Both the position numbers and the translations under genes were made by a program. Below are positions 1 through 64,000 of a DNA stretch of 64,000 bases, piece by piece; positions within the stretch are counted from its first letter, which is position 1, and every line of letters begins with the position of its first letter. The notes beneath the pieces were generated by a model that was given only the letters and a program-made list of their open reading frames with translations, was not told where the DNA came from and searched no databases. The DNA comes from Psychrilyobacter atlanticus DSM 19335 (lineage in GTDB: Bacteria; Fusobacteriota; Fusobacteriia; Fusobacteriales; Fusobacteriaceae). The stretch covers positions 2,161,159-2,225,158 of the forward strand of contig NZ_KE384547.1 in NCBI RefSeq assembly GCF_000426625.1, in the 5' to 3' direction.

Positions 1-1079
1 ACTATTTCATTTTGTTCCAGCCTTTTTCTTATCTCCTCATCGGAATATGGGTTAGTTTTATCCTCTGCATCCACTATCCTTTGGATCTCAACAGACAACC
101 TCTGGGATGAACACCCCTTTCCTGCCTCTCCTACAAAAAAATCATTTAACCTATACTGTTTGTAGTTATATTCCAATATCTTATCCTTACATGCTCTGCT
201 TATGGTCGATATATGTAGCTCCAGTTCCTCAGCAATATCCGATAACTTTAAAGGAACCATATATCCCCCCTTAAAAAAGTCCATCTGTCTCTTTAAAATT
301 ATTTTACCTATATTTAAAAGTGTCTTCCTTCTTTCTTTCAAAGCTGTATTAATTAGATCTATCTCCTTTAATTTTTTTTTAGATAAAAACTGAGATAGTT
401 CACCACCGTCAAATTGATATTCATATCTTTTGTCTAAAGTTAAAATAAGTTCATTGGATATTATTATATCTGAACTTTGAATCATAGCTTTTTTGGCCGT
501 GAAATCTCTCCTGGGATGAGATATAAAACTTCTCACAGGAGCTATAAGATCCTTTAAATCATTCATTGAGATATCTAATTTTATAGCTGCGCGATCCAAC
601 CTCATATTCAAAATATCACCCCATATCTTAGGAGGTATCTTTTTCAATTCCTCATAATCCCTGCTCTGGATAATAATGGCTTCCTTTAAGTTTCTAGATC
701 CTATCCCTGCCGGCTCCAGGGTCTCTAATATTTCCTTTACTTCTTTAACCTTAAAGGCTGTAGTTTTAAATTTCTTTACAACTGAATTCAGTGAAATATT
801 TAAATAGCCTTTGTCATCTAAGCTTTCTATAAAATATCTGCAGATCTCCTCTTCTAGCTTTCCTATTTTTAAAAATCTGAGTTGTTCCCATAAAAATTCC
901 TCTAACGATTCCCCTTTTTTCTCATAGACCTCATCTGTTAATTCCGTTGTAGGTATAAAATTTTCATTCTTAAATTCCCATAAAAAACTATTCAGTTCAT
1001 CTGTATTCATCTCTAAAAATTTTAATTTTCTCATGTTTTTTTGGGATAACATCTGTTTTGTCCCTAATAAAATATCCAT
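1..1079 (-). CDS. rpoN: RNA polymerase sigma-54 factor, C-terminus beyond window
   Basis: Reading the minus strand from ATG at 1079 gives about 359 codons with no stop before the window edge, so the C-terminal end is missing. The N-terminus has the hydrophobic, Gln-containing region I of sigma-54. The core-binding part contains LEPAGIGSRNL, and the helix-turn-helix shows LSDIAEELELHISTISRA, close to the family pattern LxDVAxxLxLHESTVSRA. The start of the next motif, NPYSDEEI, is present. The RpoN box would lie outside the window. A ribosome-binding site AGAAGAGG lies seven bases upstream of the chosen ATG. Sigma-54 directs transcription from -24/-12 promoters with an AAA+ activator. Family assignment is secure; the target genes cannot be told from here. 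Confidence 0.93.
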   Translation of the reverse strand, partial: MDILLGTKQMLSQKNMRKLKFLEMNTDELNSFLWEFKNENFIPTTELTDEVYEKKGESLEEFLWEQLRFLKIGKLEEEICRYFIESLDDKGYLNISLNSVVKKFKTTAFKVKEVKEILETLEPAGIGSRNLKEAIIIQSRDYEELKKIPPKIWGDILNMRLDRAAIKLDISMNDLKDLIAPVRSFISHPRRDFTAKKAMIQSSDIIISNELILTLDKRYEYQFDGGELSQFLSKKKLKEIDLINTALKERRKTLLNIGKIILKRQMDFFKGGYMVPLKLSDIAEELELHISTISRACKDKILEYNYKQYRLNDFFVGEAGKGCSSQRLSVEIQRIVDAEDKTNPYSDEEIRKRLEQNEI

Positions 1080-1279
1080 TATAACCTCTTCTACCCCCAT
1101 ATGCTTTGTACTAAATATGTTAGCATTAAAAAATTTAATTTACAAATCACATAAAAAAGTTGATTAAGATAAATTAATTTGAATAAAATAAAACGACATG
1201 GTAGTATAAAATAAGCACATTAATAACGAAAAAGTTAATTTGTGTGTTGAATTTTTAAGTTTATGGAGGAAATTTAATC

Positions 1280-1918
1280 ATGAAAAAATTCTTTTTATTC
1301 GTATTAATAGTCTTATCAACTATATCATTTGCTGAATCTGATTTTTATATAAATACAAAAATTGGTGGAGATATAACATCTGGATATGAAAGAACTTATG
1401 ATGATAATGGAAAAACTCTCTTAAATAATAAAACAACAGGATTTGGTGGAGAAGTAGCAGTAGAAGGGTATAAAGTTTTAAATGAAAATATAGATTTAGG
1501 TGTAGGTGTAGCTTATCAAATTCACGCTCCTAGAAAACATTTTGACTACACAAGTAACGTAGATGTCTCAGGTGTACAATATAGGTCTGTACCAGTATAT
1601 GTAACTGGTAGATATAATTTTCTTTTAAATTCAAAAATAGATCCGTATTTAAAGACCAATTTAGGGTATTCATTCAATTTTGATTCTTCTGATTTAGAAG
1701 CAAAAAATACAACCAATGGCGAGACAGAAAAAAACGCAACAGATGTAGATAGCGGTTTATACTGGGGAATAGGTGCCGGGATGGAATATAAAAATTACAC
1801 GATGGAATTAATGTATGCAGTCAATAAGTGTAAAGCTTCAGCTAAGGGCAGTGATTCAAAAAAAAGAGCTGACTATGACAGAATTTCCCTTTCAGTCGGT
1901 TATAGATTTAATTTTTAA
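1280..1918 (+). CDS. Outer-membrane beta-barrel protein (OmpA/Opa-like barrel)
   Basis: The 212-residue product starts with a signal peptide (MKKFFLFVLIVLSTISFA, cut likely after Ala18). It continues with alternating beta-strand segments typical of an eight-stranded barrel and ends in LSVGYRFNF, the C-terminal Phe signature of Bam-assembled proteins. It should sit in the outer membrane; surface loops around residues 30-45 and 130-145 are hydrophilic. The start is supported by TGGAGGA eleven bases upstream. A hairpin terminator follows immediately, so the gene is monocistronic. I cannot assign a substrate or adhesin role. The presence of such a barrel supports a diderm host. Confidence 0.8.
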   Translation: MKKFFLFVLIVLSTISFAESDFYINTKIGGDITSGYERTYDDNGKTLLNNKTTGFGGEVAVEGYKVLNENIDLGVGVAYQIHAPRKHFDYTSNVDVSGVQYRSVPVYVTGRYNFLLNSKIDPYLKTNLGYSFNFDSSDLEAKNTTNGETEKNATDVDSGLYWGIGAGMEYKNYTMELMYAVNKCKASAKGSDSKKRADYDRISLSVGYRFNF

Positions 1919-1948
1919 AAAGCAGCAAATGTTGCTTTTTTATTTTTT
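1917..1948 (+). terminator. Rho-independent terminator after barrel gene
   Basis: A hairpin with arms AAAAAGCAGCA and TGTTGCTTTTT overlaps the stop codon region and runs into a T-rich tract. Confidence 0.75.
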
Positions 1949-2148
1949 TTGATTTTTAAGCTAAAAGAAATAGAACGCAGATGTTATCACATACACGGAA
2001 AGATCTTTAATGATCGCAGGATTTTAAAAATTTTGGTTAAACCTAAGAAAAAACAACCTCTTAATGTTCTCTCTAGGCTTTTCTTCGTGAGCTTCGTATA
2101 AAAGCAGGTATCCCTAATAATCTCCTTCAAATTTGAGGGAAGTAGAAG

Positions 2149-2177
2149 TTGTAAAAAATATGTATATATAGTATAAT
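2149..2177 (+). promoter_or_regulatory. Sigma-70 type promoter of smpB
   Basis: TTGTAA (2149-2154) and TATAAT (2172-2177) are separated by exactly 17 bases, and the smpB start lies 25 bases further on. The preceding 200 bases (1950-2148) hold no gene that I can support. Confidence 0.75.
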
Positions 2178-2201
2178 ACCCTAGTAGAATGAGGTGATAT
2201 T

Positions 2202-2648
2202 ATGGCATTGGCTAAAAACAAAAAAGCGTTTCATGAATATTTTATAGAAGATAGACTTGAAGCTGGAATAGAATTAATTGGTAGTGAGGTAAAATCTATA
2301 AAGGCTGGTCAGGTAAGTATAAAGGAAGCCTTTGTCAGAATAATAAATGGAGAGATCTTCATTATGGGTATGAGTGTAGTTCCTTGGAACTTTGGGAGCG
2401 TATATAATCCTGAGGAGAAAAGGGTAAGAAAACTTCTTATTCATAGAAAAGAGATTGCAAAACTTCATGAAAAAGTATCTCAAAAAGGATACGCTATAGT
2501 ACCTATCTCAGTATACCAAAAAGCTGGAAGAATCAAGATAGAGATAGCTTTAGGTAAGGGTAAAACAAACTACGATAAAAGAGATACCCTAGCAAAAAAA
2601 GATGCCAAAAGGCAGATTGACAGAGCTCTTAAAGATACATATAGATAA
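2202..2648 (+). CDS. smpB: SsrA-binding protein SmpB
   Basis: The 148-residue product binds tmRNA and brings it to stalled ribosomes. The family signature GSEVKSIKAG is near residue 28, and the basic C-terminal tail (KKDAKRQIDRALK) that mimics the anticodon arm is complete. The length is normal for the family. The start follows GAGGTGAT at good spacing. The ssrA gene starts 34 bases after the stop, so the two partners of trans-translation are encoded side by side. Confidence 0.97.
   Translation: MALAKNKKAFHEYFIEDRLEAGIELIGSEVKSIKAGQVSIKEAFVRIINGEIFIMGMSVVPWNFGSVYNPEEKRVRKLLIHRKEIAKLHEKVSQKGYAIVPISVYQKAGRIKIEIALGKGKTNYDKRDTLAKKDAKRQIDRALKDTYR
2617..2645 (+). promoter_or_regulatory. Candidate promoter of ssrA inside the smpB 3' end
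   Basis: TTGACA (2617-2622), a 17-base spacer and TATAGA (2640-2645) lie in the last codons of smpB, placing a start just upstream of tmRNA. Inferred from consensus match only. Confidence 0.55.
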
Positions 2649-2682
2649 AATATATGACTTTAATATAAAGGTTCGACATTAC

Positions 2683-3030
2683 GGGAGTGCACTGGTTTCG
2701 ACAGGGGCATCAGGTTATAGGAAGCAGGTCAGGTTGATCGCTGTGAGAGGTCAAACCATTTTTTTAAATGGAAATGAAAATTACGCAATAGCTGCCTAAT
2801 AGTGCAGCGTGTTCTACCTTCCTAAGGCCTGTGCAGGCTGGTAGAATATAATTAACATCAGGCTTACCAAGGGTTTCGTCATTAAACCTGCGGGACATCT
2901 TTAATTGACTGGTATAGACTAGTTCTGTTTGTGAGACGAGTTTATACGAGACTAATTCACGAAATAAACTTGTAGAAACCTATAATACTGGTGTTCTTGG
3001 ACACGGGTTCAATTCCCGTCACTTCCACCA
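2683..3030 (+). ncRNA. ssrA: Transfer-messenger RNA (one-piece tmRNA)
   Basis: The 5' end GGGAGTGCACTGGTTTCGACAG and the 3' end with GGTTCAATTCCCGTC and encoded CCA form the tRNA-like domain. The acceptor arms GGGAGTG and CACTTCC pair with one G-U. The reading frame for the degradation tag begins at AAT 2767 and encodes NGNENYAIAA followed by TAA at 2797. The tag ends in the hydrophobic AA expected for ClpXP and related proteases. It is a standard one-piece (not permuted) tmRNA of about 348 nucleotides. The 65-codon open frame covering this region is not a protein gene. Confidence 0.97.
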
Positions 3031-3082
3031 AAAATAATTTTTCTTATAACTTTTCTAGAGAGTTGTAGGAGTTTTAAATAGA

Positions 3083-3120
3083 GAAAGGAGTTAGGCATAT
3101 TGCTTAACTCCTTTCTTATA
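3083..3120 (+). terminator. Terminator of ssrA, GGAGTTAGGC-type hairpin
   Basis: Arms GAAAGGAGTTA and TAACTCCTTTC form an 11-bp stem. The same GGAGTYAG-type sequence recurs in several other terminators of this window. It could also serve the convergent GNAT gene. Confidence 0.75.
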
Positions 3121-3168
3121 TACTTCTTTTTGAACTGTGTATGCATAACATCCAAGGTCTATAATCAC

Positions 3169-3786
3169 TTATCTAATTACCATAGCATAGGCATAGCCAT
3201 TATATTTAAGTTCAGGTTTATCAAACAAAACACTGTGAGTTCTATTTATTTGGCTAAAACCATAGTGATCATAAAATCCATAGTTGCACCCTTCATCAGT
3301 CATAAGGATAATCCTTCTAATATTTTCTTTTTTGCAATAACCTATATATCTGTTCATCATTTTTTTTCCTAAACCTAATCCCCTTGCATCTTCACTAACA
3401 AAGAATAGTTTGATTTCATTATCATAGTTGATACTATCAGACATTATTTCATTAAAATCTCTAGCCATTTTTAACATAACTTTGACTGCATTGATTCTTT
3501 TTCCAAATTTACCAATTATTAAATTGAAAATAAATTCTATCCCTGCTCCAATATGTTTACTTTTTTCAGTCTTTCCTGCTAACAAAAAACCTAATAATTT
3601 ACCATTTTTATCTACAACCATGTCACAGTAATCACTATCGATATAACTTAATTTAAATAGGATACTATAAATTATACTTCTATCTTTTAATCCCTTTAAA
3701 TGCTTGTCCATGCTCCAGGTTTCCCCCATCATTTTAGCCGCTTCTTTTAGATACAACTTTTTATATTTTACAAATTTATAGTTCAT
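3169..3786 (-). CDS. GNAT-family N-acetyltransferase
   Basis: The 205-residue product carries the GNAT acetyl-CoA motif A as VSEDARGLGLGKKMMNRY near residue 130 and a C-terminal beta-strand GFYDHYGF typical of motif B. It would transfer an acetyl group from acetyl-CoA to an unknown amine. The ribosome-binding site is AGAGGAGGAG before ATG. It is divergent from a MerR-type regulator. Its promoter has the 19-base spacer of MerR-controlled promoters, so it is probably the regulator's target, perhaps in drug or polyamine detoxification. The substrate cannot be predicted. Confidence 0.85.
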   Translation of the reverse strand: MNYKFVKYKKLYLKEAAKMMGETWSMDKHLKGLKDRSIIYSILFKLSYIDSDYCDMVVDKNGKLLGFLLAGKTEKSKHIGAGIEFIFNLIIGKFGKRINAVKVMLKMARDFNEIMSDSINYDNEIKLFFVSEDARGLGLGKKMMNRYIGYCKKENIRRIILMTDEGCNYGFYDHYGFSQINRTHSVLFDKPELKYNGYAYAMVIR

Positions 3787-3838
3787 ATTTCTCCTCCTCT
3801 ATTAAAATCATTTGACAACGAAAGTGTTGTTAATTATA

Positions 3839-3869
3839 ATTCTAAAGTATAGTGTAACCGTATAGTCAA
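3839..3869 (-). promoter_or_regulatory. MerR-type promoter with 19-bp spacer driving the GNAT gene
   Basis: On the minus strand TTGACT (3869-3864) and TAGAAT (3844-3839) are 19 bases apart, longer than the usual 17. That spacing is characteristic of MerR-family activated promoters. The spacer holds two CTATAC units that could be the regulator's half-sites. Confidence 0.65.
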
Positions 3870-3912
3870 GGAGTTTATTAATTTTATTTACTATAAGATT
3901 AAGGAGGAAGTC

Positions 3913-4740
3913 ATGAATATCATATGTAAAGCCCATTTAACCACAGGGCAGTTTTGTGAAATAGTTAAAACTACCAAGCACACACTTTTTTATTATGACA
4001 AGATAGGGTTATTTTCACCTTATACAGTAAATGACAAAGGGTATAGATTTTATGCAGAACATCAAATTGATTTATTTAATATCATTACTTTACTTAAGGA
4101 TACTGGTCTTTCACTAATTGAGATAAAGGATTATTTAGATAATAGAAATCCTAAAAAAACCCTCGAATTATTAAATAAAATAGATAATGATATTGATTTA
4201 AGGATGAAAAAATTAAAGAGTATTCAAAAATTTGTAAAGTCTAAAAAAAGGAATTTATCAAATTCCATAAATATAAATTTAGACCAAATTAAAATCATGA
4301 GTTGTCCAAAAAAACAACTATTTATATCAAAAAAAATACCTTTAAATACTCCTCTAGCAGAGGATTCAATTATCTTTCAAAATCTTATGGCAACTTTAAA
4401 TGAATCAGATGGAGCGTATTTATCAATTGGCGGAATAACCAATATCAATAGATTCAACCAAAATATTTCGTCACCTTTTTCATACTACTATTTAGATTTA
4501 AAATATTATCAAAACAATGTAGATTTACATGATAAACCAGCTGGAAACTATGTTATCTTCTATCATAAAGGAATGACAAATTTTGATTTGACATATAAAA
4601 GGGTAACAGCTTTTGTAGAAAAAGCAAGATTTAAAGTTGAAGATGTAATTTATGTAGATTTTATAATCGATGATTTTGAAGTTTTTAATACTAATGATTA
4701 TATTACACAGTTGTCAATTAGAGTTGAACCATTAAAGTAG
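3913..4740 (+). CDS. MerR-family regulator with GyrI-like effector domain
   Basis: The 275-residue product starts with a MerR helix-turn-helix (TTGQFCEIVKTTKHTLFYYD, then GLFSPYTVNDKGYRFY) in residues 10-45. A coiled-coil dimerisation helix (about residues 80-115) follows, then a C-terminal region (residues 130-275) with the layout of BmrR/GyrI-type small-molecule binding domains. Such proteins untwist promoters with 19-base spacers. Exactly such a promoter lies between this gene and the divergent acetyltransferase. The start follows AAGGAGGAAGTC. The effector is unknown. Confidence 0.88.
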   Translation: MNIICKAHLTTGQFCEIVKTTKHTLFYYDKIGLFSPYTVNDKGYRFYAEHQIDLFNIITLLKDTGLSLIEIKDYLDNRNPKKTLELLNKIDNDIDLRMKKLKSIQKFVKSKKRNLSNSININLDQIKIMSCPKKQLFISKKIPLNTPLAEDSIIFQNLMATLNESDGAYLSIGGITNINRFNQNISSPFSYYYLDLKYYQNNVDLHDKPAGNYVIFYHKGMTNFDLTYKRVTAFVEKARFKVEDVIYVDFIIDDFEVFNTNDYITQLSIRVEPLK

Positions 4741-4784
4741 ATGATTAATGAGTAATAAATGGTTTAGGAATTTGAAATAGAAAA

Positions 4785-4818
4785 AGAGGAGGATAACCCT
4801 TTTGGGTTATCCTCCTCT
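4785..4818. terminator. Bidirectional terminator, 15-bp perfect stem
   Basis: AGAGGAGGATAACCC and its exact complement flank a TTTT loop between two convergent genes. Confidence 0.8.
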
Positions 4819-4831
4819 TCTCAATTCTAAT

Positions 4832-5206
4832 CTATTTTCTTTCCTCTCCCTGCCTTTTAAGTTCCTTATCCATTTTTCTGAAATTTGTTTGAAGAGAGTT
4901 TAATCTTAGCTCTATGGAGTTTAATATCCAGAACTGAAAGTGGTTAACCTTCTGCTGTTCATGGATCATCCATGCTATCTTTATGGAGACCAGTAGAACT
5001 CCCAACTCTATCGAAAGATTGAATGGGATATAGTGTAAAACTCCCCCTGCAAAGAATGAAAGAACAACAAGCATAAGAAAAAGTCCGTTAAATATCTTAT
5101 GGTTTCTGCTACTATGAGTAGCTCCTATACTTCCTATAAGTTTTTTTATTTTTTCCTGTTCTTTTTTATAGTTTTCCATTTCGTGTTTTAAAAACTTGTC
5201 ATCCAT
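4832..5206 (-). CDS. Small membrane protein, function unknown
   Basis: I take ATG at 5206 as the start because GGGGGAAG precedes it at normal spacing; an in-frame codon at 5266 has no such site. The resulting 124-residue protein has a charged N-terminal helix (residues 1-30), two hydrophobic segments (about 37-56 and 64-80) and a basic, Gln-rich C-terminal helix. It is probably an inner-membrane hairpin with both ends in the cytoplasm. I do not recognise the family. It stands alone between terminators. Confidence 0.6.
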   Translation of the reverse strand: MDDKFLKHEMENYKKEQEKIKKLIGSIGATHSSRNHKIFNGLFLMLVVLSFFAGGVLHYIPFNLSIELGVLLVSIKIAWMIHEQQKVNHFQFWILNSIELRLNSLQTNFRKMDKELKRQGEERK

Positions 5207-5423
5207 ATTCTTCCCCCTTTTATCTATATTGTAAAAAAATACTTTACCCTTAAACTCTTTAGCCACCTAGATATCTGACTGGGTACCACATTAAATTAAA
5301 TTCCCAATTCTTCTAATCTTTTCTTTAAAAATCATGTTAAAACTATTTTAACCTTTTTTTCTAATTTTTTCAAAATTTTAACCTTTTTTACACTTTTTAA
5401 TAGCTATGAGGAGTTTTAAACAG

Positions 5424-5458
5424 AAAAAGGAATCAGGCAATTATCTGACTCCTTTTTT
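5424..5458. terminator. Hairpin terminator, GGARTCAGGCA type
   Basis: Arms AAAAAGGAATCAG and CTGACTCCTTTTT surround a GCAATTAT loop. The sequence between the small membrane protein gene and the next GNAT gene (5207-5528) holds no other feature that I see. Confidence 0.65.
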
Positions 5459-5528
5459 ATATACTTCTTTGACTTCTTTTTTTTAGAGGGTATAATCAAT
5501 ATTGAAATGAATGATTATAGGGGGAAAA

Positions 5529-6056
5529 ATGGAATATAGAGAATTAAAAGTTAATGATATACATATATCTTTATTTAATAATTTTGAACGTAGACAAGTA
5601 GTCACTAAGCGTTTGGAGCAAGTAGACGATGAATGGAATGAAATAGATTTTAACTTTGTGGATGATTGGGAAGAAGGCGAATATAGTTTTTTAATAAAAC
5701 ATTTACAGAATACAGATAAAACAGGAGGGTTGGTTGTAGGTGTATTTTTTGATAATCAACTAAAAGGTTTTGCTTCTGCAGAATCTAAATTATTCGGAAG
5801 TAAGAAAGAATATATTGAGTTGTCTCATATATATACATCTAATGATATACGTGGTCACGGTATTGGCAAAGTGTTATTTGGATATGTTGCATCCTGGGCT
5901 AAGGAACAAGGGGCTAAAAAATTATATATATCTTCTCATTCAGCAGTTGAAACACAAGCATTTTATAAAAAATTAGGTTGTGTTGATGCAATAGAAATAG
6001 ATAAAAAACATGTTGAAGATGAGCCCTATGATCGTCAATTAGAATTTGTACTATAA
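5529..6056 (+). CDS. GNAT-family N-acetyltransferase
   Basis: The 175-residue protein is read from ATG 5529, which has AGGGGG eight bases upstream; an in-frame ATG at 5511 lacks a site. The acetyl-CoA binding loop is IRGHGIGKVLFGYVASWAKE around residue 110. The C-terminal strand FYKKLGCVDA matches the end of a GNAT fold. Substrate unknown. It appears monocistronic and is followed by a 500-base gene-free stretch. Confidence 0.85.
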   Translation: MEYRELKVNDIHISLFNNFERRQVVTKRLEQVDDEWNEIDFNFVDDWEEGEYSFLIKHLQNTDKTGGLVVGVFFDNQLKGFASAESKLFGSKKEYIELSHIYTSNDIRGHGIGKVLFGYVASWAKEQGAKKLYISSHSAVETQAFYKKLGCVDAIEIDKKHVEDEPYDRQLEFVL

Positions 6057-6521
6057 TTAGTAAAAAAAATATAGAAATACTAACTCTTATTTTGACTTCT
6101 AAGAACCAAATTTAATCTACACAGATTACTTAGTTTTAAGTAAAGTTTATAGTCGTCTAGGTTTTGTTTTAATTCTTTTTCTAGATGTTATTCTACTTCT
6201 CAGAAGTTTTCCTACTTAGTCGTACAACAGAATAAGTTCCGCAGTGAAACGAGGACTGTAGCTGTAAAAAGACGAAGATGACCTCTGACTTACTCCTATA
6301 ACATGATTTAGAAAAAGTGAGCTTTTCTTTGGTTCGTTTCCTTTGCTCACTCACATTTAAAATTAGATTTAGTTACATCTAATTTTAATAATCGTGAATC
6401 TGAAATGAACCCGTATTAAAGAGGGACTCTTTAGAACCTCTAACCTTTGCCACCAATCTGCACCAATCATCATAAAATAAATCAATAGATGAAATTAGTA
6501 TTCCTACCTCTCTAAAGTTTT
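6057..6521. other. Gene-free 465-bp region with two hairpins
   Basis: No open frame here looks coding on either strand. Two notable inverted repeats are present. AGTGAGC at 6316 pairs with GCTCACT at 6345, and AAAATTAGAT at 6359 pairs with ATCTAATTTT at 6377. The part 6215-6300 is richer in GC than its surroundings. It may be a decayed gene, an unrecognised RNA or spacer. Confidence 0.4.
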
Positions 6522-6556
6522 AAAAAAAGAGTTAGGCAATTGCCTAACTCCTTTTT
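6522..6556. terminator. Bidirectional terminator after ABC transporter genes
   Basis: GAGTTAGGCAATTGCCTAACTC is a perfect palindrome at 6529-6550, flanked by A and T runs on both strands. Confidence 0.8.
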
Positions 6557-6566
6557 ACAACCTATA

Positions 6567-8114
6567 CTATTTAATAAGTCCCTCTTTCTTTAAAAATGCT
6601 TTAGCAATTATTCTCAAGTCGCCATCAGATTCTGCAGCTTTTAAATTAAGTTCTTGCATCTTTTCATTACTTATCTTACCAGCAAGAAGCTTTATAGCAT
6701 CCATAGACTTAGGAAATTTTGTCTTGAAAGTTTCCTTCATTATAGGAGCCACATTATATGGAGGGAAGAAGCTTTTATCATCTTCAATTATTTTTAATCC
6801 TTGCTTTTTTATCCTACCATCGGTACCAAATCCAACAGCTATCTCTGTTTTATTATTAGCAACAGCATTTAGGATAAGCCCTGGTTCCATCCCCTTGGAG
6901 TCCTTGAATGAGATATCATATTCAAGCATAATTCCAGGAAGACCATCTTTTCTATCCAAAAATTCATATGGACCAGCTAGGTTAAAAGTATCTTTATATT
7001 TTTTTAAATCAGATATCTTTTTAATACCATATTTATCTAAAAAACTAGGTTTTGAAACTAAAACATAAGTATTGTTAAATTTAAGTGGTTCCAACATCTC
7101 TACTTCATAGAGGTCTTTCAAACCCTTAGCCACTATATCATATGTAGTTTTACTGTCAAATATCTCACTCTTATTTAATATAGCCAAATAAGCTGTTCCT
7201 GTATACTCAGGATAGAGATCTATTTCATGATTATTCAGAGCTTGGAATGCTATCTGTGTACTACCAAATTCTAATACCTTGGTGTTATAATCTGTATACT
7301 CCTCTATTAACAGAGAATATATCTGACCTAATACTCTCTGTTCTGTATAGTTTTTATGACCTATAATTATCGTATTTTTCTCCTGTTTCCAGTTATTATA
7401 TTGTTTCAAACCAGAAAACATCAGAGGAAGAATAAATAAAGATATTCCAAAACCAATTATCACCTTTTTAAATTTATGCACTATATCTATATTATGTGAA
7501 CTCTGAAGAGGTTTTAATGCTCTCTCTATCAGTCCCAGGATATAGTTAACAAAGATAGCTAAAATAGCCGATGGAATAGCTCCTTTTAATATCAGGGTAT
7601 TATTACCACTTGATATACCTCTAAAAATAAAACTTCCTAGACCTCCTGCTCCAATTAAAGCAGCTATTGTAGCTGTACCAATACAAGTAACACTGGATAT
7701 TTTTATTCCACCCATGATGGTTGGAACAGACAGGGGTAATTCTACCTTAAATAACATCTCCGTCTTACTCATTCCCATTCCTTTAGCAGCTTCTAATAGA
7801 TTTTCATCTATCTCACTTATCCCTATATATGTATTAGTTATGATAGGTAGAAGACAGTATAAAAATAATACTGCTATAGATGGAACTAATCCTATTCCAA
7901 GTAAAGGTATGATAAGTCCAAAAAGTGCCAGACTAGGTACAGTTTGAAATACACTGGCAACCCCTAATATAGGTTTTGCTAGAGATTGTTTTTTTGATAT
8001 TAATATTCCTAAGGGTACTCCTAATAATATTGATGCTCCTATAGCCAAAGAAGTAATCTCAAGATGTTCCCATAAAGCCACTATTATGTCTGAATATTGA
8101 TTAAGAAAGTTCAT
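6567..8114 (-). CDS. ABC transporter permease fused to substrate-binding protein (OpuF/EgtU type)
   Basis: The 515-residue product has an N-terminal permease half with about six membrane segments (residues 20-235). The EAA-like loop EAAKGMGMSKTEMLFKVELP is near residue 110. A C-terminal type II solute-binding domain follows (residues 245-515; IIGHKNYTEQRVLGQIYSL, and HEIDLYPEYTGTA). This fused architecture occurs in importers of quaternary amines (OpuF-like) and of ergothioneine (EgtUBC). The binding-pocket residues are not enough for me to choose. The ATPase gene upstream overlaps it by 14 bases. The two genes share a terminator. Confidence 0.88.
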   Translation of the reverse strand: MNFLNQYSDIIVALWEHLEITSLAIGASILLGVPLGILISKKQSLAKPILGVASVFQTVPSLALFGLIIPLLGIGLVPSIAVLFLYCLLPIITNTYIGISEIDENLLEAAKGMGMSKTEMLFKVELPLSVPTIMGGIKISSVTCIGTATIAALIGAGGLGSFIFRGISSGNNTLILKGAIPSAILAIFVNYILGLIERALKPLQSSHNIDIVHKFKKVIIGFGISLFILPLMFSGLKQYNNWKQEKNTIIIGHKNYTEQRVLGQIYSLLIEEYTDYNTKVLEFGSTQIAFQALNNHEIDLYPEYTGTAYLAILNKSEIFDSKTTYDIVAKGLKDLYEVEMLEPLKFNNTYVLVSKPSFLDKYGIKKISDLKKYKDTFNLAGPYEFLDRKDGLPGIMLEYDISFKDSKGMEPGLILNAVANNKTEIAVGFGTDGRIKKQGLKIIEDDKSFFPPYNVAPIMKETFKTKFPKSMDAIKLLAGKISNEKMQELNLKAAESDGDLRIIAKAFLKKEGLIK

Positions 8115-9234
8115 TTATATCACCGCTCTCTGGTTTGATTTCGTATATCACATTTAAAAGTGCAGTTGGAGTTACCATTCCCTTTATATTGCTGGACTCA
8201 TCCACTACTGCTACTATTTTATTTTTACTCTGTTCCATCTTTGTCAATGCATCCAAAAGATTTTCATTTTTATTTAAAGTCAATAAATCTTTTATCATTA
8301 TATCTTTAACCTTTATTTGAGATGATGAACCCTGTTGAAAAAGAATATCTTTAGATATTCCTCCCACCAATTTTTGTTCCTCTACAACAAAGACAAATTC
8401 TTTATCATGTTGTTTCATCTTTTCAAATGCCTTAGAAATACTCATATCTGGCAAAACTTTTGGAAATTTTTTCTTCATAATATCTTTTACTAAGAAAAGT
8501 TCCGGTGTTTTCCAAAGTCTATCTTTACCTATAAAATACTCTACAAAATCATCTGCTGGATTTTTTAAAATTTCTTCAGGAGAATCAAATTGTATAACCT
8601 TTCCATCCTTAATAATAGCTATCTTATCCGATAATTTTATAGCTTCATCCATATCATGGGTTACAAAAATTATAGTCTTTTTTAATTTTCTTTGTAGATC
8701 TAACAGTTCATCCTGCAGATTTTCACGGGTAATAGGGTCCAATGCCGAAAAAGGCTCATCCATAAGAAGGATTTCTGGATCTGTAGAAAGTGCTCTTGCA
8801 ATACCTATTCTTTGCTGCTGCCCCCCTGAAAGTTCACAGGGATATTTATTATAATAGTTCTTTTCAATTTCAACTAATTCTAAGAGTTCCAATGCTTTTT
8901 CTTTTCTTTTAACCTTATCTACCTTTAGAAGATCTAGTACAACCTCAATATTTTGTCCCACAGTCATATGCGGAAATAGACCTACTTTTTGAATCACATA
9001 TCCGATACTTCTTCTTAATTTCACAGGATTTAATGTAGATATATCTTTATCATTTATAAAAATTTTACCATTGGTCGGTGTAATCAACCTATTGATTAAT
9101 TTCATAATAGTAGTTTTCCCACTTCCACTCTCACCTATAAGACAATATAGTCCGCCTTCATCAAATTCTAAGTTTATATCGAAAAGAACTTTCTGACCGA
9201 TATAACTTTTCTCGATATTTTCTATTTTTATCAA
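8101..9234 (-). CDS. ABC transporter ATPase with CBS domains (ProV/OpuCA type)
   Basis: The 377-residue product has Walker A GESGSGKTT near residue 36, signature LSGGQQQRIGIARAL near 135 and Walker B LLMDEP near 158. A C-terminal pair of CBS domains (residues 255-370) follows; these act as ionic-strength or nucleotide sensors in osmoregulated ProV/OpuA proteins. It powers the fused permease-binding protein encoded next. The start is TTG at 9234 with AAGGGGTG seven bases upstream; no ATG is better placed. A terminator-like hairpin about 90 bases before the start suggests control by attenuation. Confidence 0.9.
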   Translation of the reverse strand: MIKIENIEKSYIGQKVLFDINLEFDEGGLYCLIGESGSGKTTIMKLINRLITPTNGKIFINDKDISTLNPVKLRRSIGYVIQKVGLFPHMTVGQNIEVVLDLLKVDKVKRKEKALELLELVEIEKNYYNKYPCELSGGQQQRIGIARALSTDPEILLMDEPFSALDPITRENLQDELLDLQRKLKKTIIFVTHDMDEAIKLSDKIAIIKDGKVIQFDSPEEILKNPADDFVEYFIGKDRLWKTPELFLVKDIMKKKFPKVLPDMSISKAFEKMKQHDKEFVFVVEEQKLVGGISKDILFQQGSSSQIKVKDIMIKDLLTLNKNENLLDALTKMEQSKNKIVAVVDESSNIKGMVTPTALLNVIYEIKPESGDINELS

Positions 9235-9320
9235 AATATTTCACCCCTTTTTTTATTTAAAAAATGTGTTATATCTTTCCAATTTTATTTATCTATATAT
9301 TGAATGATTATTTTAAAGCA

Positions 9321-9422
9321 ATAAAAAAACACCCTAATTCAATTACCCTAAGAAAGATAATAGAGTTAGAGTGTTTAAGTTTCGCCTAGAAGACTCACCT
9401 TATACCACAGAGTGTAGTATAA
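9321..9422 (-). promoter_or_regulatory. Candidate 5'-leader attenuator upstream of ABC ATPase
   Basis: On the minus strand a strong hairpin (TTATACTAC pairing with GTGGTATAA, 9422-9400) is followed by a terminator. The terminator arms AACACTCTAACTC and GAATTAGGGTGTT (9375-9328) run into TTTTTTTATT. ACACTCT occurs both in the first loop and in the terminator arm, so alternative pairing is possible. It does not match any riboswitch class that I can recall, so effector and mechanism are unknown. Confidence 0.5.
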
Positions 9423-9745
9423 TTCATTGCCTAAAAAAGACCCTGAATAAACCCCAGTTCTAAAAATATTTTTCAATTAAGTTTTCCACTGTATACAACA
9501 AGTTTGAATCAACACTGCTATAAAAACATTGTAGACCTTACTTATTAAGTAATCACTTAATTTACTTCATAATCATATGCATATCATATCGTGTACATTT
9601 ACTGAATCAATGATAACATGTAAATAGAATAATGTCAATTTCCATACATTTAGAGAGCCCTTAAGAGCCAAATAAGGCAATATAATATACAATAGATATT
9701 CCCGAAATGAAACCATTGAAATCCAACTATAAAACAGGGTATAAT
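9423..9745. other. Gene-free AT-rich stretch
   Basis: No coding frame, terminator or RNA that I can support. It should hold the promoter of the minus-strand transporter leader. Confidence 0.4.
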
Positions 9746-10582
9746 TTAATCAATATTAAATACAGTATCATAATTTTTTTTTAAGTATATAGTTCCTTTT
9801 TCAAGTCCATATTTATTTATATATCTATATATCAGCTTATATGAAGCTGTAAAATCTTGTATATAATCAGAATATTCTCTTAAAAAATTATTTGTTTCTT
9901 TGTGTAGCTTAATATGATAAAGATTACTGAAATGAATCTTTACTCCTATAATTTTAGATGATTTTGAATTACTTTCTTTAATTTTTTCAAACCAAATGAA
10001 GTTTTCAGAGACTTCAATATCTTTAGCAATAGGATTTAATACCTTAGTTTCAAAATCATAGAAACGAGGATATTTATCATTACTCATCCCTAATAAAGTT
10101 TTTAACTCTTCAAGAGAAAGTTCTATGAAACCTTTATGTTTATTTTCTTTCAGAATTAAATTATAAATTATTTTAGTAGATGCAAACATAAAATTAAGAC
10201 GGCAGAAAATGCCTATTCGGTTAAATACATTGTGTTTCTCAAACGACTTTATAATACTGTCAGAAAAAGCATAAATTAATTTCTCATCTTCAAAAGCAAT
10301 AATATTAAAGATATTAAAAAAAAATTTACTTACTTCCCTACTTTCATCATAAAACTCACACTGAAATTTTTTTTTCATAAGTAAGTTAATTACCTTTAAC
10401 ATCTCATCTTCAGAGATATCCCACTTATTTTTTTTCAATTCTGAATATGTAGAATCAAGTTTATAATTATCTATGAGTATTTTTAAAACTTGATATTCTT
10501 TTTTAGTTAATTTTGAATCTAACTCAATGTTAAAATTGTATTTTTCAAGATTAAAATCAGATTTTTTAAGAAAATAATACAT
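9746..10582 (-). CDS. Rep_3-family plasmid-type replication initiator, orphan
   Basis: The 278-residue product resembles RepB/Rep_3 theta-replication initiators. Two winged-helix halves are seen, with FASTKIIYNLILKEN and LSLEELKTLLG around residues 130-155, and then YPRFYDFETKVLNPIAKDIE (about 170-190), the typical end of the first winged helix of this family. These proteins bind iterons and open a plasmid origin. There is no partition, mobilisation or toxin gene nearby, so it is an orphan. The start follows GGGAGG. Two 15-base direct repeats lie upstream of it. Alternatives are a relic of an integrated plasmid or a domesticated DNA-binding regulator. Confidence 0.75.
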   Translation of the reverse strand: MYYFLKKSDFNLEKYNFNIELDSKLTKKEYQVLKILIDNYKLDSTYSELKKNKWDISEDEMLKVINLLMKKKFQCEFYDESREVSKFFFNIFNIIAFEDEKLIYAFSDSIIKSFEKHNVFNRIGIFCRLNFMFASTKIIYNLILKENKHKGFIELSLEELKTLLGMSNDKYPRFYDFETKVLNPIAKDIEVSENFIWFEKIKESNSKSSKIIGVKIHFSNLYHIKLHKETNNFLREYSDYIQDFTASYKLIYRYINKYGLEKGTIYLKKNYDTVFNID

Positions 10583-10640
10583 AACCCTCCCTTTTGTGAA
10601 AAAAAAATTTAAAAGAAATATCTAACGAAAATTCCAAAGT

Positions 10641-10693
10641 TATTTTTTCAACTTTTAAATATTTTACATCATATTCTATATTTTTTCAACTTT
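10641..10693. repeat. Two 15-bp direct repeats upstream of rep gene (iteron-like)
   Basis: TATTTTTTCAACTTT occurs at 10641-10655 and again at 10679-10693, 38 bases start to start, between the Rep_3 gene and the divergent PTS operon promoter. Two copies are few for an origin but fit an operator pair. Confidence 0.5.
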
Positions 10694-10733
10694 ACTACAC
10701 GAAAATCACTGAAAAAGAACACCCCGTTGAGTT

Positions 10734-10762
10734 TTGACACGTTTTTTTTATTCGAGTATACT
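10734..10762 (+). promoter_or_regulatory. Promoter of the cellobiose PTS operon
   Basis: A perfect TTGACA (10734-10739) and TATACT (10757-10762) are 17 bases apart, 33 bases before the GH1 start. Confidence 0.8.
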
Positions 10763-10795
10763 CTGATTAACACATAGGAACAAGAGGAGGTTAAG

Positions 10796-12205
10796 ATGAA
10801 GTTTGCGAATGACTTTTTATTTGGTGCAGCAACAGCTGCCTATCAAGTAGAAGGAGCTTGGAATCAAGATGGTAAGGGAATGAGTAACTGGGATGAATTT
10901 ACAAAAATACCTGGAAAGACTTTTAACGGCACAAACGGAGATGTTGCTGCTGATCACTACAACAGATATAAAGAAGATATAGCTTTAATGGCTGAAATGG
11001 GATTAGAGTCATACAGATTTTCTATTTCATGGCCTAGAATTTTCCCCAATGGGGACGATGAAATAAACCCAAAGGGAATAGAATTTTATAATAATTTAAT
11101 AGATGAATGCCTAAAGCATGGAATAGTACCATTTGTAACTCTCTACCACTGGGATCTACCTTTAACGTTAGAAAAAGAGGGCGGATGGCTAAATAAAAAA
11201 ACAGGAGAAGCATTTGTTAATTATGCCAAAACCTGCTTTGAAGCTTTTGGAGATAGAGTTAAAAATTTTATAACATTCAACGAAACCGTTGTATTTTGCG
11301 GATCGGGGTATCTTGCAGGAGCTCATCCTCCAGGGATTCAAAATGATGTAAAAAAGTATTTTCAAGCAATACACAATGTATTTTATGCACATGCCTGTGC
11401 AGTACTTGAATATAAAAAGTTAGACCTCTTTGGAGAGATTGGACTCAGTAATGTATTTAGTCCCGCCTTTCCTGTAACAGATGGTCATGAAGATACACTT
11501 GCAGCAATCCATGCTAATGAATACGGGACTCACTGGTTCTATGATCCTATTCTACATGGAAAATACCCTGAGTATGTAATTAAGAGACTGGAAAAAAATG
11601 GGTACTTACCAGATTGGACAACAGGGGAATTAAAAACTCTGGCTAAGGCAGCTCCCCTGAATGACTTCATGGGATTAAACTACTATCAGCCAATTAGAGT
11701 TGAAAAGATCAGTGGAGAGGTCGAAAAGATTGAAATAACCAGGGAAAATTCAACTGGATCTCCAGGAAATCCAAGTTTTGACGGTTATTACAGAAGTGTA
11801 AAAATGGATGACAAGAGATATACTAAGTGGGACTGGGAAATCTCACCAGAAGGGTTTCTTGAGGGATTAGAGATGCTAAAAGATAGATATGGTCAAATAA
11901 AACTCTATATAACTGAAAATGGATTAGGAGATGAAGATCCTATAATTGATGGAGTTATATGTGATATTCCTAGAATAAAATTTATCGAGGAACATCTAAA
12001 GTCAGTAAAAGAAGCAGTTAAAAGAGGAATTCATATAAAAGGTTATTATGCTTGGTCAGCAATAGATCTTCTAAGCTGGCTAAATGGATATAAAAAACAA
12101 TATGGATTTATCTATATAGATCATAAAAATAACCTGGAAAGAAAGAAAAAAATGTCATTCCACTGGTATAAAAATATAATAGAAACGAGGGGGAAAGAAT
12201 TATAA
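10796..12205 (+). CDS. 6-phospho-beta-glucosidase / beta-glucosidase, GH1
   Basis: The 469-residue product is a full-length family 1 glycosidase. The N-terminal signature FLFGAATAAYQVEGAW starts at residue 8. The acid/base glutamate is in TFNET (Glu163) and the nucleophile is in ITENG (near Glu374). It would hydrolyse beta-glucosides in the cytoplasm. Because the next three genes encode a cellobiose-type PTS, the natural substrate is probably a 6-phosphorylated disaccharide. However, GH1 members of non-phosphorylated specificity look alike, so this is inference. A strong ribosome-binding site AGAGGAGG precedes the start. The stop overlaps the EIIC start by one base, indicating coupling. Confidence 0.92.
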   Translation: MKFANDFLFGAATAAYQVEGAWNQDGKGMSNWDEFTKIPGKTFNGTNGDVAADHYNRYKEDIALMAEMGLESYRFSISWPRIFPNGDDEINPKGIEFYNNLIDECLKHGIVPFVTLYHWDLPLTLEKEGGWLNKKTGEAFVNYAKTCFEAFGDRVKNFITFNETVVFCGSGYLAGAHPPGIQNDVKKYFQAIHNVFYAHACAVLEYKKLDLFGEIGLSNVFSPAFPVTDGHEDTLAAIHANEYGTHWFYDPILHGKYPEYVIKRLEKNGYLPDWTTGELKTLAKAAPLNDFMGLNYYQPIRVEKISGEVEKIEITRENSTGSPGNPSFDGYYRSVKMDDKRYTKWDWEISPEGFLEGLEMLKDRYGQIKLYITENGLGDEDPIIDGVICDIPRIKFIEEHLKSVKEAVKRGIHIKGYYAWSAIDLLSWLNGYKKQYGFIYIDHKNNLERKKKMSFHWYKNIIETRGKEL

Positions 12206-13533
12206 TGGCAGCAGTAATGGAAAAGATAAATAAAATATTGCCACATGTAATGAAGTTTGTTAATTCTAAGGCAGTAACGGCAATGAAGGAAGGGTTCCTA
12301 ATGACCATGCCGTTAACAATTATAGGATCTGTATTTTTACTCCTAGCCTTTGTACCAATTTCAGGGTATGAGGGATTTATGGCAGGAATATTTGGAGCTG
12401 AGTGGCAGAGTCCACTGTTTCAGGTAGTAGGGGCTACATTTGACCTATTAGCTCTTGTAGGAGTATTTGGAATTGCTTATTGTTATGTAGTTCATGAGGG
12501 AATAGACGGAGCTGTAAATGCAGGTATACTGGGAATTGTATCTCTTATTACAGTAATGAAATCCTTTGTGGAAGCAGCTGATGGCACTCAGATAGGAGGG
12601 GTAATTCCAAAGGCTTTCCTTGGAGGAAGAGGGATGATCGCATCAATCATCATAGGTCTTGCAGTAGGAAAGATCTACTCATTTGTAATCAAGAAGAAGT
12701 GGACTATAAAGCTGCCTGACAGCGTACCTACAGGAGTGTCAAATGCATTCACATCATTAATCCCAGGATTTATAATTATAACTATATCATTTTTAACATT
12801 TATCTTCTTTAAGGTGGGATTCCAGAAAACATTTATCGAGGTAATCTATTCCCTTATTCAGACTCCACTTCAGGGAATGACAGATTCATTTGCAGGTGTA
12901 ATCCTAATACCAGTTCTTATCTCACTACTATGGTGGTGTGGAATTCATGGGTCAGGAATCATAATGGGGATAATGGGTCCTATCGTTATGGCTAATGCTA
13001 TTCACAACCAGACTCTGGTAAATGCAGGAACAGACCTTGTTGCAGGAGAAAATGCAAGAATAGTAACTCAGCAGTTTGTGGATCAATTTATAACTGTTGG
13101 TGGTTCAGGTCTTACTCTTGGACTTGTAGTAAGTATGCTTATATTTGCAAAGTCAACTCAATATAAACAGCTTGGAAGACTGGCTATCGTACCTGGACTA
13201 TTTAACATCAATGAGCCCGTAATTTTCGCTGCACCAATAGTATTTAATCCAATCATGTTTATACCTTTTGTACTAGCTCCGCTTTGTTCAGCACTTCTTG
13301 TGTATGGTTGTATCTCACTGGGAATTGTTGAGCCATTTACAGGAGTTCTGGTTCCCTGGACTACCCCAATTATTCTAGGTGGATTTATTGTTGGTGGATT
13401 TAAAGCCGCATTACTACAGTTTGCAGTATTTATAATGACAATAGGAATCTATTTCCCGTTTTTCAAATACCAAGACAACATGGCGTATCTTGCGGAAACA
13501 GGTGGAAGTGATGCTAAGGAAGCAATGGCATAA
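12205..13533 (+). CDS. celB: PTS cellobiose/lactose-family EIIC permease
   Basis: The 442-residue integral membrane protein has about ten hydrophobic segments. It carries the EIIC signatures of the lactose/cellobiose family, including WWCGIHGSGI near residue 248 and GLFNINEPVIFAAPIVFNP near residue 330. It moves the sugar while EIIB phosphorylates it. Separate EIIB and EIIA genes follow downstream, the standard three-gene arrangement. The paired glycosidase makes a beta-glucoside the likely substrate; cellobiose itself is an inference. Confidence 0.93.
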   Translation: MAAVMEKINKILPHVMKFVNSKAVTAMKEGFLMTMPLTIIGSVFLLLAFVPISGYEGFMAGIFGAEWQSPLFQVVGATFDLLALVGVFGIAYCYVVHEGIDGAVNAGILGIVSLITVMKSFVEAADGTQIGGVIPKAFLGGRGMIASIIIGLAVGKIYSFVIKKKWTIKLPDSVPTGVSNAFTSLIPGFIIITISFLTFIFFKVGFQKTFIEVIYSLIQTPLQGMTDSFAGVILIPVLISLLWWCGIHGSGIIMGIMGPIVMANAIHNQTLVNAGTDLVAGENARIVTQQFVDQFITVGGSGLTLGLVVSMLIFAKSTQYKQLGRLAIVPGLFNINEPVIFAAPIVFNPIMFIPFVLAPLCSALLVYGCISLGIVEPFTGVLVPWTTPIILGGFIVGGFKAALLQFAVFIMTIGIYFPFFKYQDNMAYLAETGGSDAKEAMA

Positions 13534-13596
13534 TAAAAGAAGAGGGTCAGAAAAAAGTGTGAAAATAAGCTAATAGAAAACTAGGGAGGAAAAATT

Positions 13597-13905
13597 ATGA
13601 AAAAAATATTATTACTCTGCAACGCAGGAATGTCTACATCAATAGTGGTAAAAAAAATGAAGGAAGCAGCAGAAAAAAAGGAAATAGAAACTGAAATAAA
13701 TGCAGTAAGTATGGATAAATTCGAAGAGAATTTAGATAAATATGATATCTTTTTACTAGGACCTCAAATCAGTTTCAAGAAAAATGAACTTCAAGCAAAG
13801 GCTGATGCAGTTAACAAAAAAGTAGAAGTTATAAATTCTATGGACTATGGAATGATGAAGGGTGAAAAAATACTGGAGGAAACTTTAGTAAAGTTAGAAA
13901 AGTAA
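13597..13905 (+). CDS. celA: PTS cellobiose-family EIIB
   Basis: The 102-residue cytoplasmic protein begins MKKILLLCNAGMSTS. Cys8 in the CNAGMSTS loop is the phosphorylated residue of this EIIB family. Length and fold pattern are normal. It passes phosphate from EIIA to the sugar bound by EIIC. The ribosome-binding site is GGGAGG. The 63-base gap after the EIIC gene contains no terminator, so it belongs to the same operon. Confidence 0.94.
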   Translation: MKKILLLCNAGMSTSIVVKKMKEAAEKKEIETEINAVSMDKFEENLDKYDIFLLGPQISFKKNELQAKADAVNKKVEVINSMDYGMMKGEKILEETLVKLEK

Positions 13906-13953
13906 AATCAAGTTATATCTAAAATAATATAAATCAGTAATTGGGGGAATAAA

Positions 13954-14265
13954 ATGGATATGGAAATGGCTGCAATGGGACTTGTCGGAAACTCTGGAGA
14001 GGCAAGAAGCCTAGCTTTTGAAGCAATAAAAAAAGCTAAAGACGGAAAATATGATGAAGCAAGAGAAATGCTTGAAAAAGCTAAAAAGAAATCACTATTA
14101 GCTCATGAAACTCAAACAGAGTTAATTTGTGCTGAAGCAGATGGGAAAAAAATGGAGATGGGTTTATTAATGGTTCATGCTCAAGATCACCTTATGACAT
14201 CTATCTTAGCAAGAGATTTGGCGGCAGAAATCATTGATTTACATGAAAAATTAAATAATAAATAA
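13954..14265 (+). CDS. celC: PTS lactose/cellobiose-family EIIA
   Basis: The 103-residue all-helical protein has the conserved LLMVHAQDHLMTS segment with His75 and His79, one of which accepts phosphate from HPr. Trimers of this three-helix protein deliver phosphate to EIIB. The start follows GGGGGAAT. It is the last gene of the beta-glucoside operon; a terminator follows. Confidence 0.94.
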   Translation: MDMEMAAMGLVGNSGEARSLAFEAIKKAKDGKYDEAREMLEKAKKKSLLAHETQTELICAEADGKKMEMGLLMVHAQDHLMTSILARDLAAEIIDLHEKLNNK

Positions 14266-14277
14266 AAGCTAAAAAAA

Positions 14278-14318
14278 TTAGGATGACTAAAGAGAGTCAT
14301 CCTATTTTAATATCTTTT
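14278..14318 (+). terminator. Terminator of the cellobiose PTS operon
   Basis: TAGGATGACT and AGTCATCCTA form a 10-bp stem, followed by a T-rich run. Confidence 0.75.
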
Positions 14319-14416
14319 TTTTACATTTGTGGTTATTATACACTTTGTGTTAACATAAAAGTAATCAGAGCTCTGTCTACATTTTTAGAGCTTCAATCAA
14401 TTAGGAGATGAGAAAA

Positions 14417-15355
14417 TTGAAAAACACAAGAATTTATCTTTGGGTTCTACTAACAGTAACTCTTTGGGGAACATCCTTTGCATTTAGTAAGATAGGGATT
14501 GCCAATCTCAGCCCTGTCCACTTTTTATTTTTAAGGGTGTTATTTTCCAGTATTATCTTTGGCCTCAGCTTAATGGTGATCCCTAGATCTAAAAAAATAA
14601 TTTCACTGAAAGACCTCTATCACCTGGTATTTTTAAGTTTTATTGGAATCAGCGGGTATTTTATTGTTCAATATTCAGCTTTAAAATACACCACCACAAT
14701 AAACGCATCTTTATTTATAGCTATCTCCCCTATTTTTGTAGCACTATATATGCATTTTTCAAAAAATGAATCAATCAACAAACTGCAAGGTTCGGGGATA
14801 TTATTGAGTTTTTTAGGAGTCTGTCTTATCATTACAAACGGGAAGATAGATGGGTTATTTTCTGGAACTTCAGTAATCGGTGATGGTTTAATGATTATAA
14901 ACGCTGCCATGCTGGCAATCTTTACAATCAGCACAAAAGATCTTTTAAAAAAATATGATCCCTTTGTCATAATTGCTTATATGAATATCAGTGCTCTAAT
15001 TACTTTAATCCCTGTGGCTTTCACAAATAACTTTCTCTCTAAAACTTCTTTTTTTAGTGTGATCGGTGATATCCAAAGTAAAACATATTTAGCAGCCCTG
15101 TATTTGGCTATGTTTTGTACAGTGATCGGTTATTATGGATGGTATAGAGGAATTAAGGAATTAGGAGCTTCTAGAACTTCAGTTTTTAATTATCTTAACC
15201 CTTTAGTTGCTGCGATCACTTCTAATCTATTATTTCACGAAGAGATGACAACATATACTTTTTTAGGTTCTTTCCTTGCTATATCGGGACTTATTGTAAA
15301 TAACAAATTTAAAAATAACTCTCCTAAAAAGAATTCTTCTCGACAACAAATCTAG
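14417..15355 (+). CDS. EamA/DMT-family transporter
   Basis: The product has ten hydrophobic segments in two EamA repeats. The first begins LWGTSFAFSKIGI and the second contains GYYGWYRGIKELGASRTSVF near residue 240, both typical of drug/metabolite exporters. I prefer TTG 14417 (312 residues). The AGGAG site abuts the in-frame ATG at 14408 and would fit the TTG at nine bases. Substrate unknown. It is a single gene with its own terminator. Confidence 0.85.
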   Translation: MKNTRIYLWVLLTVTLWGTSFAFSKIGIANLSPVHFLFLRVLFSSIIFGLSLMVIPRSKKIISLKDLYHLVFLSFIGISGYFIVQYSALKYTTTINASLFIAISPIFVALYMHFSKNESINKLQGSGILLSFLGVCLIITNGKIDGLFSGTSVIGDGLMIINAAMLAIFTISTKDLLKKYDPFVIIAYMNISALITLIPVAFTNNFLSKTSFFSVIGDIQSKTYLAALYLAMFCTVIGYYGWYRGIKELGASRTSVFNYLNPLVAAITSNLLFHEEMTTYTFLGSFLAISGLIVNNKFKNNSPKKNSSRQQI

Positions 15356-15374
15356 AATTATAAATTATATATAT

Positions 15375-15408
15375 GGAGCTAAGAGCAAATCTTAGCTCTC
15401 TTTTTATA
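15375..15408 (+). terminator. Terminator of the DMT transporter gene
   Basis: GAGCTAAGA and TCTTAGCTC pair around GCAAA and are followed by TCTTTTT. Confidence 0.75.
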
Positions 15409-15543
15409 AACTTCTTTTATTTTTTTAATGACAGCAATTAAACCCCTTTAGTTTGAATAAACTTATAAAATAAGGTAAACTTTAATAACAAATATGATAA
15501 ACATTTAAAGCTTATTTATTTATAGAATCTAGGGGAGGAATAT

Positions 15544-16953
15544 ATGAGGGAATTTGAAAAATATAATTCACAATATGAAGAACCTAAAAGTACCATGTTT
15601 CAAATGCTGGACAAAAATGGAGATATTCTTCATGTAAATGACAAATGGTTAGAAGAGATGGGATATAAACTCCACGAAGTTATAGGCAGATTTTTTGGTG
15701 ATTTTATTACAGGGGATATGCAGACTGCTGTGGAAAATAATTTCCCCCATTTAAAAGATTATGGGTTCGTAAATAATGTACAGCTGAAACTCAAAAGAAA
15801 AGACGGCGTTATTATAGAAACTGTTTTGAATGGTATCAGTATCTATGATGAGAAAGGTCGCTTTATAAATACAAGATGCGAGATGCGAAACCTTAATTAT
15901 TTTATGGAATCTTCCAACTATATACAGAGACTTCTAGAAAAAGAAAGATTTTTAAAGGGAAATCTATTCTTTAAATCCCAAATAACCCAGGCGATATTAT
16001 ACAGCGATTCTTTAAATGAATTTCTGAATTCTGCTACAAAAATTTTTAAAGAACCGGTAGAGGTTATGGGAATTTACCTTTCATCTTTGGATATTTTTGG
16101 AAAAAGAACTATTTTATTTGATTATAAATCGGAGTCAAAATTTTCAGAAACTATGAAAAAATCACTTGGATGTCAAAGGTGTATGTCAGAAATATTAGAC
16201 AAAACATTCATAATAGATTCTAATTCAAAGAGTGAAATTTTTGAGGGGATCAATTCACAGCTTGGAACCAACGAGAGTCTTGTTATACTTCCTATTACCT
16301 CAAATAAAAAAATCAGTGTAAATAAAATTGATTTTTTTATCCACTTAAAGGACCTGACACCCTTTGAAGAGGAGTGGCTGCTTTTCTTAAAAGACATAAG
16401 AAATATACTGTCCCTTGGAATCGATACTTTTGAAACAGATGAAAACCTTAAAAACACCATGAATAAACTTTACCAGCTTTCCACAAAGGACCCTCTGACC
16501 CATGTATATAACAGGTATGAATTCGAAAAATCCGTTAAAGAGGATATCAGAATTTTCGAGAGATATAACACTCATTTTTCTGTGATAATGTATGATATAG
16601 ACAATTTCAAAATTATAAATGATAGCTTTGGACACTGTACTGGGGACAAAGTTCTCAAAGAACTGTGCAGATTAGTAACAAAAAATATAAGGGGAATTGA
16701 TAAACTTTTCAGACTTGGTGGGGATGAATTTCTAATCCTCCTTCCAGAATCAGATCAAAATGAGGCCTTTAAATTGGCTGTAAGATTAAAAGATGAGATC
16801 AGTTCATTTGACTTTTTAGGAGGGAATCTTACATGCAGTTTTGGAGTTACAGAGGTACAAAAGGGTGATATCGTAGACAAGATAATAAAAAGATCTGATA
16901 ATGCCATGTATATTTCCAAAAAAAATAATAAAAACAGCATCTCTATAGGATAG
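15544..16953 (+). CDS. PAS-GGDEF diguanylate cyclase
   Basis: The 469-residue soluble protein has an N-terminal PAS domain (about residues 15-120; NDKWLEEMGYKLHEVIGR). A middle sensory region (about 145-300) contains a CQRCMSEI Cys pair and may be GAF-like. The C-terminal GGDEF domain covers about 310-469, with LGGDEF intact near residue 391. RGID, five residues before GGDEF, is the inhibitory I-site, so product feedback is expected. It should make cyclic di-GMP in response to an unknown cytoplasmic signal. The start follows GGGGAGGAA. It is monocistronic. Confidence 0.92.
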   Translation: MREFEKYNSQYEEPKSTMFQMLDKNGDILHVNDKWLEEMGYKLHEVIGRFFGDFITGDMQTAVENNFPHLKDYGFVNNVQLKLKRKDGVIIETVLNGISIYDEKGRFINTRCEMRNLNYFMESSNYIQRLLEKERFLKGNLFFKSQITQAILYSDSLNEFLNSATKIFKEPVEVMGIYLSSLDIFGKRTILFDYKSESKFSETMKKSLGCQRCMSEILDKTFIIDSNSKSEIFEGINSQLGTNESLVILPITSNKKISVNKIDFFIHLKDLTPFEEEWLLFLKDIRNILSLGIDTFETDENLKNTMNKLYQLSTKDPLTHVYNRYEFEKSVKEDIRIFERYNTHFSVIMYDIDNFKIINDSFGHCTGDKVLKELCRLVTKNIRGIDKLFRLGGDEFLILLPESDQNEAFKLAVRLKDEISSFDFLGGNLTCSFGVTEVQKGDIVDKIIKRSDNAMYISKKNNKNSISIG

Positions 16954-17062
16954 AAATATAAGGTCCCCTATTTAATCACCGAACCTCTCAATGGTTATCT
17001 TACCTTTACAAAAGCAACAAGAACTGCTAAAATACTTCAAATCAAATTTTGGAGGCTGAGAA

Positions 17063-17752
17063 ATGATATTAAGTGGTGTAATTGTAAATTCCGTTGCAGT
17101 GGGCTTTGGGTCTTTATTGGGAGTTTTCTTCAGAGATAAATTTAATAAAAAGATAATTGACACTGTTATGAGTGGTATGGGGCTGTGTGTACTCTATATT
17201 GGAATATCAGGGTCCTTGAAAGGCCAGAACATATTGGTAGCAATAGGTTCAATAGCTTTAGGAGGTATTCTTGGAGAATTAATCGATATAGATGACAGGC
17301 TCAGAAAATTCGGTCTAACTGTAGAGAATAAATTCAAGAAAGGTAAAGATAAAAAAGAATCCTTAGTGGAAGGATTTCTAAATGCTACCATGGTAATTTG
17401 TGTAGGAGCAATGGCAATAGTAGGTTCACTTCAAAGCGGACTTGTTGGCAACCATGAAATATTATATGCTAAGGCATTTATAGATCTCTTTGTAGTTCTT
17501 GCAATGTCAGCAACAATGGGAATAGGTGTATTTTTCTCAGCATTTTTAATCTTATTCTATGAAGGAGCCATAGTTTTATTTGCAGGAACTCTTTCACCAT
17601 TTTTATCGGCAGTTGTTATTGACGAAATAACATGTGTAGGATCACTGGTAATCATGGCCATCGGATTTAATATCTTAGGAATAACCAAGATAAAAGTTGC
17701 AAACCTCAGTCTGGCTCCATTTATTCCTATATTTATTTATTTATTTATCTAG
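17063..17752 (+). CDS. DUF554-family membrane protein
   Basis: The 229-residue protein begins MILSGVIVNSVAVGFGSLLG and contains VEGFLNATMVICVGAMAIVG near residue 105, matching the DUF554 (YdfK-like) family. It has six or seven membrane segments in two similar halves. Family function is not established; a transport role is likely from the topology. The start is supported by TTGGAGG. A terminator follows, so it stands alone. Confidence 0.85.
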   Translation: MILSGVIVNSVAVGFGSLLGVFFRDKFNKKIIDTVMSGMGLCVLYIGISGSLKGQNILVAIGSIALGGILGELIDIDDRLRKFGLTVENKFKKGKDKKESLVEGFLNATMVICVGAMAIVGSLQSGLVGNHEILYAKAFIDLFVVLAMSATMGIGVFFSAFLILFYEGAIVLFAGTLSPFLSAVVIDEITCVGSLVIMAIGFNILGITKIKVANLSLAPFIPIFIYLFI

Positions 17753-17783
17753 TTCGCTGCAAAATATAATTATTATAATCAAT

Positions 17784-17814
17784 CAGCAGATAGAACCTTC
17801 TATCTGCTTTTTTT
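17784..17814 (+). terminator. Terminator after DUF554 gene
   Basis: AGCAGATAGAA and TTCTATCTGCT form the stem, then TTTTTTT. Confidence 0.8.
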
Positions 17815-17986
17815 ATCTCCTAAAAATATTTTCTCAATTAAATAACTTGTAATTTTTTAATCTTCATACAAGAGTGAATAAAAGCACAAAACCAATATAC
17901 TTTTTTTTTTATTTGTGTTAAACTTATACAATCATCAAAAACAAGTACAATACTACATAATATAGTACTACTAGGAGGAAACTACT

Positions 17987-19264
17987 ATGAAAAAAAATAA
18001 TGATATACTTATATTTGGATTAGCAATATTTGCTATGTTTTTTGGAGCTGGAAACCTTATTTTCCCACCGGAGATAGGTGTCGTCACTGGTAAAGAGTGG
18101 CTCATGTCTTCCGCTGGATTTTTCCTTACGGGAATTTGTCTTCCTGTAGGAGGGTTGATTGCTTTCAGCAGAGCCGGGAGTACCGATAATTTTGCAAATA
18201 AAGTTTCGGAAAATTTTAACACAATTTACTTTTCACTGTTAATACTTGCTATAGGTCCTATGCTGGCCATACCAAGAACAGCAGCTACTGCTTATGAGAT
18301 GGGAATCGTTCCAAATTTTGGAGAGATCAATCCCTTGATAGCCTCAATTGTATATTTCGTAATAGTTTATATATTGGTAATAAAGCCCTCTCAGCTCCTT
18401 AATAATATAGGAAAATATATGACTCCTATTATCCTTATCATTCTTTCGCTGGTTATAGTTAAGGGAATATTCCTAGGTTTTGGAGTTCCCGGAGAAAAAA
18501 CTATAATTCAAAATTCATTCTCCTATGGTTTCTTTGGAGGATATCAGACAATGGACGCAATAGCTTCTGTTATATTTGGTTCTGTAATTGTAGAAAGCTT
18601 AAAAGGAAACGGATATACAGATGACAAGGTACAGAGTTCTATGATCGTAAAATCCGGTATCATAGCAGCCTTGGGATTAGCATTGGTATACGGAGGACTA
18701 TTATATCTAGGTGCCATGGCGAATGGAAATAATTTAAACCTTGGAAAAGCTGAGCTTGTTATGTATCTTGCAAAAAATTCTTTAGGATCATTTGGTGTAA
18801 TGGCTTTTGGAATATGTGCAATAGTAGCATGCCTTACGACATCTATAGCTCTGGTAGCTACAGTATCTAATTTCTTTGCTGCAAAATCAAAGTTTTCTTA
18901 CAAAACCATAACTATAGTAACCTGCGTTATCTCGACTATTCTAGGTGCTACTGGATTAGGGTTCATAGTTGATATAGCTGTCCCAATACTTATAATTTTA
19001 TATCCGGTAACTATTATACTTATAATTTTAAATATCCTTAAAATAAAAAATACTAGGGTTTTTAAAGTCAGTGTTACCATTGGACTAATTTTTAGTGTCT
19101 TTGAGGTTTTGGCCAGCTTTAATATTTTACCTGTATTAACAGCTGTCTTTAATTCTTTACCTATGGCTTCAGAAGGATTTGCATGGCTGGCTCCAACATT
19201 AATTGGATCAATTGCTACAGCTTTAATAAAGAATGAAACTATGACAACAGTAGAAGCTGATTAG
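17987..19264 (+). CDS. brnQ: Branched-chain amino acid:cation symporter (LIVCS)
   Basis: The 425-residue protein has twelve hydrophobic segments. The N-terminal hallmark FGLAIFAMFFGAGNLIFPP starts at residue 9 and GPMLAIPRTAATAYEMG lies near residue 90, both diagnostic of BrnQ. It imports leucine, isoleucine and valine with Na+ or H+. The start follows AGGAGG. Its own terminator follows. Uptake of amino acids as energy sources fits the lifestyle suggested by the neighbouring SstT and CtlX genes. Confidence 0.95.
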   Translation: MKKNNDILIFGLAIFAMFFGAGNLIFPPEIGVVTGKEWLMSSAGFFLTGICLPVGGLIAFSRAGSTDNFANKVSENFNTIYFSLLILAIGPMLAIPRTAATAYEMGIVPNFGEINPLIASIVYFVIVYILVIKPSQLLNNIGKYMTPIILIILSLVIVKGIFLGFGVPGEKTIIQNSFSYGFFGGYQTMDAIASVIFGSVIVESLKGNGYTDDKVQSSMIVKSGIIAALGLALVYGGLLYLGAMANGNNLNLGKAELVMYLAKNSLGSFGVMAFGICAIVACLTTSIALVATVSNFFAAKSKFSYKTITIVTCVISTILGATGLGFIVDIAVPILIILYPVTIILIILNILKIKNTRVFKVSVTIGLIFSVFEVLASFNILPVLTAVFNSLPMASEGFAWLAPTLIGSIATALIKNETMTTVEAD

Positions 19265-19277
19265 TAATAATAATAAT

Positions 19278-19318
19278 AAAGGAATTAGGAATTAGGAAAT
19301 TATCTAATTCCTTTTTTT
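19278..19318 (+). terminator. Terminator of brnQ
   Basis: AAGGAATTAG and CTAATTCCTT pair; a second copy of GGAATTAG in the loop makes two registers possible. A T run follows. Confidence 0.7.
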
Positions 19319-19377
19319 ATTCAATAAGTATATGTTATAATTCCATCAACAAGTATACAAAGGAGAGGACTTTGGAG

Positions 19378-19938
19378 ATGAATATTCTAAATCAAATAAA
19401 AAATTATAAACCATATAATGAGCAAGAAAAATATGATAAAGCAGGAATATTAAATTATTTAGAAAGAGAAAAAAATATTTTCAGCAGAGATAATAAAATA
19501 GCACATATGACAGCCTCTGCATGGGTTGTAAATAAAGATAGAAATAAAGTAGTGATGATATACCATAATATCTATGATTCATGGTCTTGGATGGGAGGTC
19601 ACGCTGATGGTGAAGAAGATCTATTCGCTGTGGCCATAAAGGAAGTCAAGGAGGAGAGTGGTCTTAATAAGATTATACCTCTATCAAAAGATATATTTTC
19701 TCTTGAAGTACTGACTGTTGATGGGCATATAAAAAAAGGAAAATACGTATCTTCCCACCTGCATTTAAATATAACATACTTATTTGAAGCCGACGAAAAA
19801 GAAATTTTGACCATAAAAGAAGACGAAAATAGTGGTGTGGAATGGTTTGGATTAGACGAATCTATAGATAAATCTACAGAAGTATGGTTTAAAGAAAGGA
19901 TCTATACAAAACTCAATAAGAAATTAAATGAATTATAA
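19378..19938 (+). CDS. Nudix hydrolase
   Basis: The 186-residue protein contains a Nudix box starting at GGHADGEEDLFAVAIKEVKE (near residue 75) and closing with ESGL, which binds the catalytic divalent metal. It would cleave a nucleoside diphosphate-linked compound; the substrate is not predictable. I choose ATG 19378, ten bases after GGAGAGG; an in-frame TTG at 19372 is too close to that site. The gene is 22 bases upstream of a zinc-ribbon gene, probably one transcript. Confidence 0.88.
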   Translation: MNILNQIKNYKPYNEQEKYDKAGILNYLEREKNIFSRDNKIAHMTASAWVVNKDRNKVVMIYHNIYDSWSWMGGHADGEEDLFAVAIKEVKEESGLNKIIPLSKDIFSLEVLTVDGHIKKGKYVSSHLHLNITYLFEADEKEILTIKEDENSGVEWFGLDESIDKSTEVWFKERIYTKLNKKLNEL

Positions 19939-19960
19939 AAAATAGAATTGGAGGTCTAGT

Positions 19961-20209
19961 ATGACAAAAATAAAGGAAGATAAACTTATAACTCGTATCT
20001 GTGAATTCTGTGGAGTAACATTTACAACATTTGATATCAATGAGCTTTATTGTTGTGAAGGATGTCGTATTCAAGCTAATAAGGAAAAATCAAGGAAAAA
20101 ACCTTCTAATAGTATTATAGGAAAGTTAAAGCTGCATTCTTGTAAAAGTTGTGGAAAAAAATTCATGTCTCCTAACACCCAAGAAGACTATTGCACTGAG
20201 TGCGAATAG
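19961..20209 (+). CDS. Small double zinc-ribbon protein
   Basis: The 82-residue protein has two four-cysteine clusters. One is CEFCG with CCEGC about 18 residues later, and the second is CKSCG with CTEC about 17 residues later. They are joined by a basic linker (KEKSRKKPSN). Each cluster should bind one zinc. No enzyme domain is present, so it may contact nucleic acid or protein. The ribosome-binding site GGAGG is well placed. It follows the Nudix gene closely. Confidence 0.75.
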   Translation: MTKIKEDKLITRICEFCGVTFTTFDINELYCCEGCRIQANKEKSRKKPSNSIIGKLKLHSCKSCGKKFMSPNTQEDYCTECE

Positions 20210-20256
20210 ACTATATAAAAAAGAAAATTTTAAAGACTATAAAATTCCAGAAGATT

Positions 20257-20688
20257 TTAGTCTTTAAAATTTTTCCTAATTTTTAAAAGCAGCCCCATCA
20301 AAACTTCCTTTTCTTCTTCTGTGAAACCATCATAGGTTTTTTCCAAAAGCTTTGCACTGACTTCTTTAAATGTATCCCTAAAAATCCACCCTTTTTCTGT
20401 AAGAGTAACCTCTATGACTCTAGCATCTCTTTCACTTTTTTGACGACTTATATAACCTAATTTTTCTAATTTTTTTACCATGTCAGTTACTGTAGATTTT
20501 CTCTTCCCTATAAATTTAGCGATCCCATTCATTGTCATCACACCATCATTATCATACATTGCAGATAAAATAGTCCCGTGACTATTGATAAGTCCGGAGA
20601 TCTCTCTTTCTTTTAACTCTCCATTTATAAACTGAGCACTTTTTTCTCTTATATTTGATATTATCCCAATTACTATATCTGTTCTCAT
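20257..20688 (-). CDS. MarR-family transcriptional regulator
   Basis: The 143-residue protein has the winged helix pattern MNGIAKFIGKRKSTVTDMVK and LEKLGYISRQKSERDARV (residues 55-95), then the charged wing and a dimerisation helix. I take ATG 20688, six bases after AGGAGG, rather than the upstream GTG at 20694. It is divergent from a flavin reductase gene. A 20-base palindrome downstream of that gene's promoter is the likely operator, so it probably represses the reductase in the absence of a ligand. Confidence 0.9.
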   Translation of the reverse strand: MRTDIVIGIISNIREKSAQFINGELKEREISGLINSHGTILSAMYDNDGVMTMNGIAKFIGKRKSTVTDMVKKLEKLGYISRQKSERDARVIEVTLTEKGWIFRDTFKEVSAKLLEKTYDGFTEEEKEVLMGLLLKIRKNFKD

Positions 20689-20811
20689 AAACACCTCCTA
20701 AATATTACTATCTATAAATGTATGCTCATAGATATAATTACTTACATATATAATAACCCAAATATTAAATTAAGTATAGGGTCCAGAGCAATAAGTCCGA
20801 TGAAAATTTGG

Positions 20812-20867
20812 TTGACTTATTTTGCTTATTGGTATACTATACTCTATATAGTACGACTTCGTACTAT
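20812..20867 (+). promoter_or_regulatory. Promoter region and MarR-type operator of the flavin reductase gene
   Basis: TTGACT at 20812-20817 and TATACT at 20833-20838 form a short-spaced promoter. The palindrome at 20848-20867 (ATAGTACGAC then TTCGTACTAT, nine of ten bases symmetric) sits just downstream, where a MarR dimer would block initiation. Confidence 0.6.
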
Positions 20868-20909
20868 ATTTTGTAAATAGTAAATAAATTAATTTAAGGA
20901 GTAAATAAT

Positions 20910-22619
20910 ATGAAAATATATAAAGATGGTTCATTTAAAGGTATTGGTATTGGGTATGCAGGAGAGATCGAGGCTTTAGTCACGATTGTTCAAAGTAAAA
21001 TTAATAGTATTAAATTTTTATCACATAATGAGACACCGGTAATATCTGAACCTGCTTTTAATCATATCCCTACTAAAATAATAGAAAATAATACTATAAT
21101 GGTTCCCAATGTAAAGGGATGTTCTATGAGTTCCCGTGGTATAAGGGAAGCAGTTATGAATGCTCTTATCCTCTCTGGAGAAGATAGAGAAGATTTAATG
21201 AAGGAATTTAAAGGTGCTGAAAATTTAGAGAAGATTGTAGTCAATAAAAATAAATTTAAACCTGTTGAAAATTTCGATATAGTTATTGTTGGTGGAGGTG
21301 GAGCTGGTCTCAGTGCAGCAATTTCTGCATCAAACTTAGGAGCTAAGGTTGTTTTACTTGAAAAGATGGCAGCTGTTGGGGGAAATACCTTGGTTTCTAT
21401 GGGTGGAATAAATATTCCTGGAAGTGATGCTCAAGTATCTAAAAAAATAGAAGACAATCCAGAGCTTTACTACAATGATGCTCTTGCTGGAGGAGATGGA
21501 GAAAATAATAAGGAATTATTTAAGATCTTATCTGAAAATGCATTGGACACATATAACTGGCTCAAAAAAGAGGTAGGAGTAGAGTTTAAAAAAGATGAAC
21601 TTATTCATTTTGGTGGGCATACTGTTCCAAGAGCAGCAGTATTTAAAGGTAAATATGCCGTAGAACTGATCTCTAAATTAAGAAAAAAAGCTGAAAATCT
21701 GGGAGTAGATATCAGAACAGGGGTAGATGCTAAGGAGATAATAACAAAAGATAAGAAAGTAATTGGTATCAAAGCTATCACTGAAGGAAAGACTGTTGAA
21801 TTTTTTGCTAGTAAAGGAGTTATCTTTGCTACAGGTGGGTTTTCTGGAAATATAGAGATGAGAAAAAAATACAATCCCCAGTTAGATGAAAGATATAAAA
21901 CAACTAATCAAAGCGGTATAACTGGAGATGGACACATAATGTGTGAAAAACTAGGAGTAGACTTTATCCACATGTCATATATACAAACCTTCCCTATTGC
22001 TAACCCTCTAACTGGAGCATTATCCCATGTGGGCGGTTCTAGATTTGACGGTGCAATCTTAGTCAATAGATCAGGAAAAAGATTTGTAGAAGAATTAGAA
22101 AGAAGGGATGTAGTCTCTCAAGCTATCTTAGCTCAAGATGGCGGAGTGGGATACCTTGTATGGGCACAGGAAATAGAAGGGGTCGCAAATAGAACGACTG
22201 AAAACAAAGCAGAAGTAAATAGCTTAAAAAGAGGTGATCTATTTATAGAAGGTAGTATAGAGGAGTGCAGTAAAAAACTTGATATAAACTTAGATACACT
22301 GAAAAATACTATAAATATCTATAATTCATATGTAGAAAATGGAAAAGACCAAGATTTTGATAGAAGGGGAAACCTTATAAAGATAGAAAAAGGTCCTTTC
22401 TATATCCAGACTGTTGCACCAGCAGTTCATCACACTATGGGTGGAATAAAGATAAACAGCGAAAATGAAGTTTTAGATATTGAAGGAAATATCATAAAAG
22501 GTCTTTATGCTGCCGGTGAGATTGTAGGTGGTATTCACGGAACAAATAGACTTGGAGGAAATGCAATAACCGATATCTTAGTCTTTGGAAAAAGAGCCGG
22601 AGAAAAAATAATGAAATAA
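20910..22619 (+). CDS. FMN-binding/FAD-dependent reductase, fumarate-reductase-like
   Basis: The 569-residue protein has an N-terminal FMN_bind domain (residues 1-95) with the attachment-type segment GCSMSSRGI, weakly like the usual SGAT motif. A flavoprotein domain of the flavocytochrome c family follows: FDIVIVGGGGAGLSAAISAS at about 123, HTMGGIKI near 510 and GLYAAGEIVGGIHGTNRLGG near 530. It would reduce a double bond such as fumarate, urocanate or an acrylate, using electrons from flavin. No signal peptide and no haem motif, so it is cytoplasmic. MarR-type control suggests substrate induction. The exact acceptor is unknown. Confidence 0.88.
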   Translation: MKIYKDGSFKGIGIGYAGEIEALVTIVQSKINSIKFLSHNETPVISEPAFNHIPTKIIENNTIMVPNVKGCSMSSRGIREAVMNALILSGEDREDLMKEFKGAENLEKIVVNKNKFKPVENFDIVIVGGGGAGLSAAISASNLGAKVVLLEKMAAVGGNTLVSMGGINIPGSDAQVSKKIEDNPELYYNDALAGGDGENNKELFKILSENALDTYNWLKKEVGVEFKKDELIHFGGHTVPRAAVFKGKYAVELISKLRKKAENLGVDIRTGVDAKEIITKDKKVIGIKAITEGKTVEFFASKGVIFATGGFSGNIEMRKKYNPQLDERYKTTNQSGITGDGHIMCEKLGVDFIHMSYIQTFPIANPLTGALSHVGGSRFDGAILVNRSGKRFVEELERRDVVSQAILAQDGGVGYLVWAQEIEGVANRTTENKAEVNSLKRGDLFIEGSIEECSKKLDINLDTLKNTINIYNSYVENGKDQDFDRRGNLIKIEKGPFYIQTVAPAVHHTMGGIKINSENEVLDIEGNIIKGLYAAGEIVGGIHGTNRLGGNAITDILVFGKRAGEKIMK

Positions 22620-22632
22620 TTTTATCAAATAT

Positions 22633-22664
22633 TAAGAGTTAAGCCTTTGGCTTAACTCTTTTTT
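22633..22664 (+). terminator. Terminator of the flavin reductase gene
   Basis: AAGAGTTAAGCC and GGCTTAACTCTT pair around TTT, followed by TTTTT. The following 310 bases hold only AT-rich leader sequence for sstT. Confidence 0.8.
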
Positions 22665-22975
22665 AAGATACTTTTTTCACTTTAATGAAATAATGAAATC
22701 ATTATTTTTTAATCTTCTTATAAAGCATCACAAAAAAATGGTACCTTTTGCGAAAAAGTTATTTTTCAGCACTATTAAAATGCAAAAAACACAACTTTTG
22801 TATTCTTATCGCACTAAAAAACCTTTTTTATTACGTTTTAACTTTAAAATAAACTGAAAGTATGGTATTATATTATCAAATAAAAAAGTATCCTATCAGA
22901 TTAACATTTCAAAAAACAAATTAAAGGAGATCAATTAACTGATTAGGATAAATAAATTTAGAAGGTGGTAAAATT

Positions 22976-24211
22976 ATGTTTAGTAAATGGAATCAATTAA
23001 GTTTAGTAAAAAGAATAGTTATAGGTCTAATCGTTGGTATTATCTTATCAATCGCTGCACCAGAGGCAGCTGCACCAGTTGGTTTATTAGGATCATTATT
23101 TGTAGGAGCACTAAAAGCAGTAGCACCTATCTTAGTATTTTTCTTAGTAATGTCAGCAGTATCACAACATAAACCTGGTCAAAAAACAAATATGAAATCA
23201 GTTATCAGTCTTTACCTTATCGGAACATTCTTAGCCGGTGTAGTTGCAGTAGTAGGAAGTTTCATATTCCCAGTAACTATCGCTCTAGGAAAAGGAGTAG
23301 AAAATGTATCTCCTCCAAGTGGTGTAAGTGAAGTATTAAAAACATTATTAATGAACGTTGTAGACAATCCAATCAATGCATTATCAAATGCTAACTATAT
23401 CGGAATCTTAGTTTGGGCTTTATTATTAGGAGTAGCATTAAAGCATGCACCAGCTTCTACTAAAACAATGATCACAGATTTCTCAAACGCACTATCTCAA
23501 GTTGTTAGATGGGTTATTCACTTAGCACCATTCGGTATCATGGGATTAGTATTCAACTCAATCGCAACTAGTGGATTAGGTTCACTATTAGCTTACGGTA
23601 AATTATTAGGATTATTATTAGGATCTATGGCATTCATGGCATTAGTAGTTAATCCAACTATCGCATTTGTTATGATGAGACAAAACCCTTATCCATTAGT
23701 ATTCAGATGTCTAAAGCAAAGTGGACTTACAGCTTTCTTCACTAGAAGTTCGGCTGCTAACATCCCGGTAAACATGGAATTATGTGAGGAATTAGGATTA
23801 GATAAAGACATGTATTCAGTATCTATACCTTTAGGAGCTACAATAAACATGGCAGGAGCAGCTATCACAATATCTGTATTAACTCTTGCAGCAGTACATA
23901 CATTAGGAATACAAGTAGACTTCGGAACTGCTCTTATCTTAAGTATCTTATCAGCTGTCAGTGCTTGTGGAGCATCTGGTGTAGCAGGTGGATCATTACT
24001 TCTTATCCCATTAGCTTGTAGTTTATTTGGTATCCCAAATGAAGTAGCAATGCAAGTAGTTGGAGTAGGTTTCGTAATTGGAGTAATCCAGGATTCAGTA
24101 GAAACTGGTCTTAACTCTTCAACAGACGCATTATTTACAGCTGTAGCTGAATTTGCTGAATGGAGAAAAGAAGGAAAGAAAATTGTTATCAATAAAGAAG
24201 TTAATCTATAA
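22976..24211 (+). CDS. sstT: Serine/threonine:Na+ symporter SstT
   Basis: The 411-residue protein belongs to the dicarboxylate/amino acid:cation symporter fold. It has the two hairpin and eight-helix layout, with [18 protein letters not shown] near residue 257, the serine-rich reentrant loop. [12 protein letters not shown] and [13 protein letters not shown] follow, as in SstT. It imports serine and threonine with Na+. The start follows GAAGGTGG. It is single, with a terminator. Codon choice is strongly optimised (many TTA, GGA and GCA codons), suggesting high expression. Confidence 0.95.
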
Positions 24212-24224
24212 GAATAAATAAATT

Positions 24225-24256
24225 AAAGACCTCAGAAAATTCTGAGGTCTTTTTTT
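24225..24256 (+). terminator. Terminator of sstT
   Basis: AAAGACCTCAGA and TCTGAGGTCTTT form a 12-bp stem with loop AAAT, then T residues. Confidence 0.85.
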
Positions 24257-24350
24257 GTCTAAATATAATCATAATACTTGACTATTACCAGATTTATGAA
24301 GTATTAAAATATTATCTAATATACAATATTTTATAAAAGGAGATATTAAT

Positions 24351-25301
24351 ATGAACAATAAAGTTTCCCAGATTACAGACACTATCTTGATGATCAAACC
24401 TGTAAGATTTCACTATAATCCTGAAACTGCGGTCAACAACTACTATCAGACTCCTCCCTGTGGAATAAATAACACCTCAATCCAGGAAAAGGCACTAATA
24501 GAATTCGATAACTTTGTAAATACTTTAGAAAATAAAGGTATTGAAGTTTTGGTTGTAGAAGACACCTTATACCCTCCTACGCCTGACTCCATCTTTCCAA
24601 ATAACTGGATATCTTTTCATAGTGATGGTAGGATAGCTCTATATCCAATGTTTGCAAAAAATAGAAGGCTTGAAAGAAGGATGGATATTTTAGATAAATT
24701 AAGATCTAAAAATTTTAAAATTGATGATATTATAGACTATTCAAAGTTTGAGGGAAAAGGTATCTTTCTTGAAGGTACAGGCAGCATGATATTAGACAGG
24801 GCAGCTAAAAAAGTTTACTGTGCCCTCTCTCCTCGAGCCGACCTTACTCTTTTAAATAAATTTTGCAGTGATTTTGATTATACACCTATTTCATTCCACG
24901 CTTATCAATGGTCAAACAAAGAGAGACTGCCTATCTACCATACCAATGTTTTGATGGCGATTGGAGAGGAGTTTGCCATTATCTGTTCTAGCTCTATCGA
25001 TGATATAAGTGAGAAAAATAGGGTTATTTCAGAATTAAGATCCGATGGGAAGATAATTATAGATATCACAGAGAAACAGGTGGAACACTTTGCCGGAAAC
25101 GCTCTTCAAGTAAAAAATTCTGGAGGAGATAAATATCTTATCTTATCCAAAACAGCTAAAGAGATCCTGTCTGAAGATCAGATACTATCCATAGAAAAAA
25201 CTTCCAAGATATTAAGTGTCAATATAGGTACTATTCAAAAATATGGAGGAGGAAGTGTCAGGTGTATGATGGCAGAAATTTTTCTTTCCAGATCTAAATA
25301 A
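24351..25301 (+). CDS. ctlX: Amidinotransferase-fold citrulline/arginine hydrolase, CtlX-like
   Basis: The 316-residue protein has the guanidino-modifying fold: RFHYNPETAVNNYYQ near residue 19, PDSIFPNNWISFHSDGRIALYPM around 80, and LEGTGSMILDR near 145. A His-containing HTNVLMAIGEEFAIIC segment lies near 200 and the catalytic Cys is probably in GGGSVRCMMAEIF near 306. This matches the CtlX family linked to citrulline use, and more generally the arginine deiminase superfamily. It is cytoplasmic and monocistronic. The specific reaction rests on family resemblance. Confidence 0.85.
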   Translation: MNNKVSQITDTILMIKPVRFHYNPETAVNNYYQTPPCGINNTSIQEKALIEFDNFVNTLENKGIEVLVVEDTLYPPTPDSIFPNNWISFHSDGRIALYPMFAKNRRLERRMDILDKLRSKNFKIDDIIDYSKFEGKGIFLEGTGSMILDRAAKKVYCALSPRADLTLLNKFCSDFDYTPISFHAYQWSNKERLPIYHTNVLMAIGEEFAIICSSSIDDISEKNRVISELRSDGKIIIDITEKQVEHFAGNALQVKNSGGDKYLILSKTAKEILSEDQILSIEKTSKILSVNIGTIQKYGGGSVRCMMAEIFLSRSK

Positions 25302-25310
25302 ATTTCAAAT

Positions 25311-25352
25311 AAAAAGATGAGTCAGCTATTTTGCTTAACTCATCTTTTTTCT
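25311..25352. terminator. Bidirectional terminator between ctlX and mntP
   Basis: AAAAAGATGAGT and AACTCATCTTTTT pair, with an inner AGC/GCT extension. Confidence 0.75.
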
Positions 25353-25383
25353 ATACTATTAAAATTTTAAAAAGTAATTCTCA

Positions 25384-25944
25384 CTATGTCAGATGCTGTA
25401 TAAGTATATTGATTCCCATCCCTATAAGAATTATTCCTCCTATATACTCGGCCTTAGCTCCTAATAGCTGCCCCATTTTATTCCCTAGATAAACTCCTAC
25501 AGAGGATAAAATAAAAGTGATCAACCCTATTACAGCTATGGAAAAATAGATATTTAGCCCAGGTAATAGTGAAAATGAAAATCCAACTGCCAATGCATCG
25601 ATACTGGTGGCTATTCCTAAGACTATAATATTAGTATTTTTCTCACAATTCCCATGAATATCACATTTCCCGAATTCTCTGGCATCTATTATCATCTTAA
25701 TACCTATAAAAGCAAGGAGTCCAAAAGTTATCCAATGATCAAATCTAGATATTTTATCATAAAATAATCCTCCTACTGCCCAGCCTAATAAGGGCATAAT
25801 CCCTTGAAATATTCCAAATACCAATGCTACTTTAAGTATCGATTTGACGCATAGTTTTCTCAAGGATATTCCCTCAGTCAAGGACACTGCAAATGCATCC
25901 ATTGCTAACCCTATGGAGATAAAAAAAAGTGATGTAAAGTTCAT
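25384..25944 (-). CDS. mntP: Manganese efflux pump MntP
   Basis: The 186-residue membrane protein has two repeats of three helices. The signature aspartates are in SIGLAMDAFAVSLTEG (residues 11-26) and ATSIDALAVGFSFSLL (about 112-127), as in MntP (formerly DUF204). It exports Mn2+. The start is preceded by AGGAGGG. No yybP-ykoY type riboswitch is visible in the short upstream region. Confidence 0.93.
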   Translation of the reverse strand: MNFTSLFFISIGLAMDAFAVSLTEGISLRKLCVKSILKVALVFGIFQGIMPLLGWAVGGLFYDKISRFDHWITFGLLAFIGIKMIIDAREFGKCDIHGNCEKNTNIIVLGIATSIDALAVGFSFSLLPGLNIYFSIAVIGLITFILSSVGVYLGNKMGQLLGAKAEYIGGIILIGMGINILIQHLT

Positions 25945-26086
25945 ATTTCCCTCCTAAATTTATATTTATTTTAGTATTATACTAAAAAACTTCCACTATG
26001 TCTTCTAAATTAATTTTAAAGGAATTTTAGTTGAGGTACAGTAAAATTCATAGAACAATTTATAATAAATACAAGGAGGAAGATGT

Positions 26087-26470
26087 ATGAAAAAATTAAT
26101 ATTTTTATTTACTTTTATTATTTCTATGCTTAGTTTTGCCACTACTCAAAAGATGGATTATTCATCCTATAATCTTTCCGGTGAAATAATTTCCGGTGTC
26201 AGAATTATAGAGGTTGAATCTTTTAGATACTCCTATTCTCCCAGCATTATTGTTGTAAATAACGGTGAAAAGATAAGGATAAAATTTTCTACGGGAGACA
26301 CAGAACATGGATTTAAAATTTCTGAAATAAATTTTGATCTTAAAGCTAAAAAAGGAAAACCCGCAGAAGGTGACTTTATAGCTCCTAAATCTGGTATCTA
26401 TGAAATAACATGCTCTGTATTCTGTGGTTCAGGACATAAAAAAATGACGGGAAGGCTGGTTGTAAGGTAG
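26087..26470 (+). CDS. Secreted CuA-type cupredoxin
   Basis: The 127-residue protein has a signal peptide (about residues 1-18) and one cupredoxin domain. The loop CSVFCGSGHKKM carries Cys, Cys, His and Met at the spacing of the binuclear CuA site of cytochrome oxidase subunit II, and an upstream His is in GDTEHGFKI. All CuA metal ligands are therefore present. No oxidase or nitrous-oxide reductase subunit is encoded nearby, so it is a stand-alone periplasmic electron carrier or copper-binding protein. A Cys-free lipobox means it is not a lipoprotein. The start follows AAGGAGGAAG. Confidence 0.85.
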   Translation: MKKLIFLFTFIISMLSFATTQKMDYSSYNLSGEIISGVRIIEVESFRYSYSPSIIVVNNGEKIRIKFSTGDTEHGFKISEINFDLKAKKGKPAEGDFIAPKSGIYEITCSVFCGSGHKKMTGRLVVR

Positions 26471-26479
26471 GCTGCTATA

Positions 26480-26522
26480 AAAAAGAAGAAGTCTGCCCTA
26501 GCAGGGCAGACTTCTTCTTTTT
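26480..26522. terminator. Bidirectional terminator between cupredoxin and fbpC
   Basis: AAAGAAGAAGTCTGCCCT and its complement form an almost loop-free stem flanked by A and T runs. Confidence 0.85.
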
Positions 26523-26547
26523 TAAGATTTATCTATTCACTATTTAG

Positions 26548-27267
26548 TTATATACCTAAAATATGCCTTACATATTCATTTTTAGGATTTTTAAAAATTT
26601 CTGCTGGAGCTCCTACCTGAATAACTTCACCCATATATAGGATAACAACTCTGTCCGCTATCTCTAAATCATCCTTATCGTGACTCACAAAAATAGCTGT
26701 TTCTCCAGTAGTTTTTAAAATTACTTTCAATTCATTTCTTATCTTTCCCTGAAGATTAGCATCTAAATTTGAAAATGGTTCATCTAAAAGAATAACTTCT
26801 GGTTTAGGAGCTAAAGCACGTGCTAATGCCACTCTCTGCTGCTGACCTCCACTTAGTTCATGGGGATATCTTTTTATAAAATCTTTCATACTCACTAGAT
26901 CCAATACCTCGTCAGCTCTTTTTTTAGCTGATTTTTTCTCTACTTTTCCCATTCCAAATAAAATATTTTTTTCAACAGATAGGTGAGGAAAGAGAGCATA
27001 ATCTTGAAAAACCATCCCAATTCCTCTTTTTTCTACTGGAACAAATGTTTCTTCACCTATAAAAACCCTATCATGGATAGTTAATTCTCCTTTTTGTGGA
27101 ACTTCTAATCCTGCTAAAATACGTAACAGGGTAGATTTTCCGCTCCCACTCTCGCCTATAATAGCTGTAATTTCTCCCTTATTTGCATTAAAATTTATAT
27201 TTTTTAAAATATCTTCTGTAGAGTTCCTGTATTTAAAAAATAAATTTTTTAATTCTATATAATTCAT
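26548..27267 (-). CDS. fbpC: Iron(III) ABC transporter ATPase
   Basis: The 239-residue ATPase has Walker A GESGSGKST near residue 38, LSGGQQQRVALARAL near 136 and LLDEPFSNLD near 160. It resembles FbpC but lacks most of the C-terminal regulatory domain of longer homologues (about 350 residues). It powers the permease encoded two bases upstream. The start follows AAAGGAG. Confidence 0.9.
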   Translation of the reverse strand: MNYIELKNLFFKYRNSTEDILKNINFNANKGEITAIIGESGSGKSTLLRILAGLEVPQKGELTIHDRVFIGEETFVPVEKRGIGMVFQDYALFPHLSVEKNILFGMGKVEKKSAKKRADEVLDLVSMKDFIKRYPHELSGGQQQRVALARALAPKPEVILLDEPFSNLDANLQGKIRNELKVILKTTGETAIFVSHDKDDLEIADRVVILYMGEVIQVGAPAEIFKNPKNEYVRHILGI

Positions 27268-27269
27268 TG

Positions 27270-28907
27270 TTATTTCTCCTTTTTTTTGTTGATCATCTCA
27301 AAGAATAGAATTATTATTATCCCGATCAGAATAAGTATAATAGATGGAATTGCACTATGTTGTACCATCTCATCATCTGCATACTGTTTCGCATAGGCAG
27401 ATAGAGTCTGAAAATTAAATGGCCTCAAAATCAAGGTAAGAGGTAATTCTTTTATGATTTCTAAAAATGTTAAAATGACTGCCCCTATAACACTTCCCTT
27501 TATCATGGGTAAATCTACCCTAAAAAATGTTTTGGTTTTTCCTTCTCCTAGACTCCTGGAAGCTTCATGAAACTTCATTCCAATCTTATCAAATCCACTC
27601 TCCACACTATTGTATGCCACCGCTAAATATCTTATTACATAAGCAAAAACCATTAAAAATAAAGTTCCATAGAATACTTTTTCTCCTAAAATTTTTCTAT
27701 CTACAAAGATAAAAAATGTCATAACTCCAATGGCGATTACTGCCCCTGGAATAGAATACCCTATTGTAGTTAATTTCGATAAGAATTTAGATATCTTTCC
27801 TTTTTTCAGTCTGGATGTATTAGAGATAATAACTGCTATTATAGTCGCAAACACTGCTCCTACGATACCAATAAAAAATGTATTCATTATTATTCTTATC
27901 AATTTTTCATCTATAACTTCTTTATAAGTCATGAATGACCATGAGAATAGCTGCATAAGAGGTATAATGAACCCAAATAATATAGGGATCATACAGACAA
28001 TAATTGCTATAACACTGTGTTTAGTCGAAAGTGGCTTTTTGTTTATTGGTTTTATCTTAGTATTAGTAAAAGAATATTGTTTTCTTCCACGGGATTTCCT
28101 CTCTATAAAGATGATTGTAAAGATGAGTCCCATAAGAATAATCGCCAAATTTATTGCTGCATCGGTATCTCCTAATGTCAGCCACGTCCTGAATATACCT
28201 GTACTAAAGGTCTGAACTCCAAAATAACTTGGTAATCCAAAAGCACTTAAAACCTCCATTATAACCAGGGTAACTCCCCCTATAATAGCTGTTCTTGCCA
28301 TAGGCAATACCACTAAAAAAAATGTCTGTGTATCGGATTTCCCCAGTACCTTAGCTGATTCTAGCATAGATAAAGATTGTTTAGCAAAAAATGATCTGGC
28401 TATTATAAACACATAGGGATAGAGAAAAAATGTAAATATAAAGGTTACACCATATATATTCATAATATCTAAATTTAAATTGTATCCAAATAAATTCCTG
28501 GCTGTCCTGCTTATTATCCCCGTATAGGAAAATATTCCTGAATAAACATACCCCGCTATATAGGTGGGTATTGCCAAGGGTAAAATTAACCCTACATGAA
28601 GTAATTTAGAAAATTTAAATTCATACATAGTCAAAATCCAGGCTGTAGATACCCCTATAATCATGGTAAATAAACCAGTAAACAATGCTATTATAGAGCT
28701 GTTCCTTATATATTCGGGTAAAAGAGTTTCAGCTATGTGGATAAAAGTTTCTATATTTTGAGTCGCTAAACTTGTAAATAGAGTTATAATGGGAGCTAAC
28801 AAGAAAAACGACAAAATTATGCTTATAAAAAGCCAGGAATCTAAATTAATATTTAGATTCCTCTTTAAAAGTTTTAAATTCATTGGCTTATTTCCAACCT
28901 TCCTCAT
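27270..28907 (-). CDS. fbpB: Iron(III) ABC transporter permease
   Basis: The 545-residue protein has twelve membrane segments made of two fused permease halves. Each carries an EAA loop (ESAKVLGKSDTQTFFLVVLP near 185 and EASRSLGEGKTKTFFRVDLP near 455), as in FbpB/ThiP-type permeases. It overlaps the end of fbpA by 20 bases if the first ATG is used. An in-frame ATG at 28883 would remove the overlap, and neither has a convincing ribosome-binding site. It forms the channel of the FbpABC importer. Confidence 0.9.
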   Translation of the reverse strand: MRKVGNKPMNLKLLKRNLNINLDSWLFISIILSFFLLAPIITLFTSLATQNIETFIHIAETLLPEYIRNSSIIALFTGLFTMIIGVSTAWILTMYEFKFSKLLHVGLILPLAIPTYIAGYVYSGIFSYTGIISRTARNLFGYNLNLDIMNIYGVTFIFTFFLYPYVFIIARSFFAKQSLSMLESAKVLGKSDTQTFFLVVLPMARTAIIGGVTLVIMEVLSAFGLPSYFGVQTFSTGIFRTWLTLGDTDAAINLAIILMGLIFTIIFIERKSRGRKQYSFTNTKIKPINKKPLSTKHSVIAIIVCMIPILFGFIIPLMQLFSWSFMTYKEVIDEKLIRIIMNTFFIGIVGAVFATIIAVIISNTSRLKKGKISKFLSKLTTIGYSIPGAVIAIGVMTFFIFVDRKILGEKVFYGTLFLMVFAYVIRYLAVAYNSVESGFDKIGMKFHEASRSLGEGKTKTFFRVDLPMIKGSVIGAVILTFLEIIKELPLTLILRPFNFQTLSAYAKQYADDEMVQHSAIPSIILILIGIIIILFFEMINKKKEK

Positions 28908-29949
28908 CGGCTATGATTGTTCCTTTTTTAAAGTTCTTTCCTAACTCAGATAAAGTCAAGCTATCTACTTTGAAATCTCCCCATGACTTAACTGTCCCAT
29001 TTATTTCTACATTTTTATTTGAAGGGTACTCATAATTTTCATTTGTAAATCTAGCCTGTGATTTTTCACTTAAGAAAAACTTTATGAATCTTTCAGCGTT
29101 TACAATATTTTTTGAATATTTTGTGATTCCCATTCCACTTACGTTTATATGAGTTCCTCTACCATCTTGATTAGGGAAGAATATAGCTATTTGTTCCCCA
29201 ACTTTTCTCTCTTCAGGATCTGCTGAGTGGATCATTTTTCCAAGATAATAAGAGTTCATAATAGCAACTTCTCCAATTCCGGCAATTACTGCTTTACTTT
29301 GATCTCTGTCATTTCCCTTAGGTTCCCTTGCCATATTAGCCACTAACCCTTGTATCCATCCTCTAGTTGCCTCTTCACCATTAGCAGCAATCATAGAAGC
29401 TATCAATGCCTGATTATATGAATTTGTTGAACTTCTGACTAAAACTTTTCCCTTCCACTTAGGATCCGCTAAATCTTCATATGTAGAAAATATAGATGGA
29501 TCTGTAGTCGCTTTATTATATGCAAATATTCTGGCTCTATAAGTAAATGAAGTCCAGTAGTTATCCTTATCCCTTATATTTGCAGGGACTAATTCTAATA
29601 CTTCTTCATCTTTTATTTGTTGTAATAATCCCAAATCTTTTGCTCTTCCAAGTCTTGCAGCATCTTTAGTAATGAATAGGTCAGCAGGAGTATCAGCTCC
29701 TTCTATCTCCAATTTTTTTAATAGTTCATCTGCTCCAGCTTTAGCTACATTTACAGTAACTCCAGTCTCTTTTTCAAATTCTGCAATTAATTCTTTATCT
29801 ATGTCATAATGTCTTTCTGTATATATATTTAATTCTTTTGTAGCCTTTGGCGTTTTTGTTTCTTCAACAGTTTTTACTTCTTCTTTCCCTTTAAAACATC
29901 CAGTTAATAACCCGGCAGATAATAATATGAACGGTATAATTTTTTTCAT
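28888..29949 (-). CDS. fbpA: Iron(III)-binding lipoprotein
   Basis: The 353-residue protein starts at ATG 29949, after AGGAGGAAAG; a longer in-frame start at 30009 would spoil the signal peptide. LLSAGLLTGC is a lipobox, so the mature protein is lipid-anchored at Cys18. The type II binding fold shows ELNIYTERHYDIDKELIAEF near 45 and the paired tyrosines in NSYYLG near 230 that bind Fe3+ in FbpA. Tyrosine-based iron ligation is known for the family; here it is inferred from the motif. Confidence 0.9.
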   Translation of the reverse strand: MKKIIPFILLSAGLLTGCFKGKEEVKTVEETKTPKATKELNIYTERHYDIDKELIAEFEKETGVTVNVAKAGADELLKKLEIEGADTPADLFITKDAARLGRAKDLGLLQQIKDEEVLELVPANIRDKDNYWTSFTYRARIFAYNKATTDPSIFSTYEDLADPKWKGKVLVRSSTNSYNQALIASMIAANGEEATRGWIQGLVANMAREPKGNDRDQSKAVIAGIGEVAIMNSYYLGKMIHSADPEERKVGEQIAIFFPNQDGRGTHINVSGMGITKYSKNIVNAERFIKFFLSEKSQARFTNENYEYPSNKNVEINGTVKSWGDFKVDSLTLSELGKNFKKGTIIADEEGWK

Positions 29950-30022
29950 TTCTTTCCTCCTGACAATATATTTAATTTGTAAGCCAATATAAAAAACTTT
30001 GATTAACAAACTTTATGAAAGT

Positions 30023-30051
30023 ATTATATGATGGAATTAGAATATTTGCAA
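30023..30051 (-). promoter_or_regulatory. Promoter of fbpABC
   Basis: Minus strand TTGCAA (30051-30046), a 17-base spacer and TATAAT (30028-30023). No clear Fur box is visible to me. Confidence 0.65.
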
Positions 30052-30217
30052 GTTTTTTTATCAAAGCAGTAAGGAATTGAAAAATTACTGATTCATGATT
30101 TTATAGAAACACTTGTAAAACTTTGGATTTAAAGCTAAAATATTAATAAGATGAAAGTGTGTAGATTATATTCAAATTAAATTTATATAATAACTATTTC
30201 AAAGGGGGAAGAAAATT

Positions 30218-30619
30218 ATGAAAAAATTATTGATATGTATACTAATTATCCTTGGAACTCTTGCAGCCTATGGAAAATCAAACGGGGAAAGCTCTTATTA
30301 TCTGAGCAGAGCAGTTTTAACCAATGAAATTTTAGAAAAAGAGCCTGTAAAAGTAATGGATACCTTTAAACTGTATTCTCAAGGTTATTTTTATACAGAA
30401 TTTAAAGATATAGGGGAAGAAAAAACTATCTATCACAACTGGTATCTTCTAGAAGAGGATGGGGAAAAAACCCTTATGGCCAGCGTTCCATTAAAAATTT
30501 CAGGACCTAGATGGAGAACCTGGTCTAGAAAAAATTTATTTTTATCTGGAAAATGGAGTGTAGAAGTAGTCGATGAAGATGATAACGTTCTTTCTAAAAA
30601 AGAATTTACCGTTGAATAA
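30218..30619 (+). CDS. DUF2914-domain secreted protein
   Basis: The 133-residue protein has a signal peptide (about residues 1-18) and a DUF2914 domain ending in SGPRWRTWSRKNLFLSGKW and SVEVVD, the conserved end of that family. The function is not established. It is probably periplasmic and monocistronic. The start is preceded by AAGGGGGAAG. Confidence 0.8.
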   Translation: MKKLLICILIILGTLAAYGKSNGESSYYLSRAVLTNEILEKEPVKVMDTFKLYSQGYFYTEFKDIGEEKTIYHNWYLLEEDGEKTLMASVPLKISGPRWRTWSRKNLFLSGKWSVEVVDEDDNVLSKKEFTVE

Positions 30620-30635
30620 GTAAAATAAAGACAGG

Positions 30636-30669
30636 AAAAGGAGTCAGACAAATGTCAGACTCCTTTTTT
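30636..30669 (+). terminator. Terminator after DUF2914 gene
   Basis: AAAAGGAGTC and GACTCCTTTT pair with inner GAC/GTC, then TTT; another member of the GGAGTYAG terminator group. Confidence 0.75.
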
Positions 30670-30726
30670 ATTATATTTATGATATAATATAGTTGATAAA
30701 AATAAAATAAAGGGAATGATTATTCA

Positions 30727-32787
30727 ATGAGCTATGTAAAAAAAATTGTTAATTTTTTGAAAAAACAAAGAAAAAAGATATTTATTGCCATCCTAGGAGT
30801 AATATTATGCCTTACAGCATTGACGACTATTACGTATTTTAGTGTCAAAGGAAAAATTACCTCCTATACAGCTTCGGAACCTATTATAATCTACGATAAG
30901 GATCAGCATATTGTAGACTATCTGTCCAAACAAAAAGGTGAGAGTGCAGATATCAAAGAGATCCCCGATTATCTTCAAAAAGCTTTTATCTCTGTAGAAG
31001 ACAGAAGATTCTATTCCCACCATGGAGTAGATATATGGCGTCTTGGAAAAGCTGTTCTAGTAAATCTCTCTAAAGGGAGGATAGCTCAAGGGGGAAGTAC
31101 CATCTCACAACAGCTGGCTAAAAATGCATTTTTATCCAACGAACGTACATTTAGCCGTAAATTTAAAGAGGTTATCATAACATTGGAAATCGAAAGAGTT
31201 TATTCTAAAGATGAGATCTTAGAAAAATATCTCAATGAGATCTATTTTGGTTCTGGATCCTATGGGGTTAGGGAAGCTGCCAAAGATATATTTAATAAGG
31301 ATATTTCAAAGGTAAATCTGGCTGAAAGTGCTATGCTGGCTGGTATTCCCAATAGACCTAATATGTATAATCCCAGAAAAAATTTAGAAGCTTCCATGAA
31401 GAGAGCCCACCTTATTTTAAAGCTTATGCTAAATCAAAATTATATCTCTCAGGAGCAATATGATACAGCTATAAAACATAAATTTGTCATGGAATCTGAC
31501 TACAAAAAAACTTTTTTTCCTGACAGAGATATAACTGTCATCGTAAAAGACGGTAGAAGAAAAAGAGAATCTACCAAAGCACCTGATTTTATGGATATAG
31601 TCGAAGAAAAACTTGTCGACCTAGTTGACCCTTCTGTCTTTTCTCGAGGTGGATTCAAAGTATACACCACTTTAGATAATGAGATGCAAAAAATTGCAAA
31701 AAACACCTTTGAAAATTATTCAAAATTTAAATCCGATAAAAAGCTCCAGGGGGCTATGGTCACTTTGGATGCTAAGACAGGGGAAGTTAGGAGTATTGTA
31801 GGAGGAAAGGGATATAGATCCGGTAACTTTAATCGTGGTATCGATGCTAAAAGACAGATTGGATCCACCTTTAAACCATTTATATATTATACAGCTCTAG
31901 AAAAAGGATACACTATGAATCAAATTGTAGATGCTTCCAACACAAAATATGGTAACTGGTCTCCTAAAAACTATAATAATGCTAGATATAAAAATATTAC
32001 CCTCATTCAATCCCTAGAAAAATCAATCAATACAGTAGCTGTAAAACTATTAAATGATGTAGGAATAGATGATGTTATAGGTAATTTTAATGAGACAGGA
32101 GTAGATGTAGAATTTACCAAAGATCTTACAATAGCTCTAGGTTCTACCAGTGCCAGTCCATTGGAGTTAGCTACTTCATACCTTCCATTTGCTAATGGTG
32201 GTATTGCACACAGAGATTCTTTTATTACTCGAATTGAGGATACAGATGGAAACATTATCTATGAAAATGAGGTTTTAGAGGGCGAAAAGATCTATGATTC
32301 GGTAGATACCTCTCTCATGACCTATATGCTTAAAAAAGTTGTGGAATATGGATCTGGAAGGGGAGCAAAGTTAAACTCTCGTCTTGGATTTAATGTGGAT
32401 CAGGGTGGAAAAACAGGAACTTCCAATGATTTCAGATCTGCCTGGTATGCCGGTTTCACCCCTGACTATGTCACTGTGGTATATATGGGCTATGATGATA
32501 ATACTCCTATGCCAAAGAGTTCTTCCGGTGGACGTATGGCAGTTCCCCTATGGAAAGACTACTATCAGACAATGATCGATAAGGGGATATATAATCCTTC
32601 TTCATTTGATTTTATAGATGAAAATATCCAGAATGGAGAATTGGTCAGCAGAAATATTGATCTCCGGAGTGGAGAGGTAAAGAGAGCTCCCAAGGAATTC
32701 AAAAGGGAAGTCTTATTTAAAAAGGGAGAGGTTCCTGATACAATTACTGAAAAAATATTTAAAGGGATCAAAGGATGGTTCAATTAA
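30727..32787 (+). CDS. Class A penicillin-binding protein (PBP1A)
   Basis: The 686-residue bifunctional enzyme has an N-terminal membrane anchor (about 18-40) and a GT51 glycosyltransferase domain (EDRRFYSHHG near 92, GGSTISQQLAKN near 122). The transpeptidase domain has STFKPF (catalytic Ser near 379), SINTVA as the SxN motif near 437, and GKTGTS near 560. It polymerises and crosslinks peptidoglycan at the outer face of the inner membrane. TATAAT at 30683-30688 is a probable -10. It is monocistronic with a strong terminator. Confidence 0.95.
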   Translation: MSYVKKIVNFLKKQRKKIFIAILGVILCLTALTTITYFSVKGKITSYTASEPIIIYDKDQHIVDYLSKQKGESADIKEIPDYLQKAFISVEDRRFYSHHGVDIWRLGKAVLVNLSKGRIAQGGSTISQQLAKNAFLSNERTFSRKFKEVIITLEIERVYSKDEILEKYLNEIYFGSGSYGVREAAKDIFNKDISKVNLAESAMLAGIPNRPNMYNPRKNLEASMKRAHLILKLMLNQNYISQEQYDTAIKHKFVMESDYKKTFFPDRDITVIVKDGRRKRESTKAPDFMDIVEEKLVDLVDPSVFSRGGFKVYTTLDNEMQKIAKNTFENYSKFKSDKKLQGAMVTLDAKTGEVRSIVGGKGYRSGNFNRGIDAKRQIGSTFKPFIYYTALEKGYTMNQIVDASNTKYGNWSPKNYNNARYKNITLIQSLEKSINTVAVKLLNDVGIDDVIGNFNETGVDVEFTKDLTIALGSTSASPLELATSYLPFANGGIAHRDSFITRIEDTDGNIIYENEVLEGEKIYDSVDTSLMTYMLKKVVEYGSGRGAKLNSRLGFNVDQGGKTGTSNDFRSAWYAGFTPDYVTVVYMGYDDNTPMPKSSSGGRMAVPLWKDYYQTMIDKGIYNPSSFDFIDENIQNGELVSRNIDLRSGEVKRAPKEFKREVLFKKGEVPDTITEKIFKGIKGWFN

Positions 32788-32815
32788 AACTTGAAATTGA
32801 TGTTAAAATATAGAT

Positions 32816-32855
32816 AAAAAGACTCCTCCAAAACATAGTTTTGGAGGAGTCTTTT
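32816..32855. terminator. Bidirectional terminator, 18-bp stem
   Basis: AAAAGACTCCTCCAAAA and its complement flank loop CATAG between convergent genes. Confidence 0.85.
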
Positions 32856-32859
32856 GCTT

Positions 32860-33201
32860 CTAATCAAATTCTTTAAAAGCAATTATTTTTCTATTTTTTA
32901 ATATTCTGATAAACATAAATACTCTCTCTTGCATAGATTCATATGTATCTTCCTCTGTTTCCAAAAGAATATTAATGATATCATATATTGTATTTTTTCC
33001 ATCGATATTCTCCCAGACTAAACTACCTAATCCATCCAATTCCAAAGTACTGGTATTAGATTTTTTAGTCATCCACCTCAAAGTTTTTTGAAGAAAACTA
33101 GTATGGGTAAAGACAAGATGGATGTTTCCATCCTGCCTTTTACAATCCAAATGAAGTTTTACAGGGACAATATCTAGAAAATTTTCTTCATTTTTTTTCA
33201 T
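32860..33201 (-). CDS. PqqD-like peptide-chaperone domain protein
   Basis: The 113-residue protein ends in a PqqD-type fold: LDGLGSLVWENIDGKNTIYD around residue 55, then a helical ERVFMFIRILKNRKII. PqqD domains usually present peptides to radical SAM enzymes, but none is encoded here. Its neighbour is an OPT oligopeptide transporter 37 bases upstream in the same direction. A role linked to transporter function or to a peptide cargo is therefore possible. The start follows AAGGAG. Confidence 0.78.
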   Translation of the reverse strand: MKKNEENFLDIVPVKLHLDCKRQDGNIHLVFTHTSFLQKTLRWMTKKSNTSTLELDGLGSLVWENIDGKNTIYDIINILLETEEDTYESMQERVFMFIRILKNRKIIAFKEFD

Positions 33202-33238
33202 TTTAACTCCTTATTCTAAGTGTAACTTATTAATTTTC

Positions 33239-35155
33239 TTATTCAGGTAATTGTTCATCCGAAGCTTTTCCAGAAACTACTTGAGCATAGATCCAAATAG
33301 CTAATGCCGCAAAGATTACAAACCCTACAGTAGAATTTGTAGTGATAGCTCCAAATTTGGCACCGAATGCTGATAAGTCTTTTCCTAAAGTGATAAATAC
33401 TGCTAATAATATCCCAATTAAAGCATCTCCAGCAACTAATCCAGAAGATAATAAGATACCTTTCTCTATTCTTCCTTTTTGCTCTGTTTTGTTTTTCTTA
33501 AATTTCATCTCAACAACTTCTCTTACCAATGCTCCAGTTAAGATAGCAGCTGATAATTGAATTGGTAAGTATAATCCTAAAGCGATAGGTAAGATAGATA
33601 AACCTAAGAAGTTAATAACTATACCGATAACTACACCGATGATAACCAATGTCCAAGGGATCTCTCCTGTCATAACACCTTCAGATAACATTCTCATTAA
33701 TCCAGCTTGAGGTGCAGGAACGTCTACTGATCCTAGTCCAAAAGCTTTATGTAACATAAGTACTACTCCACCAGCTGCAAATGCTGCTACTACTAATCCA
33801 GCAAACATTGACCATTCGATTTTCTTTGGTGTTCCACCTATTAAGTATGTATGTTTTAAACTTTGTGCTACTCCACCAGAAGTTGAAATAGATACACAAA
33901 CTACACCGGCAGCTATAATAGCCATGATTTTTCCTAATTCAGGGTTTACACCAGTTGCTTTGATAACTGATGCGATTACTAATAATGAAGCGATAGTCAT
34001 TCCAGATACAGGGTTATTTGATGCACCCATGATTCCTGTCATTCTTGCAGATACTACACCGAAGAAGAATGAGAAGAATATTACTAAGAATGATACGATA
34101 AATCCTACTTTAGGTATTCCTGTTGATAATGGTAATAACCATACTATTAAGAATACTGCGATAGCTCCTGCTCCAACAAATGTTAGTGGAGTATCGATGT
34201 GTTGTCTTTCTATTTTATGAGCAGTTTTTTCTGCTTTTAAACCTTTCATAGCTTCTTTGAAAGAGCTGATGATTGCTGGTGCTGATTTAGCTAGTGAGAT
34301 AAATCCACCTGTTGCTACTGCTCCTGCTCCTATATATCTAATATAGTTAGACCAGATAGCTATAGCTGACATTTCTGATATTAATTGAGTTGCTGGGAAT
34401 ATAGGAGTTGTAGCTCCTGATCCTATGAATTTAATTAACGGTATGAAACCAAACCATGCTAATAATGCTCCAGAGAACATTAAGATAGCTACTCCAGTTC
34501 CTACGATAAATCCTACACCTAATAAAGATGCTACTGCATTAAATCCAAAAGCTGTTCCTAACTTTGTAATAGCCCAAACTGGTCCTTCTGACCAAAGTCC
34601 TAATCCACCAGATAGGAATTTGAAAGCTCCACCCATTCCTAAACCTTTCAATACAGTTTTAAATCCTTCTCCACCTTTGTTGGCATTTACTAAGATCTCA
34701 TAAGCTGCTACTGATTCAGGGAACATTAATACTCCATGTTCCTCTACGATTAAGTACTCTCTAAATGGAATAACAAATAAAGTTCCGATTAATCCACCTA
34801 ATATAGTTATGATAGCTATAGAAACCATGCTTAAGTCATGTCCCCATATAATAATAGCCGGTAATGTAAAGATAATTCCACCTGCGATAGATTCTCCTAC
34901 TGCTGCTACTGAAGCCACTAAGTTAGCTTCTAATATAGAATCCTTTCTAAATACTGCTTTTAATATTCCTGTTCCTAATATTGAAGCTGGAATTGCTGCT
35001 GCAATTGTTAATCCAGTCTTTAATCCTAAATATACATTTGATGCTGCAAATATTACTGCGAATAAGATTCCTAATCCTATAGAAACTGCTGTAGTCTCAG
35101 ACATCGCTGTATCCATAGATACAAAAGGTTTAAATTGATGTTTTTTCTCGTTCAT
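33239..35155 (-). CDS. OPT-family oligopeptide transporter
   Basis: The 638-residue protein has about sixteen membrane segments. It begins with an OPT signature region (AVIFAASNVYLGLKTGLTIA near residue 35) and has SIAGGIIFTLPAI near 90 and NNPVSGMTIASLLVIASV near 380. OPT proteins import small peptides or metal chelates with H+ or Na+. The start has AAGGAGG. Codons are strongly biased to one set (GCT, CCT and similar), suggesting high expression. It is followed by the PqqD-like gene. Confidence 0.92.
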   Translation of the reverse strand: MNEKKHQFKPFVSMDTAMSETTAVSIGLGILFAVIFAASNVYLGLKTGLTIAAAIPASILGTGILKAVFRKDSILEANLVASVAAVGESIAGGIIFTLPAIIIWGHDLSMVSIAIITILGGLIGTLFVIPFREYLIVEEHGVLMFPESVAAYEILVNANKGGEGFKTVLKGLGMGGAFKFLSGGLGLWSEGPVWAITKLGTAFGFNAVASLLGVGFIVGTGVAILMFSGALLAWFGFIPLIKFIGSGATTPIFPATQLISEMSAIAIWSNYIRYIGAGAVATGGFISLAKSAPAIISSFKEAMKGLKAEKTAHKIERQHIDTPLTFVGAGAIAVFLIVWLLPLSTGIPKVGFIVSFLVIFFSFFFGVVSARMTGIMGASNNPVSGMTIASLLVIASVIKATGVNPELGKIMAIIAAGVVCVSISTSGGVAQSLKHTYLIGGTPKKIEWSMFAGLVVAAFAAGGVVLMLHKAFGLGSVDVPAPQAGLMRMLSEGVMTGEIPWTLVIIGVVIGIVINFLGLSILPIALGLYLPIQLSAAILTGALVREVVEMKFKKNKTEQKGRIEKGILLSSGLVAGDALIGILLAVFITLGKDLSAFGAKFGAITTNSTVGFVIFAALAIWIYAQVVSGKASDEQLPE

Positions 35156-35661
35156 TTCTTTCCTCCTTAAATTTCAATAAAGTTAATTTTCACTATATTG
35201 TACAATAATGATAACCTTCTTTCGGTTTTAAGTCAAGAACCTATATTTTGACACGAAAGTTCGTTTATCTATGACATAAACTGCACTTTGTTTTATTTAA
35301 AAATACAAAAAATTCCTAAATTTCTTAAATTAAGTTTAAAATAGTAATGTTTTACTTAAGAAAATAATCACTTAAATAACTTTTATTACAGAAAAATGAA
35401 ATAAAACTCCTTATCAGGCGGATAACTCCCTGTGAAACAGACTATACGATTTTAATTATTCACCTAACTATATTTTTTTCTCTTCTTTCGAATATTCTTA
35501 ATTTTCCATAAATTCCTTTAATTTTTTTATGAAATTAAATTTAATTTATGGAAATATATGGTCTTTGTATGAAAATTCCTCTTTCAATAAACAACTGCTA
35601 TAATTTACCCCTCAAAAATAATATAGAATTTGCCATTAAAAAAAATTTCAAAGCAAGGAAA
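35156..35661. other. Gene-free AT-rich intergenic region
   Basis: About 500 bases between the divergent OPT and pentapeptide genes. No coding frame is visible. It should hold the OPT promoter; the sequence TGTACAAT near 35201 on the minus strand is a possible extended -10. I see no RNA motif that I can name. Confidence 0.4.
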
Positions 35662-35690
35662 TAGATAAAATTTAAAGGAAATGATATAAT
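35662..35690 (+). promoter_or_regulatory. Candidate promoter of the pentapeptide-repeat gene
   Basis: TAGATA (35662-35667), 17-base spacer, TATAAT (35685-35690). Confidence 0.5.
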
Positions 35691-35760
35691 TTCTATACAA
35701 TAAATTAATTAAAAAATAGTTATATACACAATATTCAAACTATATTAAAGGAAGTGATAT

Positions 35761-36324
35761 ATGTATTACGAAGATATGATCTTTACCAAAGAAGATATCG
35801 ATCTGTTGGTTTTTGAAAATAGTGAATTTTTAAACTGTGTTTTTAAAGAAATAACTTTTAATAAAATAAGTTTTAATGGAACTATACTGGAAAATTGTAC
35901 CTTTAAATCCTGCCAGTTAACTTCTTCTACCTTCCGAGATGCCAAATTTATAGATCTTAATTTTGAAAATTCCGAACTTATCAGTATCAACTTAAGCCAC
36001 ATCAATAAATTTATAGTTGAAGTCTCATTTACTGATTCCTATTTAAAATATTGCGATCTCAGTAAATTAGATCTGAATAAAGCAAATTTTTTAAATTCAA
36101 CTCTAAAAGAGTGTCTATTTTTTGAAACTAATCTGAGTCAGGCTTCTTTCAACAACTCCAATTTAAAGAATTCATCCTTTGACAGGTGCAACTTAGAAAG
36201 GGCTGACTTTAAAGATGCTACCAATTATAGGATCAATCCTATGACAAATCGTATTAAAGGAGCCAAATTTTCCCTCCCTGACCTAATCGGATTAGTCAGA
36301 GATTTCGATATTAAGATAGTGTAA
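35761..36324 (+). CDS. Pentapeptide-repeat protein (Qnr/MfpA-like fold)
   Basis: The 187-residue protein is built almost entirely of five-residue repeats with central Phe or Leu (NCTFK, SSTFR, DLNFE, NANFL, RADFK and so on). These form a right-handed quadrilateral beta-helix. The C-terminus YRINPMTNRIKGAKFSLPD resembles the dimerisation tail of Qnr-type proteins that mimic DNA and protect gyrase. That function is a possibility, not shown. The start follows AAGGAAGTG. It is monocistronic. Confidence 0.85.
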   Translation: MYYEDMIFTKEDIDLLVFENSEFLNCVFKEITFNKISFNGTILENCTFKSCQLTSSTFRDAKFIDLNFENSELISINLSHINKFIVEVSFTDSYLKYCDLSKLDLNKANFLNSTLKECLFFETNLSQASFNNSNLKNSSFDRCNLERADFKDATNYRINPMTNRIKGAKFSLPDLIGLVRDFDIKIV

Positions 36325-36340
36325 GAGGTAACGTTTTTAA

Positions 36341-36387
36341 GATAATAAAAATAGGAGAGTCCAACGGACTCTCCTATTTTTATTATC
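36341..36387. terminator. Bidirectional terminator, 22-bp perfect stem
   Basis: GATAATAAAAATAGGAGAGT and its complement surround CCAACGG between convergent genes. Confidence 0.88.
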
Positions 36388-36392
36388 TAATT

Positions 36393-37610
36393 TTATAATG
36401 TCATTAATAGTTTCGCTAACATAAGAGCTGTTACCGTTCCTATTGCCGATCCAAATATTCCCATCATAAGCCCTGCTGGAATTAATGCTTCATCATATGT
36501 TCCTGCTAATATTGGAGCTGATACAGATCCACCTACGTTAGCTTGAGAAGCTATACCACAGATATAAAGATCTAACTTGAATACTTTTGCTAATACTAAT
36601 AATACCACTAAATGGAATAATAATACTAATACTCCTGCTACTATATAGATAGCTGCTTGACCCATATCAATAGTAGAGAAGTCTGTTGCTGTTGCTATTA
36701 ATCCTACTACTACATATAAAAGTACACTACCTACATGGTCAGTTCCTTTGATTCTCTTTAACGGTGTCATACTTCCTAAGATACCAAAGATTGTAGCTAA
36801 GATTACTACCCATCCAGATCCACTAAAGAATCCTCTAAGACCAGATAAGAAGTTCGCATCAGTTAATCCACCTGGGTTAACTACTTGTTTTCCAAGAACT
36901 AATACTATTCCTGCTACTCCAAGACCTAATCCTAATGTTAACATAAAGTCCATAAATTCATAGTCTCTCTTGTCTTCATTTTTAGCTGCTGTAGCATGAA
37001 TATGACTTATGATTTTATCTACTTCATCACTGTTTGCACCAGAAAATTTATTAAACTTCTCTCTCATTGGAGCCAAACTGATAAGTAATACTAACCAGAA
37101 TGATGCACAGATATTATCCATTAAGAATGCATATGTCAGTGCTTGCGAACCATCTTTTACTCCTAATCCTGCTTGAGCAGCGGCCATGTTTGTTGACCCT
37201 CCAACCCATGAAGAAGATAAGATTGAGAATGTTTGCCATGCATCTGTATCAAATCTTGATTTTAATGCAACGAATACAATTATAAATCCAATTATGATAC
37301 TAGCTGTTACTGCTAAAAATGAACCCATTAATTTTGGTCCTAATTTAAATACATCTCTAATATCATTTTTTAATAGTAATAAAAATAACATCATTGGTAA
37401 TAAAAAATATTTTAATTGCCCGATAAAGCTCGATAATTGTGGTGTTAATTCCCAAATGTGCATTGTTGCACCTATCATTCCACCAAAATAAATAAATGTT
37501 AATCCCGGTATAACCTTGAATAATTTTAACTTTAATGTTTTTTCACAATACAATACTGCCGTTATGAATAATATCAATAACGAAAAATAACTAAATACAC
37601 TTGTTATCAT
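36393..37610 (-). CDS. DUF819-family membrane transporter
   Basis: The 405-residue protein has about eleven membrane segments. SSSWVGGSTNMAAAQAGLG (near residue 131) and IASQANVGGSVSAPILAGTY (near 350) are the paired motifs of the DUF819 (YjcL-like) family, whose fold resembles Na+-coupled carriers. The substrate is unknown. The start follows AGGAGGATA. It shares the terminator with the convergent pentapeptide gene. Confidence 0.85.
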   Translation of the reverse strand: MITSVFSYFSLLILFITAVLYCEKTLKLKLFKVIPGLTFIYFGGMIGATMHIWELTPQLSSFIGQLKYFLLPMMLFLLLLKNDIRDVFKLGPKLMGSFLAVTASIIIGFIIVFVALKSRFDTDAWQTFSILSSSWVGGSTNMAAAQAGLGVKDGSQALTYAFLMDNICASFWLVLLISLAPMREKFNKFSGANSDEVDKIISHIHATAAKNEDKRDYEFMDFMLTLGLGLGVAGIVLVLGKQVVNPGGLTDANFLSGLRGFFSGSGWVVILATIFGILGSMTPLKRIKGTDHVGSVLLYVVVGLIATATDFSTIDMGQAAIYIVAGVLVLLFHLVVLLVLAKVFKLDLYICGIASQANVGGSVSAPILAGTYDEALIPAGLMMGIFGSAIGTVTALMLAKLLMTL

Positions 37611-37957
37611 TTGAATATCCTCCTATTTTTAACTGTTTTTAACTGTTTTTTAACGTCTCTTCACCTGTACACAAACTGTACAAAAAACGAAGAATACGTT
37701 TTGTTTCCAATATATTTTAGCACAATTTTATAAGAATTCAAAGTTTTTTGTAATTCTCTTAAATAAAAAAAGCAAAAGTATCATTTTTTAACTACTTTTT
37801 ATAACGTATGTAGTTATCAACGAATACAGTTTTCTTAGAAAATAATTAAAGGTTTTCTCAAAAAAACTAATTTTTTTTATACTTTTTTTACTAATAATCA
37901 AAAAAAAATAAAAACTATATTTCTTTTTTTGAAAAAATATTATATAATCTATGAGAT

Positions 37958-38034
37958 GACTCTGTAGCTCAGATGGATAGAGCGGCTCCCTCCTAAGGAG
38001 TAGGCCATGCGTTCGAATCGCGTCAGGGTCACCA
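37958..38034 (+). tRNA. tRNA-Arg(CCU)
   Basis: A full cloverleaf is visible: acceptor GACTCTG with CAGGGTC, D-arm GCTC with GAGC, anticodon loop CTCCTAA with anticodon CCT, T-arm GTTCGAATC, and encoded CCA. It would decode AGG. TATAAT at 37943-37948 lies just upstream. There is no sign of an integrated element at its 3' end. Confidence 0.95.
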
Positions 38035-38048
38035 TTCTTAATAAAATT

Positions 38049-38088
38049 AAAAAGAAGATGAAATTTAAGAATTTCACCTTCTTTTTTT
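38049..38088. terminator. Terminator shared by tRNA-Arg and rseP
   Basis: AAAAAGAAG with TGAAATT pairs with AATTTCA and CTTCTTTTT; one mismatch interrupts the stem. Confidence 0.75.
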
Positions 38089-38092
38089 ATTT

Positions 38093-39112
38093 TTATCTAT
38101 TAAATATATTCAATACATCGTTAAATGTTATCAGAATAATAAGTCCAAATAATATGATCATTCCCACCATATGAAACTTTTCCTCAAACCTCTTATTGAC
38201 CTTTATACCTATCACTTCTAAAAGGACAAATATTATCCTTCCACCATCTAGAGCAGGAAATGGAAGTAGATTAAAGAACCCTATGTTTATTGAGAGTAAT
38301 GCCGTTAACCAAAATAAGATTCCAACCCCACCTTGACTGGCATCTCCTACAATCTTAACTATACCAACAGGCCCAGATATTTCCTTAGCACTTACCTGCC
38401 CTGTGACAAGCTGCTTAAATCCTTTTAAGATCATTGTAAATAAGTTTTTATAAGCAGTCCCGGATTCGGATACAGCATCTATAAATCCATATTTTTCGAT
38501 ACTATATTCTGGTAATATACCGATATAATAATCATTTCTTTGCTCATCAAAAGTAAGTTCAACTTCTTTTTTTATGATCTCTCCATCTCTTTTTATAAGA
38601 AATTCCATACTGCTGCTTTCTATCTCACCGTTTACACGACTTATATCTTCCCATCTGTCTATCCTATTTCCATCTATCTCCAGGATCTCATCCCCTGTTT
38701 TTAAATTTCCAAAGGACTTAGAAGTTTCTACCATATTTCCAATTACAGGTTTTTCATTTTGAACTGCCTTTCCGTTATAAAGTAAACTTCCAAAGACTAT
38801 AATGTAAGCCAATATAAAGTTCATCACTACACCTGCAACCAAAACTACAAATCTTTGAAATGGAGATTTAGTGTTGAATCCGTCCTTTACTACAGATTCT
38901 ACCTCCATCCCCTTGATATTTACAAATCCTCCAATAGGTATAGCTCTCAGACAATATCTCGTATGCAGTCCTTCGTGGGAAAATAAAACAGGTCCCATTC
39001 CCAGAGAAAACTCCTCCACCGGCATCTTAAAATATTTAGCCGTCAGAAAATGCCCCAATTCATGAACCATTATTATAATTCCAAGTATAAGTATCGTTAT
39101 TATTATATTCAT
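38093..39112 (-). CDS. rseP: Site-2 intramembrane zinc metalloprotease RseP
   Basis: The 339-residue protein has the HExxH zinc motif in MVHELGHFLTAKYF near residue 18, one central PDZ domain (about 120-190) and the C-terminal LLPFPALDGGR motif near 280. It cleaves membrane-bound anti-sigma factors or signal peptides within the membrane. The E. coli protein has two PDZ domains; one is common in other phyla. Its start overlaps the tmk stop as ATGA, so it is translationally coupled. Confidence 0.95.
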   Translation of the reverse strand: MNIIITILILGIIIMVHELGHFLTAKYFKMPVEEFSLGMGPVLFSHEGLHTRYCLRAIPIGGFVNIKGMEVESVVKDGFNTKSPFQRFVVLVAGVVMNFILAYIIVFGSLLYNGKAVQNEKPVIGNMVETSKSFGNLKTGDEILEIDGNRIDRWEDISRVNGEIESSSMEFLIKRDGEIIKKEVELTFDEQRNDYYIGILPEYSIEKYGFIDAVSESGTAYKNLFTMILKGFKQLVTGQVSAKEISGPVGIVKIVGDASQGGVGILFWLTALLSINIGFFNLLPFPALDGGRIIFVLLEVIGIKVNKRFEEKFHMVGMIILFGLIILITFNDVLNIFNR

Positions 39113-39783
39113 CTAGACAACTCCTCACAAACTCTCAAAACTTCATTGCCAATCTCATCTATAGTTTTTAATTCTCCGCCTTTTACACACATTATTTCCT
39201 TCCACGAATATTTATTTGCTATATAGCAAGCATTGTCGTGGGATTTCTGCATATATTCACGGTCATTTTCATGAATATCTTTCTTATCTTCCCCTGTAAT
39301 CTTATTTTTTCTCTTTTCCATCAATTTATACGCCATCTCAGTAGGCATATTTAAAAATACTACCATATCTGGTTTTGGTATTCCCATCTTTTCATATTCC
39401 AACTCAGCCAGCCACTCTAAATATCCATCTTTTTCCACCTTGTCATCCATCTTTGATGCCTGATGAACCATATTGGAAGTTGTGTATCTGTCTGAGATGA
39501 TTATTCCTCCATCGTTGTAGAACTCCTCCCAAGTAGTTTTAAAAGATGCATATCTATCCACTGCAAACATAGTAGATACAGCATAGGTATTCACCTCTCC
39601 TACATTCTCTCCGAATTCACCATTTAAATACATCTTTACAGGTGCTGATGATGGACTTTCATAATTTGGAAAGGTAACTTTCATAACCTTCTTTCCCATT
39701 TTTTTATATTTTTCATACAATAATTCTGCTTGAGTCTGTTTCCCGCTAGAATCAGTTCCTTCTATTACTATTAATTTTCCCAT
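39109..39783 (-). CDS. tmk: Thymidylate kinase
   Basis: The 224-residue protein has the P-loop GTDSSGKQTQ at residues 9-18, the DR(Y) motif in ISDRYTTSNMVHQ near 95, and a lid region KRKNKITGEDKK. It phosphorylates dTMP to dTDP. The form with SSGKQTQ and a long lid is the type also seen in some Firmicutes and eukaryote-like enzymes. It lies two bases after the SGNH hydrolase gene and overlaps rseP by four. Confidence 0.93.
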   Translation of the reverse strand: MGKLIVIEGTDSSGKQTQAELLYEKYKKMGKKVMKVTFPNYESPSSAPVKMYLNGEFGENVGEVNTYAVSTMFAVDRYASFKTTWEEFYNDGGIIISDRYTTSNMVHQASKMDDKVEKDGYLEWLAELEYEKMGIPKPDMVVFLNMPTEMAYKLMEKRKNKITGEDKKDIHENDREYMQKSHDNACYIANKYSWKEIMCVKGGELKTIDEIGNEVLRVCEELSR

Positions 39784-39785
39784 TT

Positions 39786-40442
39786 TTACTCTCCTATAAT
39801 CAATCTATTTTTTTCTAAGATAGGTCTCAATTCCTCTAGATAAATTTCTCCCATCTTTTTATACCCTGTTTCATCGGGATGGATATTGTCGTACATATGT
39901 TTGTTCCATACGCCTTTCCATATATCTTCTATAAGATACACCCCTTCTTTATCTTCTAACTCTTCAAAAATTTTATCAAATTCATTTTTAGAACCATTTT
40001 TTAAGATATTAAAAATTAACTGATTACCATAAAATTTTACTACATAAACTCTTATATTTCTTTTTAGGAGTTCATCTACAATATAGTTTAAGTTCCTTTT
40101 TGTTTCAGACGTGTCTAATCCTTGAATCAGATCATTTGCTCCTAATTCCACTATAACCACATCTGGATTATAATCTAAAACATCAGTTTCAAACCTTTGT
40201 AGTGCAGACACTGTCGTATCCCCGTTTATCCCCTTGTTGATCACCTTTAATTCGAGTTTAGACTGTAAATAATCCGGGTAACTTCCCCCTGTAGGAGCCC
40301 CATACCCAGCAGTTAAACTATCCCCATAACATATCAAAATACTTTCTTTAGTCAAATTTTTATCTCCTAAATCCTTATTAAAAAAATTATAACCCATATG
40401 GATGAAAACCACCACTACTAAAGTTATTATAACCTTATTCAT
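39786..40442 (-). CDS. SGNH/GDSL hydrolase (TesA-like)
   Basis: The 218-residue protein has an N-terminal hydrophobic anchor or signal (residues 5-20). Its catalytic blocks are ICYGDSLTAGYG near 37, the block III motif ELGANDLIQG near 100, and DNIHPDETGY near 188 (Asp-His pair). It is an esterase or lysophospholipase acting at the periplasmic side of the membrane. It overlaps the phosphoesterase gene upstream by eight bases, in the same operon as dxr. Confidence 0.9.
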   Translation of the reverse strand: MNKVIITLVVVVFIHMGYNFFNKDLGDKNLTKESILICYGDSLTAGYGAPTGGSYPDYLQSKLELKVINKGINGDTTVSALQRFETDVLDYNPDVVIVELGANDLIQGLDTSETKRNLNYIVDELLKRNIRVYVVKFYGNQLIFNILKNGSKNEFDKIFEELEDKEGVYLIEDIWKGVWNKHMYDNIHPDETGYKKMGEIYLEELRPILEKNRLIIGE

Positions 40443-41478
40443 GAGCTTTCCCCCTAATGATTATCTTTACTATTTCAGATTTACTCCAGGTTCTATAGGC
40501 AAAAAATCCTGTTCCTACTCCAGAAGATACTATTACTGCCATATTTTTTATTTTTTTATATCCGTAGACAACCTTGTATTTGAGCATATACCCTAAATTT
40601 ACAGGGAAAAACTGCCCTCCATGGGTATGGCCGGAAAGTTGTAATGCTATATTTTCACTGAGTGCTTCCTCAAGTTTTGGCCGGTGATCCACTACAACCT
40701 TTGGATAAGTGGTATTATAAATTTCATTTATTTTTTTTCTCGAATGATTGGTCTCATCATCTCTAAAAATAAATTCTAATTTTTTTATTACAACCGATTC
40801 ATCCCTCAAAATTTTGATTCCACATCTGCCTAAATACTCTATATTTTTATCCAAATAACCTGTATACTCATGATTTCCTAAAATCCCATAAACTCCGTAT
40901 TCAGTTTTTATCTTTCTTAATATCTTATCAAATCCTCTATCTTCTAAATATTCCATATGGGATTCTATGGTATCTCCTCCGACCAATACACAATCAGGAG
41001 ATAACCTATTCACTTTTTCAACTATTTCTTCCACATAACTTATAGGCCTTAATTCGCTTAGGTGAATATCCGATAAAAACACCAGGTTTAATTCAGTGTC
41101 ATAGTCAGATAGTTCCACCGTATATTCCTTTATATTTATTTTAATATAATTTTGGTACCCTCTCCACATCAATAAAATATAGAATATAAGGCTGAACAAA
41201 AGAAATATAGGTGTCCTAATTACCCTTTCCCATCCTAAAACCTCTAAACCAATGGCTAAAATAGTTATAAAACATAGCGTTTTATATAAAAATAAATAGT
41301 TAGCTACAACGATCTTTAATTTTTTCCTTAAGTTTTCACTCTTTATCTCGGTGACATTTATTAAAAATAAAAAAGAACCTAGAAAAAATAACCCTCCTGC
41401 CAAGTAAGTACCTGACAATAAATATAATAGATATATAACAAAGGGCATAGGCAGATAATATACAATTAACTTCAACAT
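40435..41478 (-). CDS. Membrane-anchored metallophosphoesterase
   Basis: The 347-residue protein has four hydrophobic N-terminal segments (about 1-120). A calcineurin-type domain follows: FLSDIHLSEL near 132, VGGDTIE near 163, GILGNHEYTG near 193 and LSGHTHGGQFFP near 283. The two-metal ligands are all present. The substrate may be a lipid pyrophosphate, nucleotide or similar; its position beside isoprenoid genes is suggestive only. The start is preceded by GGGGAGGA. Confidence 0.9.
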   Translation of the reverse strand: MLKLIVYYLPMPFVIYLLYLLSGTYLAGGLFFLGSFLFLINVTEIKSENLRKKLKIVVANYLFLYKTLCFITILAIGLEVLGWERVIRTPIFLLFSLIFYILLMWRGYQNYIKINIKEYTVELSDYDTELNLVFLSDIHLSELRPISYVEEIVEKVNRLSPDCVLVGGDTIESHMEYLEDRGFDKILRKIKTEYGVYGILGNHEYTGYLDKNIEYLGRCGIKILRDESVVIKKLEFIFRDDETNHSRKKINEIYNTTYPKVVVDHRPKLEEALSENIALQLSGHTHGGQFFPVNLGYMLKYKVVYGYKKIKNMAVIVSSGVGTGFFAYRTWSKSEIVKIIIRGKAHE

Positions 41479-41523
41479 ATTCCTCCCCTGTTTCGATCTA
41501 TAAAGTTTTCAATTTGATTTTTC

Positions 41524-42687
41524 CTATTGATAAGTTTTTATTATTCTTGTAGCTTCTTCTCTTGCCCAGGCATCAGCTTTTATAACCGCTTCCAAGGTAT
41601 CTACTGAATGTACCTCATGATTATCCATAGTATTTTTTATAACTTTATAGATCTCTAAAAATTTAATATTCCCATTTATAAATTGATCTACAGCTATCTC
41701 ATTGGCTGCATTGTAGACCGCCGGCATGGATTTTCCTGTCCTTCCTGCAAAATACGCATACTCTACACCTTTAAATACATCGTTATCTACCTCATCAAAA
41801 GTAAGATTAGAGAGTGTTTTAAAATTTAAACTTTCTAAAACCTTGTTAGATGCTCTATCTGGATAGGTAAAAGCATATTGGATAGGTACCTTCATATCCG
41901 GTACTCCCAGTTGAGCTATTACAGACATATCGTTAAATTCTACCATTGAATGAATTATACTCTGTGGGTGTACCAATACCTCTATATCATCATAAGAAAC
42001 ATTAAAAAGCTGGTGTGCTTCTATAACTTCTAATCCTTTATTACAGAGGGTAGATGAATCTATGGTTATCTTTCTACCCATAGACCAATTTGGATGTTTC
42101 AGAGCATCTTCTACCCTTACATCCTTTAGTTCTTCCAGTGTTTTCCCTCTGAACGTTCCACCACTAGCTGTGATAATTATCTTATTTACCTCCTCTTTTT
42201 TACCACCTAAAAGAGATTGGTAGATAGCTGAATGTTCACTGTCTACAGGAATTATTTCTGCATTATACTCCTTTAACATATTATTTATCAAATCTCCTGC
42301 TGCCACCATAGTTTCCTTATTAGCAAGAGCTATTCTTTTTTCTTTTTTAATAGATTCTATAGTTGCTTCGATTCCTACTGCTCCACTTACTGCTGTAAGA
42401 ACTATATCCGCTTCATCTAAAGCTCCTAATTTTTTAAGTCCTTCATTCCCTAAATATACCTCTAAATCAGGATATTTTTTGGTTATCTCTTCATATCCAT
42501 CTTGTGTTCCAATAGATACATAGCTTGGTTTAAACTCATCTATCTGTTCTATCAATAATTTATGGTTATAGTGGGCACTCATTGCAACCACATTAAATTC
42601 CGATTTTTTATTCCTAATTACTTCCAGTGCATTTGTTCCAATACTTCCTGTACTTCCTAATATTGTTATATTTTTAATCTTAATCAA
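41524..42687 (-). CDS. dxr: 1-deoxy-D-xylulose 5-phosphate reductoisomerase
   Basis: The product (385-388 residues) has the NADPH-binding [14 protein letters not shown] at the N-terminus, the metal site motif DSEHSAIYQ near residue 150, and [14 protein letters not shown] near 237. It makes methylerythritol 4-phosphate for isoprenoid synthesis. The start is uncertain. TTG 42687 abuts the AAGGGG site, while ATT 42678 is nine bases from it and would give the usual short N-terminus ([13 protein letters not shown]). It heads the dxr to rseP operon, now separated from cdsA by the inserted element. Confidence 0.95.
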
Positions 42688-42799
42688 CCCCTTAGTTTAT
42701 CACTCATCCTAACGGACACCGTTTTTTCTCAACCATTCATTTTAGCTTTAATATCTCCTATGAGATTCATATTCATAAAGAATGAAAGTTTATTACTAT

Positions 42800-42838
42800 A
42801 TTATACAAAAAAAAAGGAGCTTTCGCTCTCTTTTTTTA
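42800..42838 (-). promoter_or_regulatory. Terminator followed by -10 element upstream of dxr
   Basis: On the minus strand GAGAGCGAAAGCTCC runs into a long T tract (42838-42807), a terminator that would originally end the uppS-cdsA transcript. TATAAT (42805-42800) follows directly and could serve dxr, without a good -35. Confidence 0.5.
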
Positions 42839-42909
42839 TTATCTAAGAAATTATAAAATTTATGTAATAAATAAAATATTATAAAAACTTAAATTATGCT
42901 TGTTTGGAT

Positions 42910-42946
42910 GCAACGTCACGAAGATATAGTAGAATTTTAGTGTCAA
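42910..42946 (+). repeat. Left terminal inverted repeat of the inserted element
   Basis: The outer block GCAACGTCACGAA and the inner block AATTTTAGTGTCAA match the right end read on the other strand at 28 of 37 positions. The inner GTGTCAA resembles the GTGTAAA end of IS256-type repeats. Confidence 0.75.
42914..42920. repeat. 7-bp direct repeat, left copy
   Basis: CGTCACG, identical in direct orientation at 52652-52658. As an inverted repeat the pair would have one mismatch, so target-site duplication fits slightly better for these seven bases. Confidence 0.5.
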
Positions 42947-42950
42947 GAGA

Positions 42951-42966
42951 TTGACATTAGAATTTT
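42951..42966 (-). repeat. Subterminal inverted copy of the inner repeat
   Basis: TTGACATTAGAATTTT is the complement, with three differences, of the inner block at 42931-42946, four bases away. It may be an extra transposase binding site. Confidence 0.5.
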
Positions 42967-43126
42967 GCTATTTTTTTTATAAATTTATAGCAGAAAATTT
43001 TTAAAGGTTTGGAAAATAGTAATTTCCCACCTTTTTTTTAAAACCTCGATAGAGGTTTTAGGCTTTCCTTGTCACAACGTATTAATTCAGAGAAAGTCTT
43101 ATTTATCAATAAAAAAGGGTGATTTA
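42966..43126 (+). other. Rep leader with two hairpins, candidate replication origin
   Basis: TGCTAT and ATAGCA (42966-42992) flank an AT palindrome. A 9-bp perfect hairpin TAAAACCTC-GATA-GAGGTTTTA lies at 43039-43060. It is not followed by T residues, so it is unlikely to be a terminator. Lying just upstream of a HUH Rep gene, it could be the double-strand origin; the nick site is not identified. Confidence 0.4.
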
Positions 43127-44395
43127 ATGTCAGGGGTTACTGTTATTACTGGAAAAATTAAAAAAACAGGTGATGTATTTCAATATTCAAATTATGATAC
43201 TGGAGTAGTTACAGGTGATAAAAAGTATGACTACAAGTGTGAAAATGGGAAATATTGGAAAAAAAAGCATATTATGGGATCTCTTCCAATCTATGAAGAA
43301 GTCAAAGTAGGTCGTGGAGAAAAAAAAGACCTATCACAATTACAAAAAGGAGAGCTATATTCATATTTAAATAATAAATCAATTAACATAAGAAGAAAAA
43401 TTGCAGAATTTAAAGATTTATACCTATGTAATGTTTTAAAATATCAAGATCATAAAGGACAGATCTGTTTACCTAAGATGATAACTATCACCTTTAAAAA
43501 TGATATTAAAGATTATGAAGTGGCAGTTTTAGAAATGGATAAAACTATTAAAAGGATTCAATATTTTGTCCAGACAAGATTTGATAAAAATTTCAAATTA
43601 AGAGCTGTAGGAGTAAGAGAAGTTCACAAAGAGAAAAGAGAGGGATATCATTTTCATTTTATAGCCTTTAATCTTCCATATATTGACAGAGATAAATTTA
43701 AAAAATTTGGTGAAAAAGAATCTACTAATAGTGGCAGAGTTGAAATATCAGTATTAAAGCAATTTAAAAAGAAATATATTGATTATAGTAGTGATGGAAT
43801 AGAAGAAAAAATAAGTTTTGTTGAAAATCCAGTCTCATATCTGTCTAAGGCACTAACTTATTTATCTAAGGAATTAGATGATCTATATAAAATAGATTAC
43901 TCAATGGATCTTAGAGAAGATAAAGAGCTAATGGCAAAATTAAAAAATGAACTTAACAGAAAAACACTATTCAAAGTTGGGAAATTAATTAAACCTGAAG
44001 TTATTAATTTGTATTCAAATGAAGAATTTGAACATGAATTAAACAAGGCATTTGATAACTATAAATTTAAAGATCATTTTAGTTTCAATACTGAATTTCT
44101 CGGATGGATAGATTTATATAAATTTGTAGACCATAGGGGTAAAAGCGATCTAGTGGATAGTGTCCTAGATACTTTAGGCTTTAGTTATGAATACATAGAA
44201 GAAAATGAAAATATAGATAAATTAAAACATTATAAAATAAATAAATTTTTTATAAATTATAAAGAAAATAAATTAATGTATATTGATAATAGTAATTTCA
44301 TAGAAATAGATAAAAATCTATTTAATCATATTTTAGATATCAATGATTTAAGTAATGAAATAAAACAATTTATAATAAAAAATAAGGGGGAATAA
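43127..44395 (+). CDS. HUH-endonuclease rolling-circle replication initiator
   Basis: The 422-residue protein has the three motifs of HUH Rep proteins. Motif 1 is LPKMITITFKN near residue 118. Motif 2 is GYHFHFIAFN near 175, with the two metal-binding histidines. Motif 3 is PVSYLSKALTYLSKEL near 238, where Tyr is followed three residues later by Lys. It would nick the origin and stay covalently bound to the 5' end. There is no helicase domain. The C-terminal 150 residues are unrecognised. The start follows AAAGGGTG. The family occurs in filamentous phages, other small ssDNA phages and plasmids; I cannot choose from sequence alone. Confidence 0.8.
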   Translation: MSGVTVITGKIKKTGDVFQYSNYDTGVVTGDKKYDYKCENGKYWKKKHIMGSLPIYEEVKVGRGEKKDLSQLQKGELYSYLNNKSINIRRKIAEFKDLYLCNVLKYQDHKGQICLPKMITITFKNDIKDYEVAVLEMDKTIKRIQYFVQTRFDKNFKLRAVGVREVHKEKREGYHFHFIAFNLPYIDRDKFKKFGEKESTNSGRVEISVLKQFKKKYIDYSSDGIEEKISFVENPVSYLSKALTYLSKELDDLYKIDYSMDLREDKELMAKLKNELNRKTLFKVGKLIKPEVINLYSNEEFEHELNKAFDNYKFKDHFSFNTEFLGWIDLYKFVDHRGKSDLVDSVLDTLGFSYEYIEENENIDKLKHYKINKFFINYKENKLMYIDNSNFIEIDKNLFNHILDINDLSNEIKQFIIKNKGE

Positions 44396-44399
44396 AAAA

Positions 44400-44657
44400 A
44401 TGGATATGTTACTAAGAAATGCAACAGTTCAGGAGCTAAAAGTCAGTGAATGGGAGGGAAAAGAATATTATTCAATTTTATTAAATGGTGGGCTTGTATC
44501 TCCAAAAGTAAAATTAACTCATGAGCAATTCAAAAAGTTAAAAAAAGATGGTGTAGGTCATAACTCAGTATTAAACATAGAATTTGATGTTCAATATTCA
44601 GATAAAACAAAATGTGTTCACAACGGTAATAAATTAGTATCTTATGAAATCGTATAA
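44400..44657 (+). CDS. Small protein, possible ssDNA-binding protein
   Basis: The 85-residue protein directly follows rep (four bases) and overlaps the next gene by one base. It is beta-rich with alternating hydrophobic residues (YYSILLNGG, VLNIEFDVQYS), consistent with a small OB fold. Its size matches gene V type ssDNA-binding proteins of filamentous phages (about 85 residues). I see no diagnostic motif, so the role is inferred from size and position. The ribosome-binding site is AAGGGGG. Confidence 0.4.
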   Translation: MDMLLRNATVQELKVSEWEGKEYYSILLNGGLVSPKVKLTHEQFKKLKKDGVGHNSVLNIEFDVQYSDKTKCVHNGNKLVSYEIV

Positions 44658-45034
44658 TGAATATTTCTATCTTTGGGATAATAGAATTAAAACCTTATAA
44701 ATTAGGATTTGAAACCATTAAAACTGTAAGACTTATAGTTGATTCAGAAAGATTTTACATTTTAAAAGGATTAAAAACTGATTTAGGATCTATTCCTAAA
44801 CCTTTAAGGATAATTTTTCCTAGATATGGACTTGAAACTACTGGCTATGTAATACATGACTATGGTTATAGAGTGCAGCCAAAAAATACAAATCGTAAAT
44901 TTTGGGATAATGTCCTTTTACAGATCTTAAAAGACCAGGGCATAAAATACTATAAAAGATATTCTATCTATTGGGGGCTTAGATCATTTGGTTGGGTCGC
45001 ATGGAATAAAAATAAAAAACAACTGGGGAGGTGA
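44657..45034 (+). CDS. DUF1353-family phage protein
   Basis: The 125-residue protein has the two DUF1353 blocks: TDLGSIPKPLRIIFP near residue 41, then GYVIHDYGYR near 65, followed by FWDNVLLQILKDQGI and GWVAW. This family is frequent in phage genomes and has no established function. The start overlaps the previous stop (TAATG), so translation is coupled. Its presence supports a phage rather than a simple insertion sequence origin for this block. Confidence 0.85.
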   Translation: MNISIFGIIELKPYKLGFETIKTVRLIVDSERFYILKGLKTDLGSIPKPLRIIFPRYGLETTGYVIHDYGYRVQPKNTNRKFWDNVLLQILKDQGIKYYKRYSIYWGLRSFGWVAWNKNKKQLGR

Positions 45035-45039
45035 CTTGT

Positions 45040-45228
45040 TTGGATGATTTTGAAAAAGAATTTTTAAAAAAATATAAAGATGATCATCCTCCAGTATTTG
45101 AAATGACTATGTTTTTAATGGGAAAAATGAACAAATTTAATAGAGATTTAAAAATATTGATTTATATATTAATATCTTTCCTTTTTCCTGTGTATTTAGT
45201 AGTCTTTCAGTTTATATTAAAAAAATAG
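45040..45228 (+). CDS. Small single-span membrane protein
   Basis: I take TTG 45040 as the start because GGGGAGG lies nine bases before it; the in-frame GTG at 45031 overlaps the site itself. The 62-residue product has an acidic/basic N-terminal helix and one C-terminal membrane segment (LKILIYILISFLFPVYLVVF). It has a holin-like or minor coat protein-like size, but nothing diagnostic. It is coupled to the DUF1353 gene. Confidence 0.55.
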   Translation: MDDFEKEFLKKYKDDHPPVFEMTMFLMGKMNKFNRDLKILIYILISFLFPVYLVVFQFILKK

Positions 45229-45244
45229 AAAAAGGGGTGATTAG

Positions 45245-46087
45245 ATGGGATTGTTATTTGATAGTAGCCTATATAGTGGTGAACTCTTAGCAAAAGATAT
45301 TTTTTATTATCTAAGTAAATTTAGAACTGATAGAAAATTTTCAAAATTAAGTTTTAAAAAAGGTATTACAGGAAAATTTGAGCCATTACAGGTTAATGGT
45401 ATTACTGCATATTTCAATGATTTGATAATGATTGTTAAAGTAAGCGGTTCGGATAATGGGAAAGATATAGAAGAGTACATGACTTATGATGAGTATCTAA
45501 TTTATAAAGATCTTGGTAGACCAATTGATTATTTGTCTGTTGAATTTGATGATATATTTATAGGATTTAAATCAATATCATCAGTAGATACAGAAGAATT
45601 AAATAGTTATACTTATGAAACTGTTTTATTAAATCTAGGAAATGGTAGATATTGTATAAGATTAAAATCTTTATTTGATGAAATAAAAAAAGGAAATGTA
45701 AGTTTTGATGGAGGAAATGACTTTAGTACTAATCTATCTGTCTTACAAAGAAATGGATATAATGAAAATTATTTAGAATTTGCTTTTATGGTAGGTGATT
45801 CAAAATTTTCAAGTGGATATCCTATTGATATGTTGAATTTTATTAAACCAAAAATAAATAATCCATTTTTATATCCTACTTATTTTGGTGATAATAAAGA
45901 AATTAATGTTGAAAGTTCAGGTGGGGGAAGTGGTGGTGGATCTCCATTTAGTCCAATTCAAGCAGAGTTGATAAGTAAAGCATTATGTAAAATCTTGTTA
46001 ACTGTTGATCCTTTTGAGAGAGATGAAAGAGTCTTAGAGGGTGCAGGAATAAACAATTCAGGAAGACGACCAAGACCACCACAATAA
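45245..46087 (+). CDS. Element protein of unknown function, 280 aa
   Basis: I do not recognise this protein. It is mostly beta-strand and charged segments (residues 1-225) with no membrane span. A flexible linker (GGGSGGGS near residue 227) and a short C-terminal tail ending GRRPRPPQ follow. The domain-linker-tail layout is seen in virion and adsorption proteins, so a structural role is a guess. The start follows AAGGGGTG. A 5-bp GGGGG/CCCCC hairpin separates it from the next gene. Confidence 0.55.
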   Translation: MGLLFDSSLYSGELLAKDIFYYLSKFRTDRKFSKLSFKKGITGKFEPLQVNGITAYFNDLIMIVKVSGSDNGKDIEEYMTYDEYLIYKDLGRPIDYLSVEFDDIFIGFKSISSVDTEELNSYTYETVLLNLGNGRYCIRLKSLFDEIKKGNVSFDGGNDFSTNLSVLQRNGYNENYLEFAFMVGDSKFSSGYPIDMLNFIKPKINNPFLYPTYFGDNKEINVESSGGGSGGGSPFSPIQAELISKALCKILLTVDPFERDERVLEGAGINNSGRRPRPPQ

Positions 46088-46096
46088 TAAATACAA

Positions 46097-46116
46097 TGGG
46101 GGATTAAGTTCCCCCT
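46097..46116 (+). other. Intercistronic hairpin
   Basis: GGGGG and CCCCC pair around ATTAAGTT, with TTAAAAT after it. It may be a weak terminator or mRNA processing/stability element between two element genes. Confidence 0.45.
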
Positions 46117-46134
46117 TAAAATGAGGTTGATTTT

Positions 46135-47118
46135 ATGGTTTCTGTTTCAAAAATAATAGAAAATTCAAGAATTGCACAAGATCATACATATTTTAGGCAT
46201 GATAAACACTTTAGGAAAGTTTTTTTTATGGATATGCAAAAAGTTAATACAATAAGTGAATTAAGAGGAATAACAAGTTTCTATTCATTTGCTCGTTATA
46301 TTAAACCTGTAATGTCTTATTTATTCCCTTATTCTGACAGTTTTACAATGGTTTCTTCTTATGGACAAACTGAATATTCAGATGTAAAGCCTAATCCTGT
46401 TGATGATGATGACAATGGTGATGTTTTATATGGTAATTATTATTTATTTTTTAACCATTATATTGAAGTGATCGCACCAAATGAAGAAAAGTATTTGTTT
46501 GTATTCACTACTATGGGTGCTTTAACTAGATATAATTCAGAAGAGTATTCCGCACTTACTCAGGAATATATAAACTTTTTTAAGAGGTCATGGAAAGGTT
46601 ATAGAATTTCAAAAAATGATTTTAATTATTTTTTAAGAGGTTATTCTGATTTTAGTTATATGAAAAAATACTTATATTTTAGATTTTATTTAAACTCTTT
46701 TACTGAGGATGGGGCAATGTATGATTATTGGTTTAAACGTCTATTTAAATTTAATTACCCAGTATTAAAAGTTCACTATAATTCAAAGGATTATTTATCA
46801 AATATAAAAAGTGATTTTTTTAAAGAAGATAGTCCAGAGTTAAAAGAAAAAGAAAATCTTCAACTTTTGTATGAAGAACTAAAATCAAAATACTTAGATA
46901 AACTAGAGAAAAAGAAAAGATTAAATCTTGATTTTGATTATGAAGTAAAAGAATATTTTAATGGTTCAGATAGTAAACTTGGCATAATTATTAAAGAAAA
47001 AGGCTTTATTGTAGATGAAATCTTTATAACTCTTGATGGTATCGGGAAAAACATTTCAAAGAATTTTGATAAATTAGATTTTGAAATTATGTTTAATGAA
47101 ATTTATATAAAAAATTAG
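46135..47118 (+). CDS. Element protein of unknown function, 327 aa
   Basis: Not recognised. It is rich in Tyr, Phe and Asp (for example FNHYIEVIAPNEEKYLFVF), has no signal peptide or membrane span, and has an acidic patch DDDDNGD near residue 90. Near residues 240-270 it reads ENLQLLYEELKSKYLDKLEK then KKRLNLDFDYEVKEYF. The next protein has a similar stretch (ENELAKFLYYLSNSG, then NKKRLDPSFGYNLDY), so the two may share a domain. A capsid or assembly role is possible but unsupported. The start is preceded by GAGGTTGAT. Confidence 0.5.
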   Translation: MVSVSKIIENSRIAQDHTYFRHDKHFRKVFFMDMQKVNTISELRGITSFYSFARYIKPVMSYLFPYSDSFTMVSSYGQTEYSDVKPNPVDDDDNGDVLYGNYYLFFNHYIEVIAPNEEKYLFVFTTMGALTRYNSEEYSALTQEYINFFKRSWKGYRISKNDFNYFLRGYSDFSYMKKYLYFRFYLNSFTEDGAMYDYWFKRLFKFNYPVLKVHYNSKDYLSNIKSDFFKEDSPELKEKENLQLLYEELKSKYLDKLEKKKRLNLDFDYEVKEYFNGSDSKLGIIIKEKGFIVDEIFITLDGIGKNISKNFDKLDFEIMFNEIYIKN

Positions 47119-47134
47119 TTAAAAGGGGGATAGA

Positions 47135-49024
47135 ATGGGATTTTTAGGTTTATTTCTTGTAACATCATTTTCACATTTACTTCTATTTTATTCTATAAAT
47201 TATTACTTTTTTAGTCCTGATGATGAAAAAAGAAATGAAATATTTAATGAAATGATTGATAAATTAATTAATAGTTTACCTCAAATATATGAGGGATTAG
47301 ACCCGTTTCCAGTAGATAGCAAGATTAAATCTATTCTTATAGATTCTAATAATTTACATTTAAATGTAGTAACAAACAACCCTAATTATTCTAGCGGTCA
47401 CTTAAGATATACTATTCCTTTCGATGAAAAGTCAAAACAGGATGAATTTAATTTCTTAAAAACCTTTAAATGGTTATTTAAAAGTCATCCCTTATGGGAT
47501 TTAGCTCAACAAAAACACACAACTTTTGAAGTTGAAATGCTAGAAAAAAATTATAAATTTTATTATATAATGAATGATTTATCTTTAAGCCAATTAGGAA
47601 ATTTTTCAAATGATTTTAGTGAAGATCTTTATCCAATCCATAACCCTGATTATGATCCTGAAACAAATCCAAATGTTCCTCAGATCATAGCAGAAAAAGG
47701 ACACGAAAGAGTATTTTTAATATTAGATCATCATGTAGATAAGAAAAAGCTAGAAATAAAATTAATTGATAAATCAGATGGGATATCAGAATTTGAAAAA
47801 GAATTAACTAAAAAAGAAAAAGCAGAAAATGAACTAGCAAAATTTTTATATTATCTTTCTAACTCTGGGATAGTAAAGAATTTAGAAAATAAGAAAAGAT
47901 TAGATCCTAGTTTTGGTTATAACTTAGACTATGGGATAAATAAAGATGATGAATTTTATTATACTCTTGAAACTTTTAAAATCAAAACAGATGGTAATAA
48001 ACAGGAAGGATCAGAAAAAAATGAGGAAGTTTATAATCCTAATGTATCCGATATCTTAGAAAAGGCAGGTGCAACAGTGGTAAAAATAGACCCTGAAAGT
48101 AGAAAATTATATATTCAAAATCCTGAATTGAAGATGGAAAACAATGCCAGTGTCAATTTGGCAGTTACAGAGGGGTCTAAGGTTGGACTTGATACAGGTG
48201 GTCAATCTGTAAAACTAGATGGTAATGGTCAATCAGTGGCTTTAAATACAGCCAATAAATCGGTAGATTTAAATGTTAAAAATAAGAAAGTGGCTTTAGA
48301 TATTACTGGAAAAGAGATTAATTTAAATGTTCCTAAAGATTCTCAAATAGGTTTAAAAACTACTGATGATACAGGAAAATTAAAACAAGTTGAATTAAAG
48401 GTAACAGATGAAAATGGTGAAACAAAAACGATTGCCATAGATGGAATAGGTACTGATGAATGGAATACTTTGATTGGGGCTTTAAGTATAAGACAAGAAA
48501 AGTTAAAAATCATTGATCAAAATAATATTGATGCTTATAGATTTGAATATGTTAATGATCCCGCTAGAGGAATAGAAAAAGAGGTTTCAAAGTATAAAAA
48601 GAAAAGATTTGAAACTATAGTAACTGAACCTGATGGAAGAAAAGATTTGATCCAAAGAGAACTTCAAGAGTGGGAACAAAAACATAGTACAAAGAAAAAA
48701 GGAGAGTTTAAAGATTCTTATGGTGAAACAGTAGAAATTAAACAAGGTTATTATAGTAATCAAGATCCATTAATAAAAGCTTATCATGAAATTAATCATA
48801 GGACTTTAGGGAAAAATCAAGCAGATATTTATATCGCTAATAATTTAACCGATTTAGAAGAAACCCCTAATGAAGTTTCAAAAGAGGTAGAAAAAATAGA
48901 AATAGTGAAATCAGAGTTACCACAGGAATTAACAGATTATCAGATAGTAGAAGATGTCGGTATAAAATTCTTTGATAATTCAGAGGTACAAAATATTGAT
49001 GGTGACTTAGATTTGATTAAGTAA
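47135..49024 (+). CDS. Membrane-anchored repeat protein, candidate spike/adsorption protein
   Basis: The 629-residue protein has an N-terminal membrane segment (about 4-27) and an acidic soluble body. At about residues 345-410 it has six consecutive nine-residue repeats of the form VxLNxxxKS (VKLDGNGQS, VALNTANKS, VDLNVKNKK, VALDITGKE). Such short repeats usually build a beta-solenoid or trimeric fibre. The C-terminal part (430-629) is charged and unrecognised. It is the largest product of the element and resembles phage spike or host-recognition proteins in layout only. The start follows AAGGGGGA. Confidence 0.55.
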   Translation: MGFLGLFLVTSFSHLLLFYSINYYFFSPDDEKRNEIFNEMIDKLINSLPQIYEGLDPFPVDSKIKSILIDSNNLHLNVVTNNPNYSSGHLRYTIPFDEKSKQDEFNFLKTFKWLFKSHPLWDLAQQKHTTFEVEMLEKNYKFYYIMNDLSLSQLGNFSNDFSEDLYPIHNPDYDPETNPNVPQIIAEKGHERVFLILDHHVDKKKLEIKLIDKSDGISEFEKELTKKEKAENELAKFLYYLSNSGIVKNLENKKRLDPSFGYNLDYGINKDDEFYYTLETFKIKTDGNKQEGSEKNEEVYNPNVSDILEKAGATVVKIDPESRKLYIQNPELKMENNASVNLAVTEGSKVGLDTGGQSVKLDGNGQSVALNTANKSVDLNVKNKKVALDITGKEINLNVPKDSQIGLKTTDDTGKLKQVELKVTDENGETKTIAIDGIGTDEWNTLIGALSIRQEKLKIIDQNNIDAYRFEYVNDPARGIEKEVSKYKKKRFETIVTEPDGRKDLIQRELQEWEQKHSTKKKGEFKDSYGETVEIKQGYYSNQDPLIKAYHEINHRTLGKNQADIYIANNLTDLEETPNEVSKEVEKIEIVKSELPQELTDYQIVEDVGIKFFDNSEVQNIDGDLDLIK

Positions 49025-49025
49025 A

Positions 49026-49051
49026 GAAAAAAGAGGGGTTATTTCCCTCTA
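49026..49051 (-). terminator. Minus-strand terminator inside the element
   Basis: On the minus strand AGAGGG and CCCTCT pair and are followed by TTTTTTCTT, ending the zinc-ribbon gene transcript. Confidence 0.7.
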
Positions 49052-49215
49052 AGATCTGAATGGCAATATTTACATTTAATTGCTTTTTTATTAATAGATT
49101 CCCTACAATAAGGACAATGTTTAAAAAAGAAATGTTCATAAATTTTATATGGAATATATATAATTAAAAGTGGTACAAATATAAATAAAATCGTTCCGAT
49201 TATTTCTCTTAACAT
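49039..49215 (-). CDS. Small membrane zinc-ribbon protein, only minus-strand gene of the element
   Basis: I take ATG 49215, after GAGGTGAT, giving 58 residues. An N-terminal hydrophobic segment of about 22 residues (IIGTILFIFVPLLIIYIPY) is followed by a zinc ribbon with CPYC and CKYC. It has its own terminator. Its opposite orientation and independent unit mark it as an accessory (moron-like) gene. Superinfection exclusion or a regulatory role is possible, but nothing in the sequence proves it. Confidence 0.65.
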   Translation of the reverse strand: MLREIIGTILFIFVPLLIIYIPYKIYEHFFFKHCPYCRESINKKAIKCKYCHSDLRGK

Positions 49216-49281
49216 ATTAATCACCTCGATTAATTATACATTATATTTTTATGTAATTCAATTTTATAAAAGGAGGTTTAT

Positions 49282-49896
49282 ATGGCAATTCCTATTATGG
49301 TTTCATATGCTTTAGTTGGAGTAGCTAATGCAATGTCTAATATTTTAGTAGAGTCCTTGGTTGATACTACTGTAGATTATGTTATTGACGGTATAGATGA
49401 AGCAATGCAAAAAGCTATGCCAAATTTTGAAAGCTCATACATGAAACAATTTACTAATCAAGTTAGAATGGGAGCAGCAACTGCAACTAATGCTCGGATT
49501 ATGGGAGCAGCTCTTAAATCTCAAAATAAATTTGAGGGACGTATGGATTTATTGAGACAAAAATCAAAAGAAAAATATAATCGTCAAAGACAAGGGATAA
49601 AGGATTCAACTTTAGCATTAGTAGGAGAAAAAAGGGCATTAGATAAATTAAAAAATTCATATGATAAAGAAATGGAAAGATTAGATCGTTCTAGTGATCG
49701 GTATACAAAAATAAGAAGTTCATCTGCAACGGAAGCCAATGCTTTTTCAAATGGTACAGGAGCTTTAAAAACTGGTCATGATGGAACTATTCAAAACTTA
49801 AAAGGTAATCCAAACGCGGATCTCGTTGTAAGTATAAATAGATTATTAAATGGGTTAGGAAACTATGAAAATAAAGAGGGGGTATTAGCTATATGA
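49282..49896 (+). CDS. Helical protein with hydrophobic N-terminus, pilot-like, unknown
   Basis: The 204-residue protein has an Ala/Val/Ile-rich N-terminal segment (residues 3-35). Long amphipathic helices with many Lys, Arg, Gln and Asp follow (for example RMDLLRQKSKEKYNRQRQG), then a Gly/Asn-rich tail. That arrangement resembles DNA pilot or membrane-penetration proteins of small phages, but the similarity is structural impression only. AAAGGAGG is a strong ribosome-binding site. Its stop overlaps the next start as ATGA. Confidence 0.5.
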   Translation: MAIPIMVSYALVGVANAMSNILVESLVDTTVDYVIDGIDEAMQKAMPNFESSYMKQFTNQVRMGAATATNARIMGAALKSQNKFEGRMDLLRQKSKEKYNRQRQGIKDSTLALVGEKRALDKLKNSYDKEMERLDRSSDRYTKIRSSSATEANAFSNGTGALKTGHDGTIQNLKGNPNADLVVSINRLLNGLGNYENKEGVLAI

Positions 49897-50060
49897 CAAT
49901 GAATGAGATATTTAGAATATGGGGGCTTTTAAAATTTGTTGAAGAGATCTCTATAACTAAGGATAAAAAAGTCAATCTTTATGATAAAGATAAAAAACTA
50001 TTGATGAGTGTTCCACTTGCAATTTTTGAAAAAATTCAAGGTGAAAAAAATGTTGTTTAA
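49893..50060 (+). CDS. Small overlapping element gene, 55 aa, unknown
   Basis: ATG 49893 overlaps the previous stop (ATGA) and the frame runs to TAA at 50058-50060. The product begins MTMNEIFRIWGLLKFVEE and is mixed hydrophobic and basic, with no membrane segment. It is supported by the four-base overlap upstream and by its stop overlapping the start of the next gene; together these look like a translationally coupled chain. Confidence 0.55.
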   Translation: MTMNEIFRIWGLLKFVEEISITKDKKVNLYDKDKKLLMSVPLAIFEKIQGEKNVV

Positions 50061-50427
50061 ACTGACTTACTCCCTTGCCTCTGGTGATACAAGTATTAGA
50101 GATGCAAGTTTTGCGAGTGAAGCTAAAGCACTGGATTTTCTTCAAGCATATAACAGTTTAAATACTGGTGCTAAAATTATAAGGGTAAATAAATTAGTAG
50201 CTGAATTATCATTAAAAGATAAAGTAAAATTTGGTAACCAAAACATAAATAAAAATGATTATTTTAATTTAAAAGTTCTATATGAAACTATTACCAAAGA
50301 AAGATTTAATATGACAATTCCATACTTGGAAAAAGCTAGAATCAACAAAAAAGATGTGGAAAAAATATTAGTGTATATACAAGATTATTCAAAAGATTTG
50401 GATATGAATTATAAAAAAAGTTATTAA
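50050..50427 (+). CDS. Element protein of unknown function, 125 aa
   Basis: I take ATG 50050, which has AAGGTG seven bases upstream and overlaps the end of the 55-aa gene; an upstream in-frame ATG at 50008 lies inside that gene without a site. The product has a beta-rich first half (FKLTYSLASGDTSIRDASF) and a helical, Lys-rich second half. It is not recognised. Its position just before the strongly expressed 147-aa gene suggests a virion or scaffolding role, as inference only. Confidence 0.5.
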   Translation: MLFKLTYSLASGDTSIRDASFASEAKALDFLQAYNSLNTGAKIIRVNKLVAELSLKDKVKFGNQNINKNDYFNLKVLYETITKERFNMTIPYLEKARINKKDVEKILVYIQDYSKDLDMNYKKSY

Positions 50428-50478
50428 TTCGCGATTAATATATATGCAAAAAAAACAAAAAAATGGAGGTAACAAATT

Positions 50479-50922
50479 ATGTCATTCAAATTAAGAAAAG
50501 GTACAAGTCTAACTTTACGTAGAGGGGATTCTAAAGGGATCGTATTTATGTTACAAGATTCACCGTTTATGAAACAAGGTAATGGAATTCATGTTGGTTT
50601 AGGTTCTTCTTCTGATGTAGAATCATTTATTGGAGGGATAGCAAGTGAACTTGATGGAGTAGTTAACAAGTATAACTGTCCTGCAGGAACTTATTACGAT
50701 GAAGATGCAGTAATCCCTAATGATACTAGAGGGGATTCAGCAAACAAAACTTTCACTGTAGCATTTAGTGATACTAAAGAAACTTGTGCAATAGTTATTC
50801 CAGCTGTTAAAATTACAGGAAATGTTGGAACAATCGCAGCATTCTTAAAAACTCAAGCTTTTAAGGATAAAGATGGAAAAGCATTAACTATTTCTAAGGT
50901 AGATGTTAAACAATCTTTCTAG
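50479..50922 (+). CDS. Candidate major structural protein of the element, 147 aa
   Basis: The gene has the best ribosome-binding site of the element (TGGAGGTAAC before ATG) and is directly followed by two hairpins, as expected for the most abundant product. The 147-residue protein has a basic start (MSFKLRKGTSLTLRRGD) and then a beta-rich body with NKTFTVAFSD and CAIVIPAVKITGNVG. There is no signal peptide or membrane span, unlike filamentous phage coat proteins. A small beta-sandwich capsid protein is a reasonable hypothesis. I know no family for it. Confidence 0.5.
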   Translation: MSFKLRKGTSLTLRRGDSKGIVFMLQDSPFMKQGNGIHVGLGSSSDVESFIGGIASELDGVVNKYNCPAGTYYDEDAVIPNDTRGDSANKTFTVAFSDTKETCAIVIPAVKITGNVGTIAAFLKTQAFKDKDGKALTISKVDVKQSF

Positions 50923-50942
50923 TTAATTTCTAGTAAGAAATA

Positions 50943-51014
50943 AGTTTTGACTCTGGAGTCAAAACTTTATAAGAACTTGAAAGTCTCTTTACTTAATAGT
51001 TTAGAGACTTTTTT
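50943..51014 (+). terminator. Tandem hairpins after the 147-aa gene
   Basis: First AGTTTTGACTC with GAGTCAAAACT (50943-50966, minimal loop). Then AAGTCTCT with AGAGACTT (50981-51010) followed by TTTTTTG, a normal terminator. Confidence 0.7.
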
Positions 51015-51356
51015 GTTTTTGTATAGATATAGTGCTTATTCTCCACCTAAAGCCTTTATGAGGATTTTTAATAGTCATCCCTATATTCTTATCATGATTT
51101 TACGACTAGTGGACAGGGGCTTGAATTATCGCCTTAAAGAAAAGATCCGATAGGATAACACCCGTAGGGGAAACTCTAAAGCATGGAGTTCTAAACCAAT
51201 AAAAATAGAATATTATACTTAAAATTTGCCATAGTAGTCCCGTAAGGGCGAGATGATAAGAAAAAAATAAAATTGATTATAGTACTAAAATTGAATAAAA
51301 CCTTTATAATTAGATTAAACAAAAATTAAGTTTTTTATATCTATTAGGGGAAGGAG
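51015..51356 (+). other. Structured non-coding stretch before the transposase
   Basis: About 340 bases with no convincing gene; a 68-codon frame over its first part has no ribosome-binding site. The section 51100-51260 has more GC than its surroundings and several small stems, including AACTC with GAGTT (51172-51190) and CCCGTAAGGG at 51239-51248. It may be an RNA, an origin, or a transposition-related site. No known RNA family is recognised. Confidence 0.4.
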
Positions 51357-51365
51357 ATGATTAAA

Positions 51366-52496
51366 ATGGGTACTTTAGAAACACAATTGTTTGATATAGC
51401 TATTAGAGCTATGGAGGGAGCTGTAAACGATATCTTGTATTATGAGAGGGAAGAGTTCTTATATGAGCAAAGGGAGGCTTATATAAAGAATAGAGGTAAT
51501 GGGTTCAATGATCGGGATTTTAAATTGAGTGATGCCAAGATATTAAAAATAAGAGTTCCTAAAGTAAGAAAAAATTCTAGGGATCTTGTTTATAGTATCT
51601 TTGATAAATACAAAAGAAATAGTAATGGATTTGAATCTAATTTGATAGATTTATATTCATCTAGGATCTTTGAAAAAGATATAGTAAAAATGTTAGGGAT
51701 TTCTAAAATATCACAATGTAGGAAAGATAAAATTTTAAGTGAATATATTCAAAAATATGAGGATTTCCTCGAGAAAATGAAACAAAGAGATTATGATTTA
51801 ATCAAATTAGATTCGACTTTTAAAGGTAAAAAGAAAAATAAATTTAAATATAATATATACTTTGCATGGGGATTTTATACAGAAAATAATGCAGTAAAAA
51901 AAGAGTGTTTATATTTTCATATTGCCCAGGGAAATGAGAACAAGCAAGAATGGGAAAAAGCTATATATTATCTAGTTAAAAATGTAAATTTGAAAAAGAC
52001 CAGACTAATTATTAGTGATATGTTTAACTCACTAAAAACTTCATTACGTGATATTAAAGAAAGTACTCCTCAATTAAAACATATTCTCTATCAAAATTGT
52101 ATTTGGCATAGATTGTATTCAATCTTTGATGTGTCTACTCTTCCAATGCAATTAAAACATAAATTATTTAGTTTATTTTATTCCAAATTTAAAACTACAA
52201 AAGATATATATCTTTTGAAAAAAATGTTAAATCAAGTAAAAAAAGTAAAATATGTAAATAAAAAAAATATAGATGGAATGTTAAATGTACATTATGAAGA
52301 TAACTTTAATTATCTGAGGGTATATGATGATTTAAAAGAGAAAGGGTATAGTACTAAAGATCTTATGCAAAATATGGATATTGAAAGTTTTCATGCAGAT
52401 CTAAAATTTTATTTAAAGAAAACAGTAAATTATACAAATTCAAACATCTTAAAAATGAGAATTATGATGTTTTTAGAACAAAAACAATATATTTAA
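51366..52496 (+). CDS. IS256-like (Mutator-type) DDE transposase
   Basis: I take ATG 51366, eight bases after GGAAGGAG; the ATG at 51357 abuts the site. The 376-residue protein has an N-terminal RVPKVRKNSRD block like IS256 enzymes. The catalytic Asp is in IKLDSTF (residue 149), the second Asp is in LIISDMF (218) with CIWH about 35 residues later, and the Glu is in MDIESFHADLK (340). The spacing is close to that of IS256 transposase. It is divergent and slightly short but looks intact. It lies at the right end of the element and probably mobilises the whole segment between the terminal repeats. Confidence 0.82.
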   Translation: MGTLETQLFDIAIRAMEGAVNDILYYEREEFLYEQREAYIKNRGNGFNDRDFKLSDAKILKIRVPKVRKNSRDLVYSIFDKYKRNSNGFESNLIDLYSSRIFEKDIVKMLGISKISQCRKDKILSEYIQKYEDFLEKMKQRDYDLIKLDSTFKGKKKNKFKYNIYFAWGFYTENNAVKKECLYFHIAQGNENKQEWEKAIYYLVKNVNLKKTRLIISDMFNSLKTSLRDIKESTPQLKHILYQNCIWHRLYSIFDVSTLPMQLKHKLFSLFYSKFKTTKDIYLLKKMLNQVKKVKYVNKKNIDGMLNVHYEDNFNYLRVYDDLKEKGYSTKDLMQNMDIESFHADLKFYLKKTVNYTNSNILKMRIMMFLEQKQYI

Positions 52497-52582
52497 AAAA
52501 AGCTAGGTTTTACTGGGATAACTACGTATTTTGATGAACTATAAATAAAAGTAATAGTATATATTGATATTTTGAATAAATT

Positions 52583-52620
52583 AAAAAAGCATAGAAAAAC
52601 CAAGGGGTTTCTATACTTTT
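52583..52620. terminator. Bidirectional terminator at the right end of the element
   Basis: AAAAGCATAGAAAAACC and GGTTTCTATACTTTT pair with a two-base bulge. It would stop the transposase mRNA and, on the minus strand, read-through from cdsA. Confidence 0.7.
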
Positions 52621-52625
52621 AAATT

Positions 52626-52662
52626 TTGACACTAAATTTAGATATTGTATTCGTCACGTTGC
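52626..52662 (-). repeat. Right terminal inverted repeat of the element
   Basis: Read on the minus strand: GCAACGTGACGAA outer block, then the inner block AAATTTAGTGTCAA. The outer end is three bases from the cdsA stop codon (52668-52666). Confidence 0.75.
52652..52658. repeat. 7-bp direct repeat, right copy
   Basis: CGTCACG, same orientation as the left copy at 42914-42920. Confidence 0.5.
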
Positions 52663-52665
52663 TTT

Positions 52666-53517
52666 TTATAGGAAAAAATTAATATAATAGTACATAAGCG
52701 GGAACACCCAGATTAAACTATCATATCTGTCCAAGATTCCCCCATGTCCACCTAATATTTTTCCTGAATCTTTTACACCAAATTCTCTTTTAAATACCGA
52801 TTCTGCCAAATCACCGATTTGACCAGTCACAGCTACTAATATAGGAACTATTATCAGATGAATTCCCGATATATTTAAGTCTTTAAATAAAAACCCTTTT
52901 ATAAGTAACATAGTTATAACAGTAAATATTATTGATCCCAAAGATCCCTCTATGGATTTTTTAGGACTTATCTCACAGAGTCCACGAGAAAATATTTTCC
53001 TTCCAAATTTTACTCCTACAAGATATGCAAATGTATCCGATATCCAAACCATTATTTGAATGGTCATCAGCCACTTACTTCCATTCAACATATATTTTAT
53101 AGGGACTATATGGGAAAATAAAAATCCTACATATAGTACTCCTAACATTGTATATCCAATATAACTGCTGCTACCTTCTACTTTATTTTGATATATTCTG
53201 ATGAACATCAGGATAAATATCCCCAAAATAAGAACCATAGTTCCCATAGACATATCAACATTATTTCCGATAAATTTCCCCAGTAGATCTTTACTCGATG
53301 AAATACTAGAATACAATGCCAGTGGTATTGCTCCTCCAAGTATTATACCTGCAACCTTATTTACAACTATTCCCTTTGATTCCATCATTTGATAGATCTC
53401 ATATATTCCTATCCCGGTTAAAAGCACTGTAAATGCCATAAAGCTTTTGTCTCCATAGAGGTATACATACACCGTCAGAGGAACCAATATTAAAGCCACC
53501 ATTATTCTATTTAACAT
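52666..53517 (-). CDS. cdsA: Phosphatidate cytidylyltransferase
   Basis: The 283-residue membrane protein has about eight hydrophobic segments. The C-terminal CDP-alcohol signature is SVFKREFGVKDSGKILGGHG then GILDRYDSL, near residues 238-267. It makes CDP-diacylglycerol for phospholipid synthesis. The C-terminus looks complete, so the adjacent insertion did not truncate it. It overlaps the uppS end by 11 bases. Its original terminator is probably the hairpin now found beyond the element, near 42820. Confidence 0.95.
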   Translation of the reverse strand: MLNRIMVALILVPLTVYVYLYGDKSFMAFTVLLTGIGIYEIYQMMESKGIVVNKVAGIILGGAIPLALYSSISSSKDLLGKFIGNNVDMSMGTMVLILGIFILMFIRIYQNKVEGSSSYIGYTMLGVLYVGFLFSHIVPIKYMLNGSKWLMTIQIMVWISDTFAYLVGVKFGRKIFSRGLCEISPKKSIEGSLGSIIFTVITMLLIKGFLFKDLNISGIHLIIVPILVAVTGQIGDLAESVFKREFGVKDSGKILGGHGGILDRYDSLIWVFPLMYYYINFFL

Positions 53518-54193
53518 CTTTTACTCCTCCAAATCTTCTGTCTCTATTTTCAAAATTTTCTATTGCCCTGTCAAATTCTTTCTCGTTAAAATCCGGCCAC
53601 AATACATCTGTTACATATATTTCTGAATAAGCTATCTGCCAAAGTAAAAAATTAGAGATTCTGAATTCACCACTGGTTCTTATAACTAATTCAGGATCCG
53701 GTATATCAGAATAAAGATAGTCTTTAAAGTTCTCTTCATTGATATTTTTTTCTCCCGATTCAATTATTTTTTTCACTGCATCTATTATTTCCGATCTTCC
53801 TCCATAGTTAAAACAGATATTGAAGGTCAATCCGTCATTACCTGCAGTCAATTCTTCTACCTCAGATATAGCACTTAGAAGTTTAGAAGATACTCCTTCT
53901 TTTCTTCCTGTAACTATCAGTCTTATGTTATCTCTCAACATATTTTTAGCTTCAGCCTTTAGATATTTTTGAAAGATATCCATAAGAGCATCTACCTCTT
54001 TTTGAGGTCTTTTCCAATTTTCTGTAGAAAAAGCATATACAGACAAATATTTAATCCCTATATTCCCTGCGTGCTCTATTATTGCTTTTATCCTTTTAGC
54101 ACCTTCACGATGCCCGACAAATCTAGGCAGGTGCCTATTTTGAGCCCATCTTCCATTTCCATCCATTATAATTGCTATATGTTTTGGTATCAT
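53507..54193 (-). CDS. uppS: Undecaprenyl diphosphate synthase
   Basis: The 228-residue protein has the cis-prenyltransferase motifs PKHIAIIMDGNGRWAQ at the N-terminus (catalytic Asp in MDGNGRW), SVYAFSTENWKRP near 70, NFLLWQIAYSEIY near 180 and LWPDF near 200. It makes the C55 lipid carrier for cell-wall synthesis. The start is preceded by AGGGGAGATAG. It is in operon with cdsA. Confidence 0.96.
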   Translation of the reverse strand: MIPKHIAIIMDGNGRWAQNRHLPRFVGHREGAKRIKAIIEHAGNIGIKYLSVYAFSTENWKRPQKEVDALMDIFQKYLKAEAKNMLRDNIRLIVTGRKEGVSSKLLSAISEVEELTAGNDGLTFNICFNYGGRSEIIDAVKKIIESGEKNINEENFKDYLYSDIPDPELVIRTSGEFRISNFLLWQIAYSEIYVTDVLWPDFNEKEFDRAIENFENRDRRFGGVKDVK

Positions 54194-54279
54194 CTATCTC
54201 CCCTTAACTTTAATACATTCTATTCTTTATATTCTATCATATTACTTCCTATTTTTCTACTTTGGAACTCTAAGGGAAA

Positions 54280-55191
54280 CTATTCCCTGTCTATAACTTC
54301 TAGAATAGCATTTAAGTCTCTCATGTTATTTTTAACACACTTTACACCCTCATCAATGGCCTCCCTTGCCCGATAAAACTCCAGGGGTTTTATACGAGCC
54401 AACTTAGGAGAAAGAAGGATATCCGGCGGATCTTCTCCCATACGGCTTTTGGTAATTCTATCCTGGGTTATATTAATTGAACTGGCGATAGCATCAAATA
54501 AATTTGGAGGAGATTCATTATTTTCATCTGTGTCAAATATAGAAGGTGTATACTCTCTGACCAAATTATTTATCTTACTTATCATTCCCGATCTTTTTTT
54601 AGGAGGGAGAGATTTTTTAAAGTGTTTTCCAACAATGTCACCATTTAAATCCACAGCTATCACTATATCAGCTCCCAAAGCACGACATGTAGATACTGGT
54701 ACAGGATTCACCAACCCTCCATCTACAAGCCACCTGTCATTGGTTTTTATAGCAGGAAATAATCCCGGCAATGAAACTGAAGACCAGACTGCTTCTAAAA
54801 CCGACCCTTTAGTTAACCATATTTCCTTCCCAGTCTCTAAGTCTGTTGCTACAGCTGCATATTGTTTACTAAATTCTTCTATGCTGGCATTATCAGATGC
54901 TACATATTTATTTAAAAAATGATGAAGTCTGTGGGTATCAATAAATCCATTCAAAGACATATTTATCTCAAAAAATTTAGCCACCTCAAATTTAGTCAAT
55001 GAGCATGCCCACGCCTCTAAATTTTCAAGGTTGTTCGACAGATAAGATGCCCCAACCACTGCACCTATAGAAGTCCCGCACACAATATCTGGCACGATCC
55101 CTAGATCAGCCAGAGCCTTTATTATACCTATATGTGCCCACCCGCGGGATGAGCCGCTTCCCAGTGCTAAACCTATCTTCATTTTTCTCAC
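54280..55191 (-). CDS. Patatin-like phospholipase (RssA-like)
   Basis: The 303-residue protein has the oxyanion loop GLALGSGSSRGWAHIG near residue 6, the nucleophile elbow GTSIGA near 40 (Ser catalytic) and the Asp of the dyad in DGGLVNPVP near 155. There is no signal peptide, so it acts in the cytoplasm on membrane lipids. It lies 86 bases upstream of uppS in the same direction and may share its transcript. The start has AGGAGGTGAG. Confidence 0.9.
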   Translation of the reverse strand: MRKMKIGLALGSGSSRGWAHIGIIKALADLGIVPDIVCGTSIGAVVGASYLSNNLENLEAWACSLTKFEVAKFFEINMSLNGFIDTHRLHHFLNKYVASDNASIEEFSKQYAAVATDLETGKEIWLTKGSVLEAVWSSVSLPGLFPAIKTNDRWLVDGGLVNPVPVSTCRALGADIVIAVDLNGDIVGKHFKKSLPPKKRSGMISKINNLVREYTPSIFDTDENNESPPNLFDAIASSINITQDRITKSRMGEDPPDILLSPKLARIKPLEFYRAREAIDEGVKCVKNNMRDLNAILEVIDRE

Positions 55192-55265
55192 CTCCTATAA
55201 ATATTTTCTATACTATAATATATACTTCTTTATACTATATATTTCACTATAAATTTTATTGTGTC

Positions 55266-55302
55266 AAAAAAAGAATCGAGAATTAATTCTCGATTCTTTT
55301 TT
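55266..55302. terminator. Terminator of the maltose module
   Basis: AAAAGAATCGAGAATT and its complement form a perfect palindrome flanked by A and T runs, 3' of the mapP-like gene. Confidence 0.85.
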
Positions 55303-56086
55303 ATAAAATTATTTCAACACCAAAATGATCTGAAACTATCTTTTTATTTTTCCCATTGAAAATAACATTACTCGATGATATTTTCATAGGTGTTCTAGAT
55401 AAAATTAGATCTAATCTTTTCTTGGATAGATCATCTTCCCACCCTGCAATCTCCCCCGGGACAGTACAACCGTCATCTTTTATTTCAGCTGTTATAAAAG
55501 TATCTATCAGACCATTTTTTATTAAAAAATCATATCCCTCTCCACTTACACTTGCATCATTGTTAAAATCTCCCATAAAAAATACTTTATTATCTGTATT
55601 TTTTGAAATTTCTAATATTTTTTCCCCCTGATATCTAAAAGGTTCCTCTTCATCGTTCCACCATCCTGTATGACAGCTGTAAAAAGTATAGCTCTCATCA
55701 TGCAGATCAATAGATCCCCCTACAATTTTTCTGCTCTTCCAGTTTTCTATGCTGTTGCTTTGGGAAATATATAAACTTTCAGATCTAATAAATGGCTGTT
55801 TACTCAAAAGAGCAACCCCCTCTTCATATATATCATATCCATAGTGGGAAAAATCCCAGATAAAATTATAAGTTACTCCTAACTTCTTTATCTCTTCAAC
55901 TAGGAGGAGAGCAAAGTTATCTTCCCTTATATTATCATAGATTATCTGACTTTCCCTATGCTGGCTGACTTCCTGAAGAGCTATGACATCATAGTTTTTT
56001 TCATATATAGTCTCAGCCAGATACTTAATCTTCTCCAGCTGATCCTCTTCCTGCCACGAATGGCAGTTTAATGTAAGAATTTTCAT
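55301..56086 (-). CDS. mapP: Maltose 6'-phosphate phosphatase (MapP-like, EEP family)
   Basis: The 261-residue protein belongs to the endonuclease/exonuclease/phosphatase fold: MKILTLNCHSW at the start, DVIALQEVSQHRES near 34, CHTGWWNDEEEP near 140, FMGDFNNDAS near 172 and SDHFGVEI at the end. The MapP enzyme known from Enterococcus faecalis has this fold and removes phosphate from PTS-imported maltose 6'-phosphate. The gene is 12 bases after a maltose-type PTS gene, which supports the same role. The generic EEP fold alone would not prove it. Confidence 0.72.
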   Translation of the reverse strand: MKILTLNCHSWQEEDQLEKIKYLAETIYEKNYDVIALQEVSQHRESQIIYDNIREDNFALLLVEEIKKLGVTYNFIWDFSHYGYDIYEEGVALLSKQPFIRSESLYISQSNSIENWKSRKIVGGSIDLHDESYTFYSCHTGWWNDEEEPFRYQGEKILEISKNTDNKVFFMGDFNNDASVSGEGYDFLIKNGLIDTFITAEIKDDGCTVPGEIAGWEDDLSKKRLDLILSRTPMKISSSNVIFNGKNKKIVSDHFGVEIIL

Positions 56087-56098
56087 TTTTATCCCCTA

Positions 56099-57733
56099 TT
56101 AATTTAAAACATCAATTATTTTATTTTTAATGTTATCAGCTTTGGGACCATAGATAGCCTGGATTCCATTTCCTTTTACTATCAATCCAATAGCTCCTGC
56201 TTTTTTCCACATTGATTCTTCTTTTACTAAAGCGTTATCCTTTACAGATACACGTAACCTAGTCATACAGGCATCTACCTCTGCTATGTTAGATTCTCCT
56301 CCTAAAAGGTCAATAATTGTTTCAATCAATGTATCGTTATTTTTATTAGCTTTTTTATCGGTAGTTTCCTCTACTTCTTCATCTAGGTAGTTCCCTTTTC
56401 TTCCTGGTGTTGGCAGGTCAAACTTTTTGATTAAGAAGTTTACAATGAAGAAATTCAATCCAAAGAATCCGATACAGCTTACTACGAAATTTATTAGATC
56501 TCTTCCAATTCCAGCATGAATCATTAGAGGTGTTCTAGTAAGTAACTCTAAGAATCCAAAGGCTTGTATTCTTAAATCAATAATATCCGTCAACGCAAAT
56601 GCTAAACCAGTTAATATGGCATGAGCCACATATAAAATTGGTGCTACAAACATAAACATAAATTCAATCGGTTCTGTTACTCCTGTTAAAAATACAGCTA
56701 ATATTGCCGAAAAGAATATCATCTTATACTTATGCTTCTTATCATTGTCTACATTTTTATACATAGCTAATGAGAATCCCAATAGTGAGGCCGATGATAA
56801 GATAACTTGTCCGGCTTTAAATCTAGCTGGAACAACCGATTTCAATAATTCCTTGTATGCGTCCATATTCCCTAGTTCTTTTAAGTTATTTAAATCCGTA
56901 ATCCAAGCTAACCAAATAGGATCTTGACCAGCAATTACTGCACCGACTTCTGAGCCAGTTAATACTTGGTATGTCCCTCCTAACTCCGTATAATTCATTG
57001 GAATAGTTAACATATGATGCAGACCAAATGGTAACAGCATTCTTTCCAATGCCCCATAGACAAAAGGTGCAATTACTGGAGCTGTATCTCTAGATGTAGC
57101 AATCCAATTTCCAAACATATTCAAAGAATATTGGATAAACGGCCACGTAAATGATAGAAAAAATGCCATTACAACTGAACCGATTATTACCATAAAGGGA
57201 ACAAATCTTTTACCATTAAAGAATGCCAATGGTTCTGGCAATCCATCAAAGTCATAAAACCTATTGTATAGAGCTGCTCCCAAGAATCCTGTGATTATTC
57301 CTATAAATACTCCCATATTTAAAGCCGGAGCTCCTAATACTGTTGTAAAAAAATCTTTCACTAATAATTCTTTCCCACCGAATACACTGATAGTTGCAGT
57401 AGGATCACTCATCATCCCACCGTTAACACCAAATATTGTTCCTGTAAGTCTATTTGTTAAAATAAATGCCAGTACCGCTGCAAAAGCTCCACCGGCTCTT
57501 TCTTTAGCCCAAGATCCACCAATAGCTGCTGCAAATAACAGGTGTAAATTTACAATTATTCCCCAACCGATATCTTCCATTACCCTTCCAATTAGATCTA
57601 TTCCTAAAAATGTAGTCGTTAATTTCCCCAGTGAAATCATAAGCCCAGCTGCAGGCATTACTGCAATAACTACCATTAAACATTTTCCAAATTTCTGCCA
57701 AAAATCAAATGAACCGAATTTAAATTTTTTCAT
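56099..57733 (-). CDS. PTS glucose/maltose-family EIICB
   Basis: The 544-residue protein has an N-terminal EIIC domain (about 1-440, ten membrane segments) with PFGLHHMLTIPMNY near 232 and TGVTEPIEFMFMFVAP near 350. A linker and a C-terminal EIIB domain with the phosphorylation Cys in VDACMTRLRVSV near 490 follow. There is no fused EIIA, so it relies on a EIIA(Glc)-type protein encoded elsewhere. It imports and phosphorylates a glucoside; maltose is suggested by its neighbours. The start follows AAGGGGGG. Confidence 0.92.
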   Translation of the reverse strand: MKKFKFGSFDFWQKFGKCLMVVIAVMPAAGLMISLGKLTTTFLGIDLIGRVMEDIGWGIIVNLHLLFAAAIGGSWAKERAGGAFAAVLAFILTNRLTGTIFGVNGGMMSDPTATISVFGGKELLVKDFFTTVLGAPALNMGVFIGIITGFLGAALYNRFYDFDGLPEPLAFFNGKRFVPFMVIIGSVVMAFFLSFTWPFIQYSLNMFGNWIATSRDTAPVIAPFVYGALERMLLPFGLHHMLTIPMNYTELGGTYQVLTGSEVGAVIAGQDPIWLAWITDLNNLKELGNMDAYKELLKSVVPARFKAGQVILSSASLLGFSLAMYKNVDNDKKHKYKMIFFSAILAVFLTGVTEPIEFMFMFVAPILYVAHAILTGLAFALTDIIDLRIQAFGFLELLTRTPLMIHAGIGRDLINFVVSCIGFFGLNFFIVNFLIKKFDLPTPGRKGNYLDEEVEETTDKKANKNNDTLIETIIDLLGGESNIAEVDACMTRLRVSVKDNALVKEESMWKKAGAIGLIVKGNGIQAIYGPKADNIKNKIIDVLN

Positions 57734-57752
57734 CTTTCCCCCCTTTTGTTTT

Positions 57753-59426
57753 TTATTTCAACTTATAAACTCTACACTCATAAGGTTTCAATAATAATTC
57801 ACATGTTGTCTTATGATCTTCTACTTTATAATTATTCAATACAATATTTTCAGGATTTAAAAGGTAATTTTCTTCTTTAAACTCACATGTAGTTTCGGTT
57901 AAATTACAAATCACAATATAACCTTTCCCATCCACTAACCTTGTATAACTATAGATTTTTTCATCTGATTCAAGTAAACACTTGTAATCGCCATATAACA
58001 TTTCCTTAGAATGCTTTCTCAAATCAATCATCTTCTTATAAAAGTTTAAGATCGAATCTTCGTCTTCTAAATCATTTTTTACATTTATATGACTATGATT
58101 TTCATTTATCTTTATCCAAGGAATCCCACTAGTAAATCCGGCATTTTGACCATCATCCCACTGCATAGGTGTCCTTGCATTATCCCTAGAAGAACTTTTT
58201 AAATTTTCTATATTTTCTTCAGTTGCTTTATTATCTAAAACTAACTCTTTGTATTCATTCATGATTCTAACGTCGTTATAATCATCTATACTAGGATAAG
58301 AAATATTTGTCATTCCTATCTCCTGACCTTGATATATAAAAGGTGTCCCTTTTTGTAAAAAATACATTGCAGCAAATGATTTTGCACACTGGACCCTATA
58401 TTTTTCATCATTTCCCAGTGTAGAGATGGATCTAGGAATATCATGATTTTCAATATACAATGCATTCCATCCTATGTCATTTACCGTGTTTTGCCATTTA
58501 CTCAATATTTTTTTATATTTTTTTACATCAAAGGCTTTATTTCCACAACTGTTCCATAGATCTAAATGCTCAAATTGAAAGATCATATTAAATTTCCCAT
58601 CTTTTGAGCATACCCAATCCTTGATATCTTTACTATTGTGAGAACTAACGCCATTTGCTTCACCAACAGTTACGATGTCATATTTTTCAAATGTTTTTTC
58701 TTTAAGTTCATCTAAATATTTATGGATTCCATTTTGATTCATATGTTTATCAAAAGAAGATACATATTTTAACCCATCCGGATTAGGCATGTCTTTAAGG
58801 CCATCTTCTTTTTTTATATGACTTATTGCGTCTACCCTGAATCCATCTATTCCTTTTTCTAACCACCAGTTGATCATACTGTAGATTTCTTCTCTCATCT
58901 CTTTATTTTCCCAGTTTAAATCAGGCTGTTTTTTAGAAAAAAGATGAAGATAGTATTGCTCTCTTTCTTTTGAGTGCTCCCAAGCGGAACCACTAAAAAT
59001 ACTTTCCCAGTTATTTGGTTCTTTTTCATCCTTACCATCACGCCAGATATACCAGTCTCTTTTTGGATTATCTTTTGATGACGCCGATTCCACAAACCAC
59101 GGATGTTCATCACTTGTATGATTTATCACCAAGTCTATAATAAGTTTCATATCTCTATCTTTAACTTCTTTCAATAGTTCGTCGAAGTCTTCCATTGTTC
59201 CAAATTCTTCTAATATCTCTTTATAATCACTGATGTCATATCCATTATCATCATTTGGTGATTTATACATAGGACATATCCAAATAATGTCTATTCCCAA
59301 GTCTTTTAAATAATCTAATTTAGAAATAAGTCCCTGTAAATCACCTATTCCGTCTCCGTTGGAATCTTTAAAACTTCTAGGATATACCTGGTACCCTATA
59401 GCTTCCTTCCACCATTTTTTATCCAT
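57753..59426 (-). CDS. GH13 alpha-glucosidase
   Basis: I take ATG 59426, directly after AGGAGGAACT; the longer frame would run through the operator. The 557-residue protein has all GH13 regions: DLVINHTSDEHPWF near 98, GFRVDAISHIKK near 194 (nucleophile Asp), TVGEANGVS near 250 (acid Glu) and YIENHDIPR near 320. GIGDLQGL at the N-terminus is shared by oligo-1,6-glucosidases and trehalose-6-phosphate hydrolases. With a MapP-like phosphatase beside it, hydrolysis of unphosphorylated maltose to glucose is the best guess. It is the first gene of the operon and directly downstream of a LacI-type operator. Confidence 0.88.
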   Translation of the reverse strand: MDKKWWKEAIGYQVYPRSFKDSNGDGIGDLQGLISKLDYLKDLGIDIIWICPMYKSPNDDNGYDISDYKEILEEFGTMEDFDELLKEVKDRDMKLIIDLVINHTSDEHPWFVESASSKDNPKRDWYIWRDGKDEKEPNNWESIFSGSAWEHSKEREQYYLHLFSKKQPDLNWENKEMREEIYSMINWWLEKGIDGFRVDAISHIKKEDGLKDMPNPDGLKYVSSFDKHMNQNGIHKYLDELKEKTFEKYDIVTVGEANGVSSHNSKDIKDWVCSKDGKFNMIFQFEHLDLWNSCGNKAFDVKKYKKILSKWQNTVNDIGWNALYIENHDIPRSISTLGNDEKYRVQCAKSFAAMYFLQKGTPFIYQGQEIGMTNISYPSIDDYNDVRIMNEYKELVLDNKATEENIENLKSSSRDNARTPMQWDDGQNAGFTSGIPWIKINENHSHINVKNDLEDEDSILNFYKKMIDLRKHSKEMLYGDYKCLLESDEKIYSYTRLVDGKGYIVICNLTETTCEFKEENYLLNPENIVLNNYKVEDHKTTCELLLKPYECRVYKLK

Positions 59427-59439
59427 AGTTCCTCCTAAG

Positions 59440-59457
59440 TGCGCAAACGTTTGCGCA
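59440..59457. promoter_or_regulatory. LacI-family operator
   Basis: TGCGCAAACGTTTGCGCA is a perfect 18-bp palindrome with the central CG of LacI/GalR sites. It lies between the promoter and the start of the GH13 gene. The adjacent LacI-family gene is the likely regulator. Confidence 0.8.
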
Positions 59458-59503
59458 AATAAATAAAAATTAAAACATCCACCCACAGATATTTTATAGA
59501 TAA

Positions 59504-59532
59504 TTTATATCATATTTTTTTTCCATTGTCTA
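59504..59532 (-). promoter_or_regulatory. Promoter of the maltose-type operon
   Basis: Minus-strand TAGACA (59532-59527), a 17-base spacer and TATAAA (59509-59504). The palindromic operator lies about 45 bases downstream of the predicted start of transcription. Confidence 0.6.
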
Positions 59533-59592
59533 GTTAAATATAATGAAAAATGTACTCAAATAAATACATTTTTCTGTTTTGTGCACACTTTC

Positions 59593-60540
59593 TTATAAGA
59601 AAAGGGCTATTCCACCTTTAATCCCTGCATCATTTCCCAGCTCTCCTAATTTGATTTCTAAATTTTTCAAAGTTACCGGCATAGCATATTGTTTTAATTT
59701 TTCCTTAACTACGTCTAGAAGTATTTCTCCTGCCAACGCAACTCCACCTGATAAAATAATTATTTCCGGATTTATTACATTTAATAAATTTCCTATTCCC
59801 ATACCTAAATAATTTCCTACATAATTAACTATTTCCATAGAAAATTCATCTCCAGCTTTAGCACAATCAAAAACATCTTTAGCTTCTAATTTTTCCATAT
59901 TCCCATCTAAACTCTTATACAAAAGATTATTTTTATTTACAGCCAAACGTGACTTAGCTTCTCTGATTACTCCAGTAGCAGATGCATAAGTTTCAAAACA
60001 GCCTCTTTGCCCACAACCACATAATTTACCATTTTCAACTAATTTCATATGACCAATCTCTCCACCAGCACCATTCATCCCAGAAATTAATTTAGAATTT
60101 ACTACTATTCCACCGCCAACTCCAGTTCCAAGAGCCACTGTTATACTGCTGGTACTTCCTTTTCCTGCTCCAAACTTACTCTCTCCAATAGCGATCATAT
60201 TTACATCATTTTCTAATTTTGTCGACACACCTGAGATTTTTTCCATTGCTTCACTGATATTTACATTAGCTTCCCAGTCAAAATTAGCAAAAAAAGCTAC
60301 GATCTCTTGATCTATTACAGGTCCTGGAATTCCTATTCCTATTCCACCTATCTTTTCTTTACTTATTTCTTTTTGATCCATTAACTTTTCTATAGTTTCC
60401 CATATTCTCTCTAATGTTATTTTCATACCTTTTTCCGAAAACGTCTTTATTGTTTCCTTTGTTAAAATTTCACCGCTTTCATCTAAAAGCCCTATTTTTG
60501 TGTTTGTTCCTCCTAAGTCTACCCCAGCATAATATTTCAA
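59593..60540 (-). CDS. ROK-family glucokinase
   Basis: The 315-residue protein has the ATP-binding DLGGTNTKIGL at residue 8, the sugar loop ALGTGVGGGIVV near 140, GEIGHMKL near 163 and the zinc motif CGCGQRGCFETYAS near 180. It phosphorylates free glucose released by the neighbouring glucosidase. The start is TTG 60540, overlapping the LacI stop (TTGA) with AGGAGG seven bases upstream. It lacks the helix-turn-helix of ROK repressors, so it is a kinase. Confidence 0.92.
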   Translation of the reverse strand: MKYYAGVDLGGTNTKIGLLDESGEILTKETIKTFSEKGMKITLERIWETIEKLMDQKEISKEKIGGIGIGIPGPVIDQEIVAFFANFDWEANVNISEAMEKISGVSTKLENDVNMIAIGESKFGAGKGSTSSITVALGTGVGGGIVVNSKLISGMNGAGGEIGHMKLVENGKLCGCGQRGCFETYASATGVIREAKSRLAVNKNNLLYKSLDGNMEKLEAKDVFDCAKAGDEFSMEIVNYVGNYLGMGIGNLLNVINPEIIILSGGVALAGEILLDVVKEKLKQYAMPVTLKNLEIKLGELGNDAGIKGGIALFL

Positions 60541-61535
60541 TATAATTCCTCCTCTATGTCTCTTAATTTTGATCTAACAATTTTATAATTACTTTTATTA
60601 CTTTTATTAAGTTTTGATATGAGTAAACTCATGGCTTCTTTTCCCAGTTTTAATGCATTTATATCAACAGATGAAAATTTAGGACCAAAATTTCCCAATG
60701 GATCAATATTATTAAATCCTATTATCTTTATATCCTTTATATTTTTTTCAATTAAATATCTTTGAACGCCAAAAGCTAAGATATCATCGGTGCATATTAC
60801 TGCTGTTAAATTTTTATTTGAAAGTAATTTTTCAGCCCCACTATAACCATTTTCCCTACTAAAATCAGCTTTATATACAATTTCTGAATCTATATTTTCT
60901 TTTTTACACTCTTCTCTGAACCCTTTTTCTCTGTTAATGGATACAGTCCAATTTTTTTTTGCTCCAAGATAACCTATATTTTTATGACCATCTAAGATTA
61001 GTTTTCTTACAAGGTGCTTTGTAGTTTCTTCGTTGTTATTATCTACCCAGAGAATATTGGCAGAATCATTTTTTTCCGGCCGGCCTATTACTACACATGG
61101 AAATTTATGTTTTTCTAAATACTCAAGACATTCATCTTTTTTCCTCGTAGTCAGCAGGCATATCCCATCCACTATATTAGATGAAATAAAGTTTTTTACC
61201 GCTTCTAATTCATTGTCTTTATTTTTTCCAAAGGCATACATAATATGATATTTATGTTTTTCTGCAGCTATACTTATCCCCTTCATAGCTTGAATATAAA
61301 AAGGGTTGGAAAAGAGGGAATCAGCTTCATGGGGCATGACTACACCAATTATCTTAGTTTGTTTATTCACCAAACTTCTAGCTAGTATATTCGGCGTATA
61401 CCCTAGTTTTTCAATGGAGTTTAGAACCCTTATCTTGGTTGCTTCTCCTATCCTAGAGGTATTGGATATTACTCTGGATACTGTAGAAGGTGCTACTCCT
61501 GCATCCTTAGCTACATCTTTTATGGTTACTTTCAT
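60537..61535 (-). CDS. LacI-family transcriptional regulator
   Basis: The 332-residue protein starts with the LacI helix-turn-helix (TIKDVAKDAGVAPSTVSRVI, residues 3-22, and the hinge YTPNILARSL near 50). A periplasmic-binding-protein-like effector domain (about 60-325) follows. It is cotranscribed with the ROK kinase and probably binds the 18-bp palindrome before the glucosidase gene. The inducer is presumably maltose or a derived glucoside. The start follows AAGGAGGCTGAG. Confidence 0.93.
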   Translation of the reverse strand: MKVTIKDVAKDAGVAPSTVSRVISNTSRIGEATKIRVLNSIEKLGYTPNILARSLVNKQTKIIGVVMPHEADSLFSNPFYIQAMKGISIAAEKHKYHIMYAFGKNKDNELEAVKNFISSNIVDGICLLTTRKKDECLEYLEKHKFPCVVIGRPEKNDSANILWVDNNNEETTKHLVRKLILDGHKNIGYLGAKKNWTVSINREKGFREECKKENIDSEIVYKADFSRENGYSGAEKLLSNKNLTAVICTDDILAFGVQRYLIEKNIKDIKIIGFNNIDPLGNFGPKFSSVDINALKLGKEAMSLLISKLNKSNKSNYKIVRSKLRDIEEELY

Positions 61536-61637
61536 TTTCTCAGCCTCCTTTCTAAAAGATTATCATTTTTTTTTAAAAAATAAAACTTTATTTTTTATTT
61601 CAAACCTTTAGATGCATATTTTTTTACTAAATTATGT

Positions 61638-61667
61638 AAAAAAAAGGTGCCCTAGGGCACCTTTTTC
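61638..61667. terminator. Terminator after the 2HCT transporter gene
   Basis: AAAAAGGTGCCC and GGGCACCTTTTT join with only a TA between them; symmetric, so usable in both directions. Confidence 0.8.
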
Positions 61668-62968
61668 TAAACAAATAAATTTATAAGTAATGATGTCAGG
61701 ATAAGCATAAATGCTCCTCCAATCCTAGATGATATCTGTGAAAATGGCAATAATTCCATTCTGTTAGCAGCTGATAATACTGCGATATCTCCTGTTCCAC
61801 CCATGTTTGCCATACATAATCCTGCTGTTATTGTTCCTTCGATCATATAAAATCCTAACATACGACCAACTATTGCAGTTCCTATCATAGCTCCTACGAT
61901 AGTTGTAACTACTAATAATAGATAAGTTAAACTAAATGCACTGATTACTGCTCCTAAATCTGTGTATGCTATCCCGATTCCTACTAATAGTGCCAGTGTA
62001 AAGTTCTTCATTACAAATTGGAACCATGTTGTTGCTGCTTCCTCATGTTCTCTCTTTAAAATACCTGTCAACTTCGCGAAAGCTACCGATAAGATCATAA
62101 GTGCATAGGGATGCAGTGGTATATATTTTCCTAAAAGTCTCCCTAATACATAGAATGATGTCGCTATCAATAGACCTTTTCCTAGAGATGCATAGTCTAT
62201 CTTTAACTCTTTTTCTTCTTCAATACCTACGTCATCCTGTCCCTTTAATAATTTACCGTCACCAGAAATTTTCTTATATTTTTTACCTAATTTATTCAAT
62301 ATTCCTGCACAAACTATAGCTACTGCATTACCTAATGCTACTGCCGGAACCATTATAGATAAAAGCTTTGTAGGATCCTGTTCCATTGCTTTACCAAAGA
62401 TTTGAGCTAGAGGTACTGCTCCTGCTCCCATTCCACCACCCATTATTGGGATAGCTATATAAAACACTGCATTGGTGAATCCATAACCCATCAATGCTCC
62501 TACTGTTCCAGTCATTAAGATCGATACAAATACTCCACCTATTATTACTGGAAGATATTTTAACCCAGCCTTTATAAGCAGTTTTGTGTCCATTCCTAAT
62601 ATACTACCTGTTATAAGGGCAGCTATATAAAAATTTAAAAATCCTCCACTTTTCATAAACGTTGCCGAAGAACTAACCACTGTTTCCGGTAAAACATTAT
62701 ATGTAACCAATGCTGCCGCTGCAAATATAGCTACTATAGGTCCTCCACCAAAATAATCTTTTATAATAGGTGTCCTGTTACCTATCTCATTTAACAATAC
62801 TCCCATTATAAGTAAAAAAGGTATCACGCCCTCCATCCCTTTTGGCAGTGCTCCTGTAAATGCTGCACCTAATACTACTGCTGTTATAGGTATAAAATAT
62901 TTCATCTCCAAACCTAATAATTTAAATTTTTTCTGTACCTTATCCTTAGACAAAACTGCTGTTTTCAT
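61667..62968 (-). CDS. 2-hydroxycarboxylate transporter (CitS/MaeN type)
   Basis: The 433-residue protein has eleven hydrophobic segments and the two reentrant GGxG loops of the 2HCT family, IPIMGGGMGAGAVPLA near residue 175 and ANMGGTGDIAVLSAANR near 397. It carries citrate, malate or lactate with Na+ or by exchange. No citrate lyase or malic enzyme genes are in view, so substrate is open. The start follows a GGGGGG site. It is monocistronic. Confidence 0.92.
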   Translation of the reverse strand: MKTAVLSKDKVQKKFKLLGLEMKYFIPITAVVLGAAFTGALPKGMEGVIPFLLIMGVLLNEIGNRTPIIKDYFGGGPIVAIFAAAALVTYNVLPETVVSSSATFMKSGGFLNFYIAALITGSILGMDTKLLIKAGLKYLPVIIGGVFVSILMTGTVGALMGYGFTNAVFYIAIPIMGGGMGAGAVPLAQIFGKAMEQDPTKLLSIMVPAVALGNAVAIVCAGILNKLGKKYKKISGDGKLLKGQDDVGIEEEKELKIDYASLGKGLLIATSFYVLGRLLGKYIPLHPYALMILSVAFAKLTGILKREHEEAATTWFQFVMKNFTLALLVGIGIAYTDLGAVISAFSLTYLLLVVTTIVGAMIGTAIVGRMLGFYMIEGTITAGLCMANMGGTGDIAVLSAANRMELLPFSQISSRIGGAFMLILTSLLINLFV

Positions 62969-63075
62969 CTTCTTCCCCCCTGTTTCATTTTTTATCTTTA
63001 TTATCTATATATTTAGTATATTCCTTATTTTTTCTTAAAGATATAAAACAAAACTAAAAAAATAATTATTAAATT

Positions 63076-63110
63076 AAAAAAAGATTGCTAATAAATTAGC
63101 AATCTTTTTC
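63076..63110 (-). terminator. Terminator after envelope lipoprotein genes
   Basis: AAAAAGATTGCTAAT and its complement flank a tiny AA loop; T run on both strands. Confidence 0.8.
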
Positions 63111-63117
63111 TTAAAAA

Positions 63118-63651
63118 TTATTTAATCATTTTTACCCTTTCAAGTTCAGTTCTAAGCTCCTCATATATAGAGGTGTAATTGATGGCCTTCATTCTTTCTG
63201 TTTCAGTTCTAAGTTCATTGAATAAAGATGCATAAACTGCCGGTTCATCTATATCCTTGGCAGATTTAGATCCATATGCCCCCTGGACTATATCTGTATT
63301 TTCCCTTATATTAATTCTAACTCTACTGTTTACTTTAGATATTTCTGTAATAGTCGTACTGATATCATAGGTAATTACTCCACTTCTATCCAGCCAAAAT
63401 TTTTCTGCACCAGATGTTGCGTCTCTTACAGCTGTAGCTTTGATTAAACCGGTTTTATAATCAGTGTTTTCAACTGTATATCCTTGATTTTCTAAAACTA
63501 TCATAACAGAACGAAATGCAATATCATAATTAGCCTTTATTGTTTTGGTTCTCATCTGTGACCTTTGTAACGATGAAACTTTTGGTGTATTTGAAGAACA
63601 CCCAGTCATAAATATTGTGATTCCTATCAACATTAATATAAATTTTTTCAT
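63118..63651 (-). CDS. Lipoprotein of unknown function with duplicated C-terminal motif
   Basis: The 177-residue protein has a lipobox (IFMTGC, Cys18). A central alpha/beta domain follows (NYDIAFRSVMIVLENQGYTV near 40, then TGLIKATA), as in many envelope lipoproteins of two-membrane bacteria. The C-terminus repeats YxSLFNELRTETERMKAI and YTSIYEELRTELERVKMI, an imperfect 20-residue tandem duplication. The start follows TGGAGGATTG. It is 22 bases after the partial upstream gene, likely the same operon. Confidence 0.75.
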   Translation of the reverse strand: MKKFILMLIGITIFMTGCSSNTPKVSSLQRSQMRTKTIKANYDIAFRSVMIVLENQGYTVENTDYKTGLIKATAVRDATSGAEKFWLDRSGVITYDISTTITEISKVNSRVRINIRENTDIVQGAYGSKSAKDIDEPAVYASLFNELRTETERMKAINYTSIYEELRTELERVKMIK

Positions 63652-63673
63652 TTCTTACAATCCTCCAATTTTT

Positions 63674-64000
63674 TTAGTAAACGCTTGATATTAAACTATA
63701 ATCTTCTACTATATCATTTTCATCAAATGTAATTATCCAGTCAAAACTACTGGTAGTAGAACTACTTAATGCTGAATTACTTCCTACGAATAAAAAATTT
63801 TCAAACCCACTTTTCTGAGCACTTTCTGAAGACATTTTATTATAGCTCCAAACTTCATTGTCGGCCCTATTCTTTGTGATCATATTAGGTGCACCAAATA
63901 TCCCTAATATTTCAGTTTGAGTAGTTGAACCCTTTACAACCTCTGATTTAATTACCCCCACTGTTAAATTAGATTTTTGTTGTGGAACCGTAGTAGAACT
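63674..64000 (-). CDS. BamE/SmpA-like envelope protein, N-terminus beyond window
   Basis: An open frame runs from the window edge (64000) to the stop at 63674. About 108 codons are visible, reading SSTTVPQQ at the edge and then VKGSTTQTEILGIFGAPNMI. That segment resembles the SmpA/OmlA (BamE-like) fold: a helix after GxTTQxEILxxFGxP, then VWSYNK and a strand WIITFDENDIVEDY. The signal peptide would lie outside the window. Members act in outer-membrane assembly or as small lipoproteins. An internal GTG at 63961 is not needed as a start. Confidence 0.72.
   Translation of the reverse strand, partial: SSTTVPQQKSNLTVGVIKSEVVKGSTTQTEILGIFGAPNMITKNRADNEVWSYNKMSSESAQKSGFENFLFVGSNSALSSSTTSSFDWIITFDENDIVEDYSLISSVY

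What the first reader, a model, noticed from the sequence alone, without database searches (positions are those of the whole stretch)
42910..52662. A ssDNA-phage-like genome packaged as a DDE transposon, inserted at the 3' end of cdsA
A 9.75-kb plus-strand block with a HUH Rep at one end and an IS256-like transposase at the other is flanked by imperfect inverted repeats. It contains a DUF1353 phage protein and a run of translationally coupled unknown genes. No integrase, Zot ATPase, terminase, portal or known capsid is visible. Known transposase-using small phages (for example Spiroplasma plectroviruses with IS30-type enzymes) make the lifestyle plausible. I know of no described family with this gene set and an IS256-type enzyme.
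Basis: partly seen in the sequence, partly recalled or inferred. Interest (0 to 1): 0.9.

Follow-up and report, generated by a model that had tools for sequence, protein, structure and literature searches.

The report
Transposase-integrated rolling-circle phage in Fusobacteria
A 9.7-kb, probably phage, genome that copies itself as a rolling circle carries an IS256-like transposase and has inserted exactly into the loop of a repeated DNA hairpin, in a small, previously undescribed group of elements found so far only in Fusobacteriota.

Summary
The block is a real, precisely bounded mobile element: 9,731 bp (42921-52651) flanked by a 7-bp direct repeat CGTCACG. A sister species has the same cdsA 3' locus without it. 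True 26-bp terminal repeats lie inside the duplication. Five relatives were found: one with the same Rep and transposase in the same kind of hairpin; one in another genus, in a terminator hairpin; a truncated one in another family; one free 8.8-kb circle without transposase; and one in the same genome with near-identical late genes but no transposase, at the host Xer/dif site. Rep and transposase are therefore not chance neighbours. SSB (predicted OB fold), an M15 endolysin or DUF1353 protein, and a conserved late operon argue for a temperate ssDNA-type phage. No Zot/packaging ATPase or known capsid was found, so the virion is unknown. Neisseria Nf phages also enter genomic palindromes by transposase; this is an unrelated group with a different enzyme.

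The parts
42833..42920 (.). left part of the host REP-type repeat (target), ending in GGATGCAACGTCACG
   Evidence: same repeat intact in G058, G054, G055 at this locus and in many copies elsewhere
42914..42920 (.). left copy of the 7-bp target duplication CGTCACG
   Evidence: single copy in the empty site of G058
42921..42946 (+). left terminal inverted repeat of the element
   Evidence: matches right end over 26 nt at 69%, conserved in L004
43040..43073 (+). candidate rolling-circle nick origin: hairpin AAAACCTC-GATA-GAGGTTTT then AGGCTTTCCTTGTC
   Evidence: hairpin and motif conserved upstream of the related Reps in L004 and L005; function inferred
43127..44395 (+). Rep, G2P-like HUH rolling-circle initiator, 422 aa
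   Evidence: PF23343 E=1.4e-7; 92% and 57% identical relatives
44400..44657 (+). single-stranded DNA-binding protein, 85 aa
   Evidence: AlphaFold2 pLDDT 82, OB fold, Foldseek to SSBs E=1.7e-4
44657..45034 (+). DUF1353 protein, 125 aa; proposed lysis enzyme
   Evidence: PF07087 E=2.3e-14; relatives L004 and L015 have an M15 endolysin instead; role inferred
45031..45228 (+). 65-aa protein with one C-terminal TM segment, holin-like or coat-like
   Evidence: hydropathy; homologues in L004, L005, L021; no family match
45245..46087 (+). 280-aa protein with Gly-rich linker, possible adsorption protein
   Evidence: 97% identical in L021; function inferred
46135..47118 (+). 327-aa protein of unknown function
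   Evidence: 96% identical in L021
47135..49024 (+). 629-aa protein with short repeats in its C-terminal half, shared with the 690/718/473-aa proteins of relatives
   Evidence: BLASTP
49039..49224 (-). antisense 61-aa membrane plus zinc-ribbon ORF
   Evidence: same ORF in the same place in L021
49282..49896 (+). 204-aa helical late protein with hydrophobic N-terminus, conserved in all members examined
   Evidence: alignments A3, A9; hhalign to L004/L005 counterpart E=2.5e-5
49893..50427 (+). 55-aa ORF and overlapping ~125-139-aa late protein (likely start 50050)
   Evidence: homologues in L021, L015, L022
50479..50922 (+). 147-aa late protein, coat candidate
   Evidence: homologues in L021, L015, L022; structure model poor; role inferred
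51116..51180 (+). conserved structured non-coding element, possible packaging signal
   Evidence: conserved in L021, L004, L005; three of 12 predicted pairs with compensatory change
51357..52496 (+). IS256-like DDE transposase, 379 aa
   Evidence: PF00872 E=1.6e-16; ISCth4 6XG8 E=1.1e-14, D152 and D221 aligned to its catalytic Asp; E343 invariant
52626..52651 (-). right terminal inverted repeat
52652..52665 (.). right copy of the duplication (52652-52658) and right half of the target hairpin

Best explanation
The element is a temperate, rolling-circle-replicating (ssDNA-type) phage that uses its own IS256-like DDE transposase as integrase. Shown: precise insertion with a 7-bp duplication centred on the 3-nt loop of a REP-type hairpin (window and L004); insertion with a 6-bp duplication centred on the loop of a perfect terminator hairpin in another genus (L015, empty site reconstructed from its flanks); conserved association of transposase and late module; a related free circle. 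Predicted: an OB-fold SSB. Inferred: the transposase works by the copy-out/paste-in path of its family, so the double-stranded transposon circle doubles as the phage replicative form; Rep nicks it at the hairpin upstream of rep, SSB coats the displaced strand, the late proteins package it and the lysis cassette releases it. Intergenic hairpin loops 3' of genes give many harmless landing sites. The transposase is a swappable module: a relative in the same genome lacks it and sits at the host Xer/dif site.
For: Empty sites and duplications; repeat census with zero in the reversed control; conserved transposase at the same place in four elements of three genera; catalytic Asp residues aligned with ISCth4; SSB fold; M15 endolysins in relatives; circular 8,832-bp relative; Xer/dif relative.
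Against: No capsid, portal, packaging ATPase or Zot recognised; no circular form of the window copy seen; hairpin targeting rests on three insertions, two in one repeat type; duplication lengths 7 and 6 bp, and the enzyme scores below the NCBIfam IS256 cut-off; a lysis role for DUF1353 is inferred only.
Confidence: 0.75

Rival explanations
1. A divergent filamentous (inovirus-like) phage whose export ATPase is lost, replaced or supplied by the host, extruded without lysis, with the 65-aa single-TM protein as major coat.
For: G2P-like or RstA-like Rep, SSB, circular 8.7-12 kb genomes, dif integration of L021 and a small single-TM protein all resemble inoviruses.
Against: No P-loop ATPase in any member although pI is the sole universal inovirus marker (PMC6813254); endolysins in two members; no PHROG inovirus match.
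Confidence: 0.12
2. Not a virus: a rolling-circle plasmid-like transposon (ICE-, IME- or plasmid-type) whose late genes serve transfer, surface display or another function.
For: No virion hallmark gene found; no phage record matches.
Against: Endolysin or DUF1353 gene in all five members whose lysis region is known; no relaxase or conjugation gene seen; no plasmid record matches either Rep type; modular late operon typical of phages.
Confidence: 0.11
3. Two unrelated nested insertions: an IS256-type insertion sequence beside a Rep element.
For: Transposase and Rep sit at opposite ends; L021 and L005 lack the transposase.
Against: Duplication and TIRs enclose the whole block; the same transposase lineage sits at the same place in four elements from three genera; no solo copy in the window's genome or its seven congeners.
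Confidence: 0.02

Closest known systems
Neisseria Nf1 / MDA filamentous phages (own transposase PivNM/Irg, target dRS3 repeats; PMC4471427, PMC3898611)
   Same: Small rolling-circle phage that integrates by its own transposase into an abundant intergenic palindromic repeat.
   Different: Nf phages are filamentous with a Piv-type transposase (IS110-like, from my own knowledge) and a 2-bp CT duplication; here an IS256-like DDE enzyme, a 6-7-bp duplication centred on a hairpin loop, no Zot, unrelated proteins.
Plectroviridae, genus Vespertiliovirus (Spiroplasma; PMC8295915)
   Same: Small circular ssDNA phage with a transposase; the packaged genome is a circular transposition intermediate.
   Different: There the transposase replaces Rep and virions are extruded rods from wall-less cells; here both Rep and transposase are present and lysis genes occur.
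IS256-family insertion sequences, e.g. ISCth4 (PMC7780238), and REP-targeting IS elements (PMC1525189)
   Same: Mutator-type DDE transposase, TIRs; some IS256 members are reported to target REPs.
   Different: Carries a whole replicon; the enzyme is far from ordinary IS256 transposases; IS256 (p-MULT 1) was described on insertion sequences only and without target motif (PMC3942029).
IMEX phages such as CTXphi (Xer/dif)
   Same: Relative L021 lies between two dif-like sites beside a host xer gene and has no integrase.
   Different: No Zot; the window element itself uses transposition instead.

Membership tests
Inoviridae / Tubulavirales | pI (Zot) FtsK-HerA-type ATPase | tested here: not met
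   No Walker A motif in any ORF except a chance match in a repeat of the L005 718-aa protein; no Zot in Pfam or PHROGs
Inoviridae / Tubulavirales | short (30-90 aa) single-TM structural proteins | tested here: inconclusive
   One 61-75-aa single-TM protein per element, equally holin-like
Inoviridae / Tubulavirales | rolling-circle Rep | tested here: met
   PF23343 E=1.4e-7
Microviridae / Finnlakeviridae | recognisable jelly-roll major capsid protein | tested here: inconclusive
   No sequence match in PHROGs or Pfam; structures of the late proteins not resolved
IS256 family transposase | RNase H-fold DDE catalytic residues | tested here: met
   D152 and D221 align with the catalytic Asp of ISCth4; E343 invariant in four phage transposases, not covered by the 6XG8 alignment
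IS256 family transposase | NCBIfam IS256 equivalog cut-off (150 bits) | tested here: not met
   67.5 bits, E=1e-18: related, not a standard member
IS256 family transposon | TIRs and short target duplication | tested here: met
   26-nt TIR and 7-bp duplication; L015 6 bp
IS256 family transposon | circular copy-out intermediate | not testable with these tools
   No reads; the circle L005 belongs to a relative without transposase
Nf/MDA-type phages | own transposase plus insertion into a repeated palindrome | tested here: met
Nf/MDA-type phages | Piv (IS110-type) enzyme and Zot-bearing filamentous genome | tested here: not met
   Enzyme is Mutator/IS256-like; no Zot
REP repeats (RAYT-mobilised) | RAYT (Y1) transposase in the host genome | tested here: not met
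   No PF01797 match in G000, G058, G054, G060; the repeat is REP-like only in structure and position

The most novel reading that the evidence does not exclude
An undescribed phage family, perhaps of high rank, with a virion of unknown build: no Zot and no packaging ATPase, a coat made from one or two ~130-147-aa proteins, lytic release, and interchangeable integration modules. One module is an IS256-like transposase that recognises hairpin loops and whose copy-out circle is at the same time the phage replicative form.
Probability: 0.45. Interest if true: 0.9.

Novelty: new variant of a known kind. Interest (0 to 1): 0.75.

Why it matters
It would add a phage group with no detected relative in the phage records searched, and a second, apparently independent case (after the Neisseria Nf phages) of a small phage that lands in genomic palindromes with its own transposase. 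It makes three things testable: whether an IS256-type transposon circle can serve as a phage replicative form, how a DDE transposase finds hairpin loops (useful as a safe-harbour integration tool), and how one virion module switches between transposition and Xer/dif integration within a single genome.

Tried and rejected
IMG/VR scans with Rep, transposase, 204-aa and RstA-like Rep queries found nothing; they use a few degenerate peptide patterns, so absence there is weak evidence. tblastn against GenBank phages and PLSDB plasmids: no match. AlphaFold2 of the 147-aa coat candidate was poor (pLDDT 50) and its Foldseek list meaningless. Tested by hhalign whether the 147-aa, ~132-aa and L004/L005 coat candidates are one family: not supported. 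A DUF1659/DUF2922-like fold was suspected; only E=0.43, dropped. Weak transposase hits in G011 and G035 lie in genes that read as asparagine synthetase (my reading of the translations), rejected. A tree of the transposases against ordinary IS256 copies failed because single-sequence search did not pick them up. Target as RAYT-mobilised REP: no RAYT found. Rfam: nothing in the element. A free circle of the window copy could not be tested (no reads).
Full report
WHAT IS THERE. The window lies at G000:C2:2161159-2225158, in a genus of the Fusobacteriaceae (the contig of a congener, L005/L006, is titled Fusobacteriaceae bacterium CSMAG_112). Between the dxr start (42687) and the cdsA stop (52666-52668), both on the minus strand, a block of plus-strand genes has GC skew opposite to its flanks. 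Pfam gives a G2P-like HUH Rep (43127-44395), DUF1353 (44657-45034) and a Mutator/IS256-type transposase (51357-52496); the other genes have no match above cut-off in Pfam and no convincing one in PHROGs.

EXACT ENDS AND TARGET. The sister species G058 (cdsA 97% identical) has ...TGTTTGGATGCATACGTCACGTTGCTTTTTATAGG... at the same place with no insert. The window reads ...TGTTTGGATGCAACGTCACG | element | CGTCACGTTGCTTTTTATAGG.... So the element is 42921-52651 (9,731 bp), flanked by the direct repeat CGTCACG (42914-42920, 52652-52658), with 26-nt imperfect TIRs just inside. G054 and G055 also carry the repeat 3' of cdsA without insert.

THE TARGET IS A REPEAT. GGATGCARCGTSACGYTGC (2 mismatches allowed) occurs 64 times in G000, 83 in G058, 66 in G054, 38 in G060 and 100 in G053, fewer times in the partial genomes G055 and G059, and never in the other 54 of the 61 genomes searched; the reversed control pattern gives 0 everywhere. 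Copies are part of a longer ~90-nt repeat, often follow a terminator (my reading), and 26 of 29 examined lie outside ORFs of 100 aa or more although the loci are 75% coding. The element-bearing genomes G000, G058, G060 and G053 are all repeat-bearing; G097 was outside that family-level search. No RAYT transposase was found in the repeat-bearing genomes of the genus.

RELATIVES. (A) G058, L004: element 5708-14410, 8,703 bp, same repeat type but GCAG..CTGC, again with duplicated CGTCACG, 3' of htpG; the orthologous site in G060 carries an uninterrupted repeat copy. That the two halves of the target change together (GCAA..TTGC against GCAG..CTGC) shows that they come from one palindrome. Rep 92%, SSB 89% and transposase 77% identical to the window, but a different late module and an M15 peptidase. 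(C) G060, L005: 8,973-bp contig with a 141-bp terminal overlap, that is a circle of 8,832 bp; Rep 57%, DUF1353, no transposase. (D) own genome, L021: RstA-like Rep in place of the G2P-like Rep (the label rests on my reading; PHROG replication protein E=0.004), late proteins 96-97% (280, 327 aa) and 87% (629 aa) identical to the window, no transposase. It lies between two copies of a dif-like site (7457, 16597). The single form ACTAAATATAA-TAACTG-TTATATTTAGT stands downstream of a conserved host xer gene in G058, and a near-identical form in G054. (E) another genus, L015: RstA-like Rep, SSB, M15 endolysin (PHROG endolysin E=4e-24), homologous late genes and an IS256-like transposase; its flanks join to AAAAGACGGC-TTGA-GCCGTCTTTT, a perfect terminator, with CTTGAG duplicated around the loop. 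(F) another family, L022: truncated, late genes followed by the same transposase lineage.

MEANING OF THE RELATIVES. The transposase is near the 3' end, after the coat-like genes, in all four elements that have it (in A an M15 gene lies between). This lineage (E<=1e-136 to its own profile) stands apart from ordinary, partly multi-copy IS256-type transposases of the phylum (E>=2e-16), and was not found solo in the window's genome or its congeners. Rep type, late module, lysis gene (M15 or DUF1353) and integration module are exchanged independently, as in phages. The near identity of window and L021 late genes inside one genome points to recent recombination between co-resident elements (inference).

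WHY A PHAGE, AND OF WHICH SORT. The 85-aa protein models as an OB-fold SSB (pLDDT 82; matches to mitochondrial and viral SSBs). M15 endolysin genes sit in two members; DUF1353 takes their place in three; most lie next to a 61-75-aa single-TM protein, so I read the pair as a lysis cassette (inference). Two non-coding elements are conserved: a hairpin plus GGCTTTCCTTGTC upstream of the G2P-like Rep (window, A, C), a candidate nick origin; and a ~65-nt element after the coat-like genes in window, A, C and D irrespective of Rep type, a candidate packaging signal. Against a filamentous phage: no Walker A motif apart from one chance match inside a repeat, while pI is the sole universal inovirus marker (PMC6813254). 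No capsid could be named.

MECHANISM. The transposase profile aligns with ISCth4 (6XG8, E=1.1e-14), both catalytic Asp in register. ISCth4 catalyses copy-out/paste-in, and IS256 forms double-stranded circles (PMC7780238); circle spacers of 6-10 bp are reported for Mutator-like elements (PMC3942029). I infer that excision by copy-out gives the circular replicative form on which Rep starts rolling-circle replication. Packaging of a transposition circle is described for Vespertiliovirus (PMC8295915), where, unlike here, the transposase replaces Rep.

NOVELTY. The way of life has precedent: Neisseria Nf phages use a transposase to enter dRS3 palindromes (PMC4471427, PMC3898611), and REP-targeting IS elements include IS256 members (PMC1525189). 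New here: the phage group (no relative in the phage and plasmid collections searched), an IS256-like enzyme as phage integrase (that family was described on insertion sequences only, with apparently random insertion; PMC3942029), insertion centred on hairpin loops of both REPs and a terminator, and the switch to Xer/dif within the group. Inoviruses with transposase genes are mentioned without family detail (PMC6813254), so an unpublished IS256-type case cannot be excluded. Hairpin recognition rests on three insertions, two of them in the same repeat type, so it is probable rather than proven.

Noticed in passing
G000, G058, G054, G060, G053 genomes; loci L052-L081: An abundant intergenic REP-like repeat family (~90 nt, ending GGATGCAACGTCACGTTGCTTTT) without a RAYT transposase; a REP catalogue (PMC3733652) does not mention Fusobacteria.
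   Followed up: partly
L021:6422-7482; L093; L095: A single xer-like gene with an adjacent palindromic dif-like site (ACTAAATATAA-TAACTG-TTATATTTAGT), reminiscent of the XerS/difSL and XerH/difH modules; used as integration site by the second element.
   Followed up: partly
window 51116-51180; L021 about 7900-8000 (-); L004 about 12690-12760; L005 about 6598-6670: Conserved structured non-coding element independent of Rep type; packaging signal, second-strand origin or RNA.
   Followed up: partly
window 49039-49224 (-); L021:9848-10042 (+): Antisense small membrane protein with a zinc ribbon, conserved inside the late operon; possible accessory gene.
   Followed up: no
L016 (G057:C186, 3,223 bp): Small contig with a distantly related HUH Rep (E=1e-7) and a second replication-type protein; plasmid-like, no late genes.
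   Followed up: no
L022:1191-2039: Two tandem homologues (144 and 134 aa) of the window's 147-aa coat candidate, hinting at a two-component coat.
   Followed up: partly
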